Of a DNA stretch of 64,000 bases, positions 1-64,000 are shown one piece after another; positions within the stretch are counted from its first letter, which is position 1, and every line of letters begins with the position of its first letter. The notes beneath the pieces were generated by a model, which searched no databases, was not told the DNA's origin, and saw only the letters and a list, made by a program, of their open reading frames with translations. A program made the translations under genes and the position numbers. Origin of the DNA: Climacium dendroides. Taxonomy: Eukaryota > Streptophyta > Bryopsida > Hypnales > Climaciaceae. Where the stretch lies: NCBI GenBank assembly GCA_950106755.1, contig OX467083.1, positions 34,219,029-34,283,028 of the forward strand. Direction: 5' to 3'.

Positions 1-185
1 GTCCCATGCTTCGAGTCTAACAGGACGATATCAGCCATACGGGAGGGAAGTGAACATGCTTAAATTCCTGTTTACAGAGAATGACAACTTGAATCGAAGT
101 ACCACATTCATGAAAAAACTAACGCAATGGGAGCACCCGTCTCTCTCATACAAGAAGTACGTGATCATATAAGTCAAAGACTTAC

Positions 186-978
186 CGTTAAATCTGAGCA
201 CCCTACAGCTGAACGTTGTTGACGCGGAGTCTTCTTCGACCCTCTCCGAAAGCAAGAGTTCAGCAGCAGTCGCCGCTGAAACCCTGAAATTGCAGCACAA
301 GAGCATAAGTCAATTTCATGCATTCATGAGGGCCAAGCACATTGAGTACCAGCTCACAAAACATGGACTGAAGGCGCAGAAGTAACCGCGGGCTGCAATG
401 CCAACTCAAAAATGAAGAATGGCGACTTGGAAGACCCTTAAATGCATTGGTGATTCAAAATGTGGTGGCCTGAGGATGCACGCGAACCTCCTAGCAATGG
501 ACATCACAGCCCACCATTCCCCTAATGTCATAGGATTCTTCTTCTTACTTCATTAGTCCAAATTTTGAACGTTCTCTTCTCTGATGTGCATTCAGTGGCG
601 GTTGTGTCAGGGTTCTAAACACAGTAGAATTCATCACCCACTACATGTTTTGTGACACAAGTATGGGCGCTTTCATGACATGCGATTCGCTTGAAAGCTT
701 AGTGGAAAAGACGACTACAACTTTGACAACTGCACTTCCTACCACTTGTCGTTCAGATCGCAGAGCTGAGCTTCATTTTTTGAACGGTTTGCAGCTTCTT
801 CTCTGTCGCTCTTGCCAGCTTTGCCATGCGACTTCTTCAATGCTACAGCTCTATTTCTGTGCAGCCTACGAGCGGTTTCAATTACTCTACTGTCTAAACT
901 TTCTGCCCCTACTGAACTACCATATTTACAGAAATCATAGTATTCATTGCGGTTCCATTCTCTTATTGTAGTCTTCTT
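186..978 (-). CDS. Partial multi-exon gene at left edge (unrecognised)
   Basis: Two candidate exons read leftward. The first, about 978-743, is an uninterrupted frame of 78 codons with charged, helical composition (contains TIREWNRNEYYDF and GKAGKSDREEAANRSKNE) and ends at a weak donor, GTAGGA. The second, 283-186, follows a good acceptor (CAATTTCAG) and ends at a consensus donor (GTAAGT). Phases agree: two bases left over from the first exon plus one from the second make a Trp codon. The gene must continue beyond base 1 on the left. The 5' boundary at 978 is weak because no clear pyrimidine tract precedes it and a stop lies just upstream. I do not recognise the protein family. A decayed gene fragment is an alternative. 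Confidence 0.35.
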
Positions 979-3060
979 TCACCTCTTCCAGTTAGTTTTC
1001 ACTATGGAACCTTGGAAATAGCCAGATTGGAATTCCTGGCGCTTTTGGGTGCATCTACCTTAATGCAATCCCATGCTTTCAATTCCCAAAAAAATTCAAA
1101 TATTGTGAGGACCAACATCATGTGCATGTTTGTCAAATCATTGATATTTTAAACTTGATAAATGTCATTTTCCTTCAATTTTGTATACAACAATTTGAAA
1201 TAATGAATACCTACATGCCAAGGTACAAAAAGCTTTTTTGGAATTCTAAGAAAGAATTGGGAAAAAAGTAAGTAATTCCAAATCAGCTTGAACAAAACTG
1301 AGTTTTAGACATGGTTAACTTTGAAATTAATTTTATTTCAAATTATAACTAATTTTTTCTTCAAACTTCCATAGTAATGTGTAGTATGTATGTTGCACAC
1401 TACAACTTTCATATATTCACTTTTGGATTGTGTCCATTGATGTTGATGTTATAGTTGTTTGAATGAAAATGTTTCAAATTTGTACTCAATTTTGATTGTC
1501 ATTGTATATAATTTATTTGCTACTACACAGTGAAAAGAAGTTGTCACCTCCTAGTTTGCATTAGTTTTCCCCCTCTCTCAAAAAAATCACAAGTTGTTGA
1601 TTTTCTTAAAAAATGCTTCCCTTCCAAAATGCCGTCCATTTATGTAGATAACTAAATAGGATTTTTTTTTGCTATTTTTGGTGAAAATTTTGGATGTTTT
1701 ACTTCAATTTGGCAATTTGTTCTTAAATTGAGTATCCAATTGGGTCATTTTGTTAAGCTATTAAATCCAATTTAGAGTCTTTTTAGTGGTGTAGTGGATG
1801 AATGTCTAATAGGGTGTTGGGATGGTTTTGCCAAGTTGTTGGTTGTGTGTCCTAATCAGAATGTGAAATGTGCTATCCAATTTGGTATAAAATTGTCAAT
1901 GGGTAGTCAATTGAAATTTGAGTTCCAATTTAGTAGTTGATGGTAGTTAGGTCGTTATCTTCCCTTCTAGTAACTGCCAAATGATTCCTATTAGGTTTGT
2001 GTTTTGAATTCATTTTCCGTACCCATTGCTAAAGAGAGTTCAGTGCGAGTTCCAACCAGTTTGAGCCGTGTATGTTTTTGTTGTTTTTGTGTTTGTGTCC
2101 AAGTAGGTGATACTTGGTTGTGTGTGATGGTTATGTCCTAGTTGAGATGTTTGGAAGATGAAGAGTGTGTGAATTAAGGAAGAAAGTGTGCTAATGATAG
2201 ATAAACTTTATGAGGATATTTTGGAGACCGAATTGGAGAGTTATATCAATTGATGTGAATGGTGTATTAAGTTGGAACGTTGAGATGCAGTGTATACAAA
2301 GTTAGTTGAAAGTGATGTGAACAAAGTTAAATTATACAACAATGATTTAATCACCAATTCAAAATTATATAAAATATTTTTTTTACTGAATTAATGTTCA
2401 ATGTGATGAACATGTATGTTGAAAAATATATGTGTGTAATTGTGGAATTTATGGAGTGAAATTCTAATTGGGTGTATGGATCAATCCAAGTTAGATTTGT
2501 GTGTGAGTGTCATTGTAGTAATGTTTTGGGCTATAGAATTCCAAATTGGATTGTTGAACCTATCAGTGTATAAAAAAAATCCTACTTGACCGTCTCCCTT
2601 GGAAAAAACTTATTATACCAAAGGGTACTAATTTCTGAATAGGTCATTATCCTCCTTCAACAATTCCTCAAAAAATCACAAGCCGTTGATCTTCGTGAGA
2701 TTTAATTTGAGACATCCAAATATGAATCTGGAACACAATACCAAATATAGATATGGGTATAAATACTATATATTGTATGAATACTAGAGATAGACCACAT
2801 AGGTACAAAACTGATTTTGGAGATATACATATAGTAAAGATGGCGGTTTAAGGTCAGTGGCACATTTGGGTGTACCTACCTTACCATATACACATACCCT
2901 AAACATTTCAGTTGCTCTTGTTGGCCCTACTGTAAGTGAGCTGGCACCTAAAATAGTGAGTTGATCAGAAATGGAGGAGCCTAAGCTGTGAGAGTGAGTT
3001 GAAGGTGGGAAATGGGTCAACTCCTTGAAGCTTACTGTACGTTGGGGTCAGGTTTGTAAG

Positions 3061-3112
3061 AAATGTTTTCTTTTTGGCCAAATACAAAATGTTTTCTTTT
3101 TGGCCAAATATT
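3061..3112. repeat. Tandem duplication, unit about 27 bp
   Basis: The unit AAATGTTTTCTTTTTGGCC followed by AAATA occurs twice in direct succession, so this is a recent local duplication. No function is implied. Confidence 0.8.
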
Positions 3113-4559
3113 CACTTTGTTATGTACTTTTAGAATTTATAAATTTTCGTTTGATTTTATTTTGAACTATTCATGGATTATAGTGCAAGGCACTATAGCT
3201 TAACTATACTACACTGCCATTAGTTCAACTTTTCCTAAATTTTGTGGGACCACAAGTGGGGCTTCCACACTTTGAGGTGGCTTTATTCAACTTTAACTAT
3301 AGTATTTTCTACAATTTTTTTTTCTTCCAGATTTCATATTATTTTCATTAATATTTTTTTTAATGTTCATATACACCATGTTATAATTTCTGAAAATTTC
3401 ATGTCGTACCCTATTTATTTATATTTTGATTTATTTTTTAACGAATCTGACCGAGCGTAGGGTATTGTTGTGGCACAACAAGCAAGAATTATGAAGCAAA
3501 AATCATGAGTAACTTAAGTTAGCTATAAGTTCCTGCAGAGATGATGAAAGCACACAGACAGACAGACCCACCCAGCATAATTTAGAAGTAGCAGTACTAG
3601 GTACTGTTATTCAATGCTCATTCTTTTTTTTCTTTTTTTTTTGGGAAACAAACGAAAAGGAAAGGAACTGAATTTCATTGTCAATGCTCATTCTTCAACA
3701 ACTGGTTAAATTTTCTGTTTGTCCAGTGGGATCCTTCAGAATGATGGTAAGTTAAGTTATGTGGAAGGGGTGAGTTACAGTACACCCCTCAGTGCCTGAG
3801 CTGCTTGGAGCATCATAACAATAGAACAATAATAATAATAATGTGTAACATATGGTATAGTTTATAATGATTTGGTAGTAGTGGTGGTACTGATTTGGGG
3901 GGTAGAATTTTCTGACTCTTCCAAAAGTAACTCTATAATTTGTTTGTTATCATACTGAGTGGATGCTGGATTGTGGTTTGGGGAGAAATATTCATTATTA
4001 ATAGCTACCATCATCATCTCAAGCTTAGCTTGGATTGTTTTATTAAAGAAAAGTAATCATGTGGTTCATTTTGGCATGGATAGAAGTTAGGGGTTGTGTT
4101 GTTTTTACATTCCGGTAGTAGTAGTAGTGATATCAATTATAAACATAGTACATGTGGTAGTTGTCAAGTGGTATTTTATTTATTTTTTAAAATTATTGCA
4201 TTGATTTTTTTTGAGTGGAGTTGTATCCACAACAAAATTCACTTCAAGATGCACTTGAAAAGAAGTGAATGTCTCATGATTGCCACATGTATTGTCCAAT
4301 TTATGATGTTTTTATGCATGTTTCATAAAGAAACTATAGATACTCTTCTTCTATCTATGTAAGACATATTGAATGCAATTACTTTTTGAGGTATTTATTT
4401 GTTAAACAAGATGTTATTAATTGTTTAAATTTTTTTAGAGAGTCTTTTTAAGTTTTGTATGTCTCTACAAATATCAAAAAGGTTGATTCCCATTTGAAAG
4501 CCCACTGTGAATGAAGCGTCTATTGGCAATGGATAAACTATTTAAGTGTTGTAAACCTA

Positions 4560-4800
4560 TATGACAAATTTCATCCTTATGTAGGTCATTGTAAGAAAAA
4601 ACGTTTAAAAAGTGTAGCATTTTGCACAAAATTATTTTTTTAGGAGCACTTTAAAATTAGAAAAAAAATTTAATGTGAGAAATATGTTTGATGTATACAC
4701 CTTTAAGAAGAAGGTATCCTAAGAAGGAAAAGCATAGAAAAAATTCTCTAAGTGGGAGAACCAAAAAAATGCAAAATCTCATGAAATTAGGTACTTTCAA
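4560..4800 (+). repeat. Dispersed repeat (inverted relative near 62085-62330)
   Basis: Blocks such as the 'gcaaaatctcatga' segment, the 'agcatagaaaaaattctctaag' type segment and the 'aagaaggtatcctaagaagg' type segment recur in reverse complement, in the reverse order, at about 62085-62330. Ends and superfamily are not defined. Confidence 0.55.
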
Positions 4801-6621
4801 GTTCATGAAGTTTATACTTCAAAGGTTATAAAGGATAAGAAGAAGGTATACCTTCATTGTGACTTGAAATAGAATTGGTCTTTCTTTCAACAACCCATGT
4901 TACATTAGGAGGTAGCTCCTATAAAGAATTGACATGTCCTTTCCCCAAATAAATTCTCAAGTCCTTATACAACAATAAGGTCATTTGATCTACTACTATA
5001 ATTGGGTGGACTATAGTGGCAAGTATCACGCATGATTGATGAAAAGATTGTAGAAGCTTCTTCAAAACCTCCCTCTTTAGTAGAAGTAGTTCAAGCAACT
5101 TTCAACCTTGTGAAAACTCATGGAAGCTTGTAGAAGCTTTTTAAACAACTTCTAAGCTTGACAAAGAAACTTAAGATCCTTAAGTATATATAGGAGTCGA
5201 GACTAAGAAGTTCTTCAATCTCAACAATTCACTTTGATGTCTAGTCTTTAGCTCTCAACCTTAACTCTAAATATGAAGTTTTGTTCTTTGTACTTTTGTT
5301 TTCTTGAATAAATATAGTTTTCCTAGTATAACCCAATGTAGTGCTTTGTTGAGATTCTTGAAACATTCTTGTTCTTAACTAGAGTCTGTCCCTAACAACC
5401 AACACCCTATTAGTGTCAGGGTTTGAACTCATAACCACCTCATATAAATACAAATATAATTCATTTGATTTGTAATATTTAGTGTAAATTAGGATACTAA
5501 AATAGAAACAAAACAAAAACTGTATTCCCATGATACCAAATAATGGGGGGCAATGTTATAGCTTCTTTGAGGTGTAGATACCCTAATATAATTTGGCACT
5601 ACTCCCAATCAAAGGCTTTATTCATGAATAAAGTCAAAAATTGCCATTAAAATAGGTGAAAATAAACTTTCAATACATTAATGTATGAAACACATTTTTT
5701 TTATCCCAATTGTCTCAATAGACTCTCTACTTAATCATGTTATAGTGTGACAACTTTTCAATCATGGAAGTGAAATAGTATGGTTGTAAATTTGGCAAAT
5801 AAATAGGATAAGTATGCATATAGGAAATTGGATATGGAGTAACAAGAGCTATATGGACTCTATTAGGGTTGGAGATTCCATTAGGAGACTGAAGTTGGAA
5901 GTTTTGGAGCAGAGATACTTGCTTCCAAATTGCACCTCATGATTGCTTCAAAAATGATGTCCCTCTAAACCAATAGGAAGACTATATGTTTTGAGTGTTA
6001 ATTTACTAAGCATTAGATTCAAAAATGTTGAATTAATACCAAGTTAATGTCATTATCTTTTTCCAATGCAAAACATAGTGATGTGAGGTTTAATAAGCAA
6101 CAATAAAAACTCATTCATCCATTTCATTTACCTTAGGCAATAAGCTTTGAAAATGGTCCTCATTCACCCAATTTATTTTCAGTTAGTCTTTCATAATGAT
6201 GACTTCATTTGTTCTAAATATAAGTATATGAATCTCATCTATGATATATCATTAAAAAAACTTATGATAAGGTAATTGCACCTAATTGAAATCTATTTTA
6301 AAATCTAAACCCTATAGATTCTTGCATAAAATATACAACTTCTATTCCTTGAGTCTCAAGTGGCTTTTAGGTACATCTATTTTTAGCAATTTTGAAAATT
6401 CATAATTTATTCATAAAGTATCCAAAAGATGCATAAGGAAAAAAATCTAAAATATTCTACTGATTTCCATCAAGGTCCAACAAAAAAACAAAAAATTTAA
6501 TAATAGGAATGATGGCCAATTGCTTATTTGGACACAATTTCAATGATGTTGCCTTGAATTGGGCCTATAGATGGCTTTGTATTGAAAAGTAGACCAATTT
6601 TCTTTTTCATTATAAAATCAC

Positions 6622-7548
6622 TTAACCTCTAAAGTCCCAAGGTCTTTTTTTCCATCAAAACCTACCCAAAACTGCCATTTCTATTGCAAAGAGCATAAAA
6701 CTTTAAAAATTGTTTTTCTTATACATATCTAATTGCAAGATCTTATATTACATTAGTACAAAAATGTGTGCAAAAAGTTTCAGAAACTTTGACCATGTAA
6801 ATTGTAAGATATTTGCATTCAAAGTGAAGATTTCTTTTTACACCTTGATTGGCTAGATTTTTGGCTTTGAATCTTCTTAACTTAAAAAATTTTGTACCAT
6901 TGATTTTGATTTTCTAATTTTTTTATATTGAAGAATTAAGTTGAGAATTTAGGAAAAAAAATTCAAGAAAAAAAAGAAGACTTAATTTTCACTCATTAAA
7001 AAATTGTTAAGTAGAAGCAAGTTCAAGATTGAAGGGATAACTAAACCGTAAATAACTTTAAGTTGGAATTGAAACACAATAATCCTAATGGTGAGATTGT
7101 TCTAGCAAGAAAACTCAACCTTGTTTAAAATTTTATTTTTAAAAAATTGTTAAAATTGCATTAAAAAAAATGAAGTCTATAAGTTATTTTTTTCTAGAAA
7201 ATGCTTAGATTGCCTGAAAAACAAGACTATCCATAACTTTCTCATCACTAGTCCAAATAGAATGAATAAAAGCTTCAAATGAAACAAATATATAATTTTT
7301 GAGAAAAAAAATTAAAAATTAAGAAAATTTAACTTTTTGTGATTTTTTTTGGACTATCCCTCAAGTTGCTTTTGGAACTCATGGTGGCATAACTTTTGAT
7401 TCCAGGCCCCAATAGAAATAAACACTATATGCCTAGAAAGCTAATAAGATTTTGTATATTCAAAAAAAGTTTTAAAAAATCAGGTTAAAAATTGAGATTA
7501 CAAGAGCCTACCCAAAATCCACAGAATCCCACGTACTTTAGGGGTTAA
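6622..7548 (+). mobile_element. TTAA-flanked non-autonomous element P1 (piggyBac-like)
   Basis: The element body is 6626-7544 (919 bp), bounded on both sides by TTAA (6622-6625 and 7545-7548). Its ends are inverted: CCTCTAAAGT at the left and ACTTTAGGGG at the right. Exact TTAA duplication plus C-rich termini is the hallmark of the piggyBac superfamily. No transposase frame is present. Related copies lie at 14968-15913 (same orientation) and 59448-60355 (opposite), sharing internal blocks such as 'tttgaccatg...aattg.aagatatttg'. Superfamily assignment is inferred from the ends only. Confidence 0.7.
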
Positions 7549-7902
7549 TATGTGGCGCTTAAGTGATGGTGTTTGGGCACCCAAAATTTGGACCCAAGTG
7601 CTAGTAATTGGGTGGCTATAAGCCTTTAACCCAATTTTCAACTTTGGCTTGATTGAGTTGACCCATGAATTATAAATTCGGCCAACTTCGAATTAGGCCA
7701 AGGTCCCTAAAAAAGATACGTAATATTAGAGTCCCTAATGCTAGTTCTTGAACCCAATATGAACAGACTCTTCATTTCCCGCCAACGTGAGTTGGAGCTG
7801 GTGCCCTATTGATATTGCCGTCCCTTCGTCTCTCCCCTGCATGGCTATGGCGGGCTATGGCGGGCTTTCCTTGAGCCCTTCCCTTTCCCTTCATGCCTTT
7901 TT

Positions 7903-10900
7903 ATGGAGAAGCAAACAGCCGAAGCGTTGGCCAAGAAGGGCTATGCCATCATCAAAAGCGCGGCCAAGAGTGGCGTGGCCGCCATCTCGCACGGCGTGGC
8001 CACTGTGCGCAAGGGCTACGCCACCAAGCACGAAGCCGATGTGCTCGCGCAGTTGAGAGCCCAGGGTCTGCACCCTGCGGAGCATCTTCATGCAGGTCCC
8101 TCACATCTTCCACGCTAAATTCGTTTTGTATGTGAGTGCTGATTTTTCGATTCTTTCTGACATCAGTAGGGTTTCGTTGTTCACGAATTGAGGGATGTGT
8201 ATGAGTTTCCGATGATGTGGTCGCGTCGTGTTTGATCGGATCATGCCTGTATGGTTTGCAACTTCTTATTTTGAGAAATTCAATTGTAGTTCAAATTTAA
8301 TTCATATTTTCATTCAAATTCGAAAATGCAATGGTTTCAAATTTCGTATCAGCAGAATTAATGACTATTGCATGTATCGACCAATAAATAAAATTGGACG
8401 AACGAGAATCGTTATGTGATCTTCTAAAAACGGATAATAAAAACATGAGATTCTATTTGTGCATCTTGGTCCTTTAGGGTTAAGGAGCCCTAACTTGGAC
8501 GATTTGAAATGTTTGGCGCTCAGTCAGGGTTGAATCAGGGTTTATTTTCTCTGGCATTGGTTTCATCTCTTCTTGTCTACTTCGCATCCAGAAGGTAATC
8601 AGATTTTGTGAGTGGTAAGGAATCTGTTATTACAATCACGCACTGATTAACATTTTGAGGTTTTATGATTTTCATTAACATTTTGAGGTTTTATGTTGTA
8701 GCATTGCGGAAGCTCAATTTCTTGTATTTGTCGGGATATGAGCATGAGTTGCAAGCCGTTGCCCAGCAAGCAGCAAAGAGACTGGTACGTTTACTCTATC
8801 CGATCGTTTCCATTGAGAATCGTATGTATTCTGTTTATTTTGTCACCCCGCAGCAAAATCACATCGATGGTGGAATTGAACTTCATTTTCTACTTGAGAG
8901 GAAGTCAACACTTCAATCCTGTTCATGACTACTTTGAATGCAGACCGATGTGGCGCGCAGTACTGTCCCGCTCGATGCCCTGATGTGCATGGGCGAAGCC
9001 GTGTACGCGGAATCGCTTAAAGTTGGCGATTTCCAGCAGGGAACAGTATTTCAAGGCCTGCAGGACTTCTTGAACAAGGCAAGAATGGGTAGCAACCACT
9101 TTGATCGTGACAAATTAAGCCATGATCTATACTACTCCACCCTCTACATTGTAGAGGTTAGCACCTTCCTCACTTGCTCTCTGCTGTCTCTTAAGGTCTT
9201 CCATATCTGTTGCAAGCCTTTTTTAGTGTCGAACCCCGTGCTTTCCACGTTGTGATCTCTTTTATTAAACTGGAACGGCGGGTATTACAGGCCCTGCTAA
9301 CCAGAGATGAAGTAGTCAAATGTTGCACTCAAATCTCAATCAGATGTTTGGTGTGAATATCTTGTTGGAAAGCGACTGAAACTGTGTTTCTCATGAGATA
9401 TAATTGCCTCTGCTAACTCCAAGTATTGAAGGAATAATAATAAGCAATAAGCAATAAGCAATGGAAGGGAACGTGCGCAGTGAATATGACAGTTAATATG
9501 GCAGTTCATATCTTGAGGTTTCTTGCTCATTATCAGGTCGAATTGTGCTCGTGAGTGATAGCTTGTTGGAGGGCTATTACTAAAAAGCACCTCTAAAAGT
9601 CTATTACTCAGTATTCCGATCACAGTGACCGATTGAGGTTTGCTGCCGAGGGTTTCAAATGACGTCAACATGGAATGTATGCCCGCCATTCCGGTTTAAG
9701 TCAAAATATCCTTCCAGCCTCAATATTAGCAATCTGTCAAGCTTCCTTCTACGGATCATGCGTGATCCTGCATGTCTTGACACTGAATGTCCTGGTTGAC
9801 CTCTAAAATTGGGACATGGAGTATGGTGCACTGGCAGGAGTATGAAGGTGATTTGGAGGCTTTGGAGAAGCTTTGTCGAGAAGTGGTGGCACATGTCATT
9901 TCATCAGCTCCCGCTCCAGACATATCCTCTCAGCCCAAGGCAAACGATTTGAGCAATGATCCTCAGTAAGAAACCAAAATTCTAACTCGGGTAGAAAGTT
10001 ATCGTTTGAGATTTGTTCTTATATATTATGTCCATGGTCTGGCAGGTCGTCAGGGTTCTCATCAGTTGAACTTCGATGATTTATGGAGAGGAGTGATTCA
10101 TACTCAACTGCGATCTTATTACATTCGAATAGATGCATTCTGGTTACGGTCTGATGCAAAATGGCGAGGGTACAGCTTGATAAGCATTTTATCATTTGGG
10201 TACGTCCTTATCACCGATCCAAGTCAGGGGTTTGAGGCAGCTACTTTCAAACCTCTGTTACAAACTGTGTGCTACAACCTCGACCTACTCTTGAGTTGAG
10301 CTTTATCCAGTTTTCCGTAACTTTCTCTGAATCTCAATTGCTGCATTGAATGATCCAATTTGGCATGTGAAGGAACAATATAATCAATGCAAATCCGGAT
10401 AATTAGGAACGATGAAGAACAGAATGACTTAGTAAATGATCGACATTGTGAAAGACAAATAAGTGACAGTAGCACTCCGGAAACGTTCTTGAAAATTTCA
10501 GTTGCTTTTTTGGATTTGTAGGCAAATTGCTGCTAAAGCGTGCTTCTATTACTCGATGGCGTTGAACACAGCAGCTCAAGAGAGGGAGGACAAGCGCATG
10601 AAGGCTCTTCGAGAAGCTGAGGCTCTGGTCCACAAAGAGCAGGAAAAGGGTAAGCACCATCCGATCATATTTCATGTACTACCTACCTAGAAGGAAACAA
10701 CCGGACATCGGAGGAAAAATGAAGTTTATGCTGAATATTCTTTCTTATGCCCAGAGTATCATGATGCTCTCTTGAAGATGAGTTCTATCGTTGTCAGAGT
10801 AGTGTGTATATATGGAACAAGTGACTTTGGCGCACTAGTGTTGTGCACGATACTGACAAGTGTGTTATGTGGATTGTTCAATCATCCAGTTGCAAAATCA

Positions 10901-10936
10901 ATGCGAAGGAATTCTTCCCCATCGTTTCCGCGTTAG
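7903..10936 (+). CDS. Six-exon gene, unrecognised helical protein of about 308 aa
   Basis: Exons 7903-8095, 8702-8784, 8944-9156, 9838-9965, 10522-10649 and 10755-10936 join through GT-AG introns with matching phases at every junction, giving 927 nt ending in TAG. Exons are much richer in G+C than introns. The protein begins MEKQTAEALAKKGYAIIKSA, is almost entirely helical and charged, and has a KEQ/EAEAL-type coiled stretch encoded by exon 5. Exon 6 encodes a hydrophobic segment (about residues 262-292) that could be a membrane helix, so the last exon is the least certain part. An ATG in another frame lies at 7893, 10 bases before the chosen start. I do not recognise the family; no catalytic motif or signal peptide is visible. 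The exon structure is well supported, the function is unknown. Confidence 0.7.
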
Positions 10937-11280
10937 GAAAGGTTGGACTTTTCTCATCAGGTGCTCATTTTTTCTACTGTATGAATTTGAAAACATTGTT
11001 ATTGTTGACGCCAGGTTAATTGACGATCACTTCAATTGATAAGCCAGGTTTGACCGACTTTTCTTGCTTGTTGGGCGTCCAATTGCCCACTCCTGACTTC
11101 ACACTTTTTCTTTATTTTTAAAACCAAATGGGAGCAATCCACTGCATTACACAGGAACATAAAAATGAAATTGTAATGCGTTTCCTGATGTTGAATCGCT
11201 TTTCTCTATGTTGTAATCTAATGTGAGCTGCTGATTTCATGGGCCTACCGTTGAAATTCCTAGCTGGTCTGTGTGGGGTC

Positions 11281-11354
11281 GTTTTCGTGGTGTAGTTGGT
11301 TATCACATCAGTCTAACACACTGAAGGTCTCCGGTTCGAACCCGGGCGGAAACA
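11281..11354 (+). tRNA. tRNA-Val (anticodon AAC)
   Basis: Full cloverleaf: acceptor GTTTTCG pairs with CGGAAAC (one T-G wobble), D arm in GTGTAGTTGGTTATCAC, anticodon stem TCAGT/ACTGA around loop CTAACAC (anticodon AAC at 11315-11317), and T arm TCCGG/CCGGG around TTCGAAC. The discriminator base is A. There is no intron. It matches the plant cytosolic tRNA-Val pattern. No T-run follows it before the neighbouring tRNA. Confidence 0.95.
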
Positions 11355-11358
11355 TGTT

Positions 11359-11363
11359 GCGGG

Positions 11364-11406
<43 letters not shown>

Positions 11407-11431
11407 GCGTGTTCGATCCACGCTCACCGCA
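11359..11431 (+). tRNA. tRNA-Phe (anticodon GAA)
   Basis: A 73-nt cloverleaf starting GCGGGGATAGCTCAGTTGGG, with anticodon GAA at 11392-11394 and T arm around GTTCGATCC. As far as I recall it has the plant cytosolic tRNA-Phe sequence throughout. It starts only 4 bp after the tRNA-Val gene on the same strand and is followed by the first Pol III terminator of the pair. Confidence 0.97.
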
Positions 11432-11443
11432 TTTGGGTAGTAC

Positions 11444-11448
11444 TTTTT
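11444..11448 (+). terminator. RNA polymerase III terminator (T5)
   Basis: TTTTT lies 13 bases after the 3' end of tRNA-Phe. No comparable T-run separates the two tRNAs, so one terminator could serve both. Confidence 0.75.
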
Positions 11449-13315
11449 GACCCCGAATAAGGAAATTCTTGTTAGCAATCGTAAGGGATTCCAACGCACG
11501 TAAGTATGTCGTAATTGGATACTGATATGCGAAATGCTAAAATTATGACAGTTTAAACTTTTGCCAATAATCAATCCAAAAATTGTCCATTACAGTATAC
11601 TCTTCCAATAGGGGATACAGTATACTAGATGAGAGTGTTAGTTAGATTTGTTATGTATATTGACTTGACCAATCACATGAAGTGGAGATGGTTTGGTTTT
11701 GAAGTAGAAGTTTAACTAAGTGGTCAAACTTTCCCAACTTGAGTTACAACTCTTAAACAAAAGATAAACATGTTAACTTTGCAACAAAAGGCACATGTCA
11801 AAGAATGTGTTCATGAACAAAGAGATATTAGAGATAGTTGTTCTTGTTGTTTATGATAGTTTTATACATTTGGAAATAAGTTATGTACATTTTAAGACTA
11901 GGTCAATGTACATTTTAAGACTAGGTCAATGTACATTTTAAGACTAGGTCAATGTACATTTGTCATCCAATACTCATTGCTTATATCTATTTGATTTTCT
12001 CCTATATTTGTTCCTTGTCTTTGTTTATTTTTTACTTGAGCACTTTTCTTTAAATTTTTGTTTTTACACTAGTAGAAATGGCACCCAAAACTATGGAGCT
12101 GATAGGTGTCTTTTCTACTAGTATTATCTCTATCCACAGTGTCTTCCTTGACTCTAAAATTTGTCTCCTTTTTTCTCTTTATCCTTTTAATTCCTAATTT
12201 GCATAACACTTACCTTGCCATCTTGGTAATACTCCCGCATTTTTTTTTGACACAAGTAAAGGCAACTTTATTGCAAGAAAAGAGAACAAAAAGAACCCAA
12301 CTGCAAGTGGTTTGGGGGGCAAGCAAACAAAACAAATACAAGTCAATACAACTACAACAAGGGGCTACCAAGGCAAAGCCTTGTTACCACAACATCAACC
12401 GCCTAAGGTGGTTGGAAAACAAAGTTTGCCCATGGGCAACTAACTAACACCTATTTAGGAGTGAACTATTAATCAATACTTTTGCATTTCAACTCTTTAG
12501 ATGTTCATTGTTGCCAACAAACATTTGTCTTACTACCCAATAGGCAATTTATTTATCAAATGTCTTTATTGTAATAGGGAAAGTTCTTATCAAATGTCCC
12601 TCTCACTTGTTGCCAATATGCAACAAGTGAAATATTTTTTCTATCTAAATTTGTTCTTACATTTTTCATCTTTTATAGAGTAGAGTTTATTTTGTAATAA
12701 ATCACAATTCTTGACATTTGGATGGACACATTTGCACTATATTTAGAAATTTGAGTGTTACAAACTATACTATGTTTTATGCATTTGTCACTCGATTTAT
12801 CACAGATTTGCTTAAGAAATTATATCATGTATTTTTATCACTAAAGAACATTTCTTGTAGAATGTTGTATTTTATTATTACCACTTTATTCCATGTCATG
12901 GTCATAGAATAAGCACAACTACAAGGATTTCTCTTGTAATATCAAACTATTCAATGCATGTTCTTCAATGAAAAAAATTCTTTAGAGGTACAACCCTTGG
13001 AGAACTTTGATTGTGCATGATGTGACCATAAACTTCCTTCAAAAGGATTGATCAAGATTTTCAATAAGGTTGCAAACCTCAAAACATTTTCTCATCAATT
13101 TTTCTAGAAAGATAAATAGAAGCTACACATTATCAACTTTGTTTTATATTTTAAAAGATTTTTTTATAGAATTATTTCTAAATTATTGAAGCTAAATAAT
13201 GTAGAACTCTCAAATTGTCTATATCCAAATGCTCCAATTTGGTACATTAAAAACTCCAACATTGACAAGGATGATACATAACATCTTCATTAGAAGGATT
13301 TTGAGGCCTTTAGAC
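11449..13315. other. AT-rich intergenic region
   Basis: Apart from the minisatellite at 11883-11961, I see only A/T-rich sequence with scattered poly-T tracts and no supported gene. Confidence 0.55.
11883..11961. repeat. Minisatellite, 23-bp unit x 3.4
   Basis: Three identical copies of ATGTACATTTTAAGACTAGG plus TCA follow each other, with a partial fourth. The identity between units indicates recent expansion. Confidence 0.9.
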
Positions 13316-13892
13316 GAGGGGAGGTCACTCTATGGGGATTTTGTCTACCACGTGCGGCGAAGTGATTTTTTGACCCGCTATTTACTTTGGAATATACTAT
13401 AATTTCAACTTATAATTTTGAATTTTGATTAATAATGACTATAGATTTCTATTGCCTAAAAATTCCAACTCAAATGACATTTTAAATGACTATTATAATA
13501 GGTTGAAAAATGAACTGAAATGGCATGTTTTTCAATTCAAACATTTATAGAGAATACATTTGGATGACCATTGCATCAATATTCAAGAAAAATAAACTTT
13601 CAATAGAGAGTTATTTTATGGATTTTTTTGTTTGTTTTTTAGACAATTTTTTATGAAGTAAGTAAGGGGTCCAAAGTTATTTTCAGCTCTATAAATGTAT
13701 GTTTTTTCTTCAAAAATTTGTAACTAATTATTATCAATTTAAAAAAATATCAATAATTCAAAATACAAACTTTCAAAGTAGAAAAACCTATTCAAATTTT
13801 TTAAATTTTTTTAAAATTAAACTTTATGAAGTAAGGGGTCCAAAATCTTCACCTCACATGGGTTGTGTAAATGTATAGAATGACCTCCCCTC
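13316..13892. mobile_element. TIR element, 577 bp
   Basis: The left end GAGGGGAGGTCACTCTAT and the reverse complement of the right end, GAGGGGAGGTCATTCTAT, agree at 17 of 18 positions. The interior is A/T rich and non-coding. I could not identify a convincing target-site duplication, so the superfamily is open. Confidence 0.65.
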
Positions 13893-14639
13893 ACCTTAAG
13901 AAGATTGTTTTAGGGCTATTCCCCTTGCTATGAACTAGTGTAGTGTTGACAAAATATTAAATAATATAAATGTAAATTCAAAAAATTCAAAAAATTCAAT
14001 ATTATTATTTGACGTAGCCATCTTTTGACTATGGTAGATTGCTAATGTTGCACAATTCCCAAATTTCCTACAATCCGGGAATTCACAGTCTTCTAAAGGC
14101 TTTAAAAACATTTACTATTTAGTGATAAAATTTTTGACCCACCTACCTTACTAAATAAATATAAAAACTACCTCCTTCATATTAAAAACTTTGGCAATGC
14201 AATAACCACCCTTCTCCTTTAGTCAAAAATCAATAAATATGTCCAACTTTTCCTAAGATGGATGCACATATATTGATAAGTTTATGCATTTTAACTTCAA
14301 ATGTCAATGGCCAAGATTGATTTCTTTTTGCACACAAGCAAATACAATAAGAAATGATTACATATTAAAAAAAACAAAAAATTTGGTTATCAAGAGAGTT
14401 CTTAAACTATCAAAGTGAAATTCAAATGATAATCTCAAGCCATTTGCCTCTATCAATCCTATACACCTAAATTAATAAATGTTCTAGGAAATCTCAATGT
14501 CCAAGATTGGTTTAGGGTGTAACATTGGGAATGGGTGCCTCTATGAAAGGCACAAGAGAAAAATTCCTTCAATGATAGAACAATTTACATAAACACTCAT
14601 CTAAATGTTCTACAATTCTTGCCCCAAAAGATTGCTAAA

Positions 14640-14946
14640 GTAGGAGGTTTTAAAAGCATACAAGCTCTAAAATCACCCACCTCTTGAAATGAATACTATT
14701 TAAACGTATTGCTTTTTCATAGTCTTCAACAATCAACAATGTACAAGAGGTATGCATTTGAGAAGATGGGCGGTTTTAGAGCCCTATACCATTTCAACTT
14801 CAAATTTTCATAACTAATTCCACAAAGCTCAAAAAAATATGAAATGACTTGGAATAGATACCAATTCTAGTTGTCTTTTGAGGAAAATTTACTGAAAAAT
14901 GTTCCAAGAGTCTTCACCTCCTCAAATTTTAGATTCAAATCTTACC
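14640..14946 (+). mobile_element. MITE family F1, copy A
   Basis: Starts GTAGGAGGTTTTAAAAGC and contains the family's internal blocks 'gctctaaaatcacccacctc', 'gggcggttttagagccctat' and 'aactaattccacaaagctc'. Its right end is degraded and abuts the TTAA element P2. It matches copy F at 56934-57258 in the same orientation. Confidence 0.65.
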
Positions 14947-14967
14947 TCCAAAGTTCAAATTCAACTC

Positions 14968-15913
14968 TTACCCCCAAAGTTCCAAGGCCTCTTTCCATCA
15001 AAAACCACTCAACACTGCCATTTTTATAGCAAAGAGCAAAAATGTTTTTAAAATGTTTTTTTTGCATATATAACCATAGGATCTTATACTAAAATAGTAT
15101 AAAAATATGTGGAAGAAATTTTACAAACATTGACCATGCAAATTGCAAGATATTTGTGTTTAAAGTGAAGGAAATAAGATTTTTTGCACCTTGCTCAACT
15201 ACATTTTTTGGCTTTTAGCCTTCATACTTTATGATTTTTGCTCTATTGATTTTGAATTTCTAGTTTTATATGATAATTAATTGAGTTGAGAGTCTAAGAA
15301 AAAATATTCAAAAAACACCCTTAGTTTTCACTCATCAAAAAATTGTTAAGTAGAAATAGATTAAAGATTGAAGGAAAATCAAAATTGTTAATAGCTCTAA
15401 GATGGAATTAATATATACTAATCTCAATTGTGAGATTGTTCTAGCAAGAGATCTTAACCTTGTGAAATCTTTTTTAATTGAAAAATTGTGAAAATTGAAG
15501 TAAAAAATGAATCCTACAAGTAATTTTTTCAAGAAGATGGTCTAATTGCTCAAAAAACAAGATTGTCCATACTTTTTTTATAACAAATCTAAATTGGATA
15601 AATCAAATCTTTCCATGTACATAAAAATATAATCTATAAAAAATTAATTAATTAATTTTTTACTTTAGATTTTTTTTGAAGGTTTTTTTTGCCTACTGAA
15701 TTTTTAAAAAGGGGGCTTTTTGCACCATAACTTTTGCTTTGGAGCTCCGATTGAAATAAAATTTATATTTTGGGTAAGCTAATGCGTTTTTCTATTTTCA
15801 CAGAAAAAATTCAGAAAATCACAACAAATATTGATATAGAATATAGAATATCCATAGAAGCTTGCCCGAAATCAATTTTGTCCGAGAAGGAAAAATTGAA
15901 CTTTAGAGGTTAA
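14968..15913 (+). mobile_element. TTAA-flanked element P2 (piggyBac-like)
   Basis: Body 14972-15909 (938 bp). Right flank is TTAA (15910-15913); the left flank is TTAC, one base changed. Termini are CCCCAAAGT and ACTTTAGAGG. The interior parallels P1 in order and orientation, and no coding capacity is visible. Confidence 0.6.
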
Positions 15914-17230
15914 ATGGACAATTTATAGACCTCTTGTACCTTACTTCCTCCCCACTTTGGTAGTGGTGTCGTACAGAAAGCTTATAAATTATCGTTTAGA
16001 ACCATTTAGTTTTTTTGGTACAATATGGATTATAATTGGTATTTTTTTGGTAAGCATAATTATCATTGCATCCTTATGCAATCCCAATCAAGCAAACCCA
16101 AATTCCAATTTCACAAAAACAACATTCCATTTTGGAAGAATTGTTTCATTTAAAATTCATGATTTTACATTATCATTGATTGAAAATCACTGGTGATGAA
16201 TTATTAAAATTTGATTGCTTAGATGTGTTGAAAACATCTATATGCACATCTTCCTTTTTAATGAGCATCTCCAAAAAAGCTTCAAAAATCTATCTATAGA
16301 GATTTCAATATTGGGGTGACCATATCTATGTCTTGTAAAATAGATATCTCTTTATTGTAATTAGATTTTTCTATCTGCACCTCACACAATAACTAATTTT
16401 GTACGTTTTGGCATGATGATACAATTACTTTGCCAACGTCAAGTTAAAATATAGTGATATCCATTTCTTCAAAGTCTGGTCATACAACACTTTTCATTGA
16501 ATTCTTCATTGGTCATATTTTTGCCACTAAAGGGGATGTTTTTCAATATGAAAGATGTGCATATAGATGTTCCCTACATATCCATACAATCGAATTTTTT
16601 TTTTAAATCATTATCAATTGTATTCAATAAAACATTATGTAAAACCACAGAAATTGACTTCAAAAATTCACCAAAAATGATATTTTGCTTTTTTGAACCT
16701 GAAATTTGGTATGCTTGGTTGGGATTGGGTGATAATTATGCAAGACGAAAAAAAAGCCAATTTCATTCTATATTATGAACAAATCTTTGAAAGGGAGTTT
16801 GTAAGGTTTCAGTACCCGAATGTACAACGACACCGCTGCAGAAGTAGAGCAATTGTTATCGTTATTTTCAAGATGCCAGCGTGAAACAAATTGTACAGCG
16901 TTGAGAACTTGATCATCAAAATTGTATCCTTTCGTGGACAGGATACAAATTAGGTGTTCAAGTTCCGAACATCTTCCGAACCATCTTCGGAAGATCGATA
17001 ATCTGGGTGCAAAGTACGCAATTGATGAAGAGATTTGAACGCATCCTGAACACTGAGTGCATGAATAGACGGAAGGGGATGTCACAACTCATTTCTGACG
17101 TCCCGATCACGGCTCACTTCATAGAGTGAAAATAGAGTACAGATTTTTTAAAGGGTGCTCATGGCTGCACCTGCGTGTTCCACCTCTAAGTAAGCCTGCC
17201 TAATCTTTATACACTTCTACCAATCCCGAA
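15914..17230. other. Intergenic region between P2 and the J-domain gene
   Basis: Frames at 16497-16778 and 16768-17085 are open but have no recognisable domain or splice context. A short inverted repeat with TCTTCCGAACCATCTTCGGAAGA lies near 16970. I see no supported gene. Confidence 0.45.
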
Positions 17231-17425
17231 GCTGTCAAAGCTCCAAATTCCAGTGCTGTCTCAATTGGGGAATTAATGGAGCAGATGCCCTCAACCCTGG
17301 CGTTACCTCCCGTGCGAGATGATTCACCTTGGCGTTGAAACCCATCCACTCCGAATCCCAAAGAATGCTCAAGAAATCGTCTTGAGATCTACATGCTACT
17401 CTACAAAACTCCTGGCGCATCTGTT

Positions 17426-17923
17426 CTACCAGTTCCCTTGGTAATACTGGGACGACCCCGGGTATGTGGATTTGTTGCGCCGTGCTTTGGAGCCGTAGCA
17501 CTTCAGATTGCTGTAATAGCAGGAGTAATCCACCTGAAGCTCCTCGTGAGGGCTCTTCGCCAGGCTCTGCACAAACTCCGCCCAAGGATCGTCTTTGTCC
17601 ATGGCGGGCGCAGCCGCGTTGAATCCGTGCGGCGAGCACTCGTAGCTTGGCGGACTGGGAAGCGCCATGAGCGATTCGTAGGCGCGGTTCACCTCCATGA
17701 AGTTCACCTCGCATTCCTCGCCTTTGCAGACATCCGGGTGGCACTGTAAAGCTAGTTTGCGGTACGCAGCTTTCACCTCGCCTTTGGACGCGTTTGGAGC
17801 AACGCCAAGAACCCTTCCGTAATTCGTTACTGCAGACTCTCGGTAGGAAGTTCCAGCGGCTGCTCTCACTCCTGCAACTCTCTGAGCGGGACTGAAACTC
17901 GAGCACTGGGCGAACGACGCCAT
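17426..17923 (-). CDS. Chloroplast-type J-domain protein (DnaJ/HSP40 type III)
   Basis: A J domain covers about residues 35-95 of the protein that starts at the ATG at 17923: NYGRVLGVAPNASKGEVKAA for helices I-II, the HPD loop in QCHPDVCKG that stimulates Hsp70 ATPase, then helix III (VNFMEVNRAYESLM). HPDVCKGEEC resembles the HPDVC-x-G-x-xC signature of plant plastid J8/J20/J11 proteins. The N-terminus is Ser/Ala/Arg rich with few acids, as in a plastid transit peptide. An in-frame ATG lies upstream at 18001, but MASFAQCSSFSP looks like the better start. There is no intron. The frame ends at a TAG near 17426, while another frame stays open to 17235 and looks protein-like, so the C-terminus is uncertain. 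Confidence 0.8.
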   Translation of the reverse strand: MASFAQCSSFSPAQRVAGVRAAAGTSYRESAVTNYGRVLGVAPNASKGEVKAAYRKLALQCHPDVCKGEECEVNFMEVNRAYESLMALPSPPSYECSPHGFNAAAPAMDKDDPWAEFVQSLAKSPHEELQVDYSCYYSNLKCYGSKARRNKSTYPGSSQYYQGNW

Positions 17924-18002
17924 TGGGAACCAAAAACAAATTGAACCACAAACCCTGGAGCCCTGTCTACAAGCTGGGCTCCTTCTCAAGAGCGTAACCA
18001 AG

Positions 18003-18742
18003 AACCCCGGAACGCAGTTTGCAAGATAACCACAAGTAAATCACAACCGATTCTCTGAATTCTCAAAGCAAATGAATCCACTGACACTTGAGAGATGTAC
18101 GAGAGTCCAATTCGCCTCTCTCTCTCGAGTGACAGTCTTTCTGCTCGATCGCTTGTTTGCTTGATGGGTGTGCGATCATTTTACCATTCCTGGACACCCC
18201 GTTTCCTATCTTATACCCCTCCGGCAATCCCGCTGCCAAGTCGAACGTCTGCGAGAATACATCGTAAAGGACGCCACTTTAAGACTTGCTTTTGACTTCT
18301 ACCACTACGATAGCCATATCTGACTGCAAAGAAAGGAACCACACCCTGGCAGGCGTGAAGAAGACGCGGCAAGCGCAGGCAGGTCAAGGTCAGACAAACT
18401 CTGCTTTGTTGGACTCTGTCCGGGCCGAAAGGGACGCAAAGTTGCAAAGCAACGGTCTTGCTGCAAAGGAAACGTTTTTATAATGGGGAGCAAACGTGCA
18501 TGGCAAAAGGAGCCCTTTTCTTTTGGGCCCCGTGAGGCTTCGTTGCACAAGTTCAAAATAAATCATATTGCACCATCTCCAATGAAAAGTAGTCTGTATT
18601 CACCAATAAAATTTCCATTTCTATTTTAAACGTGGGTGAAGTTGCCAATTCCGGATTAATAAGTACATAAATATAATTAAGAAGTGTTCTTTGGTCCAAA
18701 AGATGAATAAATGTAGAAGTTCAGTGCTTCACCAAACTTTAA
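18003..18742. other. Upstream region of the J-domain gene
   Basis: Relatively GC-rich to about 18540, consistent with promoter and 5' UTR of the minus-strand J-domain gene, then AT-rich. The short frames here (18095-18556) look like chance overlaps. Confidence 0.4.
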
Positions 18743-19716
18743 CCCTAGACCGCCCAAGAGGACAAAAAGTGTCCTCACATAGTTTTAAGTTCTATTCAAA
18801 CTACTGTAACTTTTGCATCCAATGTCCAAATTCAATAAAACTTGTTGGAAAATTTGCGCCTTTTTTTCTAGTTTGTGTGGCAAAATTTTCAAATCAATCC
18901 AAAAGGTAATGATTTTTTAGAAGCCAATTCAGATTCACAGGCTCGATTTGATTCACCAAAGTGCACTTCATGGCTACAACTTCGGGGGCTTGTATCTCCT
19001 TCATCCAATGTTCGATTTCAATGAAATCTGTTGGATTAGATTTCCCTTGAAGTCTAGTTATTGTGGTGAAATTTTCATGTCAATACAATTTTTTTTGAAT
19101 GTTTGGGATCAATTCGAAATTCAAAATCCCGCCGTTCTTGGACTATAGTGAACTTTGGTGGCTTGTATCTTCTTCATACATTCTTCATTTCCAATACTTG
19201 TTTTTGGGAAAATTGCGCATACTAGTCTAGTTTGTGTGGCTAAAATTTCATATCAATCCAAGAAGTTACGAGTTATTGATAAGCGTTTTAGTAGATGGAG
19301 GTTCAACCTCATATGTGATTTTTGCAACTTTTCTTGCCTATTTTTTGACATTTGCAAGCCATTTTGCAAACACATTGAGTCAATTGAATGATAATTTTTT
19401 TTCACCAATGTGTTTGTATGTTGTTTTTAAATCACTTTATAGTTTTAAGTTTTTTCATTTGAGTAGGTTTTGGAATCGAATTTCACCTCCAAGTGTGTTG
19501 CAAGGAAAATTTCAGCATCTTTTTTCAACACTAAAACATTATAATCTTTCAATCCATGCGGTCAAATGACTCCAAATTTGTTCCACATCATCTACAGCAT
19601 GTTTACTACAAGATTGTGTAGTTAAGATCTGTATAACTTAGTCTCATTTAGATTTTTAGCACTTCAAAAGCTACAATGTTTTTAATCCAATCCAGCCATA
19701 GGCGGTCTAGGGCTAA
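18739..19716. mobile_element. TTAA-type element P4 with internal tandem units
   Basis: Body 18743-19712 (970 bp). Its perfect 12-bp terminal inverted repeats are CCCTAGACCGCC and GGCGGTCTAGGG. The left flank is TTAA; the right is CTAA, one change. Ends starting CCCTAGA are typical of piggyBac-like elements. The interior holds three degenerate units (near 18800-18905, 18985-19090, 19155-19270), each with a 'cttgtatct.cttcat' block and a 'tagtttgtgtgg..aaattttca..tcaat' block. P5 at 40291-41254 shares this interior in the opposite orientation. No transposase frame. Confidence 0.75.
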
Positions 19717-22030
19717 CTCTTAAAAGACATTTGAGGTCTTGGGAGGGTTGACCAAATTTTGATTTCAAAATATTTCTTAATCCCTAAAAGCCGAAGGATG
19801 TTTTGGAAGGGGAAAAGTCCAAAACTGGTAATTTTGTTAATGCATTTTTCAATATTTTTATTTTTATTTTTAAACAACTAAGACAGTGTATGGAAAAGTT
19901 GACAAACATTTGGAATATGTCAGAAATTTTTTAAGAACTTTTACTTTACAAATTGCAAGATAATAGGGTTTGAATTTAGAAAAAATTGTTTTTTCTTGAG
20001 ACCGCCTTGATATAGCTAACAAAGTTTGATTCCTCTTAGAATTTGATTTGAGAACTAGAATTTGATTTTTGGAAAAAATTTATATAATATATTTTATTAA
20101 TTATGTACATGCAAAATTTCAAAAGCTGATGATCCGGTTTTTACAAAAGATGCCCCAAAGATCCAAAAAGAGCCCGAACTATCCAAAACATTCATGGTAA
20201 TATAAATTTTGATTTGGGCACCTCATCCAGAAAAAAAATTAGATTTCCCACTAAATGTTCACACCTTATATCAAAATTTTGTGAACATCCAACCAATATT
20301 GACTTTATAGGAATGTATTCAGATTTTAGGGAATAACCTTTAAAGGACATTGAGGCCAAAAAGTTGTGGATGGATGACTTCACTGTTAACTATAGAAATA
20401 AAAAATACACCTATTGGTCCAATAATCGAAGCATTTGAGTGACTACATCGGTCATGGGGGGCATGTCCTTCAAAGGTTAAATGGCCATCATGTACCTTAT
20501 TCAAATAACAAATAAAGACGAGCTTCTATCCTACTAATGGCCATGGGCAACTTGAAAGCCATTATTAAAAAAAAAATTATAATGCAATAACTACAAATTT
20601 AAATTGTGATTCAAAATCTAAGACTTATTAGATTGATGTTATATATATATTGTGAAGACCAAAAGAATGATTTGAAGGAAGTTTAGATGTATGGGAGGCA
20701 ATCCATTCTTGATCACACACATCCATAATGGCAATATAGACTCTTTTCTTTACGTGCAGGAAAAGATGAGTAGTGATCAATTATGACACAGTTCCTAGAG
20801 CACTTGTGGCACAATATGATTGGCTACAAGATTCTCAATATTTCAACCAAACCTTGGTAGATTTTGCAACAAGCCCTTGGTTAGAAATAAAAAGGTCTAA
20901 ATGACCAGTATGGGTTGAAATATAATCTTTAGCTAAAAAATTCATAGTAATTATGTTTTGAGGAATACATAGCTAAAAAATTATGGAAACCTTTTGAACT
21001 CTAAGATAAAAACACCTATATCCAACTAGGGATTTGTACTTGATTTGTAGTATACATCCCTTTCCAATCAAGGCTAGAACAAATTTCCAACCAAAGCTTA
21101 GAATGTGTTTTATTCTCATTTTCAAGGTTGGGACTAATAAGGTGATGACATGTGTTCCAAAGTAGTGAGCAAGAAAGTAGGAAGTAATGAGTGGGAAAAT
21201 AGTTCACAAATAGATTCTAGACATTGGCTATAGACTCCAACTAATTGAAAAATATAATAAATTCAATTTTGAAAATAAAATTATCAAAAAAATTGTAGTC
21301 TCCAAATTTCCTATCTTTCTACAAAAGAAAAATATGCATCCCTTCATATTATTCATCATATGTTGCAAAATTGCTTATTTCTGCATGCGGAAATTTTTTC
21401 TCAATACCCCCCACCTTGCAAATACATGTAATTGCTTAAGTGGTTAGAAATGGGTTGCCTCCTTTCACCCCTAAACACCCCACACGCCAAAATGTGGCCT
21501 CTTTAACTTGGAAGGTTGTCCTTGTTTGACTATTATTATCTTTCAAACGGTATGATCAAACCATTAGTTCATTTCCATGCACCTTTGGACCTCTCTCCAT
21601 TACCAATCAGTACTGTCAATATTTTGTAAATCTCATTTTGAATGGTAGTTTAAGAGGAATGAGTTCCAAAGGGTTTGGATTTCAGTGAATTTGAGCTCGA
21701 CACTCAAGAGTTAAGTTAGTTGAATAGTTAAGAAGTTCTCTTCGAGACCCAATCCCTTAGCTTGGCTAGGTCCAATGTGTTTTTTTTGTATGATTTCTCA
21801 CCAATTAGCTACAACCAAAACATGTTGGCTATTTCTTGCAAAGGAAATTTTCATTTGGGTCAAAATAGCCATATTATTGTTGTATTTCAAGACTCGTAGA
21901 CAATTTTTACCTGAATAACACCTAATTTTCATATAGATATCACCAAGTATCACCCAAGTATCACCCAAGTACTAAAGAAACAACTGTCTCCTTCTCGTAA
22001 ACCCCAAAAACAACACTGCGCTGGCTCTGT
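19717..22030. other. AT-rich intergenic region
   Basis: Contains diverged stretches that resemble the P1/P2 interior (about 19740-20400), but no clear ends and no supported gene. Confidence 0.45.
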
Positions 22031-22321
22031 CGCGTGCAGGTTCCGGGCGCCATCGCCGCACCTTCTCCCAAACTCAAACAAAAGAGTCGCCCGGAGCGAA
22101 TCAAACGAGGTTTTCATGGAGAATTGGAGCCGCGGTCAGGCGAGGCGAGGGTAGGGGCGAGCTCCTCGGTCCTCCCCTTGTCGGCACGCTTGCATCCGTC
22201 GATCGATGCAGAAAGTCTGCAAGTCTGTAAATCTGTACCGCCTCGTGCAGTGTGGAAATCGGCAGGACTTGGTGTGCTGTTGTCGATTACCCCAAATCCC
22301 GGTCCAAGTGTCGGTTATTCG

Positions 22322-25300
22322 ATGCCTGCCAGACATGGGAATCTAGTTGGACTGCCACTTCAGTACAGTAAGTTTTTTTCAGTTCCGTCTCGTTTTGGTC
22401 TCTTCTGCATTCTGACTTCACCAGGGAACCCAATTGTCTTCTGTGGCTCCTTGGCCACCCCCAAAACTTGAATTACGTCATAAGTCTCCGCAGGGCAACT
22501 GTCACAGGATAATACCTTCTCAGCATAGTGCCTGGTTGCACAGGGAGAACCTCTCTGTGAAGTGATAGGCTTTGGACCGCCTGGCAATATTTGAATACTG
22601 GAGAGAGGTTTATTGGGTTAGGGAGGGGCTGGGCATTCAAGAATTTGCACACAAAAACCTGTCAAAGTTGGACAAGTCAAACCTTGTCATGCATGACCAA
22701 GAGGCTTGTTCAATAGCTTATTTTAGGTTTAGGTTTCGCACGATTTCCTTGGCTGACTCTCATTCACTGCTACCACTTGTTTTATTCCCCAAGCAGGGAC
22801 TATTATGTTAAAGGGGTTTATTGGCTTACATAGTATCGACTTAGAAAGGTTCTACTTGTACTTAATGTTATGGAGAAGAAAAGAAGAGAAATATCTCAGG
22901 GTAAGGTAAGAACACCCCCAAATAAGGATGGATGTAAAAACCAACACTACCATAGCCCAACAATGGTTTGTCAAAAAGTATTTCTAAAAATAAGACTTGA
23001 ATTGTTTGGAAAATCAAACTTCAAAATAAAGACAAAAAATTTACAAAGGGGAAAGAAAAGATTTCACGGAATATTCAAAGAAGTAAATTCAATTTCATAA
23101 ATAACAGTTTTTAGCCAATGCAGTGAACATGTTGATTAGTGACAGTATATGTTGTTGCTAACTTAGTGAACATTTAAAGTATTTAACTACATGATCATGG
23201 TAGGAAAAAGGAGGTGCATGAAGTGACCATTTAAGGTAGGATTGCAATTTTGGAAGTGTTTAAATTCTTGAAATAAGTTTCAGTAACATCTTGAAACAAA
23301 AATATATAGAAGCTAACATCTATTATAAGTTGTTTCATATATTTGAATGATTGGAGAATTAGTTATGAATTATGAGGTTGGAATCACATAAGTCTCTATT
23401 AGCCTCCTTGCCTTGAAATGTTCTATCTCCTATGGTTGGGTTTAGGTTGGGTTGGGAAATTAAAAAAATATTTAACTTGAGTTGGGATAAACCTTTGCCT
23501 CACTATGCACTCAAAAGACAAATGTACAGTACATTGAAGAATATAATATATATCTCTATGTTTAAGGATTTGGCGCCTTGATAATCCCAAATCCTTATGA
23601 TTTGTTTCTATTTTTTGGCATTGCAATCATGAGGGTTTAGAATTATGGACATGTAATATGTGCTAGTGTAATGTTTTCTATCCAATATGTGGATGAATGT
23701 TGAAATTTGGAAAACCACTATAGCATTTCATATAATCACTTTGGCACTTCATAAAAAAATAAAATAAAAACTTGACCCACATGCACATTTGAACAATTGG
23801 TAAGGTAGTCTGCTCTTAAAGCAATTTTTTAAGAGTTGATTGCATTTGGAGAAGCTAAAACTCTTTGAAACAATTTTCAGTAAATTTTTGTAGGAAGAAA
23901 AATGGAATTGGCATTTAACCCAAGTTGTTTCATATTTTTTGGATCTTTGTAGAATTAGTTATGAATTTGTGATGTTGAAACATATGGTTCACTAAAGGCG
24001 ACCACCTCTTGAAATGTTCACAATCGGTACATTGAAGAAAGCAAAATGTCCCTTTGTGTTAGTGGTTACTTTTAGAGCACCCTACCTTAGTAGCTATTTG
24101 GAAAGTGAGCCAGACTAGTCTCTATTAAAAAATCCCTCATATTTGGTAACTAAAATATAGATTCAATTTTTAAGACTTTGAAAATGCCTATTTTATTCAT
24201 ATGGTGTTCCAAAAATGCTTTTTCAAATAATCTAAAATGTTGATTTTTTTCCCACTAAATTACAATTGAAACATTTTTCCACATCCATATAATGAAGCAT
24301 ACCCTACATATTTTTCAAAATATTATATGTATTCTTCTTTACATCAAAATTACCATCGAAAATCGGCAAAGACAAAATGAAAAAAGGAGTTGCAAAATAC
24401 ACTCACATCACACATGCTTAATGAAATGAAGAGTTCATGAAAAATTTGAAAGCACCCTTTCTACAAACACATGAAATGATTATCACATATTAGACGATAA
24501 GTCTTTGAAACTTGCTAAAAGTCAAGTAGCCAAATGACACATACGCATTTGATGAATTCCTTCACCACTATCCTTTTGCCTCTTCTTTGGCTAATTTGTT
24601 GTCAATATTGTGCACATTTGAGTTCAAAACTATAAATGGGTGGTTAATATTGGTTGATAAGGAGGCTCAGTTTTCTTGCACTTGCATAGATAAACCACAA
24701 GACATATTCACAATCTTTGTATCGACAAGGAAAAAAACCACCCCATACCACTACGTGTGCAACTAGGTTTGACATGTGTAAGAATCTCGCAATTTGTCTA
24801 CAATGTCAACTCCTTGCACATGTGTTGTGTACTTGAGGTGCACTTGAGAAGTCTAAATTTTTTCTCAAACCAAGCCATTTTGCCAAGGCATCAATGCCAC
24901 AAGATCTAGTCACACTACTTGGATTGACACCACATTATTTAGTGGAAATGATAAGAATGGTTTTTTTATCCTTCCATAGAAAGGCACTAATGTGCCTTGC
25001 GTCATGCATTCACCAATGTAAAGCACCTTGGGACTTTCTACTGCATTCCTTCATATTTTTCAATGAATTTGGGAGTCTCACCTGATTACAGCGCACTATG
25101 CCCCTCGGTCCAATAAACCCTTGAAGAAGGCAGTGCTTAAGAAAAATTTATCCAGGGCAGTGACATGGTCCTTGCCCTTGTTTGCTCGCAGCTGCAGTAT
25201 TGAATTCCTCTCCCAAAGCAAGAGAAGAACGCGTCCAGCTTCACTACTTGGGTTTCAACTTGGACGAAGCTAGCTATGTGAAGGGAGGTTGGATTCTTGA

Positions 25301-25367
25301 TTTCTTCTCCACTGTCATGCACAATCACGGAGGAAGGTTACAAATTGATGAGCGCCTCACAAACTAA
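22322..25367 (+). CDS. Small two-exon gene, unrecognised 73-aa protein
   Basis: Exon 1 22322-22367 ends at a consensus donor (TACA/GTAAGT) and exon 2 25192-25367 follows the acceptor TTTGCTCGCAG; the phase-1 junction is consistent. The product starts MPARHGNLVGLPLQYTAVLN and ends in a well-conserved-looking segment with GGWILDFFSTVMHNHGGRL before TAA. The frame is open upstream to at least 22034 without another ATG, so a longer N-terminus from an upstream exon is possible. The intron is 2.8 kb and contains two F1-family MITE copies. I do not recognise the family. A GC-richer stretch at 25500-25850 may be its 3' UTR or another exon. Confidence 0.45.
23215..23430 (-). mobile_element. MITE family F1, copy C (degraded)
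   Basis: Shares blocks such as 'ttgtttcatat', 'gaattagttatgaatt' and 'tgaaatgttc' with the other F1 copies in minus orientation. The ends are degraded. It lies inside the intron of the small gene. Confidence 0.4.
23629..23760 (+). repeat. Paralogue of the giant element's empty target site
   Basis: This stretch matches the sequence left of the giant element (30537-30650) through the shared block 'ttttctatccaatatgtgga' and following bases, and then continues into 'ctttggcacttcataaaaaa', which is the sequence immediately right of the element (47771 onward). It therefore shows what the target looked like before insertion. Confidence 0.8.
23805..24090 (-). mobile_element. MITE family F1, copy B
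   Basis: Minus-oriented copy, diverged, with the recognisable blocks 'cccaagttgtttcatatttt', 'gaattagttatgaatt' and 'cttttagagcaccctacctta'. It lies inside the intron of the small gene. Confidence 0.55.
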
Positions 25368-26211
25368 GTTTACTCCACATTGCATTGAATTGGGAAGCAC
25401 GGTTTGCTTGAAAGAATTGGTGGGTTGCTAATTGGGGTTCAATTCTGATGATGGGCATGCTGGCTTGATTTCTTTGGACATACTGCAATGACGTGGTAGA
25501 ATTTGCAGAGCCTTGGGTCACCAATTTCACTTTTTTTGGAAAATGGGCGCTTCCGATTACAAATGAGTATGGGTGGAGTGGAGATGACAAAAAATCTCAC
25601 AATTTTTGACGCTTTCCGCAATGCAGAACATCGTGGCGTGCCGCAACCTCATCAGGCTGCCAAATTCCAAAGATCAAGAGCCCAATGTGAAGAAACAGAC
25701 AGAAATTACATTAAATTCCATCGCTACAAGTGCCACAGGGACAGAGGCGGAAGCAGGTCTGACCGCAATCCGCCCGGTCAAGCGATTTGCGGTCGTAGGG
25801 ACAAGTCCATTGCTTGGGACTTCTCCAACTAAGGTGGAGGTCCATAAATCACTTATTTAATAACTGAAACTGAATTTTTAGGGAGGTGAAGCTCCTTCAA
25901 AGATTTTTCAATAAATTTTACTTGAAAGTCAAGTGGAATTGCATCTAAGGCTCTGTTTGCACTGAGCAGTAGATAGGAATGTTGTTATTAGTTAAAGGCC
26001 CGCCTCGAACAAAGAGAAGGACAGTTCATTGAGCAGCAGGCTCGGAACCAGTCGTGAGGACTAGTCTAGCACTTTCCATCACTTATTCCTTGTGTGCTAC
26101 CACTGATATCTGGCCTCACTATCATGTTTACCACAAGCTTGTGGCAAATAGTGGGGATTCAATGCACCTCACCAAAAGGTTTGACTGACCTTTTCACTCC
26201 ATCTTTGATGA

Positions 26212-26447
26212 TACACTAAATAGTGAAATTAGGTTGCCTTACTCAAGAAAGTTGCCTCCTGACTCACTACTCGTCCACATGGAGGCACAAGCAATTCTCT
26301 AAACCCCAGTCATGAACCAGTGCACCAACCCATGCAACACACATGGTTCCTACATTATTGCATCCATCTACACTAACTGTACATATTTATATAGTGTGGA
26401 ATGTCGAGAATTTAGTGTGAGGCAACCTAATTTCACTATTTAGTGTA
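26212..26447. repeat. Perfect 28-bp inverted repeats enclosing 180 bp
   Basis: The arms 26212-26239 and 26420-26447 are exact reverse complements over 28 bp (arm begins TACACTAAATAGTGAAATTA). This is probably a small MITE nested in the Harbinger-like element; I saw no clear target duplication. Confidence 0.85.
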
Positions 26448-26649
26448 GTGACAGTCCCTTCTACCCATCATCGAGGCACTGACCCCACCTGGCCTCAAAT
26501 AAACTCACAAGCAATATGAACCACAGTTCATCCTTTACTTGTGTCAAATTTTTTTAAAAAAAAAATCATCTTCCAACTACAATAAAGTTCCCTTTATTGG
26601 TGTGTAAAGATTTCGGAGATAAGCTTTTCAACTCTATTAAGTTTCAAGT

Positions 26650-26886
26650 GAGAAGTGAATCTCACTATATACACATGGGGTGGTAGGAAGTAGAACAAAC
26701 AATGTGGGATAAGTAGAATTAGATTAAGAAGGAGCTCAACACTCATAGTTAATTCAAAGTTCATTCTACTATGCCTATTTTTGAATTAATTATTAGTGTT
26801 CAGCTCCTACTTACTTTAATTTTACTTATCCCACATTGTTTGTTCTACCTTTTACCACCCCATGTGTATATAGTGAGCTTCTCTTC
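26650..26886. repeat. Foldback element with arms of about 105 bp
   Basis: Left arm 26650-26758 and right arm 26781-26886 are near-perfect reverse complements (for example CTCACTATATACACATGGGG at left and CCCCATGTGTATATAGTGAG at right) around a spacer of about 22 bp. The transcript would form a very long hairpin. It is nested inside the Harbinger-like element. Confidence 0.88.
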
Positions 26887-27568
26887 TTCCTCAAAACTCA
26901 AAATATGTTAGGAGTGCTTTTGAAACAATGTGAGGTAATGCATTGAAAGTTAAATTTTTGTAAATTTTATTTCAAAACCTTCAAACTGTTTTCATTTAAT
27001 ATCCATTATGCACCCCAGCTTGGCGTGTCAGCCATGGGTCAGAGTGGGAAGCCCCACTCTCCAAATCCACACGCCAAGGTTGCACTAGGCGCCCCTACTT
27101 GAAGTGCAGCCGTGGCAATGCTCTAAACTACTGACGTTTCCTACGATGAGCGACCTTACCTGAGCACCCACGCAAGCTCGGCTAATGTTCCAGTGGGAAC
27201 TCCCCCTCCACTTTTACGTGTTCCTATCCTAATATTGCTGACATAATGACTGGTGTGAACAGACCCTAACCCATATTGTTTCACATTCTTTGGAGCTTTG
27301 TGAAATTAGTTATGAAATTTTGAAGTTGAAATGGCATAGGGCTTTGAAATCATGCACCTCCTCAAATGTACATTGCTCGTACATTGTTGAAGTTTACAAA
27401 AAAGCAACAAGTACAAATAGTGTACATTTGAGGAGGTGGGTGATTTTAGAGCATGCTTGCTTTTAGAACCTCCTACCATAGTGAATGGTCACACAATTAG
27501 ACTCCCTTCTTCCACGTCTTGGTCCTTCCGAGATTGTCCACTTTGTCCCTTGAGGTGTCTAATTATGA

Positions 27569-27888
27569 GGTAGGAGGTTCACAAAGTACCCATTTAAGAG
27601 TTGAAATTGAATTTGGGGAGATGAAACTTCTTGAAATATTTTTTAGTGACTTTCCTTGAAAAAAAATGGAATTGACATCTAACTCAAGTTGTTTTATATT
27701 TCTTGGAGCTTTGAGGAATTTGTTATGGATTTTTGAAGTTGAAATGGAATGAATTCTAAAATTGTCCATCTCCTAAAATGTGAACTATTTGTACATTGCT
27801 GATACATTGAAAAAGAAACATATGCAAGTAGTGTATATTTGAGGAGGTGGGTGATTTTAGAGCTTGAGTGCTTCATAGACCTCCTACC
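27569..27888 (-). mobile_element. MITE family F1, copy E (complete)
   Basis: Terminal inverted repeats GGTAGGAGGT and ACCTCCTACC bound 320 bp of non-coding sequence containing 'gaggaggtgggtgattttag', 'gtacattg..gatacattgaa' and 'ggagctttgaggaattt'. With copy F it defines the family. Confidence 0.8.
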
Positions 27889-30536
27889 TTACTCAAAGTC
27901 ATAGAATTATCCCAAATCCAATTTGTCTCTCCAACTATTTTTTCCAAATAAAACACCAAATTTTTTTAACTATATGATGGGTTTCTATTATTTATATATA
28001 TTCCCATAAAGCTTATGCAAAATCACATCTCCAATAAATTTAAAAAAAAAATTACACCAAACATTGACATCATGGTACCCTACCCAAATGGTATTGGAAG
28101 GCAAGGCAACAACTGCCTCTTTTGAACACATTGTATATAACAATGCAATGTGTTCAAATTTTTTTTTATTCAATTTACCCCCATTCCACCCCCTTGAAAA
28201 CTTAATTTAAATTCAATTCATTTCATTACCCCCCATCCCAACCCTATTTGTAATTTTGGAGTGTCATTTTGTGTGACATTCAACATGGGATATATAATGA
28301 ATGTTGTATCTGTATCCATATCCCAATTTTGTATTCATGGTGTATATTTGTATCCATACAAATACACTATACCTAGTGTATATCCATATTCATATCCATA
28401 CTATTATAGTATCCTTACTTTGTATCCATACTAATACATTATTCCTAGTCTATACCTGTATCTCGTATCCCATATCATATCCCAAGTTGTTTTTTAAAGA
28501 TCAATGGCATTGGAAAGGAGGGGTACAAAACTAAGAGGTGTTGTTAATTGGAAAACTAGGATGGTTCACCTCTTTTTGTTACATTGTGGTACCCTATCCA
28601 AATTCCATTAGTAGTGGGACTTTAGGGTATAACCACACATTTTAAAAATCATTCTAATAAGTTATTTTGTATTAGGGTTCTCTAATAGAAAAAGGGGAAA
28701 AAATCATATGCACATTATTTAGAATTTTTATGCAATAAAACGCAAGTGGATCCTTAAAATTATAAGTTATAGTGAATTATTTCAAAACTTCAAAACTAAA
28801 AGTTGTAGGAGATTATAAGTATAATGTCAGTGAATCTATAATCTAGTTGATGGATAGTTGCGCACAAAAAAAAAGATTCATAGTTCAATGACTTTTATCA
28901 GTTTATGTTGTAACTCCAAAGAACTTGAAATTTAAATCTAACATTATTTTATACCTTAGCCCTTAAATCCAAAGGACTTTTACACCTCAAAACCATTCAA
29001 AATTGCCATTTCTATTGAACTGAGCTATGCAAAGAAAGAAATGGTTTTGGTATAAATCCAACTATAGGGTACTTCACTAAACTTGTATAAGAGTATATTT
29101 TTAAAATTCGCAAAGTTTGATCCTATAGATGGAAGATATTAGGGTGAGTGCAAGAAAGACTAGTCCTTTTTTGCGTCACACTTCGAGTGATAGAGTTGTC
29201 ATTGGCCACAACTTTTGGAGGTTCAAGAAATTGAAGTTGAAATTTTTTTGGGAGGTGGAGAACTCTATAGCCACGAGAGGCCATATTTTTTAAGAATTAA
29301 AAAAAATCAATTTCTAATTAAATTCTAATTTAGCTCATTTATCACACTTTGTAATTTAGGGGGTTTTAGTATTGGGGAGTATTCAATTTTGATCATTTTG
29401 AGCTGAAGTTTTTATGGGCTCTTCCTATAATGTATTTGCATGATCCTACCAAAGGATTTAAAAAAAACCTCAATTTCAAGTGCGTCAGGAGCGCTCGAAT
29501 AAAGGTCACTTGCGCGCACCATTTTGAACAATATAGATGATGTTTTTTTGGGGGGGCGGGTGAAATGTAATGAGGACAAAGTCTATCAAAATGGCCATTT
29601 TTTATTTTTAAAAATAATGGTTCTCTTTTTTTTCTAAAAATTTAAAAGTGGACTTCACTATTTCCAGTGAGAAACTAGGACCCCAGGCTACAACAGTACT
29701 ATAAGACAACATCTAGTATTTGGTAATACTCCTATAGGGCAGAAAATGGGGCCAATGTCAAAATTCCTTGGAAAATGTTGAAGCACTGCATTGTACAGTA
29801 GCTAGACACTTGTCAATTGTAACCTCAATCTGCAGATTTATCAACGGTCCACAATAATTTCCAATTCTGCAGTACAGTACTGTAGTACTCATAGTACTGA
29901 GTCGCTGAAAATATGTACTAAGCAAAACGCTACGAAAATTGGTGAGTCTTTCTTGCACTCGCCCATTAGCCATAGAAGTTGAAGAAAAAATTTATTTGAA
30001 CCCAACGAAAGAATTTTAGATGACTTTGATTGTTGTTTGAGGCAATTTTTTGTACTACGGATTTCGATTCTTAAAATCCACTATAATGAAGACCATGTTA
30101 AACTTATCTCCATCAATTTTAAAGGTAACAAAGATGTGGAACACCTCTAATAAAATCTTGCAATGCCAAGATGTGCTTAGAATTCACAATATGCTACATT
30201 CTTTGCAAAAGCTTTTTCCACCATACAATTTTTCAATACAAGAATTTCAATGGTAAATTGAAAGATTTATACACTCTTTACAAGCACAAAAAACCCCTCA
30301 AATCTTTTAATTTCTATAGGAAATAGAAGGCTAATACAAACACCTAAGTGCCTAAGACATTGGGCATTGATGCATTGTTGAAGAAAGGATTTCATTCAAG
30401 GCTTTTTTTGGCTTTCTAGTGCCAAATTGCACCCAAAAAAACTAATTTGGCTAAAAAATGGCCAAAATTTGTGAATTTTTTTGCAAAAAAATTTGGATTT
30501 AAAATTAAATTTGGATGAAATTGCCAAAATATGGAT
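27889..30536. other. AT-rich intergenic region
   Basis: Holds a degenerate TGTATCCATA-type minisatellite (28300-28480) and a stretch near 28950-29460 that faintly resembles the P1/P2 interior. No supported gene. Confidence 0.45.
28300..28480. repeat. Degenerate minisatellite, TGTATCCATA-type units
   Basis: About ten irregular units built on 'tgtatccata' and 'ctatacctagtg' follow one another. The apparent 77-aa open frame here is a by-product of the repeat. Confidence 0.7.
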
Positions 30537-30638
30537 GGAAATAGAATTAGAGACATGTGATATGTACAAATGTAATATTTTCTATCCAATATGTGGATGA
30601 ATGTTGAAATTTGGAATACCACATGAACATTTTATATC

Positions 30639-30650
30639 CCCTCTTTGGCA
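30639..30650 (+). repeat. Target-site duplication, left copy
   Basis: CCCTCTTTGGCA, identical to 47766-47777. The rest of the left flank continues the repeat paralogous to 23629-23740. Confidence 0.85.
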
Positions 30651-30891
30651 GGGTTGCTAGCGTGTGAGCTTGTGAGCGTGAGCATGTGAGCCTGTGAGCG
30701 TGAGAGCGGGAACTTTTTTGTTGGAAATTCAGATGAAGGACCTATGACCGTGGATCTTATGATTGTTCATTTTTATAATTTTGAAGACAAAATCTTTCTG
30801 GATTGTTTAGGAAAAATGGTTAATAATTCAACCCAAATAAACCCAAACAATTGTACATGAATTATTACATATAAGTGGTTTATGGTATGAA

Positions 30892-30990
30892 GGTTTAGGG
30901 TTTAGGGTTTACGGTTTAGGATTTAGGATATGTAGTGGTAAGTTATTCTATACATGTGTTTAATGGTATTGAATGTTTAGGGTTTAGGGT
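30892..30990 (+). repeat. Telomere-like GGTTTAG repeats near the left TIR
   Basis: A short array of GTTTAGG(G) units, several perfect, at 30892-30930, with two more near 30978. They match the plant telomere unit TTTAGGG. Only a few units are present, so this is an interstitial telomere-like tract, not a chromosome end. Confidence 0.7.
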
Positions 30991-31118
30991 TCACTCCAAG
31001 ACAAAATTTGAAAATAACAATGTGTACAATGAATGTAACCATAAAACACACAAATCCACTCATATGAAAAAAGAAATACAAGAAACTATAACTCACAAGA
31101 CATGTCTACCTTGTGAAT

Positions 31119-34100
31119 CTAGGCAACAGAGGATTCGGTTGCAAAATCATTGTTAGCAGAAGAATCAGAAGTCTCTCTACCTTCCGATGCACTTACATCT
31201 AAATACTCTAACACATTTAAAGCATAAGTGTCTTGTCGCTTCTTTGGTTTAGAACCACCAAACTCTATAAATGCCGAGGCCATCTGCTCTGCATACACTA
31301 GCAAAATGAAAAGACTTTTCCGGAGTCAAAACAAGTCTTCTTTTGCGCAATGTTGCATCGTGGAATGTCACTTTTTGGTGTCTGCAAAATCAAATTAAAA
31401 TATGTTAAAATCATAAACACAAGCAACAAAATATTCACATTGAATGCACACCTCTGAAAACTTACTTACTAGTGTTTTGATTCCGAGAAAAACTAAAGAC
31501 CTCCACCTCCATTGCATCAGGATCTTTAATATTGTCATCCTCTTCCTCTTCTTCTGTCGTCTCTTCCTCCTCAATCATCCTCTTCATAGGTAGCAAGATC
31601 ACGTTGAAAATGGCTTCATCCTTCTCCAAAGCTACAGCATGTCGGCCCGTCCCTCGACATGTCGTAATTGATGCACCTAACAATAAACACATGCAATTCA
31701 TTAGCAAAATTGGGGATTCAGAATTTTATAAATGAAAACAATTCCACTTGAGCTTAACCTTACCAGTTGCTCCTGTATTATCGAAGACAATGTCTCCTTC
31801 GCTTGTTGTTCCTTCAATGATGAATTGAAGAAGCCTTGCGTCTTTCTCACGAGGACCCCGCCACGATACGCTTCCATTCATCAACATACTATCAATGGTG
31901 GAATAGTCGATCAACGTATCGTCACGTTCAAGATCTACTTTGGCCTTCTTCATTGCTTCAATCAACTTGAACTTGAACTGAGACTTCCGTCTCTTGTCAA
32001 GCATCTTCACCAACAACGAGATTCCGAACTTCATTGTCTGCAAGTCCAAAATTCAATTAAACATTTATAATACATAATGCAATCAATCCCAAGCACAAAA
32101 ATAAAACAACCACTAAATTGCAAGACATCCATACCGTGTTTGTCGGATTGAGGCCTGAAGTCAAGTGCATGCGATTGATTCCCAACCACTCTTTCAACTT
32201 TAAGAATGGATATGCCTGAGTCAAACCAACCACCACGCCCCTTGCCTTTGCACTCCAGGAATGAAAAATGACAAAACAACCATTGTCTTGCAAATGTTTT
32301 GTTGCAAATAAAATTGTCTGTTCAATCTCTTTGAACTCTTTATCATGGTTCCATTTGGGCACATGGTTTTCTAGTACAGACACTCCTAGAACAAGGAGGT
32401 TTTCTTGAAGGTCAAACAAAATGAGATCAACTCCAGCCTTTTTGCTCATCTCGCCATTGAACATGCGAGTCTTGCCATCAGCCACCTGCATACAAAATAT
32501 CTATAAATGATTCCAAGAATTCAAAATAACAAGTTCATGCAATATGTTGATATTGTGACATGGCAAAAACTCAAATATAAAATACACACCTTCACCAAGA
32601 ACTCCATAACTTCCCCATAGCATGATCCATTTTCCTTGCCTTCATTTTCCATCACATCAATGATAGAGTTGTTGAGAATCAACTCCTCCGTGTTCACCTC
32701 CTCGTCATCTCCAATAACAATCACTTGGGTGCCTTGTGTGACCATCTCTTCAGTGAGCTCTTGCAAGACCGCCTTCCTCTTCACGCCACTATGTGTTCTA
32801 GACTCCATTTGCGATCCTTGGTCCACTGTACAAGATCCAGGTACTTGATCTCTACCCTCCACCTTCTTCTTCCCTTTACCTTTATGCTTCCCTTCCTTCT
32901 CTGCCTCCTTCTCCTTCTCAGCCAACTTTGCTAAACGCTCTGCTCCTTTCTTCTCCTTGTTAGCCTTCATGTCGTTTTTTTTTCTTCTTCTCATCTGCAA
33001 TTGTTCTGCGTAAAATAGCTTTCTTCTTTTGGGCATCGGGAAGGTCCGCAAATTCGGGCACCTCTAAATCAATCACCCCAAGTCCGTCAAATGATTTGCG
33101 CAATGTAACTTCTGAAGAGTGGGTGTACTCCAGTGGGCACTCCAAGTACCATCCGCCACCAACCAAATTAGCTGTTGTAAACGTCCGGAGCTGAGTGGGT
33201 GAAAACATGCACTCTTTTGAACTCCAATCCACCCAAGACATAAGGAAAGGAGGTAGAGAGCCTTGTGAAATAGCGCCTTTAGAAACAAGCTCGAGATTGA
33301 AGTACCTAGAACATGAGCACAATCATAAGCCAATGTTTGAAAAGATAGTAGCCTATATAATTTTTAGAATATTAGGTCTTGTATTTTATCAACTTCAACA
33401 CTCATAAATGTTCAAAGAACTCAATTGAACATGAAATGAATCCCTTCCAAGATTACATTGAACTATGCTTCACCAAAAGGTGGGGTACTAGAAGGGAGCC
33501 AGAACACCCCCGTCGGGTCCGAAGGAGGTATTCATGGTCCCTTTTGATACTCCAATTTTTTTATTTTTTTTATTTTTAGTCGGAAAAATGAACAATTTTC
33601 ATTCTTAAGGAGAAACACAACATAGAACCAAAGGAAAAGGTCCCTAGAAAACTTTTATTAACTTTTTTTAAATGAACATCAACAAGAAAAAATGAACACA
33701 AGGTAAATTCCAATTGCTAGTTTCAAGGATCAAAAAATATTGTCTCTTTATTATTTTCTATTCATTTGCCTAAAAGTAATTTATAAAAAAGAAATAAACA
33801 TCTTGAAATAAGTAACCATTCAGAAATGATCCAAACTTATTATTCATCTACCATATCATTTTTAAAAAAAAATGATAAGTTCTCTTAGAAAACAAAAAAT
33901 GGGGGTACTAGCAGGGAGTCCTTGTACCCCCTTTGGATCCAACAAGGGTATGAAGGCTCCCTCCCAGTACTCCTACTTTTGGATTCCCAAGAGATTTAAA
34001 GAAAAATTATAAAAATTGAAAAATAATTTTTTAATTTTTATTTCACTTGTCAATTTCAACATTAAATTATATATTTGAAATCTTACCGGTATAGAACCCT

Positions 34101-36891
34101 CCGGACGGCTTGGTCCGATCCTTCGCGACTCGAGAATGAATCATGCTTTTTGAAGTTGTTGGTTCCCTTCAAAGTTGGGCCAAATGCATATTCCCATAGC
34201 TTCACCCTCCACCCCTGAATGTACGCCGCTAGAGTTTCTGGGGGTTTGGGCAAGTCCATGTTGATGACTAGCTTGTCATTTGCCACAATGTCGTCTAAAT
34301 ACTCCTGAGCTGCGTCTTCAAGCTACATGAAACAAAACAATTAACTTTCTCATCCAAGAAATGCAACTTTCATTGAACAAAAAGTTATTCATTTCAAATA
34401 CAGCAAAGGGCATGAAATTGCATTCAAAATAACTATTCTTGACAACAACCATTTTGTATGGTAAGGGACATTACCCCGGCCCACCAAACAATTTTTCCAA
34501 GAAAAATTGTGAATTTATCTTCTGAGACTGGGGGCCCTGGAAACTTCAATGCCTCTTTTGAAGCACCGGAAGAATTCCACCATTTTAAGACTTTGAGCTT
34601 ATGAGCTGCAGACATTGTACTTGTTGCAAGCAATTGTAGCTTTTCCAAAGTCATTTCAGGAACCTCATTCCTAACCCAATGCTCCTCCACCTATAAAATA
34701 ACATTATGTTAATAAATATGCATCTTTTTCACAAAATAAGCAAAACAAAGAACTCATTTGATTGGAATTTTTAAAATTACCTCTTCAAGAAATTCTTTTC
34801 CAAGGGCAGGATTTGCAACGGCCAGTAACTTGCCCATCTTTCCACGTAACTTTGAGACTTTTTCTTTTGCTACAGATCTCATGGCGTCAGCAACTCCTCG
34901 GTTGGTTCTTTCTTCAGCAGGTGTCTTATCAAGGTAATGTCGAGTAGCAACGTCCGCAGCCTGAGAAATTTCATGCTGCAAATGATATTCATCACCAGAA
35001 ATTTGTAAGTAATGAAACTCAAAATTTAGAGCGCCTACCTTATTTTTTTGTAAAGAAAAAGAATGTAGGAGGCAAAACTAAACTCACCCTAAAATTAAAT
35101 GATGTGAAAACTTCCACGGGCATTGAATACCACGCCTTTCTACCCATTTGATACTCGCATTGCTTCCTTTCTGAGGGCCTCAACATCTCGTAGATCTTCT
35201 TTATCTCCATTTTCCCGTACTTTTGCACACGGTACAACGTGTGCACCAAATTTGTCTTCACATGTGAATCTTCAGTGGACCTGAAATATTAAACTCAAAT
35301 TTTCAATTCACACAACAATCATACAATCTATCATAAACCAACATGAATAAGATGAAACATAAATAAACAATGGAAAAATTAAGAAAAAGAAATCACGTAC
35401 TTGTTAATTGCATGCATCACTTGCATCGTCATTTCCACTTTTCCTTTGGTTTCTAGCATGATGCAATCCACCAAAAAATGCCAGTTGATGTCCAAAGGAT
35501 ACTTTCTTTGGATATGGCTCATCCATGCAATTTGTCGATGGTTGCCATCACATATGAAGAACTTCATATTCCTCATGAAATGCAACTCTGGCCTTGTTTC
35601 CAAAAATGCTACGAACTCATCATTTCTTTGTTGCCATAGGGGGCCCCAACTTTGAACCTCCTCCTACTGAACTCTGCTCTCTCGCCGGCCTCATTGGTTG
35701 TCGAAACATAAAATGACGCTGCTCCATCTCGATAACCATGAACAAAGTCTTCCTCAAGTTTCTGTAAATCGGAAGAAAGTGTTGGCCTAACCATCGGCAT
35801 TGGCACTAACCTGCAAAGCGGGATCTTCATGCGCGATAAGCTCTCTGGCTTAAACCTCAGTATCGATAATGTTGCCACAGAGTCGACCTTGTGAAAACAA
35901 CAAAGCTCATCCTCAAGAAAATCTTTGTCTTCTTCCTCAAACTCTGTCTCCTCCAGTGCCTTGTTCCAAATCTCATCCCGAACCGCTCCTAACATTACTT
36001 CACCTTCTATGTCTGGTTGCTGAGAGTCATCCGTTGCAGGTGTAACTTGGTGTTGCTGGTTTTGGGACAATATCAGTGGCAAATCTTCTCTCTATAAAAT
36101 AAAAAACACCAAATAGTAGAAATACAGTCCTTGTCAATAGAATGTCAAACAAGAAGCTTAAATAAAATGTATTCATCATAAAATTATACGTGCAATGATG
36201 TATACAATAATAGTATGAGTTTATTACCAAAAAATCTAGCTATGCTTTTGGCAAGTTGATAAAACAAAATGCTAGTTATTTATGAACGAAATTTATTAAT
36301 TCCATACAATGAATCAATCTTGAAAGTATTTATATAGTGTACGTCATACATACGTAGATACTTGACAAATGGAAATTTATATATGCATAGAATAAATTGC
36401 CACAAATTCATGTATCCTTTTCATTAAAAAAATCATTCAATGTCTACATCATCTTGAAAGTTGGAACACTGGTGAATGATGACCAAGCGATTATACCGCA
36501 ATTGTTTCCGTCCTGAACAATCACAACGCACAGGACCCCAAGGAATAGAAATCGACGGGGACGAATCAGCATCAGAGCTGAATGAAGAAGTGTCACTACC
36601 CTCTGTGTCAGAACTCTCCGCTGAGAAAACAAGTTTTCTAGGATCACGAGGCTTTGGGAAACTAATTCGGCTTCCCTTATCTTGCTCAAGCTCATCAGCA
36701 GCACGATCACACGCATCCATGATATCATCAAAACTCACCACATCCACTTCACGTCCTAAGTTGTCGCTTTCCATCATTGGAAGTGGCCTTGGCGTCTGTG
36801 TAACTCGCTCCTCCACAATCTCCTGGCCCAAGACTTCAGATTCTGCATGCAAAGATGATGCCATGCTAGGATTCACGTCCGTCGTGTCCAT
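31119..36891 (-). CDS. ParB-like domain plus beta-class DNA methyltransferase, multi-exon, frameshifted
   Basis: Candidate exons: 36891-36448, 36091-35401, 35280-35088, 34975-34781, 34690-34475, 34322-34087, 33305-32590, 32485-32135, 32037-31764, 31676-31466 and 31381 downward. Internal introns are GT-AG and phases agree if two 1-nt shifts (near 35648, and in an A-run near 32975) are treated as errors or mutations. Domain order: acidic N-terminus; ParB-like region (IPLCRLVPMPMVRP, then FFICDGNHRQIAW); helical middle; Lys/Glu-rich stretch; methyltransferase with DLILFDLQE at the motif IV position, then DNGCFVIFHSW, and a C-terminal motif X/I segment, LLQFIIEGTTSEGDIVFDNT, continuing to RHAVALEKDEAIF. 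Motif IV preceding motif I is the beta-class order. DPPY is replaced by DLQE, so catalysis is doubtful. The start exon and the last exon (another 1-nt shift near 31315) are uncertain. Confidence 0.6.
33489..33570. repeat. Palindromic element repeat D1
   Basis: Imperfect dyad: GGGGTACTAGAAGGGA on the left, core CGTCGGGTCCGA, and 'atggtcccttttgatactcc' on the right. It lies in the intron 33306-34086 of the ParB-methyltransferase gene. Confidence 0.7.
33900..33978. repeat. Palindromic element repeat D2
   Basis: Same design as D1: GGGGGTACTAGCAGGGAG, core TTTGGATCCAAC, right arm CTCCCTCCCAGTACTCC. Located in the same intron, about 410 bp from D1. Confidence 0.72.
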
Positions 36892-37694
36892 TTGCAAAGC
36901 ATTCGACCAAACAATTTAATATTTGACATAATAATGCAAAGAAATATGAATCAAGGGATGCTCTTCTAAAAGCTTTGGAAAGCAAAAAAAAATTAAAAAT
37001 TAAAAATTAAAAATTAAAAATAAAATAAAAATTAATAAAAATAAAAATCTAATTTTTCTAAGGCAAAGTATTTTTAAGGAACACTATAAGTGTAGAAGTC
37101 AAGTGTCACCTATGCATTTCAATTGCTTCATCTCTTATTCAAGGAAATAATTAAGGAATTGCTTTGATTATTATAGTGATTGTATCTAATAACATACTTT
37201 ATCCTTTGAACTTATCCCAACATAAAATGCAAGAAAAATGAGAAAAAATGAGATACATGAATGAATCTAAGGAACGAAATTTACAATTTAGTTATTTATC
37301 CTAAACTATCTAAATATGTTTTCAAAATAATAAAGACAAAAAATCTGTAGAAGCCTTTCAGAATTTCATACTTTAATATAATTTAATCAATGTGAAATTA
37401 ATATACAATATGCATGCATAAAATTAGTCATTCTTAAAATTTTCATATCATTTTCAATTTTTGTTTTAATAAATTATGAACAACTGAAATTACATATAGA
37501 CATGAAATTATGTATCCTACTATATGAATTATTGTAATTTCAGTGAAATCTACTCAAATAATGAACTATTACACATATTTGCATGATGAGGAACATATAA
37601 TAGAAAATATCATTAAAAAAATCAACATTGGAAGGAAAACAATAAAAAAAGGATATAATTCTAATTTGGGCCCTCTCATGTGACGGATTCATGT

Positions 37695-37761
37695 GGTGTC
37701 TTCAGATTCCGTTTAATGCCCGTCGGATCCGACAAGGGTTATAAAAGAACTTGAAGACACC
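37695..37761. repeat. Palindromic element repeat D3
   Basis: Arms GGTGTCTTCA and TGAAGACACC are exact complements around the perfect 12-bp palindrome GTCGGATCCGAC. The sequence CCCTCTCATGTGACGGA precedes it and recurs before D4. Confidence 0.78.
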
Positions 37762-37831
37762 CTTAAAATTAGTCATCGAAGCGGTACTTGTACTCTATTT
37801 TTTATTTGACCCTCTCATGTGACGGAATACA

Positions 37832-37903
37832 GGGGTAGCTGCAACTACTTATTTGACCCTAGTCGGACCCGACGGGGGTGCACTGCGATGCTCCCACTAC
37901 CCC
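37832..37903. repeat. Palindromic element repeat D4
   Basis: GGGGTAGCTGC at the left pairs loosely with the right arm ending CACTACCCC; the core is GTCGGACCCGAC. It is followed by 'gacttttgg', as are D2 and D7. Confidence 0.7.
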
Positions 37904-38357
37904 TAGATTCTGACTTTTGGAAAAATGGATCAACTCAAATTAAATAATTCGGCTATCTCCAGAAATGAAATTCTTGGAGTCTCCATTATGGAGTTTTCTT
38001 TTGTATATTTGCTACTCTCACCAAGACGGCATATCTTGATCCCAAAGTCATCCAAACTACAAATAATACATCCTGATTTTTGTACTCAACAATGCAAGAG
38101 GTCACAAATCATGAATAAACTTAGGAACCTAAGGTCACCAAATCCAAAACTAACCGAATCAAGAATTCAAGGAAGTAGTTCACCGCATCATGAAATGGAC
38201 AATTCCTGAACCCTACCCATTTGTAAACAAAGTTAGTCACCAAATCCAATCCGAACGCACGTACGCATCCTAGACGCATCCCAAATGCAAGACAAAACAA
38301 TTTGACTTCTCATGAACTGACGCTGCAGAGGGAGGAACGTCTCAAATGACAGAAAGT

Positions 38358-38431
38358 GGGGGTATCCAGAGCGTTGCAAGGGAACCCTGTCGGGTCCGAC
38401 GGAGGTCGGGCAGGTTGCTCAAGATACCCCC
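38358..38431. repeat. Palindromic element repeat D5
   Basis: Outer arms GGGGGTATC and GATACCCCC are exact complements; the core is GTCGGGTCCGAC. Confidence 0.75.
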
Positions 38432-39259
38432 GAAAAGGGGCGCGGCATACTTTCGTTCTTCCGAACTCACGGACTGGACCCCGCCTCGGCCAGTGACGGC
38501 GTCGGCACGATCCTGCCTCATTCCCTCGCTTTCCGACCTGAATGTAACCCATCGACCGCCACCGCGTCCCCTGGGGTCGTCGGAGGAGAGCTTCGGAAGG
38601 GAACAGGAATGCTAGCGAGGGCAATGTGGTCGACCTGGTGGAGCTGGACACTCGCCGCAAGCTTGCTTTCGCCGCGGGAGTCGCTCCACCAGTTCACGCT
38701 GCGCGAGCGTTGCATATCGGCACAAGACCAACCCTCCGCATCCGCCACCGATCAAGGCGACGGACTTCATATTGACAATTCAATTCACAACATTGACAGG
38801 CGGGAAGCCCAGGGGGCGGGACGCGCTCGGGTAGCACTAGGATCTGCAGACACAAACAACAATGCAACCGGAAGCCGGGAGTCGCGGCACAGAAGTCCAC
38901 TTGGAGTGCATCGAGAGACGATCATCATCGCGTCGAAGGATCTTGCATCGCTACAGCCCCCCCTTCCTTTACGCCACGAGACCCTCAAGGGGCGCAGCAG
39001 CGGTCAACAGGAAGTCTTAGAAGTTCGCGGCATTTCACGCTAACAACACGGACCGGAATACACTTCAACCAAGACAGACTGGGACACGGAACCCACCTTC
39101 CAATCGCACTGACAACCCAAGCCTCAAACTTTCGTTTCCCAAGCAATCGCATGGCGAATCTCGCCCCCCGGACGCCCACCACCACCACTCATGTCCAACG
39201 ATCACAATAGTACTAGGCGACATGAACAAGGCAGCACAGTCGGGACAGTTAGGCACCGA

Positions 39260-39590
39260 GAAAATCACCAAACCGTGCTCGTGCTTTCCCTGAGGATCCC
39301 GTGGAGAAACCGAGCAGATCAAGGCACTGAGCTTGCGCTTTCCTTGAGGATCCTGTATAGAAACCGAGCAGATCAAGGCACCGAGAAGTTCAAAGTTCAA
39401 GGCACCAAGCAGATCACTGAACCGCGCTCGCGCTCTCCCTAAGGATCTCGTGTAGGCACCAAGCAGATCAAGGCACCAAGCAGATCACCGAATCGCGCTC
39501 TCCTTGACGATTCCGTGAGGCACCGAGCAGATCGAAGCACCCAACAGATCACCCAACCGCGCTCTCCCTGAGGATCCCGTAGCAGCAGGA
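39260..39590. repeat. GC-rich degenerate tandem repeat, units of about 65-75 bp
   Basis: About five units share the blocks CCGAGCAGATCAAGGCACC and CGCTCTCCCTGAGGATCCCG with small changes. The unit contains GGATCC, also present in several palindrome cores. Confidence 0.8.
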
Positions 39591-39773
39591 TCCGGTGGAA
39601 TCCTTCCCCCACGAAACTATAACAAGGCTCTCAGACTCAAACTCAAACTCAGTATCGATGCTCTCAGACTCAGTATCGATGATCTCTCAGACTCTCAGCA
39701 GGGGGCTCGAAGCAGGGGTTCAGATCTGAATTCACCTTCAAGGACAGAAAACAAAGGTAACTGGAGATGGCCG

Positions 39774-39813
39774 CAGGACCCCTGTCGGGTCCGACGCTTG
39801 TCCGCAGGTACCT
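39774..39813. repeat. Palindromic element repeat D6 (short or partial)
   Basis: The core GTCGGGTCCGAC lies between CCGCAGGACC and GTCCGCAGG. Shorter and less symmetric than the other copies. Confidence 0.5.
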
Positions 39814-39910
39814 CGATCAACTACGAGAATCAGTTCACAATGTAGTGCAAGCTACCTCCACACCCGCTCAGATCGAACAAAAGAAAAGTTCATGCTATCT
39901 CGAATCGTAC

Positions 39911-40027
39911 CTGCAAACTTGCATCTTGATTCTCGTGCTCCAATGCTTCCTCGAAATCGTCCTCCAGTGGGCGGCTCCGAGTTCTCCTACGAGGTTGACC
40001 TCTGCTGGGGCGCTGCAAGGTCGACAT
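39911..40027 (-). CDS. Candidate first exon (39 aa) of the minus-strand gene
   Basis: An ATG at 40027 opens MSTLQRPSRGQPRRRTRSRP, followed by an acidic stretch, and ends in phase 0 at the donor TTGCAG/GTACGA. The phase fits the exon beginning near 36891, where the sequence is TTTGCAAATGGAC, as if an acceptor CAG had become CAA. The link across 3 kb is inference. Confidence 0.35.
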
Positions 40028-40290
40028 CTTCAAAAAATTTTAAGTTGTGAACGAACTGAGAATGAGAGAATGACTGCCGTTTTGAATTCCAAGCAAAAGT
40101 CTGAGAGATCATCGATACTGAGTCTGAGAGTCTGAGAGCTATATCCGGCCATTTTGAATTCCAAATATAGCTAGTAGAATTGTATTTCCAAAATGGATGT
40201 AGCGTGGCTTCTGGAAAGCTGCAACTAGACAGTTGGTCCCGAGAAAGAGACGGTTCAGTACTGTAGTTCGTTGCAGAGGCTAGGTTTCCT

Positions 40291-41254
40291 TTAACCCCAA
40301 AGTGACATGAGATATCCAGGGTCTAAAACATCCTTGCTTTTGAAGCTATGCGGACCTAAATTTCTTCAAGTTATACAAATCTCAACCATACAATCTCGTA
40401 GTAAACATGTTTTAGATGACGTGCACAAAACTTCAAGTCAATTGGCCGCATAGATTGCGAGATCATAATGATTAAGTGCTGAAAATGAATGCTGAAATTT
40501 TTCCCAAAACACATTTGGAGGTGAAATTTGATTTCTAAACCTACTGATATGAAAGAAATTTGCACTACAAAGTGATTTAAAACTAGTATACAAACACATT
40601 GGTGAAAAAAAAATTCATGAAATTGAATCATGGTGTCTAGAAAACAGCTTCGAACTGCCAAAAATAGTCCAAAAAACTGTAAAAACCACATTTAGGGCTG
40701 AACCTCTCCCCACTAGAATGCTTCTCAGTCACTCAATACTTCTTGGATTGACATGAAATTTTAGCCGCACAGACTAGACTTGTAGGCACAACTTTCCCAA
40801 AAAGTTTTATTCAAAACGGACTATGTACAAAGAAGATATAAGCCACCAAAGTTCACTGTACTCCAAAAATGACAGGGTTTAGAACTTCGAATTGCTCCCA
40901 AACATTCAAAACAACTTGGATTGACATGAAAATTTTACCACAATAACTAGACTTCAAGAAAAACAAATCAAAACAAATTTCAATGAAAACAAATCATTAA
41001 TGAAGAAGATACAAGTCCATGAAGTTGCAGCCCTAAAATGCAATTTTGTGAACTTTTGCAAAGCTGTGCTCTTTGATTGGCTACTAAAGAAACAATACAT
41101 CTTTGATTGATTTGAAAATTTAACCACATAAACGAGAAGAATAAGTGCAACTTCTCCAATAAGTTTCAGTAGATTTGAACCTTGGATGGAGAAGTTATAG
41201 TAGACTTAAGACTGTGTGAGGACACTTTTTGTCCTCCATGCACTTTGGGGTTAA
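40291..41254. mobile_element. TTAA-flanked element P5, nested in the giant element
   Basis: Body 40295-41250 (956 bp) with exact TTAA duplications on both sides and perfect 10-bp inverted ends CCCCAAAGTG and CACTTTGGGG. Its interior is an inverted relative of P4, again with three repeated units (near 40741, 40914, 41098) carrying 'ttggattgacatgaaa.tttta'. Intact ends and TSD suggest it inserted after the giant element. Confidence 0.85.
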
Positions 41255-41356
41255 GGCTCGTGAATTCACCCATCTTTGCATACATTGATAATTTACATCT
41301 AATTCCAACATATTGCAAACCATTGAAAGGGTAAGAATTGGTCCGTAGAATCTTAC

Positions 41357-41551
41357 TAGTAAAAGTTGATCGCTTTCTGAGATGCCTTGCAAGCTTGTCA
41401 TGCCCTCATCAGTTGTCTTCATCCATTCTAACTCCTGGACTTCTCGATCCATTTCTCCACCACTGCCTCCACTTTCAAAACGAAGATGTTTTTGAAGTTC
41501 TGTCTATGACGACTGGCCTATCTTGGACAAAGTTTTCTTTGAGCGAGTCAT
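41357..41551 (-). pseudogene. Candidate N-terminal exon with in-frame TAG
   Basis: The ATG at 41551 opens MTRSKKTLSKIGQSS, then a TAG at 41504-41506, then the frame continues through SGGSGGEMDREVQELEWMK to a phase-0 donor (CTA/GTAAGA) at 41356. The frame also stays open past the donor up to the P5 insertion point. It is a second first-exon candidate for the minus-strand gene, or a relic of a third gene. Family not recognised. Confidence 0.35.
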
Positions 41552-44500
41552 TCTAGATCGTCTAAGTGACTTCTGCGATGAGAAATAAAGAGAAATACGT
41601 CTCTTCCGTTTGTTTCTATGGTCTGGAACTACGTCTGCAAATCTATCACAATCTGTAAGCATGAATACCACTACATAAGCCTCAGAGGTCTCAATCGATG
41701 AAAAGCATAGTGTCTATGTTAAACGCTGCAGATGGAAAGACATGAAAGAAGGAGATGTAGAGCCTATTTATTTAACGTTACCAACTAGGTTCGTTCCCTC
41801 AAAGTCTCAAATAGCCTCGGAAGATTAGGATTGGGAGAACTACCGCCTTTTTATTTGAATATTATGGACAGCCCACTTAACATTTGATGAGCCGTCTTCT
41901 AATTCTGACACCTTACTAGATTTTGTATCTTTTACTCTAGGATATAAGACTGACACATTTGAATGAGCGATCTCTTTCACGTATTTTGTCAGAGCTGCCT
42001 TCATTCATAAATTTTATTTTTTTTGAACGAACCTTTTATTGAACACGGCTACAACGGTAGACTCATAAATTTTTGTTTTTTGAATGAAACTTCTTCCAGA
42101 GTTGTGACATCCCATTTATTTCACTAAATTCTATTGAAAGCAACAATATTTGAACTAAATGACGGCTTTGCCATATGAATAATTTTTACACCTACTGACA
42201 ACTGCAGTTCACTAAACAATTTGTACTTTTGGAATGGTATTGGTAGAATTGAAACAACATAATTTGTGTTTACTATATAGTACCTCACATCTTATGGCTT
42301 CTATCTTTATAGTTTAAGACTTCAAAGTATGTCTTGCTTCTAAATCGTTTGTTTTGCACTGTTGTTTTATCACCATGGCTTGCATTAGAGTAGACGGTCA
42401 TGCAATTCCAGTGGTGTTTCCGTTGGTTGGTAGAAATCAAGCAAGAGTATCTAGTCATCTTCTACATGTACGTTTCAGGTTTGTTGAGTCTTCAATCTAC
42501 ATAGAGGAGGAGAGGAAGTCTGAATGCGGTGAGAACGTGGAGTTTGTTCCTATTACAAAGAGTGAGGATGAGGATGGAGTTTGTTGGTTCCTTCCTTTAG
42601 GCAACTATAGAGCTTATGGTCTTCCTTTGTCCATTCAAAATGCATCCACGCAGATGGTCAGTCGCCAGTCCAATAACTCCACTGTAGATATGCCGTATGT
42701 CACAAGCGCTATCTCTCCTCGACCTCCTGAGAGCGTACTTCCAAGTCCTAGTCCAAGTACTTTTCTACACGTTGTAAAGATTGAGAAATTGGACTCTATA
42801 ATAGATTTGTCAAGTGAATCAGAAGGAGAGTCACCTAACGTTACTATCCGTGAGAAACTGCCATCCATTGGAAATAATGTTGATAGTCGTGAGATTTTCC
42901 ATTCCTTTTCGGACACCCAAACCAATACTTCTACACAGTCTCCGTTGTCTCATCCTCCATTGTATCCGCCTACACTTGATAGGAAAAGCATAATGGAATG
43001 CTTGAAGAATTTGAAGAGCATGCATAGATCTAGGAACGAACTGTCCACAATAGATTTGAAAGCCATCAAGCACCATCAAGTTGGGTTTCTTCCACCAATC
43101 TTCAATGGGGATGTCATCTTTGAGTTGCCTCCATGCCGCACGTGGCCATCTTCATCGTCTGCTGGGAATTTGGAGGGGATGGACAAACGTTATGATGGAC
43201 ATGTGTGGTGTAAGGTACAAACTACCAATATTCATAACTCTGACAAGTTGAAATTCCGGAAGTCCTATTGTGTTGGTCATCTTGTTTGTGTGAATCATGA
43301 TTGTGAATATGTGAAGAGAGCTAGTAAGCGCAATGAGATAGAGTGGAGTGGATATACAGTGTCTCCATTTGTAGTAGGCGACAATCCTTCTAAGGATTGT
43401 ACGTTAGTTTGCAAACTTTGCAAGGAGACTCCAAAGTGTCTAAAGCAATGTGAGGCTAGAATATACTACTGCTATAGTGAGGTTCCTAAATTGACAAGGG
43501 CTGCAATTCATCTTGGATATCATTCTCATCCAGTAGCAAAAGGCATGTATAGAGATTCTGCAGACAAGATTTGCGAACTCATTGCAGAGCAAGTGGCAAA
43601 GACCCCTACTGCCACAAACTCTACCATTGCTCTCTCTGCAAGCAAAGATTTCCTCACGACATATTTGTTTCACAACAGAGAGGGAGAGAAAGAGATGTTG
43701 AAGGGTGAAGAGCTAGAAGTGGTTATGGATCGTTTCTAGTACCTAAGCAGTCCCAACATTAGAAACGTCATATCCTCATTTCGCTCAAACAACTATGGAG
43801 GCATCATCGACAACATAATGATGATGAAGAAACAGTCAAAATTTGAATTCATTCACGACAGCGTCTTTCCTGGCCAAGGAAAGGAAAAGGTGTTCATTTT
43901 CAAGATGCTCACTAAGGGACCTGGAAGTGGTGTGGACCTAGTGAAACGCATGCAACTTGGTGGAAATCTTCAGAATGCATGGATGATGTTCGACCACGTC
44001 AAGCGTGTAAAGGAGTGGACGACAATGGCTTGTCATGTGTATGATCCAGATTACAAGAGGGTCATGACCATTGGAACTTGTGATATGCAATCAGAAGATA
44101 CCGAGATTCAGGTTCTCTTTTGGAAGTGCTTGAATGCTGTAATGTCGCGATACGGAGTTGAAAACCCGAATTTTAAAGGATTTATGGCTGATAGTGCTAT
44201 GGCCAACTGGAATGCCGTACGAATTGTATACAGAAGTGGTTTTGCAGATTAGAAAATGGAGAACAGGGAAAGAACATGCTTATTGCATTGGAGTACTTCA
44301 CTCCAAAAACACACACAGAAGTATATTAAAGAAGCGTTTCAACAGCAGCACACTTTACTTTGTAAACAGTACAAAGATGCGAAGTCCATGGAGGAAGTAG
44401 AAAACAAATACTTGGCAATTCGGTCGTGGTGGTTGTCGTCAAGAGCCACTACTGAAGATGCACTTCACCACTTAGAACATTGGCTTGCCTTTTGGCATTT

Positions 44501-44854
44501 TCGATATAGGCAATGGGGAGGATTCATGCAAATGGTAAGTCAATTTCCTTAGACACCTTCTATCTTTGAAATTCCATTTGCAAATTTTATTTTTTCTAAA
44601 TTCGAAAAAATTTAGAAAAATAATTCATATTTATATAATTTACTTAGAATGTCGATTCAATTTCCTAAATCATTCCTTTAAGAAAAATAGAAATGTTAAG
44701 GACTGATTCAAAGTTGGTGTATAAAGAAGGACAATAAATACATCCATCAAATAGGAGTTGTATACATTAGATGAATTTTAGCATCTCAGAAAAAATTATC
44801 ATTTTTTTTCAAAAATTTTCACAAAAAATTAGTGTACAAATCTAAAGTGGAGGT

Positions 44855-44928
44855 AAGAGGAGGGACCTTCAATACCCCCTTCGGATCCGACGGGGCTATA
44901 TTGGATCCTTCTAAGTACCCTTACTTTT
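44855..44928. repeat. Palindromic element repeat D7
   Basis: GGTAAGAGGAGGGA, core TCGGATCCGA, right arm 'ccttctaagtaccctta'. It lies in the single intron of the transposase gene. Confidence 0.7.
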
Positions 44929-45134
44929 GGTTCATGTTTGAGGAATTCAAACAAAAAATTTCCAAAAATTGAACAAAAAAATGTGATGATTGTTGGAGTG
45001 ATATAAAATCCCTAATTTAGATGTAAGGGGTTCATTTTTTGCCTCCAATAAAACATTGAATAAAGGTGTTTTGAATTTGTATTTTTGTTTCAGGTTTAGG
45101 AAGAATTTTGAATTTTGCCCCCTAAACCAAAAAC

Positions 45135-45212
45135 GAGGGTAGTAATAGAAATACCTGAGACCCTCATCGGAGCCGACGGAGTTATTTGAAGTCCTTATTA
45201 ATACCATCACTT
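45135..45212. repeat. Palindromic element repeat D8
   Basis: GGGTAGTAATAG at the left, core TCGGAGCCGA, right arm 'tccttattaataccatc'. Same transposase intron as D7, 280 bp further on. Confidence 0.68.
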
Positions 45213-46707
45213 TTTATTTATGGACTTATAAATATTTATTTGTATCTCTGAGGGTTTTTGAAGATGGTATGAAATATTGAATTACCAAAGCGTAATATTT
45301 GAGTGGTTTCATTTTCAGGATTTGAGTTTGGAGGAACTTGCAGATATGCCTTCATGCAATTTGTCAGAAACTGTGGACAACAAGTGGCTTCAAATGTCTG
45401 GGAACAAAGGAAACAATCTCTTTGACGCCACATGTGATGACAATATTCGTGCATGGATGCAAATGACAAATTACCGAGCGTACTTGAAGGGACACGCTTC
45501 TAGATCTGGTCCGTCGAAAGGAGAGCTAAAGTTGAGAGCAGCAAGACGTAGCGGTGATCCTAAGAAAATTGCAGAGGCTTTGAATTCATTGCCTGGTTCT
45601 GAAGGTGTTGGAACTCGCATTCCACATTTAGAAGGAGAAGAGATTTTTGGGAGCACAAAGAGGAAGTTAGACGTTCCCATTGGCGATGCAGGGGACTCGC
45701 ATAGACCTGATAAAGTTAACTTTTCCCAGCCTCGTGTTTGGACACGGTCCACGACAGTGTCAATAGAATCTTCAGGAAATAAAGGTAAGCAACCTCAAGT
45801 GAACACTCCGACACACGTTACGGTTGCGTTTGAAAGTGATTGTGATACATCGAAATGGCACATTGCAAGGATTAGTCACAAGTCCAATGCAAAATGTTAT
45901 GCTCAACAATGAGATTCAAACATCACTTGCAAGGCAAAGATTGCCAAAGGTCGAAAGGGAACCCCTGCTCCAACCTATAGTAGAAGAAAGATAGATTACG
46001 GGACTAAAAAAGAAATAGTGGCAGACTTTTGGTTCTGTGCAAATGACATTGAACGGTGCGTCAAGGGTAACAAACGGAGGTGGGTTATAGAGTGGCCGGT
46101 GGTTCCTGAAGTATGGCCTATCTTAACAGGAACAAATCTTACTCGAGAAGAGACGTTATTGTTGCAGCATGCTGGATTTCGACTTCAAGAGCGTCCTGTG
46201 TTATCTCCTCGACGACTATTCAGTATGTCTAATATATTTGAGACTGTGGTATATGACGAACCAGTTCCAAAAGACGCACACATATATCCAACTATACGAA
46301 ACAATCGTAGTATTCGCCGAATTGCAAATGCACCTACAATTGAACAACGCAACAAGTAGGAGAGTGCTAGCAACATCAAGGGAGAGATATTGGAAGTGAC
46401 GTTGTTACCATTTCCTGGTTTAAGAGCGATTGTTTCACTACAAACTGGGGTTGAACCAAATTCGAATGTGTATCGAATTACTGTGGGCATGTACCCATCA
46501 TGCACGTGTCCTAACTTTACTTCTATGGCAATTTCAGCAATAGGAGGTCGACAGCAGTATGTGAATTGCAAGCATTTGTATTATCTTTTCCGGTACTTTT
46601 GCAAAATGGACATAAATGAGGACAAGTTCATCCATGCACCAAGCTATAGCTTCAATGAGTTGAAGCTTATTTTAGTTAAGGCGGGGATAATAAGAGTGCT
46701 AGAATAA

Positions 46708-47765
46708 GAGCAGGCACTAGTTGAAAGTACTGCAATGGTATGATAGAAGACAAAATTTCATAGAATTCTAAATATTTTTTGTTTACTAAGGAAGTTATCA
46801 TTTTCTTACGAAATTCATCATTTTGTTCATTTCCTCTTTCCACTTGTAGTTTGGATTTCATTAATATTGATTCCAAGACTTCAATCATTATGTTTTTATT
46901 TGGAAGTTTGATTGCTTTGTCATTATTTTTTGAAGTATACTATGTGTTCATTGAAGTTAATTTTTTTATGTTGGTGATCACTTCATTAAAAAGGATTAAT
47001 GCAGCAAGAGGTCCAAGAGACTTAAACATGAAGGCATGGATTCTTTATCTCTACTTTTTTTGGATCATTGTTGCAAACTATAAACCACACTTATGCAAGC
47101 ATTCATGGTAGTTTGTTAGCACAGAATATCGATGAGTGCTAAAAATAGAGAAGAGTGCCTAAACCAATGTTCCCCGGCTCCTATTCATATATCCCATACC
47201 AATTGGCATTGCAGATTGCACCAATATAAAAGGTGTAATATCCGGTAGTCATATGTTGTAGAGGACTGTTTAGGGAATAGACTTTCTCAGTCATCTTGAG
47301 GAGAATTATATTCCCAACACTCCTGTGATTTTGTTTAAAAAATTAAATGAAGCCTATACAAAGGATTCAAGTAGCACTTAATATATTTTTTAATCCACGG
47401 TCATAGGATAAGTGGTTATAGGTCCTAAATTTAGCTTTAATAGGGACTTAAACCCATTTTTTTCTGAGGTACGCTTTCTCCTAAAATCCTAAACAATGAC
47501 TTTCATTCTCACTATGCAGTGAATTTTTCTAAAACGGAATAATAAATTTCCAAAATATTTACTCATCCACGGTCATGGGGTGCACGGTTATAGGTCCCAA
47601 ATTCAACATAAACAACCCAAAAAATTGAATTTTTTGAATTCTTTTAGCAAAAAAAATTCTATTGGACAAAAAATGAGAAATTTTTGGCTCCCCGCTCCCA
47701 GCTCATAGTCTCCCCGCTCGCCGCTCACAGGCTCACGGCTCCAGGCTCGCACGCTAGCGTCGTTG
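46708..47765. other. Right subterminal region of the giant element
   Basis: Non-coding. Two copies of 'ccacggtcat..gg....ggttataggtcc' (47396 and 47569 onward) and a GAGC-rich terminal array (47690-47757) mirror the left end. Confidence 0.65.
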
Positions 47766-47777
47766 CCCTCTTTGGCA
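47766..47777 (+). repeat. Target-site duplication, right copy
   Basis: CCCTCTTTGGCA followed by CTTCATAAAAAA, which is how the paralogous empty site at 23743-23760 continues. Confidence 0.85.
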
Positions 47778-50700
47778 CTTCATAAAAAATGAAAACAACA
47801 ATTAGTTCCATTAGATTCTTTTTTTTCCATCATGTTCCTTTTCTGTTCCCAATTAGAAATTTTCTCTCAGGAAATGTCTCAAACCCTTACAACAAACTTA
47901 GTACATTTTGCTATTGTTGCATACTATAGTTTCCTAGCAACTTAGTCAAAAAAATAATAATAATTAAAAGGGTGCCTAAATTTTTGACTTAGTTTACCTC
48001 CCAAGTAACTAAATATATGACAAGATTGCCTAATTCATAGAAATTGAATTTATATATGCTACAATCTAATGAATTAGCATTTGTCTTAAATCTTGCATAG
48101 ATCTCTTATTTGTCAATGATTGTAAATATTCATTGCAAAGTTTTTTTTGCCTTGTCATTTTGATTGTTTTTTAGCACAATCCCTCAAAAAAAACATATCT
48201 CTCACACACAACAAACCTTGACATTTAACAAAACCCTCATACAAGGTAGAGAGTTTAGGGTTTGGAGGCCAAGATAAGGGTTTAGGTGAATGCCACTACC
48301 TTAAATGAAAGTAGCGACAACCACCCAAATATTGTAAGAACAACTTGGATGAATGCCTCATTCATTTTAATTATATTTTAAAATTGCTCCATTTTAAAAT
48401 ATTATTTTTGAATTGTCTAACTATTATTTACACTTTAATTAATTATTACGCAAAAAGCTCCCCAGTTGCTAGGAAGCTACGGTATGTGGATTTGAAGATT
48501 CTATTATTGATTGCAATTACACCCTCTTCAACAAAATGTGATTTTTTCATGATACACATGGAAAGTGCAGTGTCAACCCCCAAGTTCAAAAATGCCTAAT
48601 TTGGTGGTTTGAATGCTACCAACCTTTCTTAAGGTGGTATGCTGCTTTTTGATATTAGATGCAAAAGTCATGGAAATCCGCGGCCAATTCAACGCGGCTT
48701 AATTCGCTGCTCTGTGCCTAACCAAATTTGACTGGAGCTGGATGCTTGACCACGTTCTGAGAAATGAATTAGACATGGGATGGAAGAATCAGAGTTCTCT
48801 AGGTATGGAAATTAATGTGGACAGATTAAACTGTTGTCAGTTGTGGAAATCACCGTACTTTTCTTCCTGCTCCATTTAAAGTTTGGACATAAAATTGTCT
48901 ACTCTCAACTAAAGATTTCTCTCCAAGTCGATCTCCAAACGAGGACCTGGACCTGCACACTAGCTCTACTGCCGACCTAATGGTCAAATTATACTGATAC
49001 TATTAAAGCGAGAATGATCATAGTTACCAATAAGCTAAGATGCAGACAGCATCATTCAATCTTCAGTCAGTTTCGACATTCAAGCAATATAGTAGATCAA
49101 TTTTTGAAAGGTAGCACTTGAGAGGTGCCGATTCATTTCAGAGTCCCGGTTCAGAGTCACCTATTGTGTCGTACAACATCTCTCCAATAATATGCGAAAG
49201 TAATAAACTCAGTCTGGACATGGGCTCCTTTTTTTCCTCGCAGAAGGATACTCAAAACCTCTTAAAACGCAACGGTTTTTGGTTACACTATCGATCGACT
49301 CGATAACATTCTTGTCGTCACTGGCAACCTACTGTACAGTGATGGTATTCGCGACCACCTCACAAATGATAAGCGTAGAGCCGGAGCGCAAGCCATCCCC
49401 ACGCTTGGTGAATCTTGTATGGCCCGTACCACTTGAATGTACGGGCCCCCAGAAAGTCTGCAGCTGTTTAGTACAGTACAATGTAATCATCTCGATGGAT
49501 GCCCGGTTTGCAGAAATCCAGGGGCATCACGCTTTGTCGATCGATCTCTGCATGGCAGCGTTCAGGGAGTTTTTGATCTGTAAGTTAATTTTAGTTCAAT
49601 TTGTTGTACCTAGCTACTTCAATTCTTGCCACATCACATACTCCGTACTACAATTAGAAATTTGGATCGGTATTAATCCCCGATGTCCAAAATGTTGTCA
49701 ATTTCCTTAAACCTACACAAAGCTCCGAAATTGAATCTTAATGATTCGATATCGGTTCCACCTTATAGTTGGTATTTAGTATTTATCCGTAATCTTCAGC
49801 ATCAAGGTATCTCCGCTGCCAAGATAATCTAGCGCACACTTAATTTAATTAGTTTCTACCTTTTCCATAATATCAAAGGTCGTTTCAGCGGGATCGCATT
49901 TGTCATGATATATCCTGTTTTCAGCACGACATTTGAGCAGTAAGTTATACCAATGGTCCTCGACTTGGGAAGATGTAAGTTCAGTCTCCATCCAAACTTA
50001 CCAGGCTATAGTTAATAAAACTAGAATTGTCTAAATAGCTAGACTAAGTGCCTAGACTTTCTTCAATTTAATTCAGTTCGTTTTGAAGCTAGCTACAAGA
50101 TTGTTTTGCGTAGCAGACGTTATTTTGCCCAATTGGCGGTTCAGTAGCGTTTCAAGCATAATTGTTTCTCACACAGCTACTGCACAACTTGTGTTAAAGT
50201 TCTCGACCGTGTTCCGATTGAACGCTGGAGAGACAGTGTTACGATTGAACGCTGTTGCACTGTTTGCTGGCTTCAAATAGCAAAATCACATATCGCAGCG
50301 CGACCGCACGCGGCGTACTCCCATAGATCGATGAACAAATTTCCGAAAATAACCCTAAATTTTTGCAGTATTTCTTGACTTGGAACGTGGCAATATCATG
50401 TCTATAAAAGACGAGCAGCAGGTGGGGTGTGCCATTCTAAAGATATAGAGGCAGTGACTCAGTCACAATTCGTTATTATAGCGGATAATATCATTACCAA
50501 AGATGACCTGAACACTGGAGGAGCTACTAGCATGGACTACGTGATCGAAAATGTTCATCCATAGGCCATTTAATTCATTCGCTTGAATGTAACTTCTCCA
50601 CAATTTTGCTGCATGCATTTGATTAATCCATGCAGGTGAAAATCATGAAAACTCACTTTACATGTTTTGTTGGGACAATTTTCAAATCAAATGAATAAGT

Positions 50701-51587
50701 AAAATTTGATAGATTTCAAATTAAGTGAAATGCAAAATTGCGAATAAGCAAGATGTCGCAATGTGATGACAGCCTCACTGAAACATGCACCCCTGTGATT
50801 AGGAAAATACATTGCCATTATCCAAATGATCGTTTGAGATGAAGCAAGCAACAACATCTCTAGTGTCTGGACATACAACCAAGCCTAAGAATGCTTTCAA
50901 GTTGCAAACCATTCCATTCAGTCTGGAATGGACTGGGCTAATGATGCCAACCTAAATTGTCATAAGATTTAAGCTGAACAGATCAAGTATCTTCAAAAAA
51001 GGGTATATCAAGTGCAGAATTAGAAGACTTTCAATACTTCACAATGTGGAGACTGTCGACGTTATATGTATTGGGGGTCAACTGGGGAGACTCTGAAGCA
51101 CCAAATTTTCATTACAGAGCGGGCAGGCTTCCTAGCCATCAATCGCCCTAAACCACATACTAGTTGAAATCCTTGTACAAGTACCCACTCCTACATATGG
51201 ATTTCAAAATCCGAATGTTAGTCTATGTACAGAAAAACGGCAGTTGATACCATGAATACCCGTAACTATGTAATCTGCAAAGTGCACAACCTGCCGATCC
51301 TGACGAGACCTCTTACCATCCCGTCTCTTCGCCTTCTAGATTACACAGAATGCCACTCTTGGTAGCCTGCCTGTCTGCTAGAAAGATCTAAAGTTCATTG
51401 AAACCCGAAAGAAACAGAGCAAATTGGCAACATCACCAAAATATTCAAAAATTCCTCCGATCCCGGATCAACCACGTTTGGCATAGACGTCAGAGCAAAT
51501 AGTAACGCACGCAACCAAACGATCGTCTACAACGCCAAGAGCAATCGCAACACCACTTAAGTGGCAAGCACACCCAGTCACGCAAAC
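47778..51587. other. Intergenic region up to histone H4
   Basis: Composition becomes more balanced after 48.6 kb, and a frame at 49279-49710 is open, but its composition, lack of splice context and absence of domains do not support coding. Part of 51000-51587 is presumably the H4 3' UTR. Confidence 0.4.
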
Positions 51588-52022
<435 letters not shown>

Positions 52023-52089
52023 CTAAATAGGGTTTCATAAGACGCACTCGCCATTCAAGAGGTAGATTTGAAGTTTTGAAAGGGATCGA

Positions 52090-52131
52090 GGCGCCAAATC
52101 CTTCAGTTCGCGCCAACGTTTAGGCGGGAAA
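52090..52131 (-). promoter_or_regulatory. Cluster of E2F-like sites upstream of histone H4
   Basis: On the H4 strand: TTTCCCGCC (52131-52123), TTGGCGCGAA (52117-52108) and TTTGGCGCC (52098-52090). These fit the E2F/DP consensus TTTSSCGC used by plant S-phase genes. A TATA-like CTATTTAG lies nearer the gene, about 52023-52030. Confidence 0.65.
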
Positions 52132-52309
52132 GTAGAGCATTGATGTACGAATTTCGTAGATAACACGGATTCTGGTCGGAATCTAGATTTGAAGTAGATT
52201 TGAAGTTTTGAATCCACTGCTACGGTTACAGGGCCGGCCCTCGATGCAAGTTTTCCATACTGGGCCGTTTCAGGCCTATTCCCTTGTTGTGAACGAGTCA
52301 CAGAATATT

Positions 52310-54700
52310 TAAATAATTTTTTAATTTAAATTTTAAAAAATAATATTAAATTATTTATTATTTATTATTATCTGATGTGGCAAGAAAAATCAAATTGTTG
52401 TTGTGGTGCAATTCTCATCGTTCCCCATTATTGGAGAATCCTAAGGAATTTACAATCTTGTTTAGGCCTCAAAAATCCTCTAATGGTTAGGAAAACATTA
52501 TAAAAATGAACAAGACATCTTAACTATGACACTCATGGTAGGTCAAAAAACATTCTTTCAATTAAATTTTTACTTCCAATAGATAGAAAAAAATCATTTT
52601 GTCATCCAATTTTGAAGGGATTTAAGTTGAGTGCTTATGTAAGAAGGGGGGTGGGAAATTCATTTTTTCATTTAATTTGGGGGGAATTAGTTGAGTACTT
52701 TATAGAAGAAGGTGGTATTGAAAATTACTTCTTTGTGATTTTATATGAATTTTCTTTTCTTTTTCTCTCAAAAAAAATTACAATATTTCCAAATTTTTCC
52801 AATTTTTTTTTGATGAATTATAGAAGACATTTGATTCCATCTTTAAAAATCATACATCTATCACTTCAAAAATAAATAGTCACAAAATTGAAACACGCAA
52901 AGGTAAAGGATCCTCAAGTTCAATGGTTATAGGTCCTTCATTATAGGGTTAATCTATAACAAAAATTTCTTCAGAAGATGAATTGTACTAAGTTGAAGAG
53001 CTTTTGATGATGTTTGAAGGGAATTTTAGAAAGAAAAAAAAATTGTTTATTACATGTTAAAATGCTTTAAATGAAAAAATATTGAATCAAATATAAAAAT
53101 ATAGAATTCAAATACCCATAATTTTAAAAAATAGTGTTTTTATGTAGAACACATCAAATTTTCACAAATCTTAGAGGGTTATGCCAAAAGAAGCAATTGA
53201 ATTACTTCTAAGAAATTGCCACTAAAATGAAGGGCCTATAATCATAGAGACTAAAAACATTCCTACTAGTGGCTTCTATATCACTATTTCCATCTAGATG
53301 AAGAGGAACAAAGATGGGGATAGAAAAAGCAAGCACCCACTAGTTCTTCCTTAAATTTTCAACTCTATGCTAAAAACATTCAAGGAGAAGTCACAATGAA
53401 ACTATGGAAATAGTAGCAAAACCAAATGAATAATACTCCCAAAAATCAATGAAGCACATCTCATCTTGGAAAGGTGAAAAGAGATTTAGGGATAATTCCA
53501 TTTGAGTTCCCTATCCATAATCCCATGTAGGAAATTTAGACCCCTCCTTCTTAAATATTTAGGGCTAGGGAATGCTGGTGGAGGAATTATTCTCTATCCA
53601 GATGAAATTCATCTAGATAGGGATATAGGAGCTCCTTGATGAGGATGCTATAAGCCCAATCAAACCACTATTTTAAAACTATGTTCCAAAACTTACTATA
53701 AGACAATTATATTTTAACCTTGTAAAAACATGAAAAATTGAATAGTTTGGCCACCATTGAATACTTGGGAATTTATTAAAGCAAATGATTCACACAACAT
53801 CAAAATTGATGATTTTCACATTGATTGACAACTCAATGGTAGGTACTCACTCCAATATGATTCAATTTTTGTTCCAACAATTATTATAAAAAAACTCATC
53901 CATCAAACACTTTGTACTTCAATGTCAAGGTTAATCCCTGAAGGATGGAGCCTCTAACCATGTAGCCAAACTTCACTTTGTATTTCAGTACTTGGAGTTT
54001 CTTTTCTTTAACCCTTAAAAAGACAAGCATGTTTGGGTACCATGTGATATTGTGTGAGTGGGAAGATTTCCAACTTGAAAGTTGCTCACTTTGTATCTTT
54101 TTTTAGTAACTACCCCATATAAAATCAAATTACAACTAAGATGTCTTGCAATTAAGTCAATTATGTGAATATAGCATCAAAGAAGTTGCACACCAAAAAT
54201 CTAATGAAAATCATCCATTCTTCAATATGCACAAAGCCTGTGCATCTTTTTAGGATTAAGGAAAGAAGAATTCACATTACACCCAATTTGATACTACCTC
54301 TATTTTTCAAAAAGACCCATGCTTCCTCTCTCAAACACAAAGGAAACACATGTCTTTTTCTAAAACAAAGGGAGTAAAACATCAATTTCTTTAAATTGGT
54401 GGGATTCCACTACTTTCAGCATTTTTAAGCTTGTAACTGAAATCTATAACAGATCTAGTTTTAGAGCTTTGTGAACCTTTTCCCACTCACTCATAATCAC
54501 GCCAACACAACGAAATTGCAAAGCAGAAATTGCAGAGTTGGACCCCCATCATGCACAAAATCCGAAGACTAATCCGTCCACAGGAAACGAAATTGAATTG
54601 TAAGCAGCCCAGGCAAAATTACACAAAACAAATTGGCTGTAAGTTGTCTTTACTGCTCAAGAATCACTGCCATATCCATCGCCAACTTCGGTGAGAGATT
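52310..54700. other. AT-rich intergenic region
   Basis: No supported gene and no well-bounded repeat; short frames here are low-complexity A/T sequence. Confidence 0.5.
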
Positions 54701-54868
54701 TTGAATTTAGAGCTCTACTGCCTTCGTATATACAACTAAGCACAAAAGGAGAGAGTCATCTCTTTTTCTTAAAGTAAAAACTAGACGAAAAATTAATCAA
54801 CTGGCACTTGGATGTGGGAAAATAATGTCATTCCAGTGCTAATAATTCCCAAGCAAATCGATTTCGAT

Positions 54869-55544
54869 TCACAAGTCGGGGTTAATATGATTAGTGTAGT
54901 CGTAAGTGCCGGCACCCTCCCAGCCCATCCACTCTTCCCATTCTTCCCAGTTATTATCTCCCACGCCCATGAAGGATTCCAAGTTGTCTGAGAGGTCGTC
55001 TTCGAACTCTCCAAACTGGGATGTCGTGTCTTGAATTAAAGCCTGTCAAACAGAAAACAAAATAATCAAGTTTGTCAGTCGAGTCTTCGAAACAAAAGCC
55101 ACAGATCGATCGACGGAGTGTACCTTAGTGCAATTTTGCATACATACGTCACTCACGAAATCCCTGGAGCCAATAATCCAAGCATGATCACTGTAGAGAA
55201 AAATCATTTCATGAGGGGAAGATGCTGACCTCGTAGGCTCTCTGAACTTGCTGGAACCCCTGGGAACAGTGATCGCCCCTGCAGACATCTGGGTGAAGCT
55301 CCAGTGCAAGGCGTCGGTAACTCTTTTTGATTTCTTGCTTGGTTGCAAACCGGGAGACTCCTAAAACACTGTGATGGTCCTCAGTGGAATTTCTTTGAGG
55401 CAGAAACGCTCTTGCCACTAATGTTGATGTCCTAGTTCTCCCGGGACAACCCACAACTCCTTGGTCCCAAACTCTTGGCGCAACCGCGTCTCGACTAAAA
55501 CATCCAAGAGAATTATATCCGCTGCGTAAAGCGTTCAGATCCAT
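54869..55544 (-). CDS. Chloroplast J-domain protein, J8-like
   Basis: Two exons, 55544-55230 and 55042-54869, joined in phase 0 (donor GAG/GTCAGC, acceptor TTTGACAG), giving 162 aa, close to the length of plant J8 proteins. After a Ser/Arg/Ala-containing presumed transit peptide, the J domain reads DHHSVLGVSRFATKQEIKKS and ELHPDVCRGDHC with the HPD motif. The C-terminus EEWMGWEGAGTYDYTNHINP carries the EEWMGWEGAGT-type tail I associate with J8. It acts as an Hsp70 co-chaperone in the plastid stroma. The chosen ATG is at 55544; the open frame extends upstream to a CAG at 55575 that may be the acceptor of a 5' UTR intron. Confidence 0.88.
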
Positions 55545-56930
55545 GATATTGGACTTGGATAATCTCCTTCTTTGCTGCAAGGACAGGAAATGTTTCTGAC
55601 ATCAGCTCGAGAATTTACCAAGGCAACGCAAGATTTTTTGTTCGTACTCTGCACTGGGCAAATAATCAAACCTCCTCTAAACTCTGTAAAATTCTCAGAC
55701 CTAATTTTGAGTCCAACTGTGGATTCACGTGTTTTGTGAGATACAAGAAAAGATCGCACCACACTGACTTCCTCTCAATGATTCTTTGGGAGAACCCAGG
55801 TAGAGAAAGTGAGCTCACCTCTTTTTGTTGACACCCCTGCAAGGTTGGCCAGTGATTTCTTGACGAACTTCAGCACACAGGTTTTATCGGAGTTTCTCAA
55901 ATTACACAGACTTGGAAAAAAAAATTGCAGTCTAACTTGAAATTTCTTCCGAATTTGTCCAGCGGAATGAACGATCGCCGATCTGCAGCAGCTGCATATA
56001 AATTACTCACGAAATCTGGGGTCGATACTTCCACGCCGGTCAATAGAAACAAAAGTAACAGATTCTGCGTATGGTTCGGACACAAAAGCGTCAATTTGGA
56101 GCTCCTAGCGAGTACCCCACAAATTTTGCGCAGCTTCGATACTCTTACAAGTTGTGAATAGACTGCACCTCGGCGTTGCAGGAATCTCCTACAATAGTCT
56201 CACCCCAATACACTCAACGTCGACACGAAAGAGAGTGAGAAGTGTCGCAACCGAATGAAGAAAGTAACGGAAGCCCGACACCTTTTATGACTTTGGGGAG
56301 AAAAAAATTGGTTGGTTGCCGCGGTGCACATGACCTCTACAGTTGCAGTCCGACTGAACGCTCACGCGCACCTTCTTCCGTGGAAACGGAACCTGATCGC
56401 CTACCGTAATCCATAGATACTTGGATTACGGGGGATCAAGTGACTCATGAAGTCCCACTCATCAGGATAGAATTTTTTTCGGTAAGTAAAATCTCGTGAC
56501 GTGACATTATTCCCAGATGCTCAAAAGATGCTGCAATCGTTGGTAACAGCATGATTATTCTACGAGTTTCTTCATACCCAGAGTTACCTGGTCTGTTCTG
56601 TGCAACAGCGGGCGGCCACGCATTGACCTCACAGAGAAGAAAACGAAATATCCGAGCTAGCTAGGGCTGCCTACCAGTCCGGGATACTACTCGCGCTCTC
56701 AACAGTTTAGGTCAAGTCAAAGGTCATGTCCACTGGATGCACGAAGTGCGCGGTGAGCCCGGCAAGAAGTCGAATCAAATCCGCGTAAGCCACCGGGAAT
56801 CCAATGAACCGAGACATTCGAGAAAGAATATGCCATGAAGATACCAAGATGGACTTGGAAATAGGGATAAGGAAGCTGCGTGACAGCCGTCATCGTTTTG
56901 CGCAGACACACTCACACTGGGAGTTGTCTG
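55545..56930. other. Upstream region of the J8-like gene
   Basis: Moderate GC content, presumably 5' UTR with an intron and promoter. I see no additional gene. Confidence 0.4.
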
Positions 56931-56933
56931 CAA

Positions 56934-57258
56934 GGTAGGAGGTTTTAAAAGTGCACATGCTCTAAAATTGTCTACCTCCTGAAATGTACACTATTTCTAC
57001 ATGTTGTTTTTTCGTAGCCTTTAGCAATGTACAAGTAGTGTACATTTGAGGAAGTGGGCAATTTTAGAGCCCTATGCTATTTCAACTTCAAAATTTTATA
57101 ACTAATTTCACAAAGCTCCAAAAAAATATGAAACAACTTGGGTTAAATGCCAATTCCACTTGTCTTTTAAGAAAAATTCATTGAAAAATATTTCAAGAAG
57201 TTTCACCTCTCCAAAATTCAGTTTCAGCTATTAAATGGGTTATTAATGGACCTCCTAC
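56934..57258 (+). mobile_element. MITE family F1, copy F (complete)
   Basis: Terminal inverted repeats GTAGGAGGT and ACCTCCTAC enclose the full family interior ('gcaattttagagccctatgc', 'aactaatttcacaaagctcc', 'cacttgtcttttaagaaaaa'). A 12-bp direct repeat, TGGGAGTTGTCT, lies at 56918-56929 and 57273-57284, a few bases outside each end. Confidence 0.8.
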
Positions 57259-57799
57259 TCTATGTAGAGCAGTGGGAGTTGTCTACTAGATGCGAGACCT
57301 TTCCAAGGTGGGGTGAGAATTATTTTTTTCCACTCTTGAAGAGATAGATGTAAAAGCTTGACCCCTATTTTGGACTATCAATTTTGTCTTCATGCCTAAT
57401 CGCGGATTGGGGTCTCAAATTTCAAATATGAATTCAAAATTCTCAAAATTTGATCATCCATGATAAATTGTTTGTAGTTGAGGGTCAAAGGGATGCGTTT
57501 AACACCAATTTTCTTTACGTAACCCTATTTCGGTTCCAAGAATTGTGATATACATGTACACGAAGGCCTAAAATCTAAAACAAGAATGAATTTTTGTAAA
57601 GACACTAAGGTATTGATCGATGTTTTTTCAAGTCATTATAGAAATGAATAATGCACCTATTGGTTCATAAATGAGATCTATTTTAACAAAGTGACTTAGT
57701 CATAGGTCATTCTTTGAGTGATGAAGATATTAGAGTATTAAAGTATTAGAACATCATCAATTTAATGAACGAGGATGTTTGACGTCCGATGATGACAAA

Positions 57800-59300
57800 G
57801 AATCCTTTCAATGGGATAGAAGTGCAACTATTCATCCTCGAAATTTTGTTGTGAAAAGGGGTCTTCTATAGTAATTTGACTTCCAATGAATGCTTTTGCA
57901 ATTTTGTAAGTGAATGATTCATAATTTCATACGGTAACCAAGGAATGATTTATTTCCACGGGCTCCGGTCCGTCCTATAACGGTTAACAAGATTGACAGT
58001 TTATTTTTCTTTGAGTGATCGATTCGAGCGGAAGTAGGAGACTAGGAGAGTAGGAGGGGAGTGCCTGTTAAGTGGATAACTGTCGAACGGTGAATCAGTT
58101 GCTTTTGGAGAAAGTTGGGGGCCTGGCAGTGCGATGGTTTGGGACCACTGTCGAAGTGGAGGACGCAGAGTCCGCGGTGAATCGTGGCGATAAGTTACCT
58201 TATCTCCACGCCGCCCGAATATTCCACGTGTAATGCCCGTTGTTGGGACCACTTCCGTCTCCACAGATCTGAAGGAATCGCACCTGCTAGCTACTGTAGT
58301 CTGCTACTGACCCTCAGTAACTTAATAGTAGCTGGTTTCCATGACAGAGATTCCTGCCCGGTCCCTGTTTTTTCCTGCACCTCGTCTGGAACCTGCAAAC
58401 CTGCAAACAAACCTGCAAATGAATGCCCGGGGAGCACGACTGACTTGAGTTCCAGACTTCCAGTACGTTGATGTCCTCTACGACGGACTTCGGTTCAGGA
58501 TCGGAGATCATTGGAGGCTTCACCGAAAGCTATGGAATGATCAACTGTCATGGAACTTGGGGCTTCGCTGCGTTAGGTAGTGGACCTGAACAGAATGCCT
58601 GGCTTTTCATCTCTTTGTCATCAATCGTTCACGGCCATTATTGGGACGGATTCCATAGCTCCCGGAGAAAGCAGAAGATGCATGGCCAACCCCGGTCAGT
58701 AGTCCCTTTTGTGAAATCAGGAGTCTGTTACGAGACAGATGATCAGAAGTAGTACCCTACTGTACGCAAACGTCCGATTCGGCAGAAATCAACCGTTAAA
58801 GGATGAACTAGAAGCTTATTGCCCATTTCCAACCACTTAAGGTATTCCGCATAGTTGCCTGTTGGGTTTGGTGGGGGAAATATTTTTCCCATGCAGGGAA
58901 ATAGACTTCAGACAAAATTGAAATTTTTTGGTATTTTTTGGCCCAAGAACAAAATTATTGTGAAATTTTTTTGTCTAGATTCTTTGAAACCCTATTCTTG
59001 TTATGTAGGTGTGTCTAATTCCAATTGTAGGTTGGTCCAAAAATTGATTGAAAATCAACACCCACAATTCATCATACCTTAGCAGTTAAACATGGATGTG
59101 CAAACGGAAATACAACAGCCTACAAGTTAAAAATGGGGGTTGGTCGGAAAGGGGTTACTTATTCCAGTGATCATGGAAATCATCTTTGGTTACAAAATTG
59201 CAAAACCACTCATTGAAAGTTAAACTACTATAGAGGACCTTATCTTTTCACAACAAAATTTTGAAGATGAATAGTTGCTCTTTTGTCCTACTAAGGATTT
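57800..59300. repeat. Inverted repeats of about 110 bp bracketing a GC-richer core
   Basis: 57800-57909 and 59191-59300 are similar in reverse complement ('gcaactattcatc', 'aaattttgttgtgaaaag', 'gcaattttgtaa'). The core 57990-58760 is richer in GC than its surroundings. It may be a TIR element that captured host sequence; the true ends were not found. Confidence 0.5.
58468..58752 (+). CDS. Hypothetical small ORF (94 aa), weak
   Basis: An open frame in the GC-richer core, Gly/Ser rich, with no recognised motif or splice signals. It may be non-coding or a captured gene fragment. Retained only because the composition differs from its AT-rich surroundings. Confidence 0.15.
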   Translation: MMSSTTDFGSGSEIIGGFTESYGMINCHGTWGFAALGSGPEQNAWLFISLSSIVHGHYWDGFHSSRRKQKMHGQPRSVVPFVKSGVCYETDDQK

Positions 59301-59447
59301 TCTATCATCCATCGGACAAAAAACACCCACTAAAAATAGCCAAAGTAGCGGAATTTCACCATTTTAACAAAATTGCCCATATAGGATATTATCCCTAACA
59401 TTGTACCTATCATTTGTGACTACTTCTCTACTAGTTATTAGTATTTA

Positions 59448-60355
59448 TTAACCCCTATAGTCCCAAAGTCTCTTTGGGGGACTCTTGGGATTTCAAGTAG
59501 GTTCGTGTAATCTCAATTTTTGACAGGATTTTTTGAATTTTTTTGAAGATAGGAAATTAAATTAGCTTTCCAGGAATATAATTTTTTTATTTCAATCGGT
59601 GCCTAGAAATAAAAGTTATGCCACTATGAGTCTAAAAAGCAACTCGAGGAGCAACCCAAAAAAAATCACAAAAAGTTGAATTTTTTTTAATTTTAAATTT
59701 TTTCTGAAATATTATATTTTTGTCTACATCTGAAACTTTGATTCATTCTATTTGGTCTAGCGATGAGAAAGCTATAGACAATCTTATTTCTGGGGCAATT
59801 TAAGCATCTTTTAGAAAAAACAAACTTACAGACTTCATTTTTTAATACAATTTTAACAATTTAAAAAAAAAAAATTTAGGCAAGGTTAAATTTGCTTGCT
59901 AGATCAATCTCACTGTTGGGATTATTGTGTTTCAATTCCATTTTAGAGCTATTAATGGTTTAGTTATCCTTTCAATCTTAAGCTTACTTCTACTTAACAA
60001 TTTTTTAATGAGTGAAAATTAAGTGTTTTTTTGTTGAATTTTTTTTTAGAGTCTCAACTCAATTCTTCAAGATAAAAAACTAGAAAATCTAAATCAATAG
60101 TGCAAAAATTTTAAGTTAAGAAGATTTGAAGTCAAAAATCTAGTCAATCAAGGTGTAAAAGAAAACTTAGTTTCTTCACTTTGAATGCAAATATCTTGCA
60201 ATCTACATGGTCAACGTTTTTGAAACTTTTTTCATGTATTTTTATACTAGTGTAGTATAAGACCTTATAGTTAGACATGTAAATAAAAAGAAATTAAGTT
60301 TTTTAATAGAAATGGAAATTTTGATAGAAAAAAAACTTGAAACTTTAGAGGTTAA
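59448..60355 (-). mobile_element. TTAA-flanked element P3 (piggyBac-like)
   Basis: Body 59452-60351 (900 bp), exact TTAA on both sides, ends CCCCTATAGT and ACTTTAGAGG. Its interior is the reverse complement of P1/P2, including the 'gtcaacgtttttgaaactttt' region and the poly-A tract near 59860. Non-coding. Confidence 0.78.
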
Positions 60356-63300
60356 TTTGAATGACTTGCCAAAAACTTCTAAACCTATACCACTACATAT
60401 TCTTGATTAGACATTATCATGATCTTCTAAATGGACTAGTGAAATATATTCAGATTTTGTTTAAATATGATCAAATTGTATTTTGTACTTTGTTTTGTGC
60501 AATTTTTTTTTTCATCTACAATATGAAATTTGAAAGGCTCCATTATCTTTGTATGGTGGTGGTGTGTGTTAGAGATCGAAGTTGAATGTTGATTTAAATT
60601 TGTAACTGATTTAAATAATAGTATACATTTATTATGTTTCTCACACAATTCAATTAAAGTTTCATAACTTCACAATAAGTTTTCAATCTCTATAATTATC
60701 TTTTATTCCATAATTACCTCCAATGTTTGAATTGATTAAAAAATGGTGTTTGTAGAATTATTGCAATCATTATAGAATGGTAGAATGTACTCCATTGATT
60801 GAAGTTAATTACCCTTCTTTATAAGAGGTCAAAAGAAAAATACAAAGCAAATTACTAAGTTGGAATTAATGGATACCTCTTATTTGAATGATTAACATTG
60901 ACACTAGTGCAAATGCATGTCCTAAATTGTAGAAAACCATGTAGTTTTATATTGAACAAGATAATGATAAATAACTACCGAGTAACTCTTTCTAAAACCA
61001 TTGAAAACAATAGTGGCAGTGTATTGGTTACATACTTCTTTGTTATGCCAAACAAAGTCTCCAACATACTTTGAATACAATGTGATTCAATTGAAGTGAG
61101 ACAGAAAATAAAAATTTAACTTTTTAATTAATCAATTAAATTATATACATGTATAATTTTTTAATTCATGCTTTTGTTGTATTTACACCATTGCCAAAAG
61201 TCAAATGGCCTTCTAGAAGTCCCAAATTTCCTTTAATGTGTCTCCAATAGCACATATTACAAACATGTAAAGGATAGGATAATATGGAAACGAGGTGGAT
61301 GCCAAATAATTTATAACACCATAAAACATAGTAGAACTTCAAATCTCATTTCATTAGAGAAAAATGGAGGACCATCAAGGTTTGAAAAAGTAGTCTATTT
61401 TTTTATTGTTTCTGATTAGGGAGCCTAGCAAAAGTATACAATCTTTGACTTATTCTTATTGTCAACTTGTGCAAATATTTCAATGTAACTAAGGTAGTAG
61501 ATCATCTTTAACTTAATATTGTAATATCTTTGTATTAGAGAACTAACACAACTTGTTGGCTAGTTTGACATTTGGTATACCAAGTTCTATACATACAAAA
61601 AACACTAGTCCTATTTTCCATCACAATGAAAGTGATTCTCTTGTCATCTACTATAATTTTTGAAGGACAAGTCCAATGAATATAAAATTTCTATTGAATA
61701 TGTCTAACTTGATGGTAATTAGATCCCTTACTTTTTAGACATTAAAAAATCATTTCACATTTAAAAATCATTTTTGTTGATATGTCATGTTGTAAGGTAT
61801 AGGGTTTTCTACTATATTAGAAGTCCCCAAATTTAATGATCTAAGGCTAATATTTTCATAGTCTATTTTAATAGTAGGAAAGTGTATATCTACTAGAGGA
61901 AATTTGAAACACATTATTTTATATCTTCCATGTGAGTGCAAACAACACTTGTATTGCGTGCAATTTTTTAATATTGAAGATTGTTCTAAGATCATTCTTT
62001 TGGTTAAATTTCATTACCACCAACTCTTTGCAAATGGCTGATTTTTAGTTTAAAAAATTTTCATTTCCTATTTTTTACAAATTAAAATGTGAAAACACCT
62101 ATTTTCATGAGATTTTGCATTTTTCTAATTCTCCTACTTAAAGAATTTTTCTATGCTTTTCCTTCCTACGGTTCCTTCTTCTTAAAGGATTGAGTATATA
62201 TTAAACATATTTTTTATATTTTCTTAAAATTATTTTTCAAATTATAAAATACTCCTAAGAAAATCATGAATATTGTGCAAAATGCTACAAAAATAGCATG
62301 GTGTTTTGTGCAGTGACCCTTTTATGCATAGCTACAGGGAATTACTTCAATCCAATACTGTATTAAATCAAATCGAGGGTCCTCCAATGACTCCTAGAGC
62401 AACCCTATGAAGAATTTGTTTTTTTCTCTAATGACATGTAATAAATCAAATATTATCCAAAAATTCAACTAAAAAATGTACTATATAAAGTTAAATTTCA
62501 AATTCAAAAAATATTTAAGATTAGGAAGTTAGGTGGACAAATTTTAGAGAGAGATAGAGGGTATATTTTAGTATCATGTTTATGAATTTTGTCTATAATA
62601 TTAAAAAGAAACCTTCAAATCATAAATAGATTTTCAGAATTAGAATTTAACTTCATTTCCTACATTTTTTAGATGATTAAATTATAAAAAAAATCAAAAT
62701 ACCATGCTTAATTGAGCTCCAAAATTTGCTAATTCTCAACTATTGCCTTAAATCGACATATCCATATGATTGGACTATTGTTGATTCTTGAATTCTTGAA
62801 TTCTTGAATTCAAGAATTCAAGAAATCAAGAAATTCAAGAATTTTAGTGGCTTCTAGATCAAGAATTCAAGAATTCAATGATTTTTAAAGCTAGCAGCCA
62901 CTAAAATTCTATTTGAATTCATAGTTTGGGGCAAAAAACACTTAATTCTTGTCCCTTACTAAACTTTGAGGGACTTAAATGAACTTTTAGACATTAGAAA
63001 GTGAATTGTGAGCCACCATAGCGGCTCACAATTAAGACTTATGACAAATACAATAAGTTAGGAGAAATGAAGAGTAACTATGATGAATAGAAAGATTTTT
63101 GCATTAGATCATAAAGTAAGGTTTTTCATTAAATAGCAATGAAGAAATTAGAATAATGATGTGAATTCTTAAAAAAATGCAAGTAGGTGAAAATAATGAG
63201 AAAATCCAAAGAAAAAACTAAAAAATTAAAAACAAAAAGGCATTAAGTAAAATATAAAATATATAAAATGAATTAAATTAGGCAAATGATAAAAATAAGA

Positions 63301-64000
63301 GGAGGTAGAAATCAACTACAATAAATAGAAATGAAAGTCAAAACTATGAAGAAATGGGGATGAAGACTAGGAGAGATGAAGATTAGGAAGAATGAAGATG
63401 AAGATTAGAAGAAACAAGATGAAGAAGTAGATGTAGGCATTGGGTAGATGGAAGAGAGGGTTTGTAAACCCTCTCTCCCTTTTTTTCTCCCTCTCTCTCA
63501 TTTTGTTGGTAGGCTCTCTAGCACTAGGATTTTGGTGGGAGGAAGAGAGTGAGGAGATAGATTGGAGGTGTGAGGAAGATGAGTTAGATGAGAGAGTAGC
63601 TCATTTGTTGAGTAGGTTCGTCTATGGAAAGAAACAATGGGTGAAGAGGGAAAAGAGTGTTGAGAAATGAGAAAAAAATGAATAGCCGCTGATGCCAATG
63701 GGAGCTGCCTACTTTGGAGAGCGATAACTTCTGGACAGTAGATTCAATGAGGCTAAAATTTAGAGGGGTGGTGGAACATGAATCTAGCTTTTCAAAAAGT
63801 TTAGGCTCAATGGATTTCAAACAAGAACAAAGACATGGCAAGCCATTTACTACTAGGGTGTTGGCTGCCAATGGTGTTTAAGACAACCAATTTCGGAGGG
63901 CTACATCTCATGAACAAAGAGGCTTATGGAGATGAATTTTGGAGGGATTATGGCTCTTAGAGTCAGATTTCTAAGAAGCCTAAACATGTCAAAAAGCGAC
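60356..64000. other. AT-rich intergenic region to the right edge
   Basis: Contains the inverted relative of the 4.6-kb repeat (about 62085-62330) and a palindromic GAATTC-rich tract at 62780-62880. A frame at 63440-63670 is open but low complexity. No supported gene. Confidence 0.5.
62780..62880. repeat. Palindromic TTCTTGAATTC tandem tract
   Basis: Repeated 'ttcttgaattc' units run into their complements 'gaattcaagaa', so the tract can fold on itself in several registers. Confidence 0.8.

Follow-up and report, generated by a model that had tools for sequence, protein, structure and literature searches.

A conserved methyltransferase-like gene carried by a family of large DNA transposons in the moss Climacium dendroides

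Two divergent genes in a mobile element of Climacium dendroides

The window analyzed here, a stretch of 64,000 nucleotides from Climacium dendroides, contains a mobile element of about 17 kb (30649-47765), bounded by imperfect inverted repeats and flanked by a target site duplication of 10 bp (Table 1). Within this large DNA transposon, a methyltransferase-like gene and a transposase-like gene lie on opposite strands in divergent orientation, and the number of tandem repeats in the central GC-rich stretch varies from copy to copy. The methyltransferase-like gene runs from a start codon at 36891 to a stop codon ending at 31119, exactly the interval for which an intron-bearing gene had been predicted; all introns separating its 11 exons are GT-AG and phase-consistent, and the segments quoted in that prediction are present in exons 2, 8, 9 and 10.

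Table 1. Features of the element, in window coordinates
Feature	Position	Strand	Remarks
Target site duplication, left copy	30639..30648	.	10 bp, CCCTCTTTGG
Left element end	30649..30708	+	Imperfect inverted repeat, begins CAGGGTTGCTAGCGTG, GTGAGC repeats
ParB-like/methyltransferase-like gene	31119..36891	-	11 exons; frameshifted in window copy; c2 and c34 (near copies) have an open frame
Exon 11	31119..31381	-	C-terminal tail; window copy frameshifted
Exon 10	31466..31676	-	Remainder of motif I segment; contains GASITTCRGTGRHAVALEKD
Exon 9	31764..32037	-	Motif I segment begins (DNTGAT); contains EGDIVFDNTGAT
Exon 8	32135..32485	-	Motif IV position is DLQEN, usual form DPPYN; contains DLILFDLQE
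Exon 7	32590..33305	-	Last part of middle region, charged linker; window copy frameshifted
Exon 6	34087..34322	-	
Exon 5	34475..34690	-	
Exon 4	34781..34975	-	
Exon 3	35088..35280	-	Carries EDSHVKTNLVHTLYRVQKYG segment
Exon 2	35401..36091	-	DGNHR (ParB-like segment); window copy frameshifted
Exon 1	36448..36891	-	Acidic N-terminal region
GC-rich stretch between divergent genes	38301..40100	.	54-64-bp tandem repeats at 39272-39580
Transposase-like gene, exon 1	42375..44534	+	In-frame stops in window copy, open in c34
Transposase-like gene, exon 2	45319..46707	+	C-terminal CxC...CxH (SWIM-like) motif
Right element end	47686..47765	-	Inverted repeat, ends CACGCTAGCGTCGTTG
Target site duplication, right copy	47766..47775	.	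10 bp

Exon borders coincide across six near copies of the methyltransferase-like gene. The window copy is broken by its three frameshifts, and the 1268-codon frame is open in two of the six copies. Three of the six carry one splice-site change each (c40 at the exon 5 acceptor, c34 at the exon 5 donor, c2 at the exon 8 acceptor); because the open copies, c2 and c34, are both among these three, not one of the six combines an intact frame with unaltered splice sites.

Both element ends are common to six complete copies (the window copy and five others), and the target duplication is exact in five of these and agrees at 8 of 10 positions in the sixth, which bears out the predicted location inside a DNA transposon. 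Exon 8 has at least 150 scored genomic matches (of 893 candidates). For 64 of 150 such matches, a divergent transposase match lies 8.4-14.8 kb away among the 144 listed of 1135 candidates, compared with 0.3% of random places. The methyltransferase-like gene is a regular second gene in a family of large DNA transposons.

A neighboring MULE transposase had also been predicted. A divergent transposase-like gene is indeed present, but it is only MULE-like: no match to the MULE transposase profile was listed (limit E of 5, with filters dropping most matches above 0.1), and the Pfam SWIM profile gave an E-value of 0.2 and 11.7 bits, below its cut-off of 19.6. The 10-bp target duplication falls within the range of 8-11 bp described for MULEs in PMC6446971. 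Counts of k-mers over the whole element gave no convincing binding motif.

Sequence relationships of the encoded protein

Exons 8-10, joined and extended by short terminal pieces of exons 7 and 11, matched the Pfam N6_N4_Mtase profile with an E-value of 1.5e-5 and 25.5 bits (cut-off 26.7), and PHROG methyltransferases with a best E-value of 3e-8. The Pfam methyltransferase profile also matched three of five rows of alignment A1 (best 22.6 bits), PADLOC MTase_II matched five of six rows (best 4.8e-8), and NCBIfam CcrM matched five of six (best 1.3e-5, far below the cut-off of that equivalog model). A related protein from Ceratodon purpureus, P0001, scored 30.4 bits against the Pfam profile, above the cut-off. 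Pointing the other way, exon-by-exon searches of the whole genome with PF01555 gave no match, with 11 of 14 control genomes positive. As judged by profile, these matches show the C-terminal part to be related to beta-class N6-adenine/N4-cytosine DNA methyltransferases, with its motifs in the predicted beta-class order.

Active beta-class amino-methyltransferases usually carry a motif IV of the form (D/N/S)PP(Y/F/W). At the 18 readable loci of the genome under study, the fourth position of this motif is E in 16, D in one and K in one, and an aromatic residue is found at none; the Ceratodon proteins read DQPY (DQPYN) in P0002 and DTPF in P0001. The original prediction mentioned neither the motif IV without its usual PP(Y/F/W) nor the frameshifts of the window copy. 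The motif I segment, D-x-x-x-(S/A)-TG-(A/S), a putative SAM site, is present in all six aligned rows. Residues other than the motif IV aromatic could substitute for its role.

The N-terminal part resembles ParB weakly. Two of six rows matched PHROG_1033 (ParB-like) over the DGNHR segment with E-values of 0.0063 and 0.025; Pfam profile searches of the protein gave no ParB match, comparison of the N-terminal part with the PDB gave no match to ParB, and no plasmid or phage match to this part backed ParB. The predicted fold of P0001 with P0002 had a mean pLDDT of 30.5. The proposed pairing of ParB and methyltransferase domains held for the methyltransferase and only weakly for ParB.

Protein searches with trimmed alignments recovered relatives only in Ceratodon purpureus (P0001 and P0002), one of them at 35% identity. 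A protein search with alignment A1 gave no relatives among 7993 candidates, a list that low-complexity words may have filled, and viral contigs and prokaryote genomes, each searched with two short peptide patterns, likewise yielded none. In tblastn searches with P0001, phages and plasmids matched a short methyltransferase stretch only (8-12% of the query).

Selection and host methylation

Between subfamilies, omega was 0.09-0.21 where dS, which is close to or past saturation, could be estimated; it was 0.10-0.14 in five of ten subfamily pairs (those with estimable dS) and, for the methyltransferase-like part alone, 0.12-0.21 in six of ten. Purifying selection between subfamilies maintains the methyltransferase-like protein. 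Among near copies omega was 0.29-0.80, with few changes behind these values.

Relative to the six-copy consensus, C-to-T differences amounted to 4.4% at CG, 4.8% at CHG and 1.1% at CHH sites, a pattern such as CG/CHG 5-methylcytosine would leave under host pressure. The element has evidently been methylated by its host over time, and any anti-silencing activity is therefore incomplete. By element region, rates of CG/CHG change revealed no clear protected region; intergenic A was lower (7/251 and 5/204), with few sites, and rates in the GC-rich part are unreliable because repeats misalign there.

A candidate accessory protein and its relation to known systems

We favor, with a probability of roughly 0.55, the reading that the product is an accessory protein that binds its own element and whose methyltransferase catalysis is altered or lost. 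Such a protein would bind the DNA of the transposon through its ParB-like N-terminal part, for which the terminal GTGAGC repeats or the tandem repeats at the center of the element are candidate sites, and may help the element escape host silencing or aid transposition. Because motif IV lacks the aromatic residue, catalysis in this genome is probably lost or altered, and the methyltransferase part would serve mainly in DNA or SAM binding; the Ceratodon protein may still methylate. More tentatively, a bacterial-type methyltransferase may have become, in plant transposons, a DNA-binding factor that is kept by selection but no longer methylates, or acts differently; it would recognize the repeats of its transposon and counter CG/CHG methylation by the host, in a system similar to VANC but of independent origin.

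Several alternatives were weighed against an accessory protein with altered catalysis. Capture of genes by transposons is a known phenomenon, and a functionless passenger, acquired by chance as in Pack-MULEs and then copied along, would agree with the broken window copy and the lack of any faultless copy; we reject this improbable explanation on the low omega between subfamilies, the constant position and orientation of the gene in many elements, and the existence of the Ceratodon relative. A domesticated host gene located by chance in repeats would account for the introns and the gene-like selection, but at the window locus it is refuted by the inverted ends and target duplications that bound the unit in all six complete copies, together with the copy number of exon 8, leaving it barely credible. 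The description of the gene as domesticated in the original prediction is likewise unsupported, because the gene is high-copy mobile cargo.

Two further alternatives concern the parts of the protein. It is possible, if doubtful, that the N-terminal part has no relation to ParB and is a new domain for binding DNA or protein, the remainder being as in the favored reading; the absence of Pfam, PDB, plasmid or phage matches favoring ParB speaks for this, whereas the weak PHROG match of the DGNHR segment, and a domain order like that of ParB-like/methyltransferase proteins of algal transposons, speak against it. Rather unlikely is an active DNA methyltransferase that modifies the transposon encoding it with 4mC or 6mA, so that the transposon is marked as active chromatin or shielded from 5mC deposited by the host. 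The profile matches, the retained motif I segment and the near-canonical motif IV of Ceratodon are consistent with such an enzyme, and an equivalent idea is proposed for an Ectocarpus protein in PMC12477816, but the aromatic residue is missing from all 18 readable loci of the genome under study.

The accessory-protein reading can be compared with known systems. Target duplications of Sola1 elements are short. Contrary to the suggestion that this combination was undescribed, a close counterpart is described for a brown alga in PMC12477816: Sola1-1_Ec32 of Ectocarpus, a transposon of 21.5 kb (17 kb here) that encodes, on the strand opposite its transposase, a ParB-like and N4C/N6A methyltransferase protein of 1104 aa (1268 here). 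The same account cites similar proteins encoded by transposons of green and red algae (Iyer 2011, Petroll 2025), so a protein of this kind has already been published. As far as these descriptions allow the proteins to be compared, they share the methyltransferase domain and a proposed action on the DNA of the transposon that encodes them, and the moss protein may also share the ParB-like domain; the moss element is set apart from the described Sola1 by its host, its 10-bp target duplication, the SWIM-like motif of its transposase and its changed motif IV. The land-plant host and the conserved motif IV change are new, and the transposase is apparently of another type than in the algal case.

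Beta-class N6-adenine methyltransferases such as DpnA and CcrM share with the moss protein the placement of motif IV before motif I and the profile matches, whereas the moss protein has DPPY mostly replaced by D-x-(P/Q)-E and possesses long additional N-terminal and middle regions and introns. We know of no methyltransferase or ParB part in VANC of Arabidopsis VANDAL transposons. As described in PMC5735166, VANC is similarly a second protein encoded by transposons under host 5mC, and it targets short motifs that frequently lie in tandem repeats differing between copies; copy-variable tandem repeats also occur in the moss element, where binding and anti-silencing are putative. The rotifer N4CMT is likewise a eukaryotic bacterial-type amino-methyltransferase, but is reported as the writer of an epigenetic mark (PMC8885841), a description that sets it apart from the transposon accessory gene of the moss.

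These findings would add a high-copy element of a land plant, apparently with another type of transposase, to a class of transposon accessory proteins that the descriptions considered here place in algae. The contrast between the near-canonical motif IV of Ceratodon and the non-aromatic one found here offers a direct test of whether the transposon needs methylation or binding alone. If the protein acts against host silencing, it would join VANC as the second such case in plants and could reveal how elements persist under CG/CHG methylation.

The gene and the element that carries it

Because the exons of the gene under study join through GT-AG introns with consistent phases, and because their borders line up across six near copies in the same genome (c35, c38, c2, c40, c34 and c3) except for single splice-site changes in three of the six, the 11-exon gene model is sound. 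None of these near copies is faultless in frame and splice sites together: c2 and c34 hold an open frame of 1268 codons with one altered splice site in each, c40 and c3 are in frame with four stops and one stop, respectively, and frameshifts disrupt c35 and c38. Exons 2, 7 and 11 of the window copy likewise carry frameshifts, which break its reading frame.

Over roughly 30.65-47.77 kb of the window, five of the six near copies align in two overlapping pieces each, at 91-93%; the interrupted copy c38 aligns in shorter pieces. The element ends are common to the copies and the flanking DNA differs. A 10-bp target duplication is exact in five of the six complete copies (window, c35, c2, c40, c34 and c3) and is retained at 8 of 10 bp in c35. 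GTGAGC repeats lie close to both ends (2-5 on the left, 2-3 on the right) and are rare in the element interior. A GC-rich stretch holding tandem repeats of 48-64 bp, variable in number among copies, separates the two divergent genes. The intergenic 0.9 kb has an inverted relative elsewhere in the window, which may be a fragment of a related element.

Features of the window
Feature	Position	Strand	Remarks
Transposon	30649-47765		17,117 bp; begins CAGGGTTGCTAGCGTG, finishes CACGCTAGCGTCGTTG; imperfect inverted repeat
Gene with tentative ParB-like and methyltransferase-like parts	31119-36891	minus	11 exons, read from 36891 to 31119
Transposase-like gene	42375-44534 and 45319-46707	plus	two exons, by correspondence with c34
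Tandem repeats between divergent genes	39272-39580		54-64 bp; candidate protein-binding array
Intergenic 0.9 kb and inverted relative	40325-41236 and 18758-19682		77% alike
Histone H4 reading frame	51588-52022	minus	identified by eye
Frames with DnaJ-like segments (HPDV)	17426-18040 and 55209-55601	minus	identified by eye
Another repeat family	6708-7530 and 59478-60295		pieces oppositely oriented, 79-87% alike

The transposase-like gene of c34 encodes 1182 amino acids in two exons, the junction being picked from frame and splice signals; in the window, two in-frame stops interrupt the core. The protein ends in a CxC...CxH motif, and its acidic residues and SWIM-like motif look, as we take it, MULE-like. 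A Pfam search listed no MULE match and matched SWIM at E 0.2 only, and a PDB search gave no useful match. The gene is not assigned to MULE. MULEs are described as making target duplications of 8-11 bp, a range that includes the 10 bp found here (PMC6446971). The original prediction of an intron-containing gene inside a transposon, next to a transposase, is borne out by these results, with the transposase-like gene no more than MULE-like.

Linkage, divergence and selection

At least 150 matches to exon 8 (scored out of 893 candidates) and at least 144 to the transposase core (out of 1135) were found in the genome. The listed exon-8 matches fall into 28 at 92% or more and, after a gap, the remainder at 54% or less. 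At least 64 of the 150 have a divergent transposase match within 16 kb, at a spacing of 8,374-14,792 bp, as do 0.3% of random places on eight large contigs. Among the matches listed, a close partner accompanies 21 of 28 in the most similar class, 32 of 65 at 50-54%, 11 of 35 at 46-49% and none of 22 at 43-45%; a missing partner means little, because both counts cover only the matches listed. Viewed from the transposase side, with partners drawn from the listed exon-8 matches and the first 58 of 149 methyltransferase-like matches of a second listing, such an exon accompanies the listed transposase matches in 21 of 24 cases at 93% or more, in 29 of 54 at 86-92% and in 14 of 66 at 83-85%. Since linked pairs of other subfamilies are 48-54% identical in exon 8 versus 84-88% in the transposase core, the second gene evolves faster than that core. 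At C38:16.09-16.70 Mb, seven related matches are spaced about 80-125 kb apart within one stretch, as if a large segment had been repeated.

Nei-Gojobori estimates among five subfamily members, excluding codons with stops or gaps, gave omega of 0.10-0.14 in the five of ten pairs with estimable dS (1.6-2.8, at which the values are rough), the other pairs being saturated. By region, omega was 0.10 in the ParB-like part (one of ten pairs), 0.09-0.16 in the middle (four) and 0.12-0.21 in the methyltransferase-like part (six); among four near copies it was 0.29-0.80, with few changes. The direction of omega is clear despite the rough values, and the gene product is under selection between subfamilies.

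The methyltransferase-like and ParB-like parts

Joined exons 8-10, extended by short stretches of the neighbouring exons 7 and 11, matched Pfam N6_N4_Mtase at E 1.5e-5 (25.5 bits, just below the cut-off of 26.7) and PHROG methyltransferases at a best E of 3e-8. N6_N4_Mtase was also matched by three of five rows of our protein alignment (best E 1.1e-4) and, above the cut-off at 30.4 bits, by the related Ceratodon purpureus protein P0001. Five of six aligned rows matched PADLOC type II methyltransferases (best E 4.8e-8) and NCBIfam CcrM (best E 1.3e-5, far below that model's own cut-off). An exon-by-exon search of the whole genome with PF01555 gave no matches. Against PDB, the alignment profile found DpnA at a whole-chain E of 0.018 with no single stretch significant, aligning D-C-Q-E-N with DpnA DPPYN.

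At this motif IV, the window reads DLQEN and further loci read DCQEN (L030-L032), DCPEN (L027-L029), DIPEN (L033, L036, L037), DVPEG (L035, L039, L041-L043), DVLEG (L040), DVPKG (L034) and DIPDG (L044). Y, F or W occurs at none of these 18 readable loci, a count that leaves out L038, unreadable there, and the near copies of the window element; the Ceratodon proteins read DQPYN (P0002) and DTPFD (P0001). Given the low omega, the changed motif IV belongs to a selected protein and is not simple decay.

In the ParB-like part, all six aligned rows share DGNHR, as they do many residues of the following segment. PHROG_1033, a ParB-like partition protein, matched two of the six across the DGNHR segment (E 0.0063 and 0.025). 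Pfam and PDB searches gave no ParB match, a plasmid search no match, and a phage search one match at chance level. Of the two domains originally predicted, the methyltransferase part is supported by profiles; the ParB-like identity of the N-terminal part is tentative, suggested by the conserved segment and PHROG and not recovered by the other searches.

Relatives and possible role

Shared-word searches of 5.8 billion proteins, with 6986 and 7303 candidates scored, returned as relatives the two Ceratodon proteins only, which suggests a moss host; IMG/VR and GTDB, each scanned with two peptide patterns, yielded none. In the open-licence literature we found no report of such a gene from mosses or other land plants. 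It belongs to an already published kind of transposon accessory gene, as a variant of it; that kind was described from a brown-algal transposon, Sola1-1_Ec32 of Ectocarpus, where the ParB-like/methyltransferase gene lies on the strand opposite the transposase, and similar proteins from green and red algal transposons are cited there (PMC12477816).

Counted against the consensus of the six complete copies, C-to-T (and G-to-A) changes affect 254 of 5815 CG sites (4.4%), 263 of 5528 CHG sites (4.8%) and 317 of 29721 CHH sites (1.1%). An excess at CG and CHG is what cytosine methylation in these contexts leaves behind, and the element has therefore probably been methylated by its host.

Catalysis by the methyltransferase-like part is doubtful in this genome, judging from its sequence. 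The gene is a genuine accessory gene, kept under selection, in a family of large plant DNA transposons, and its protein may bind the DNA of its own element.
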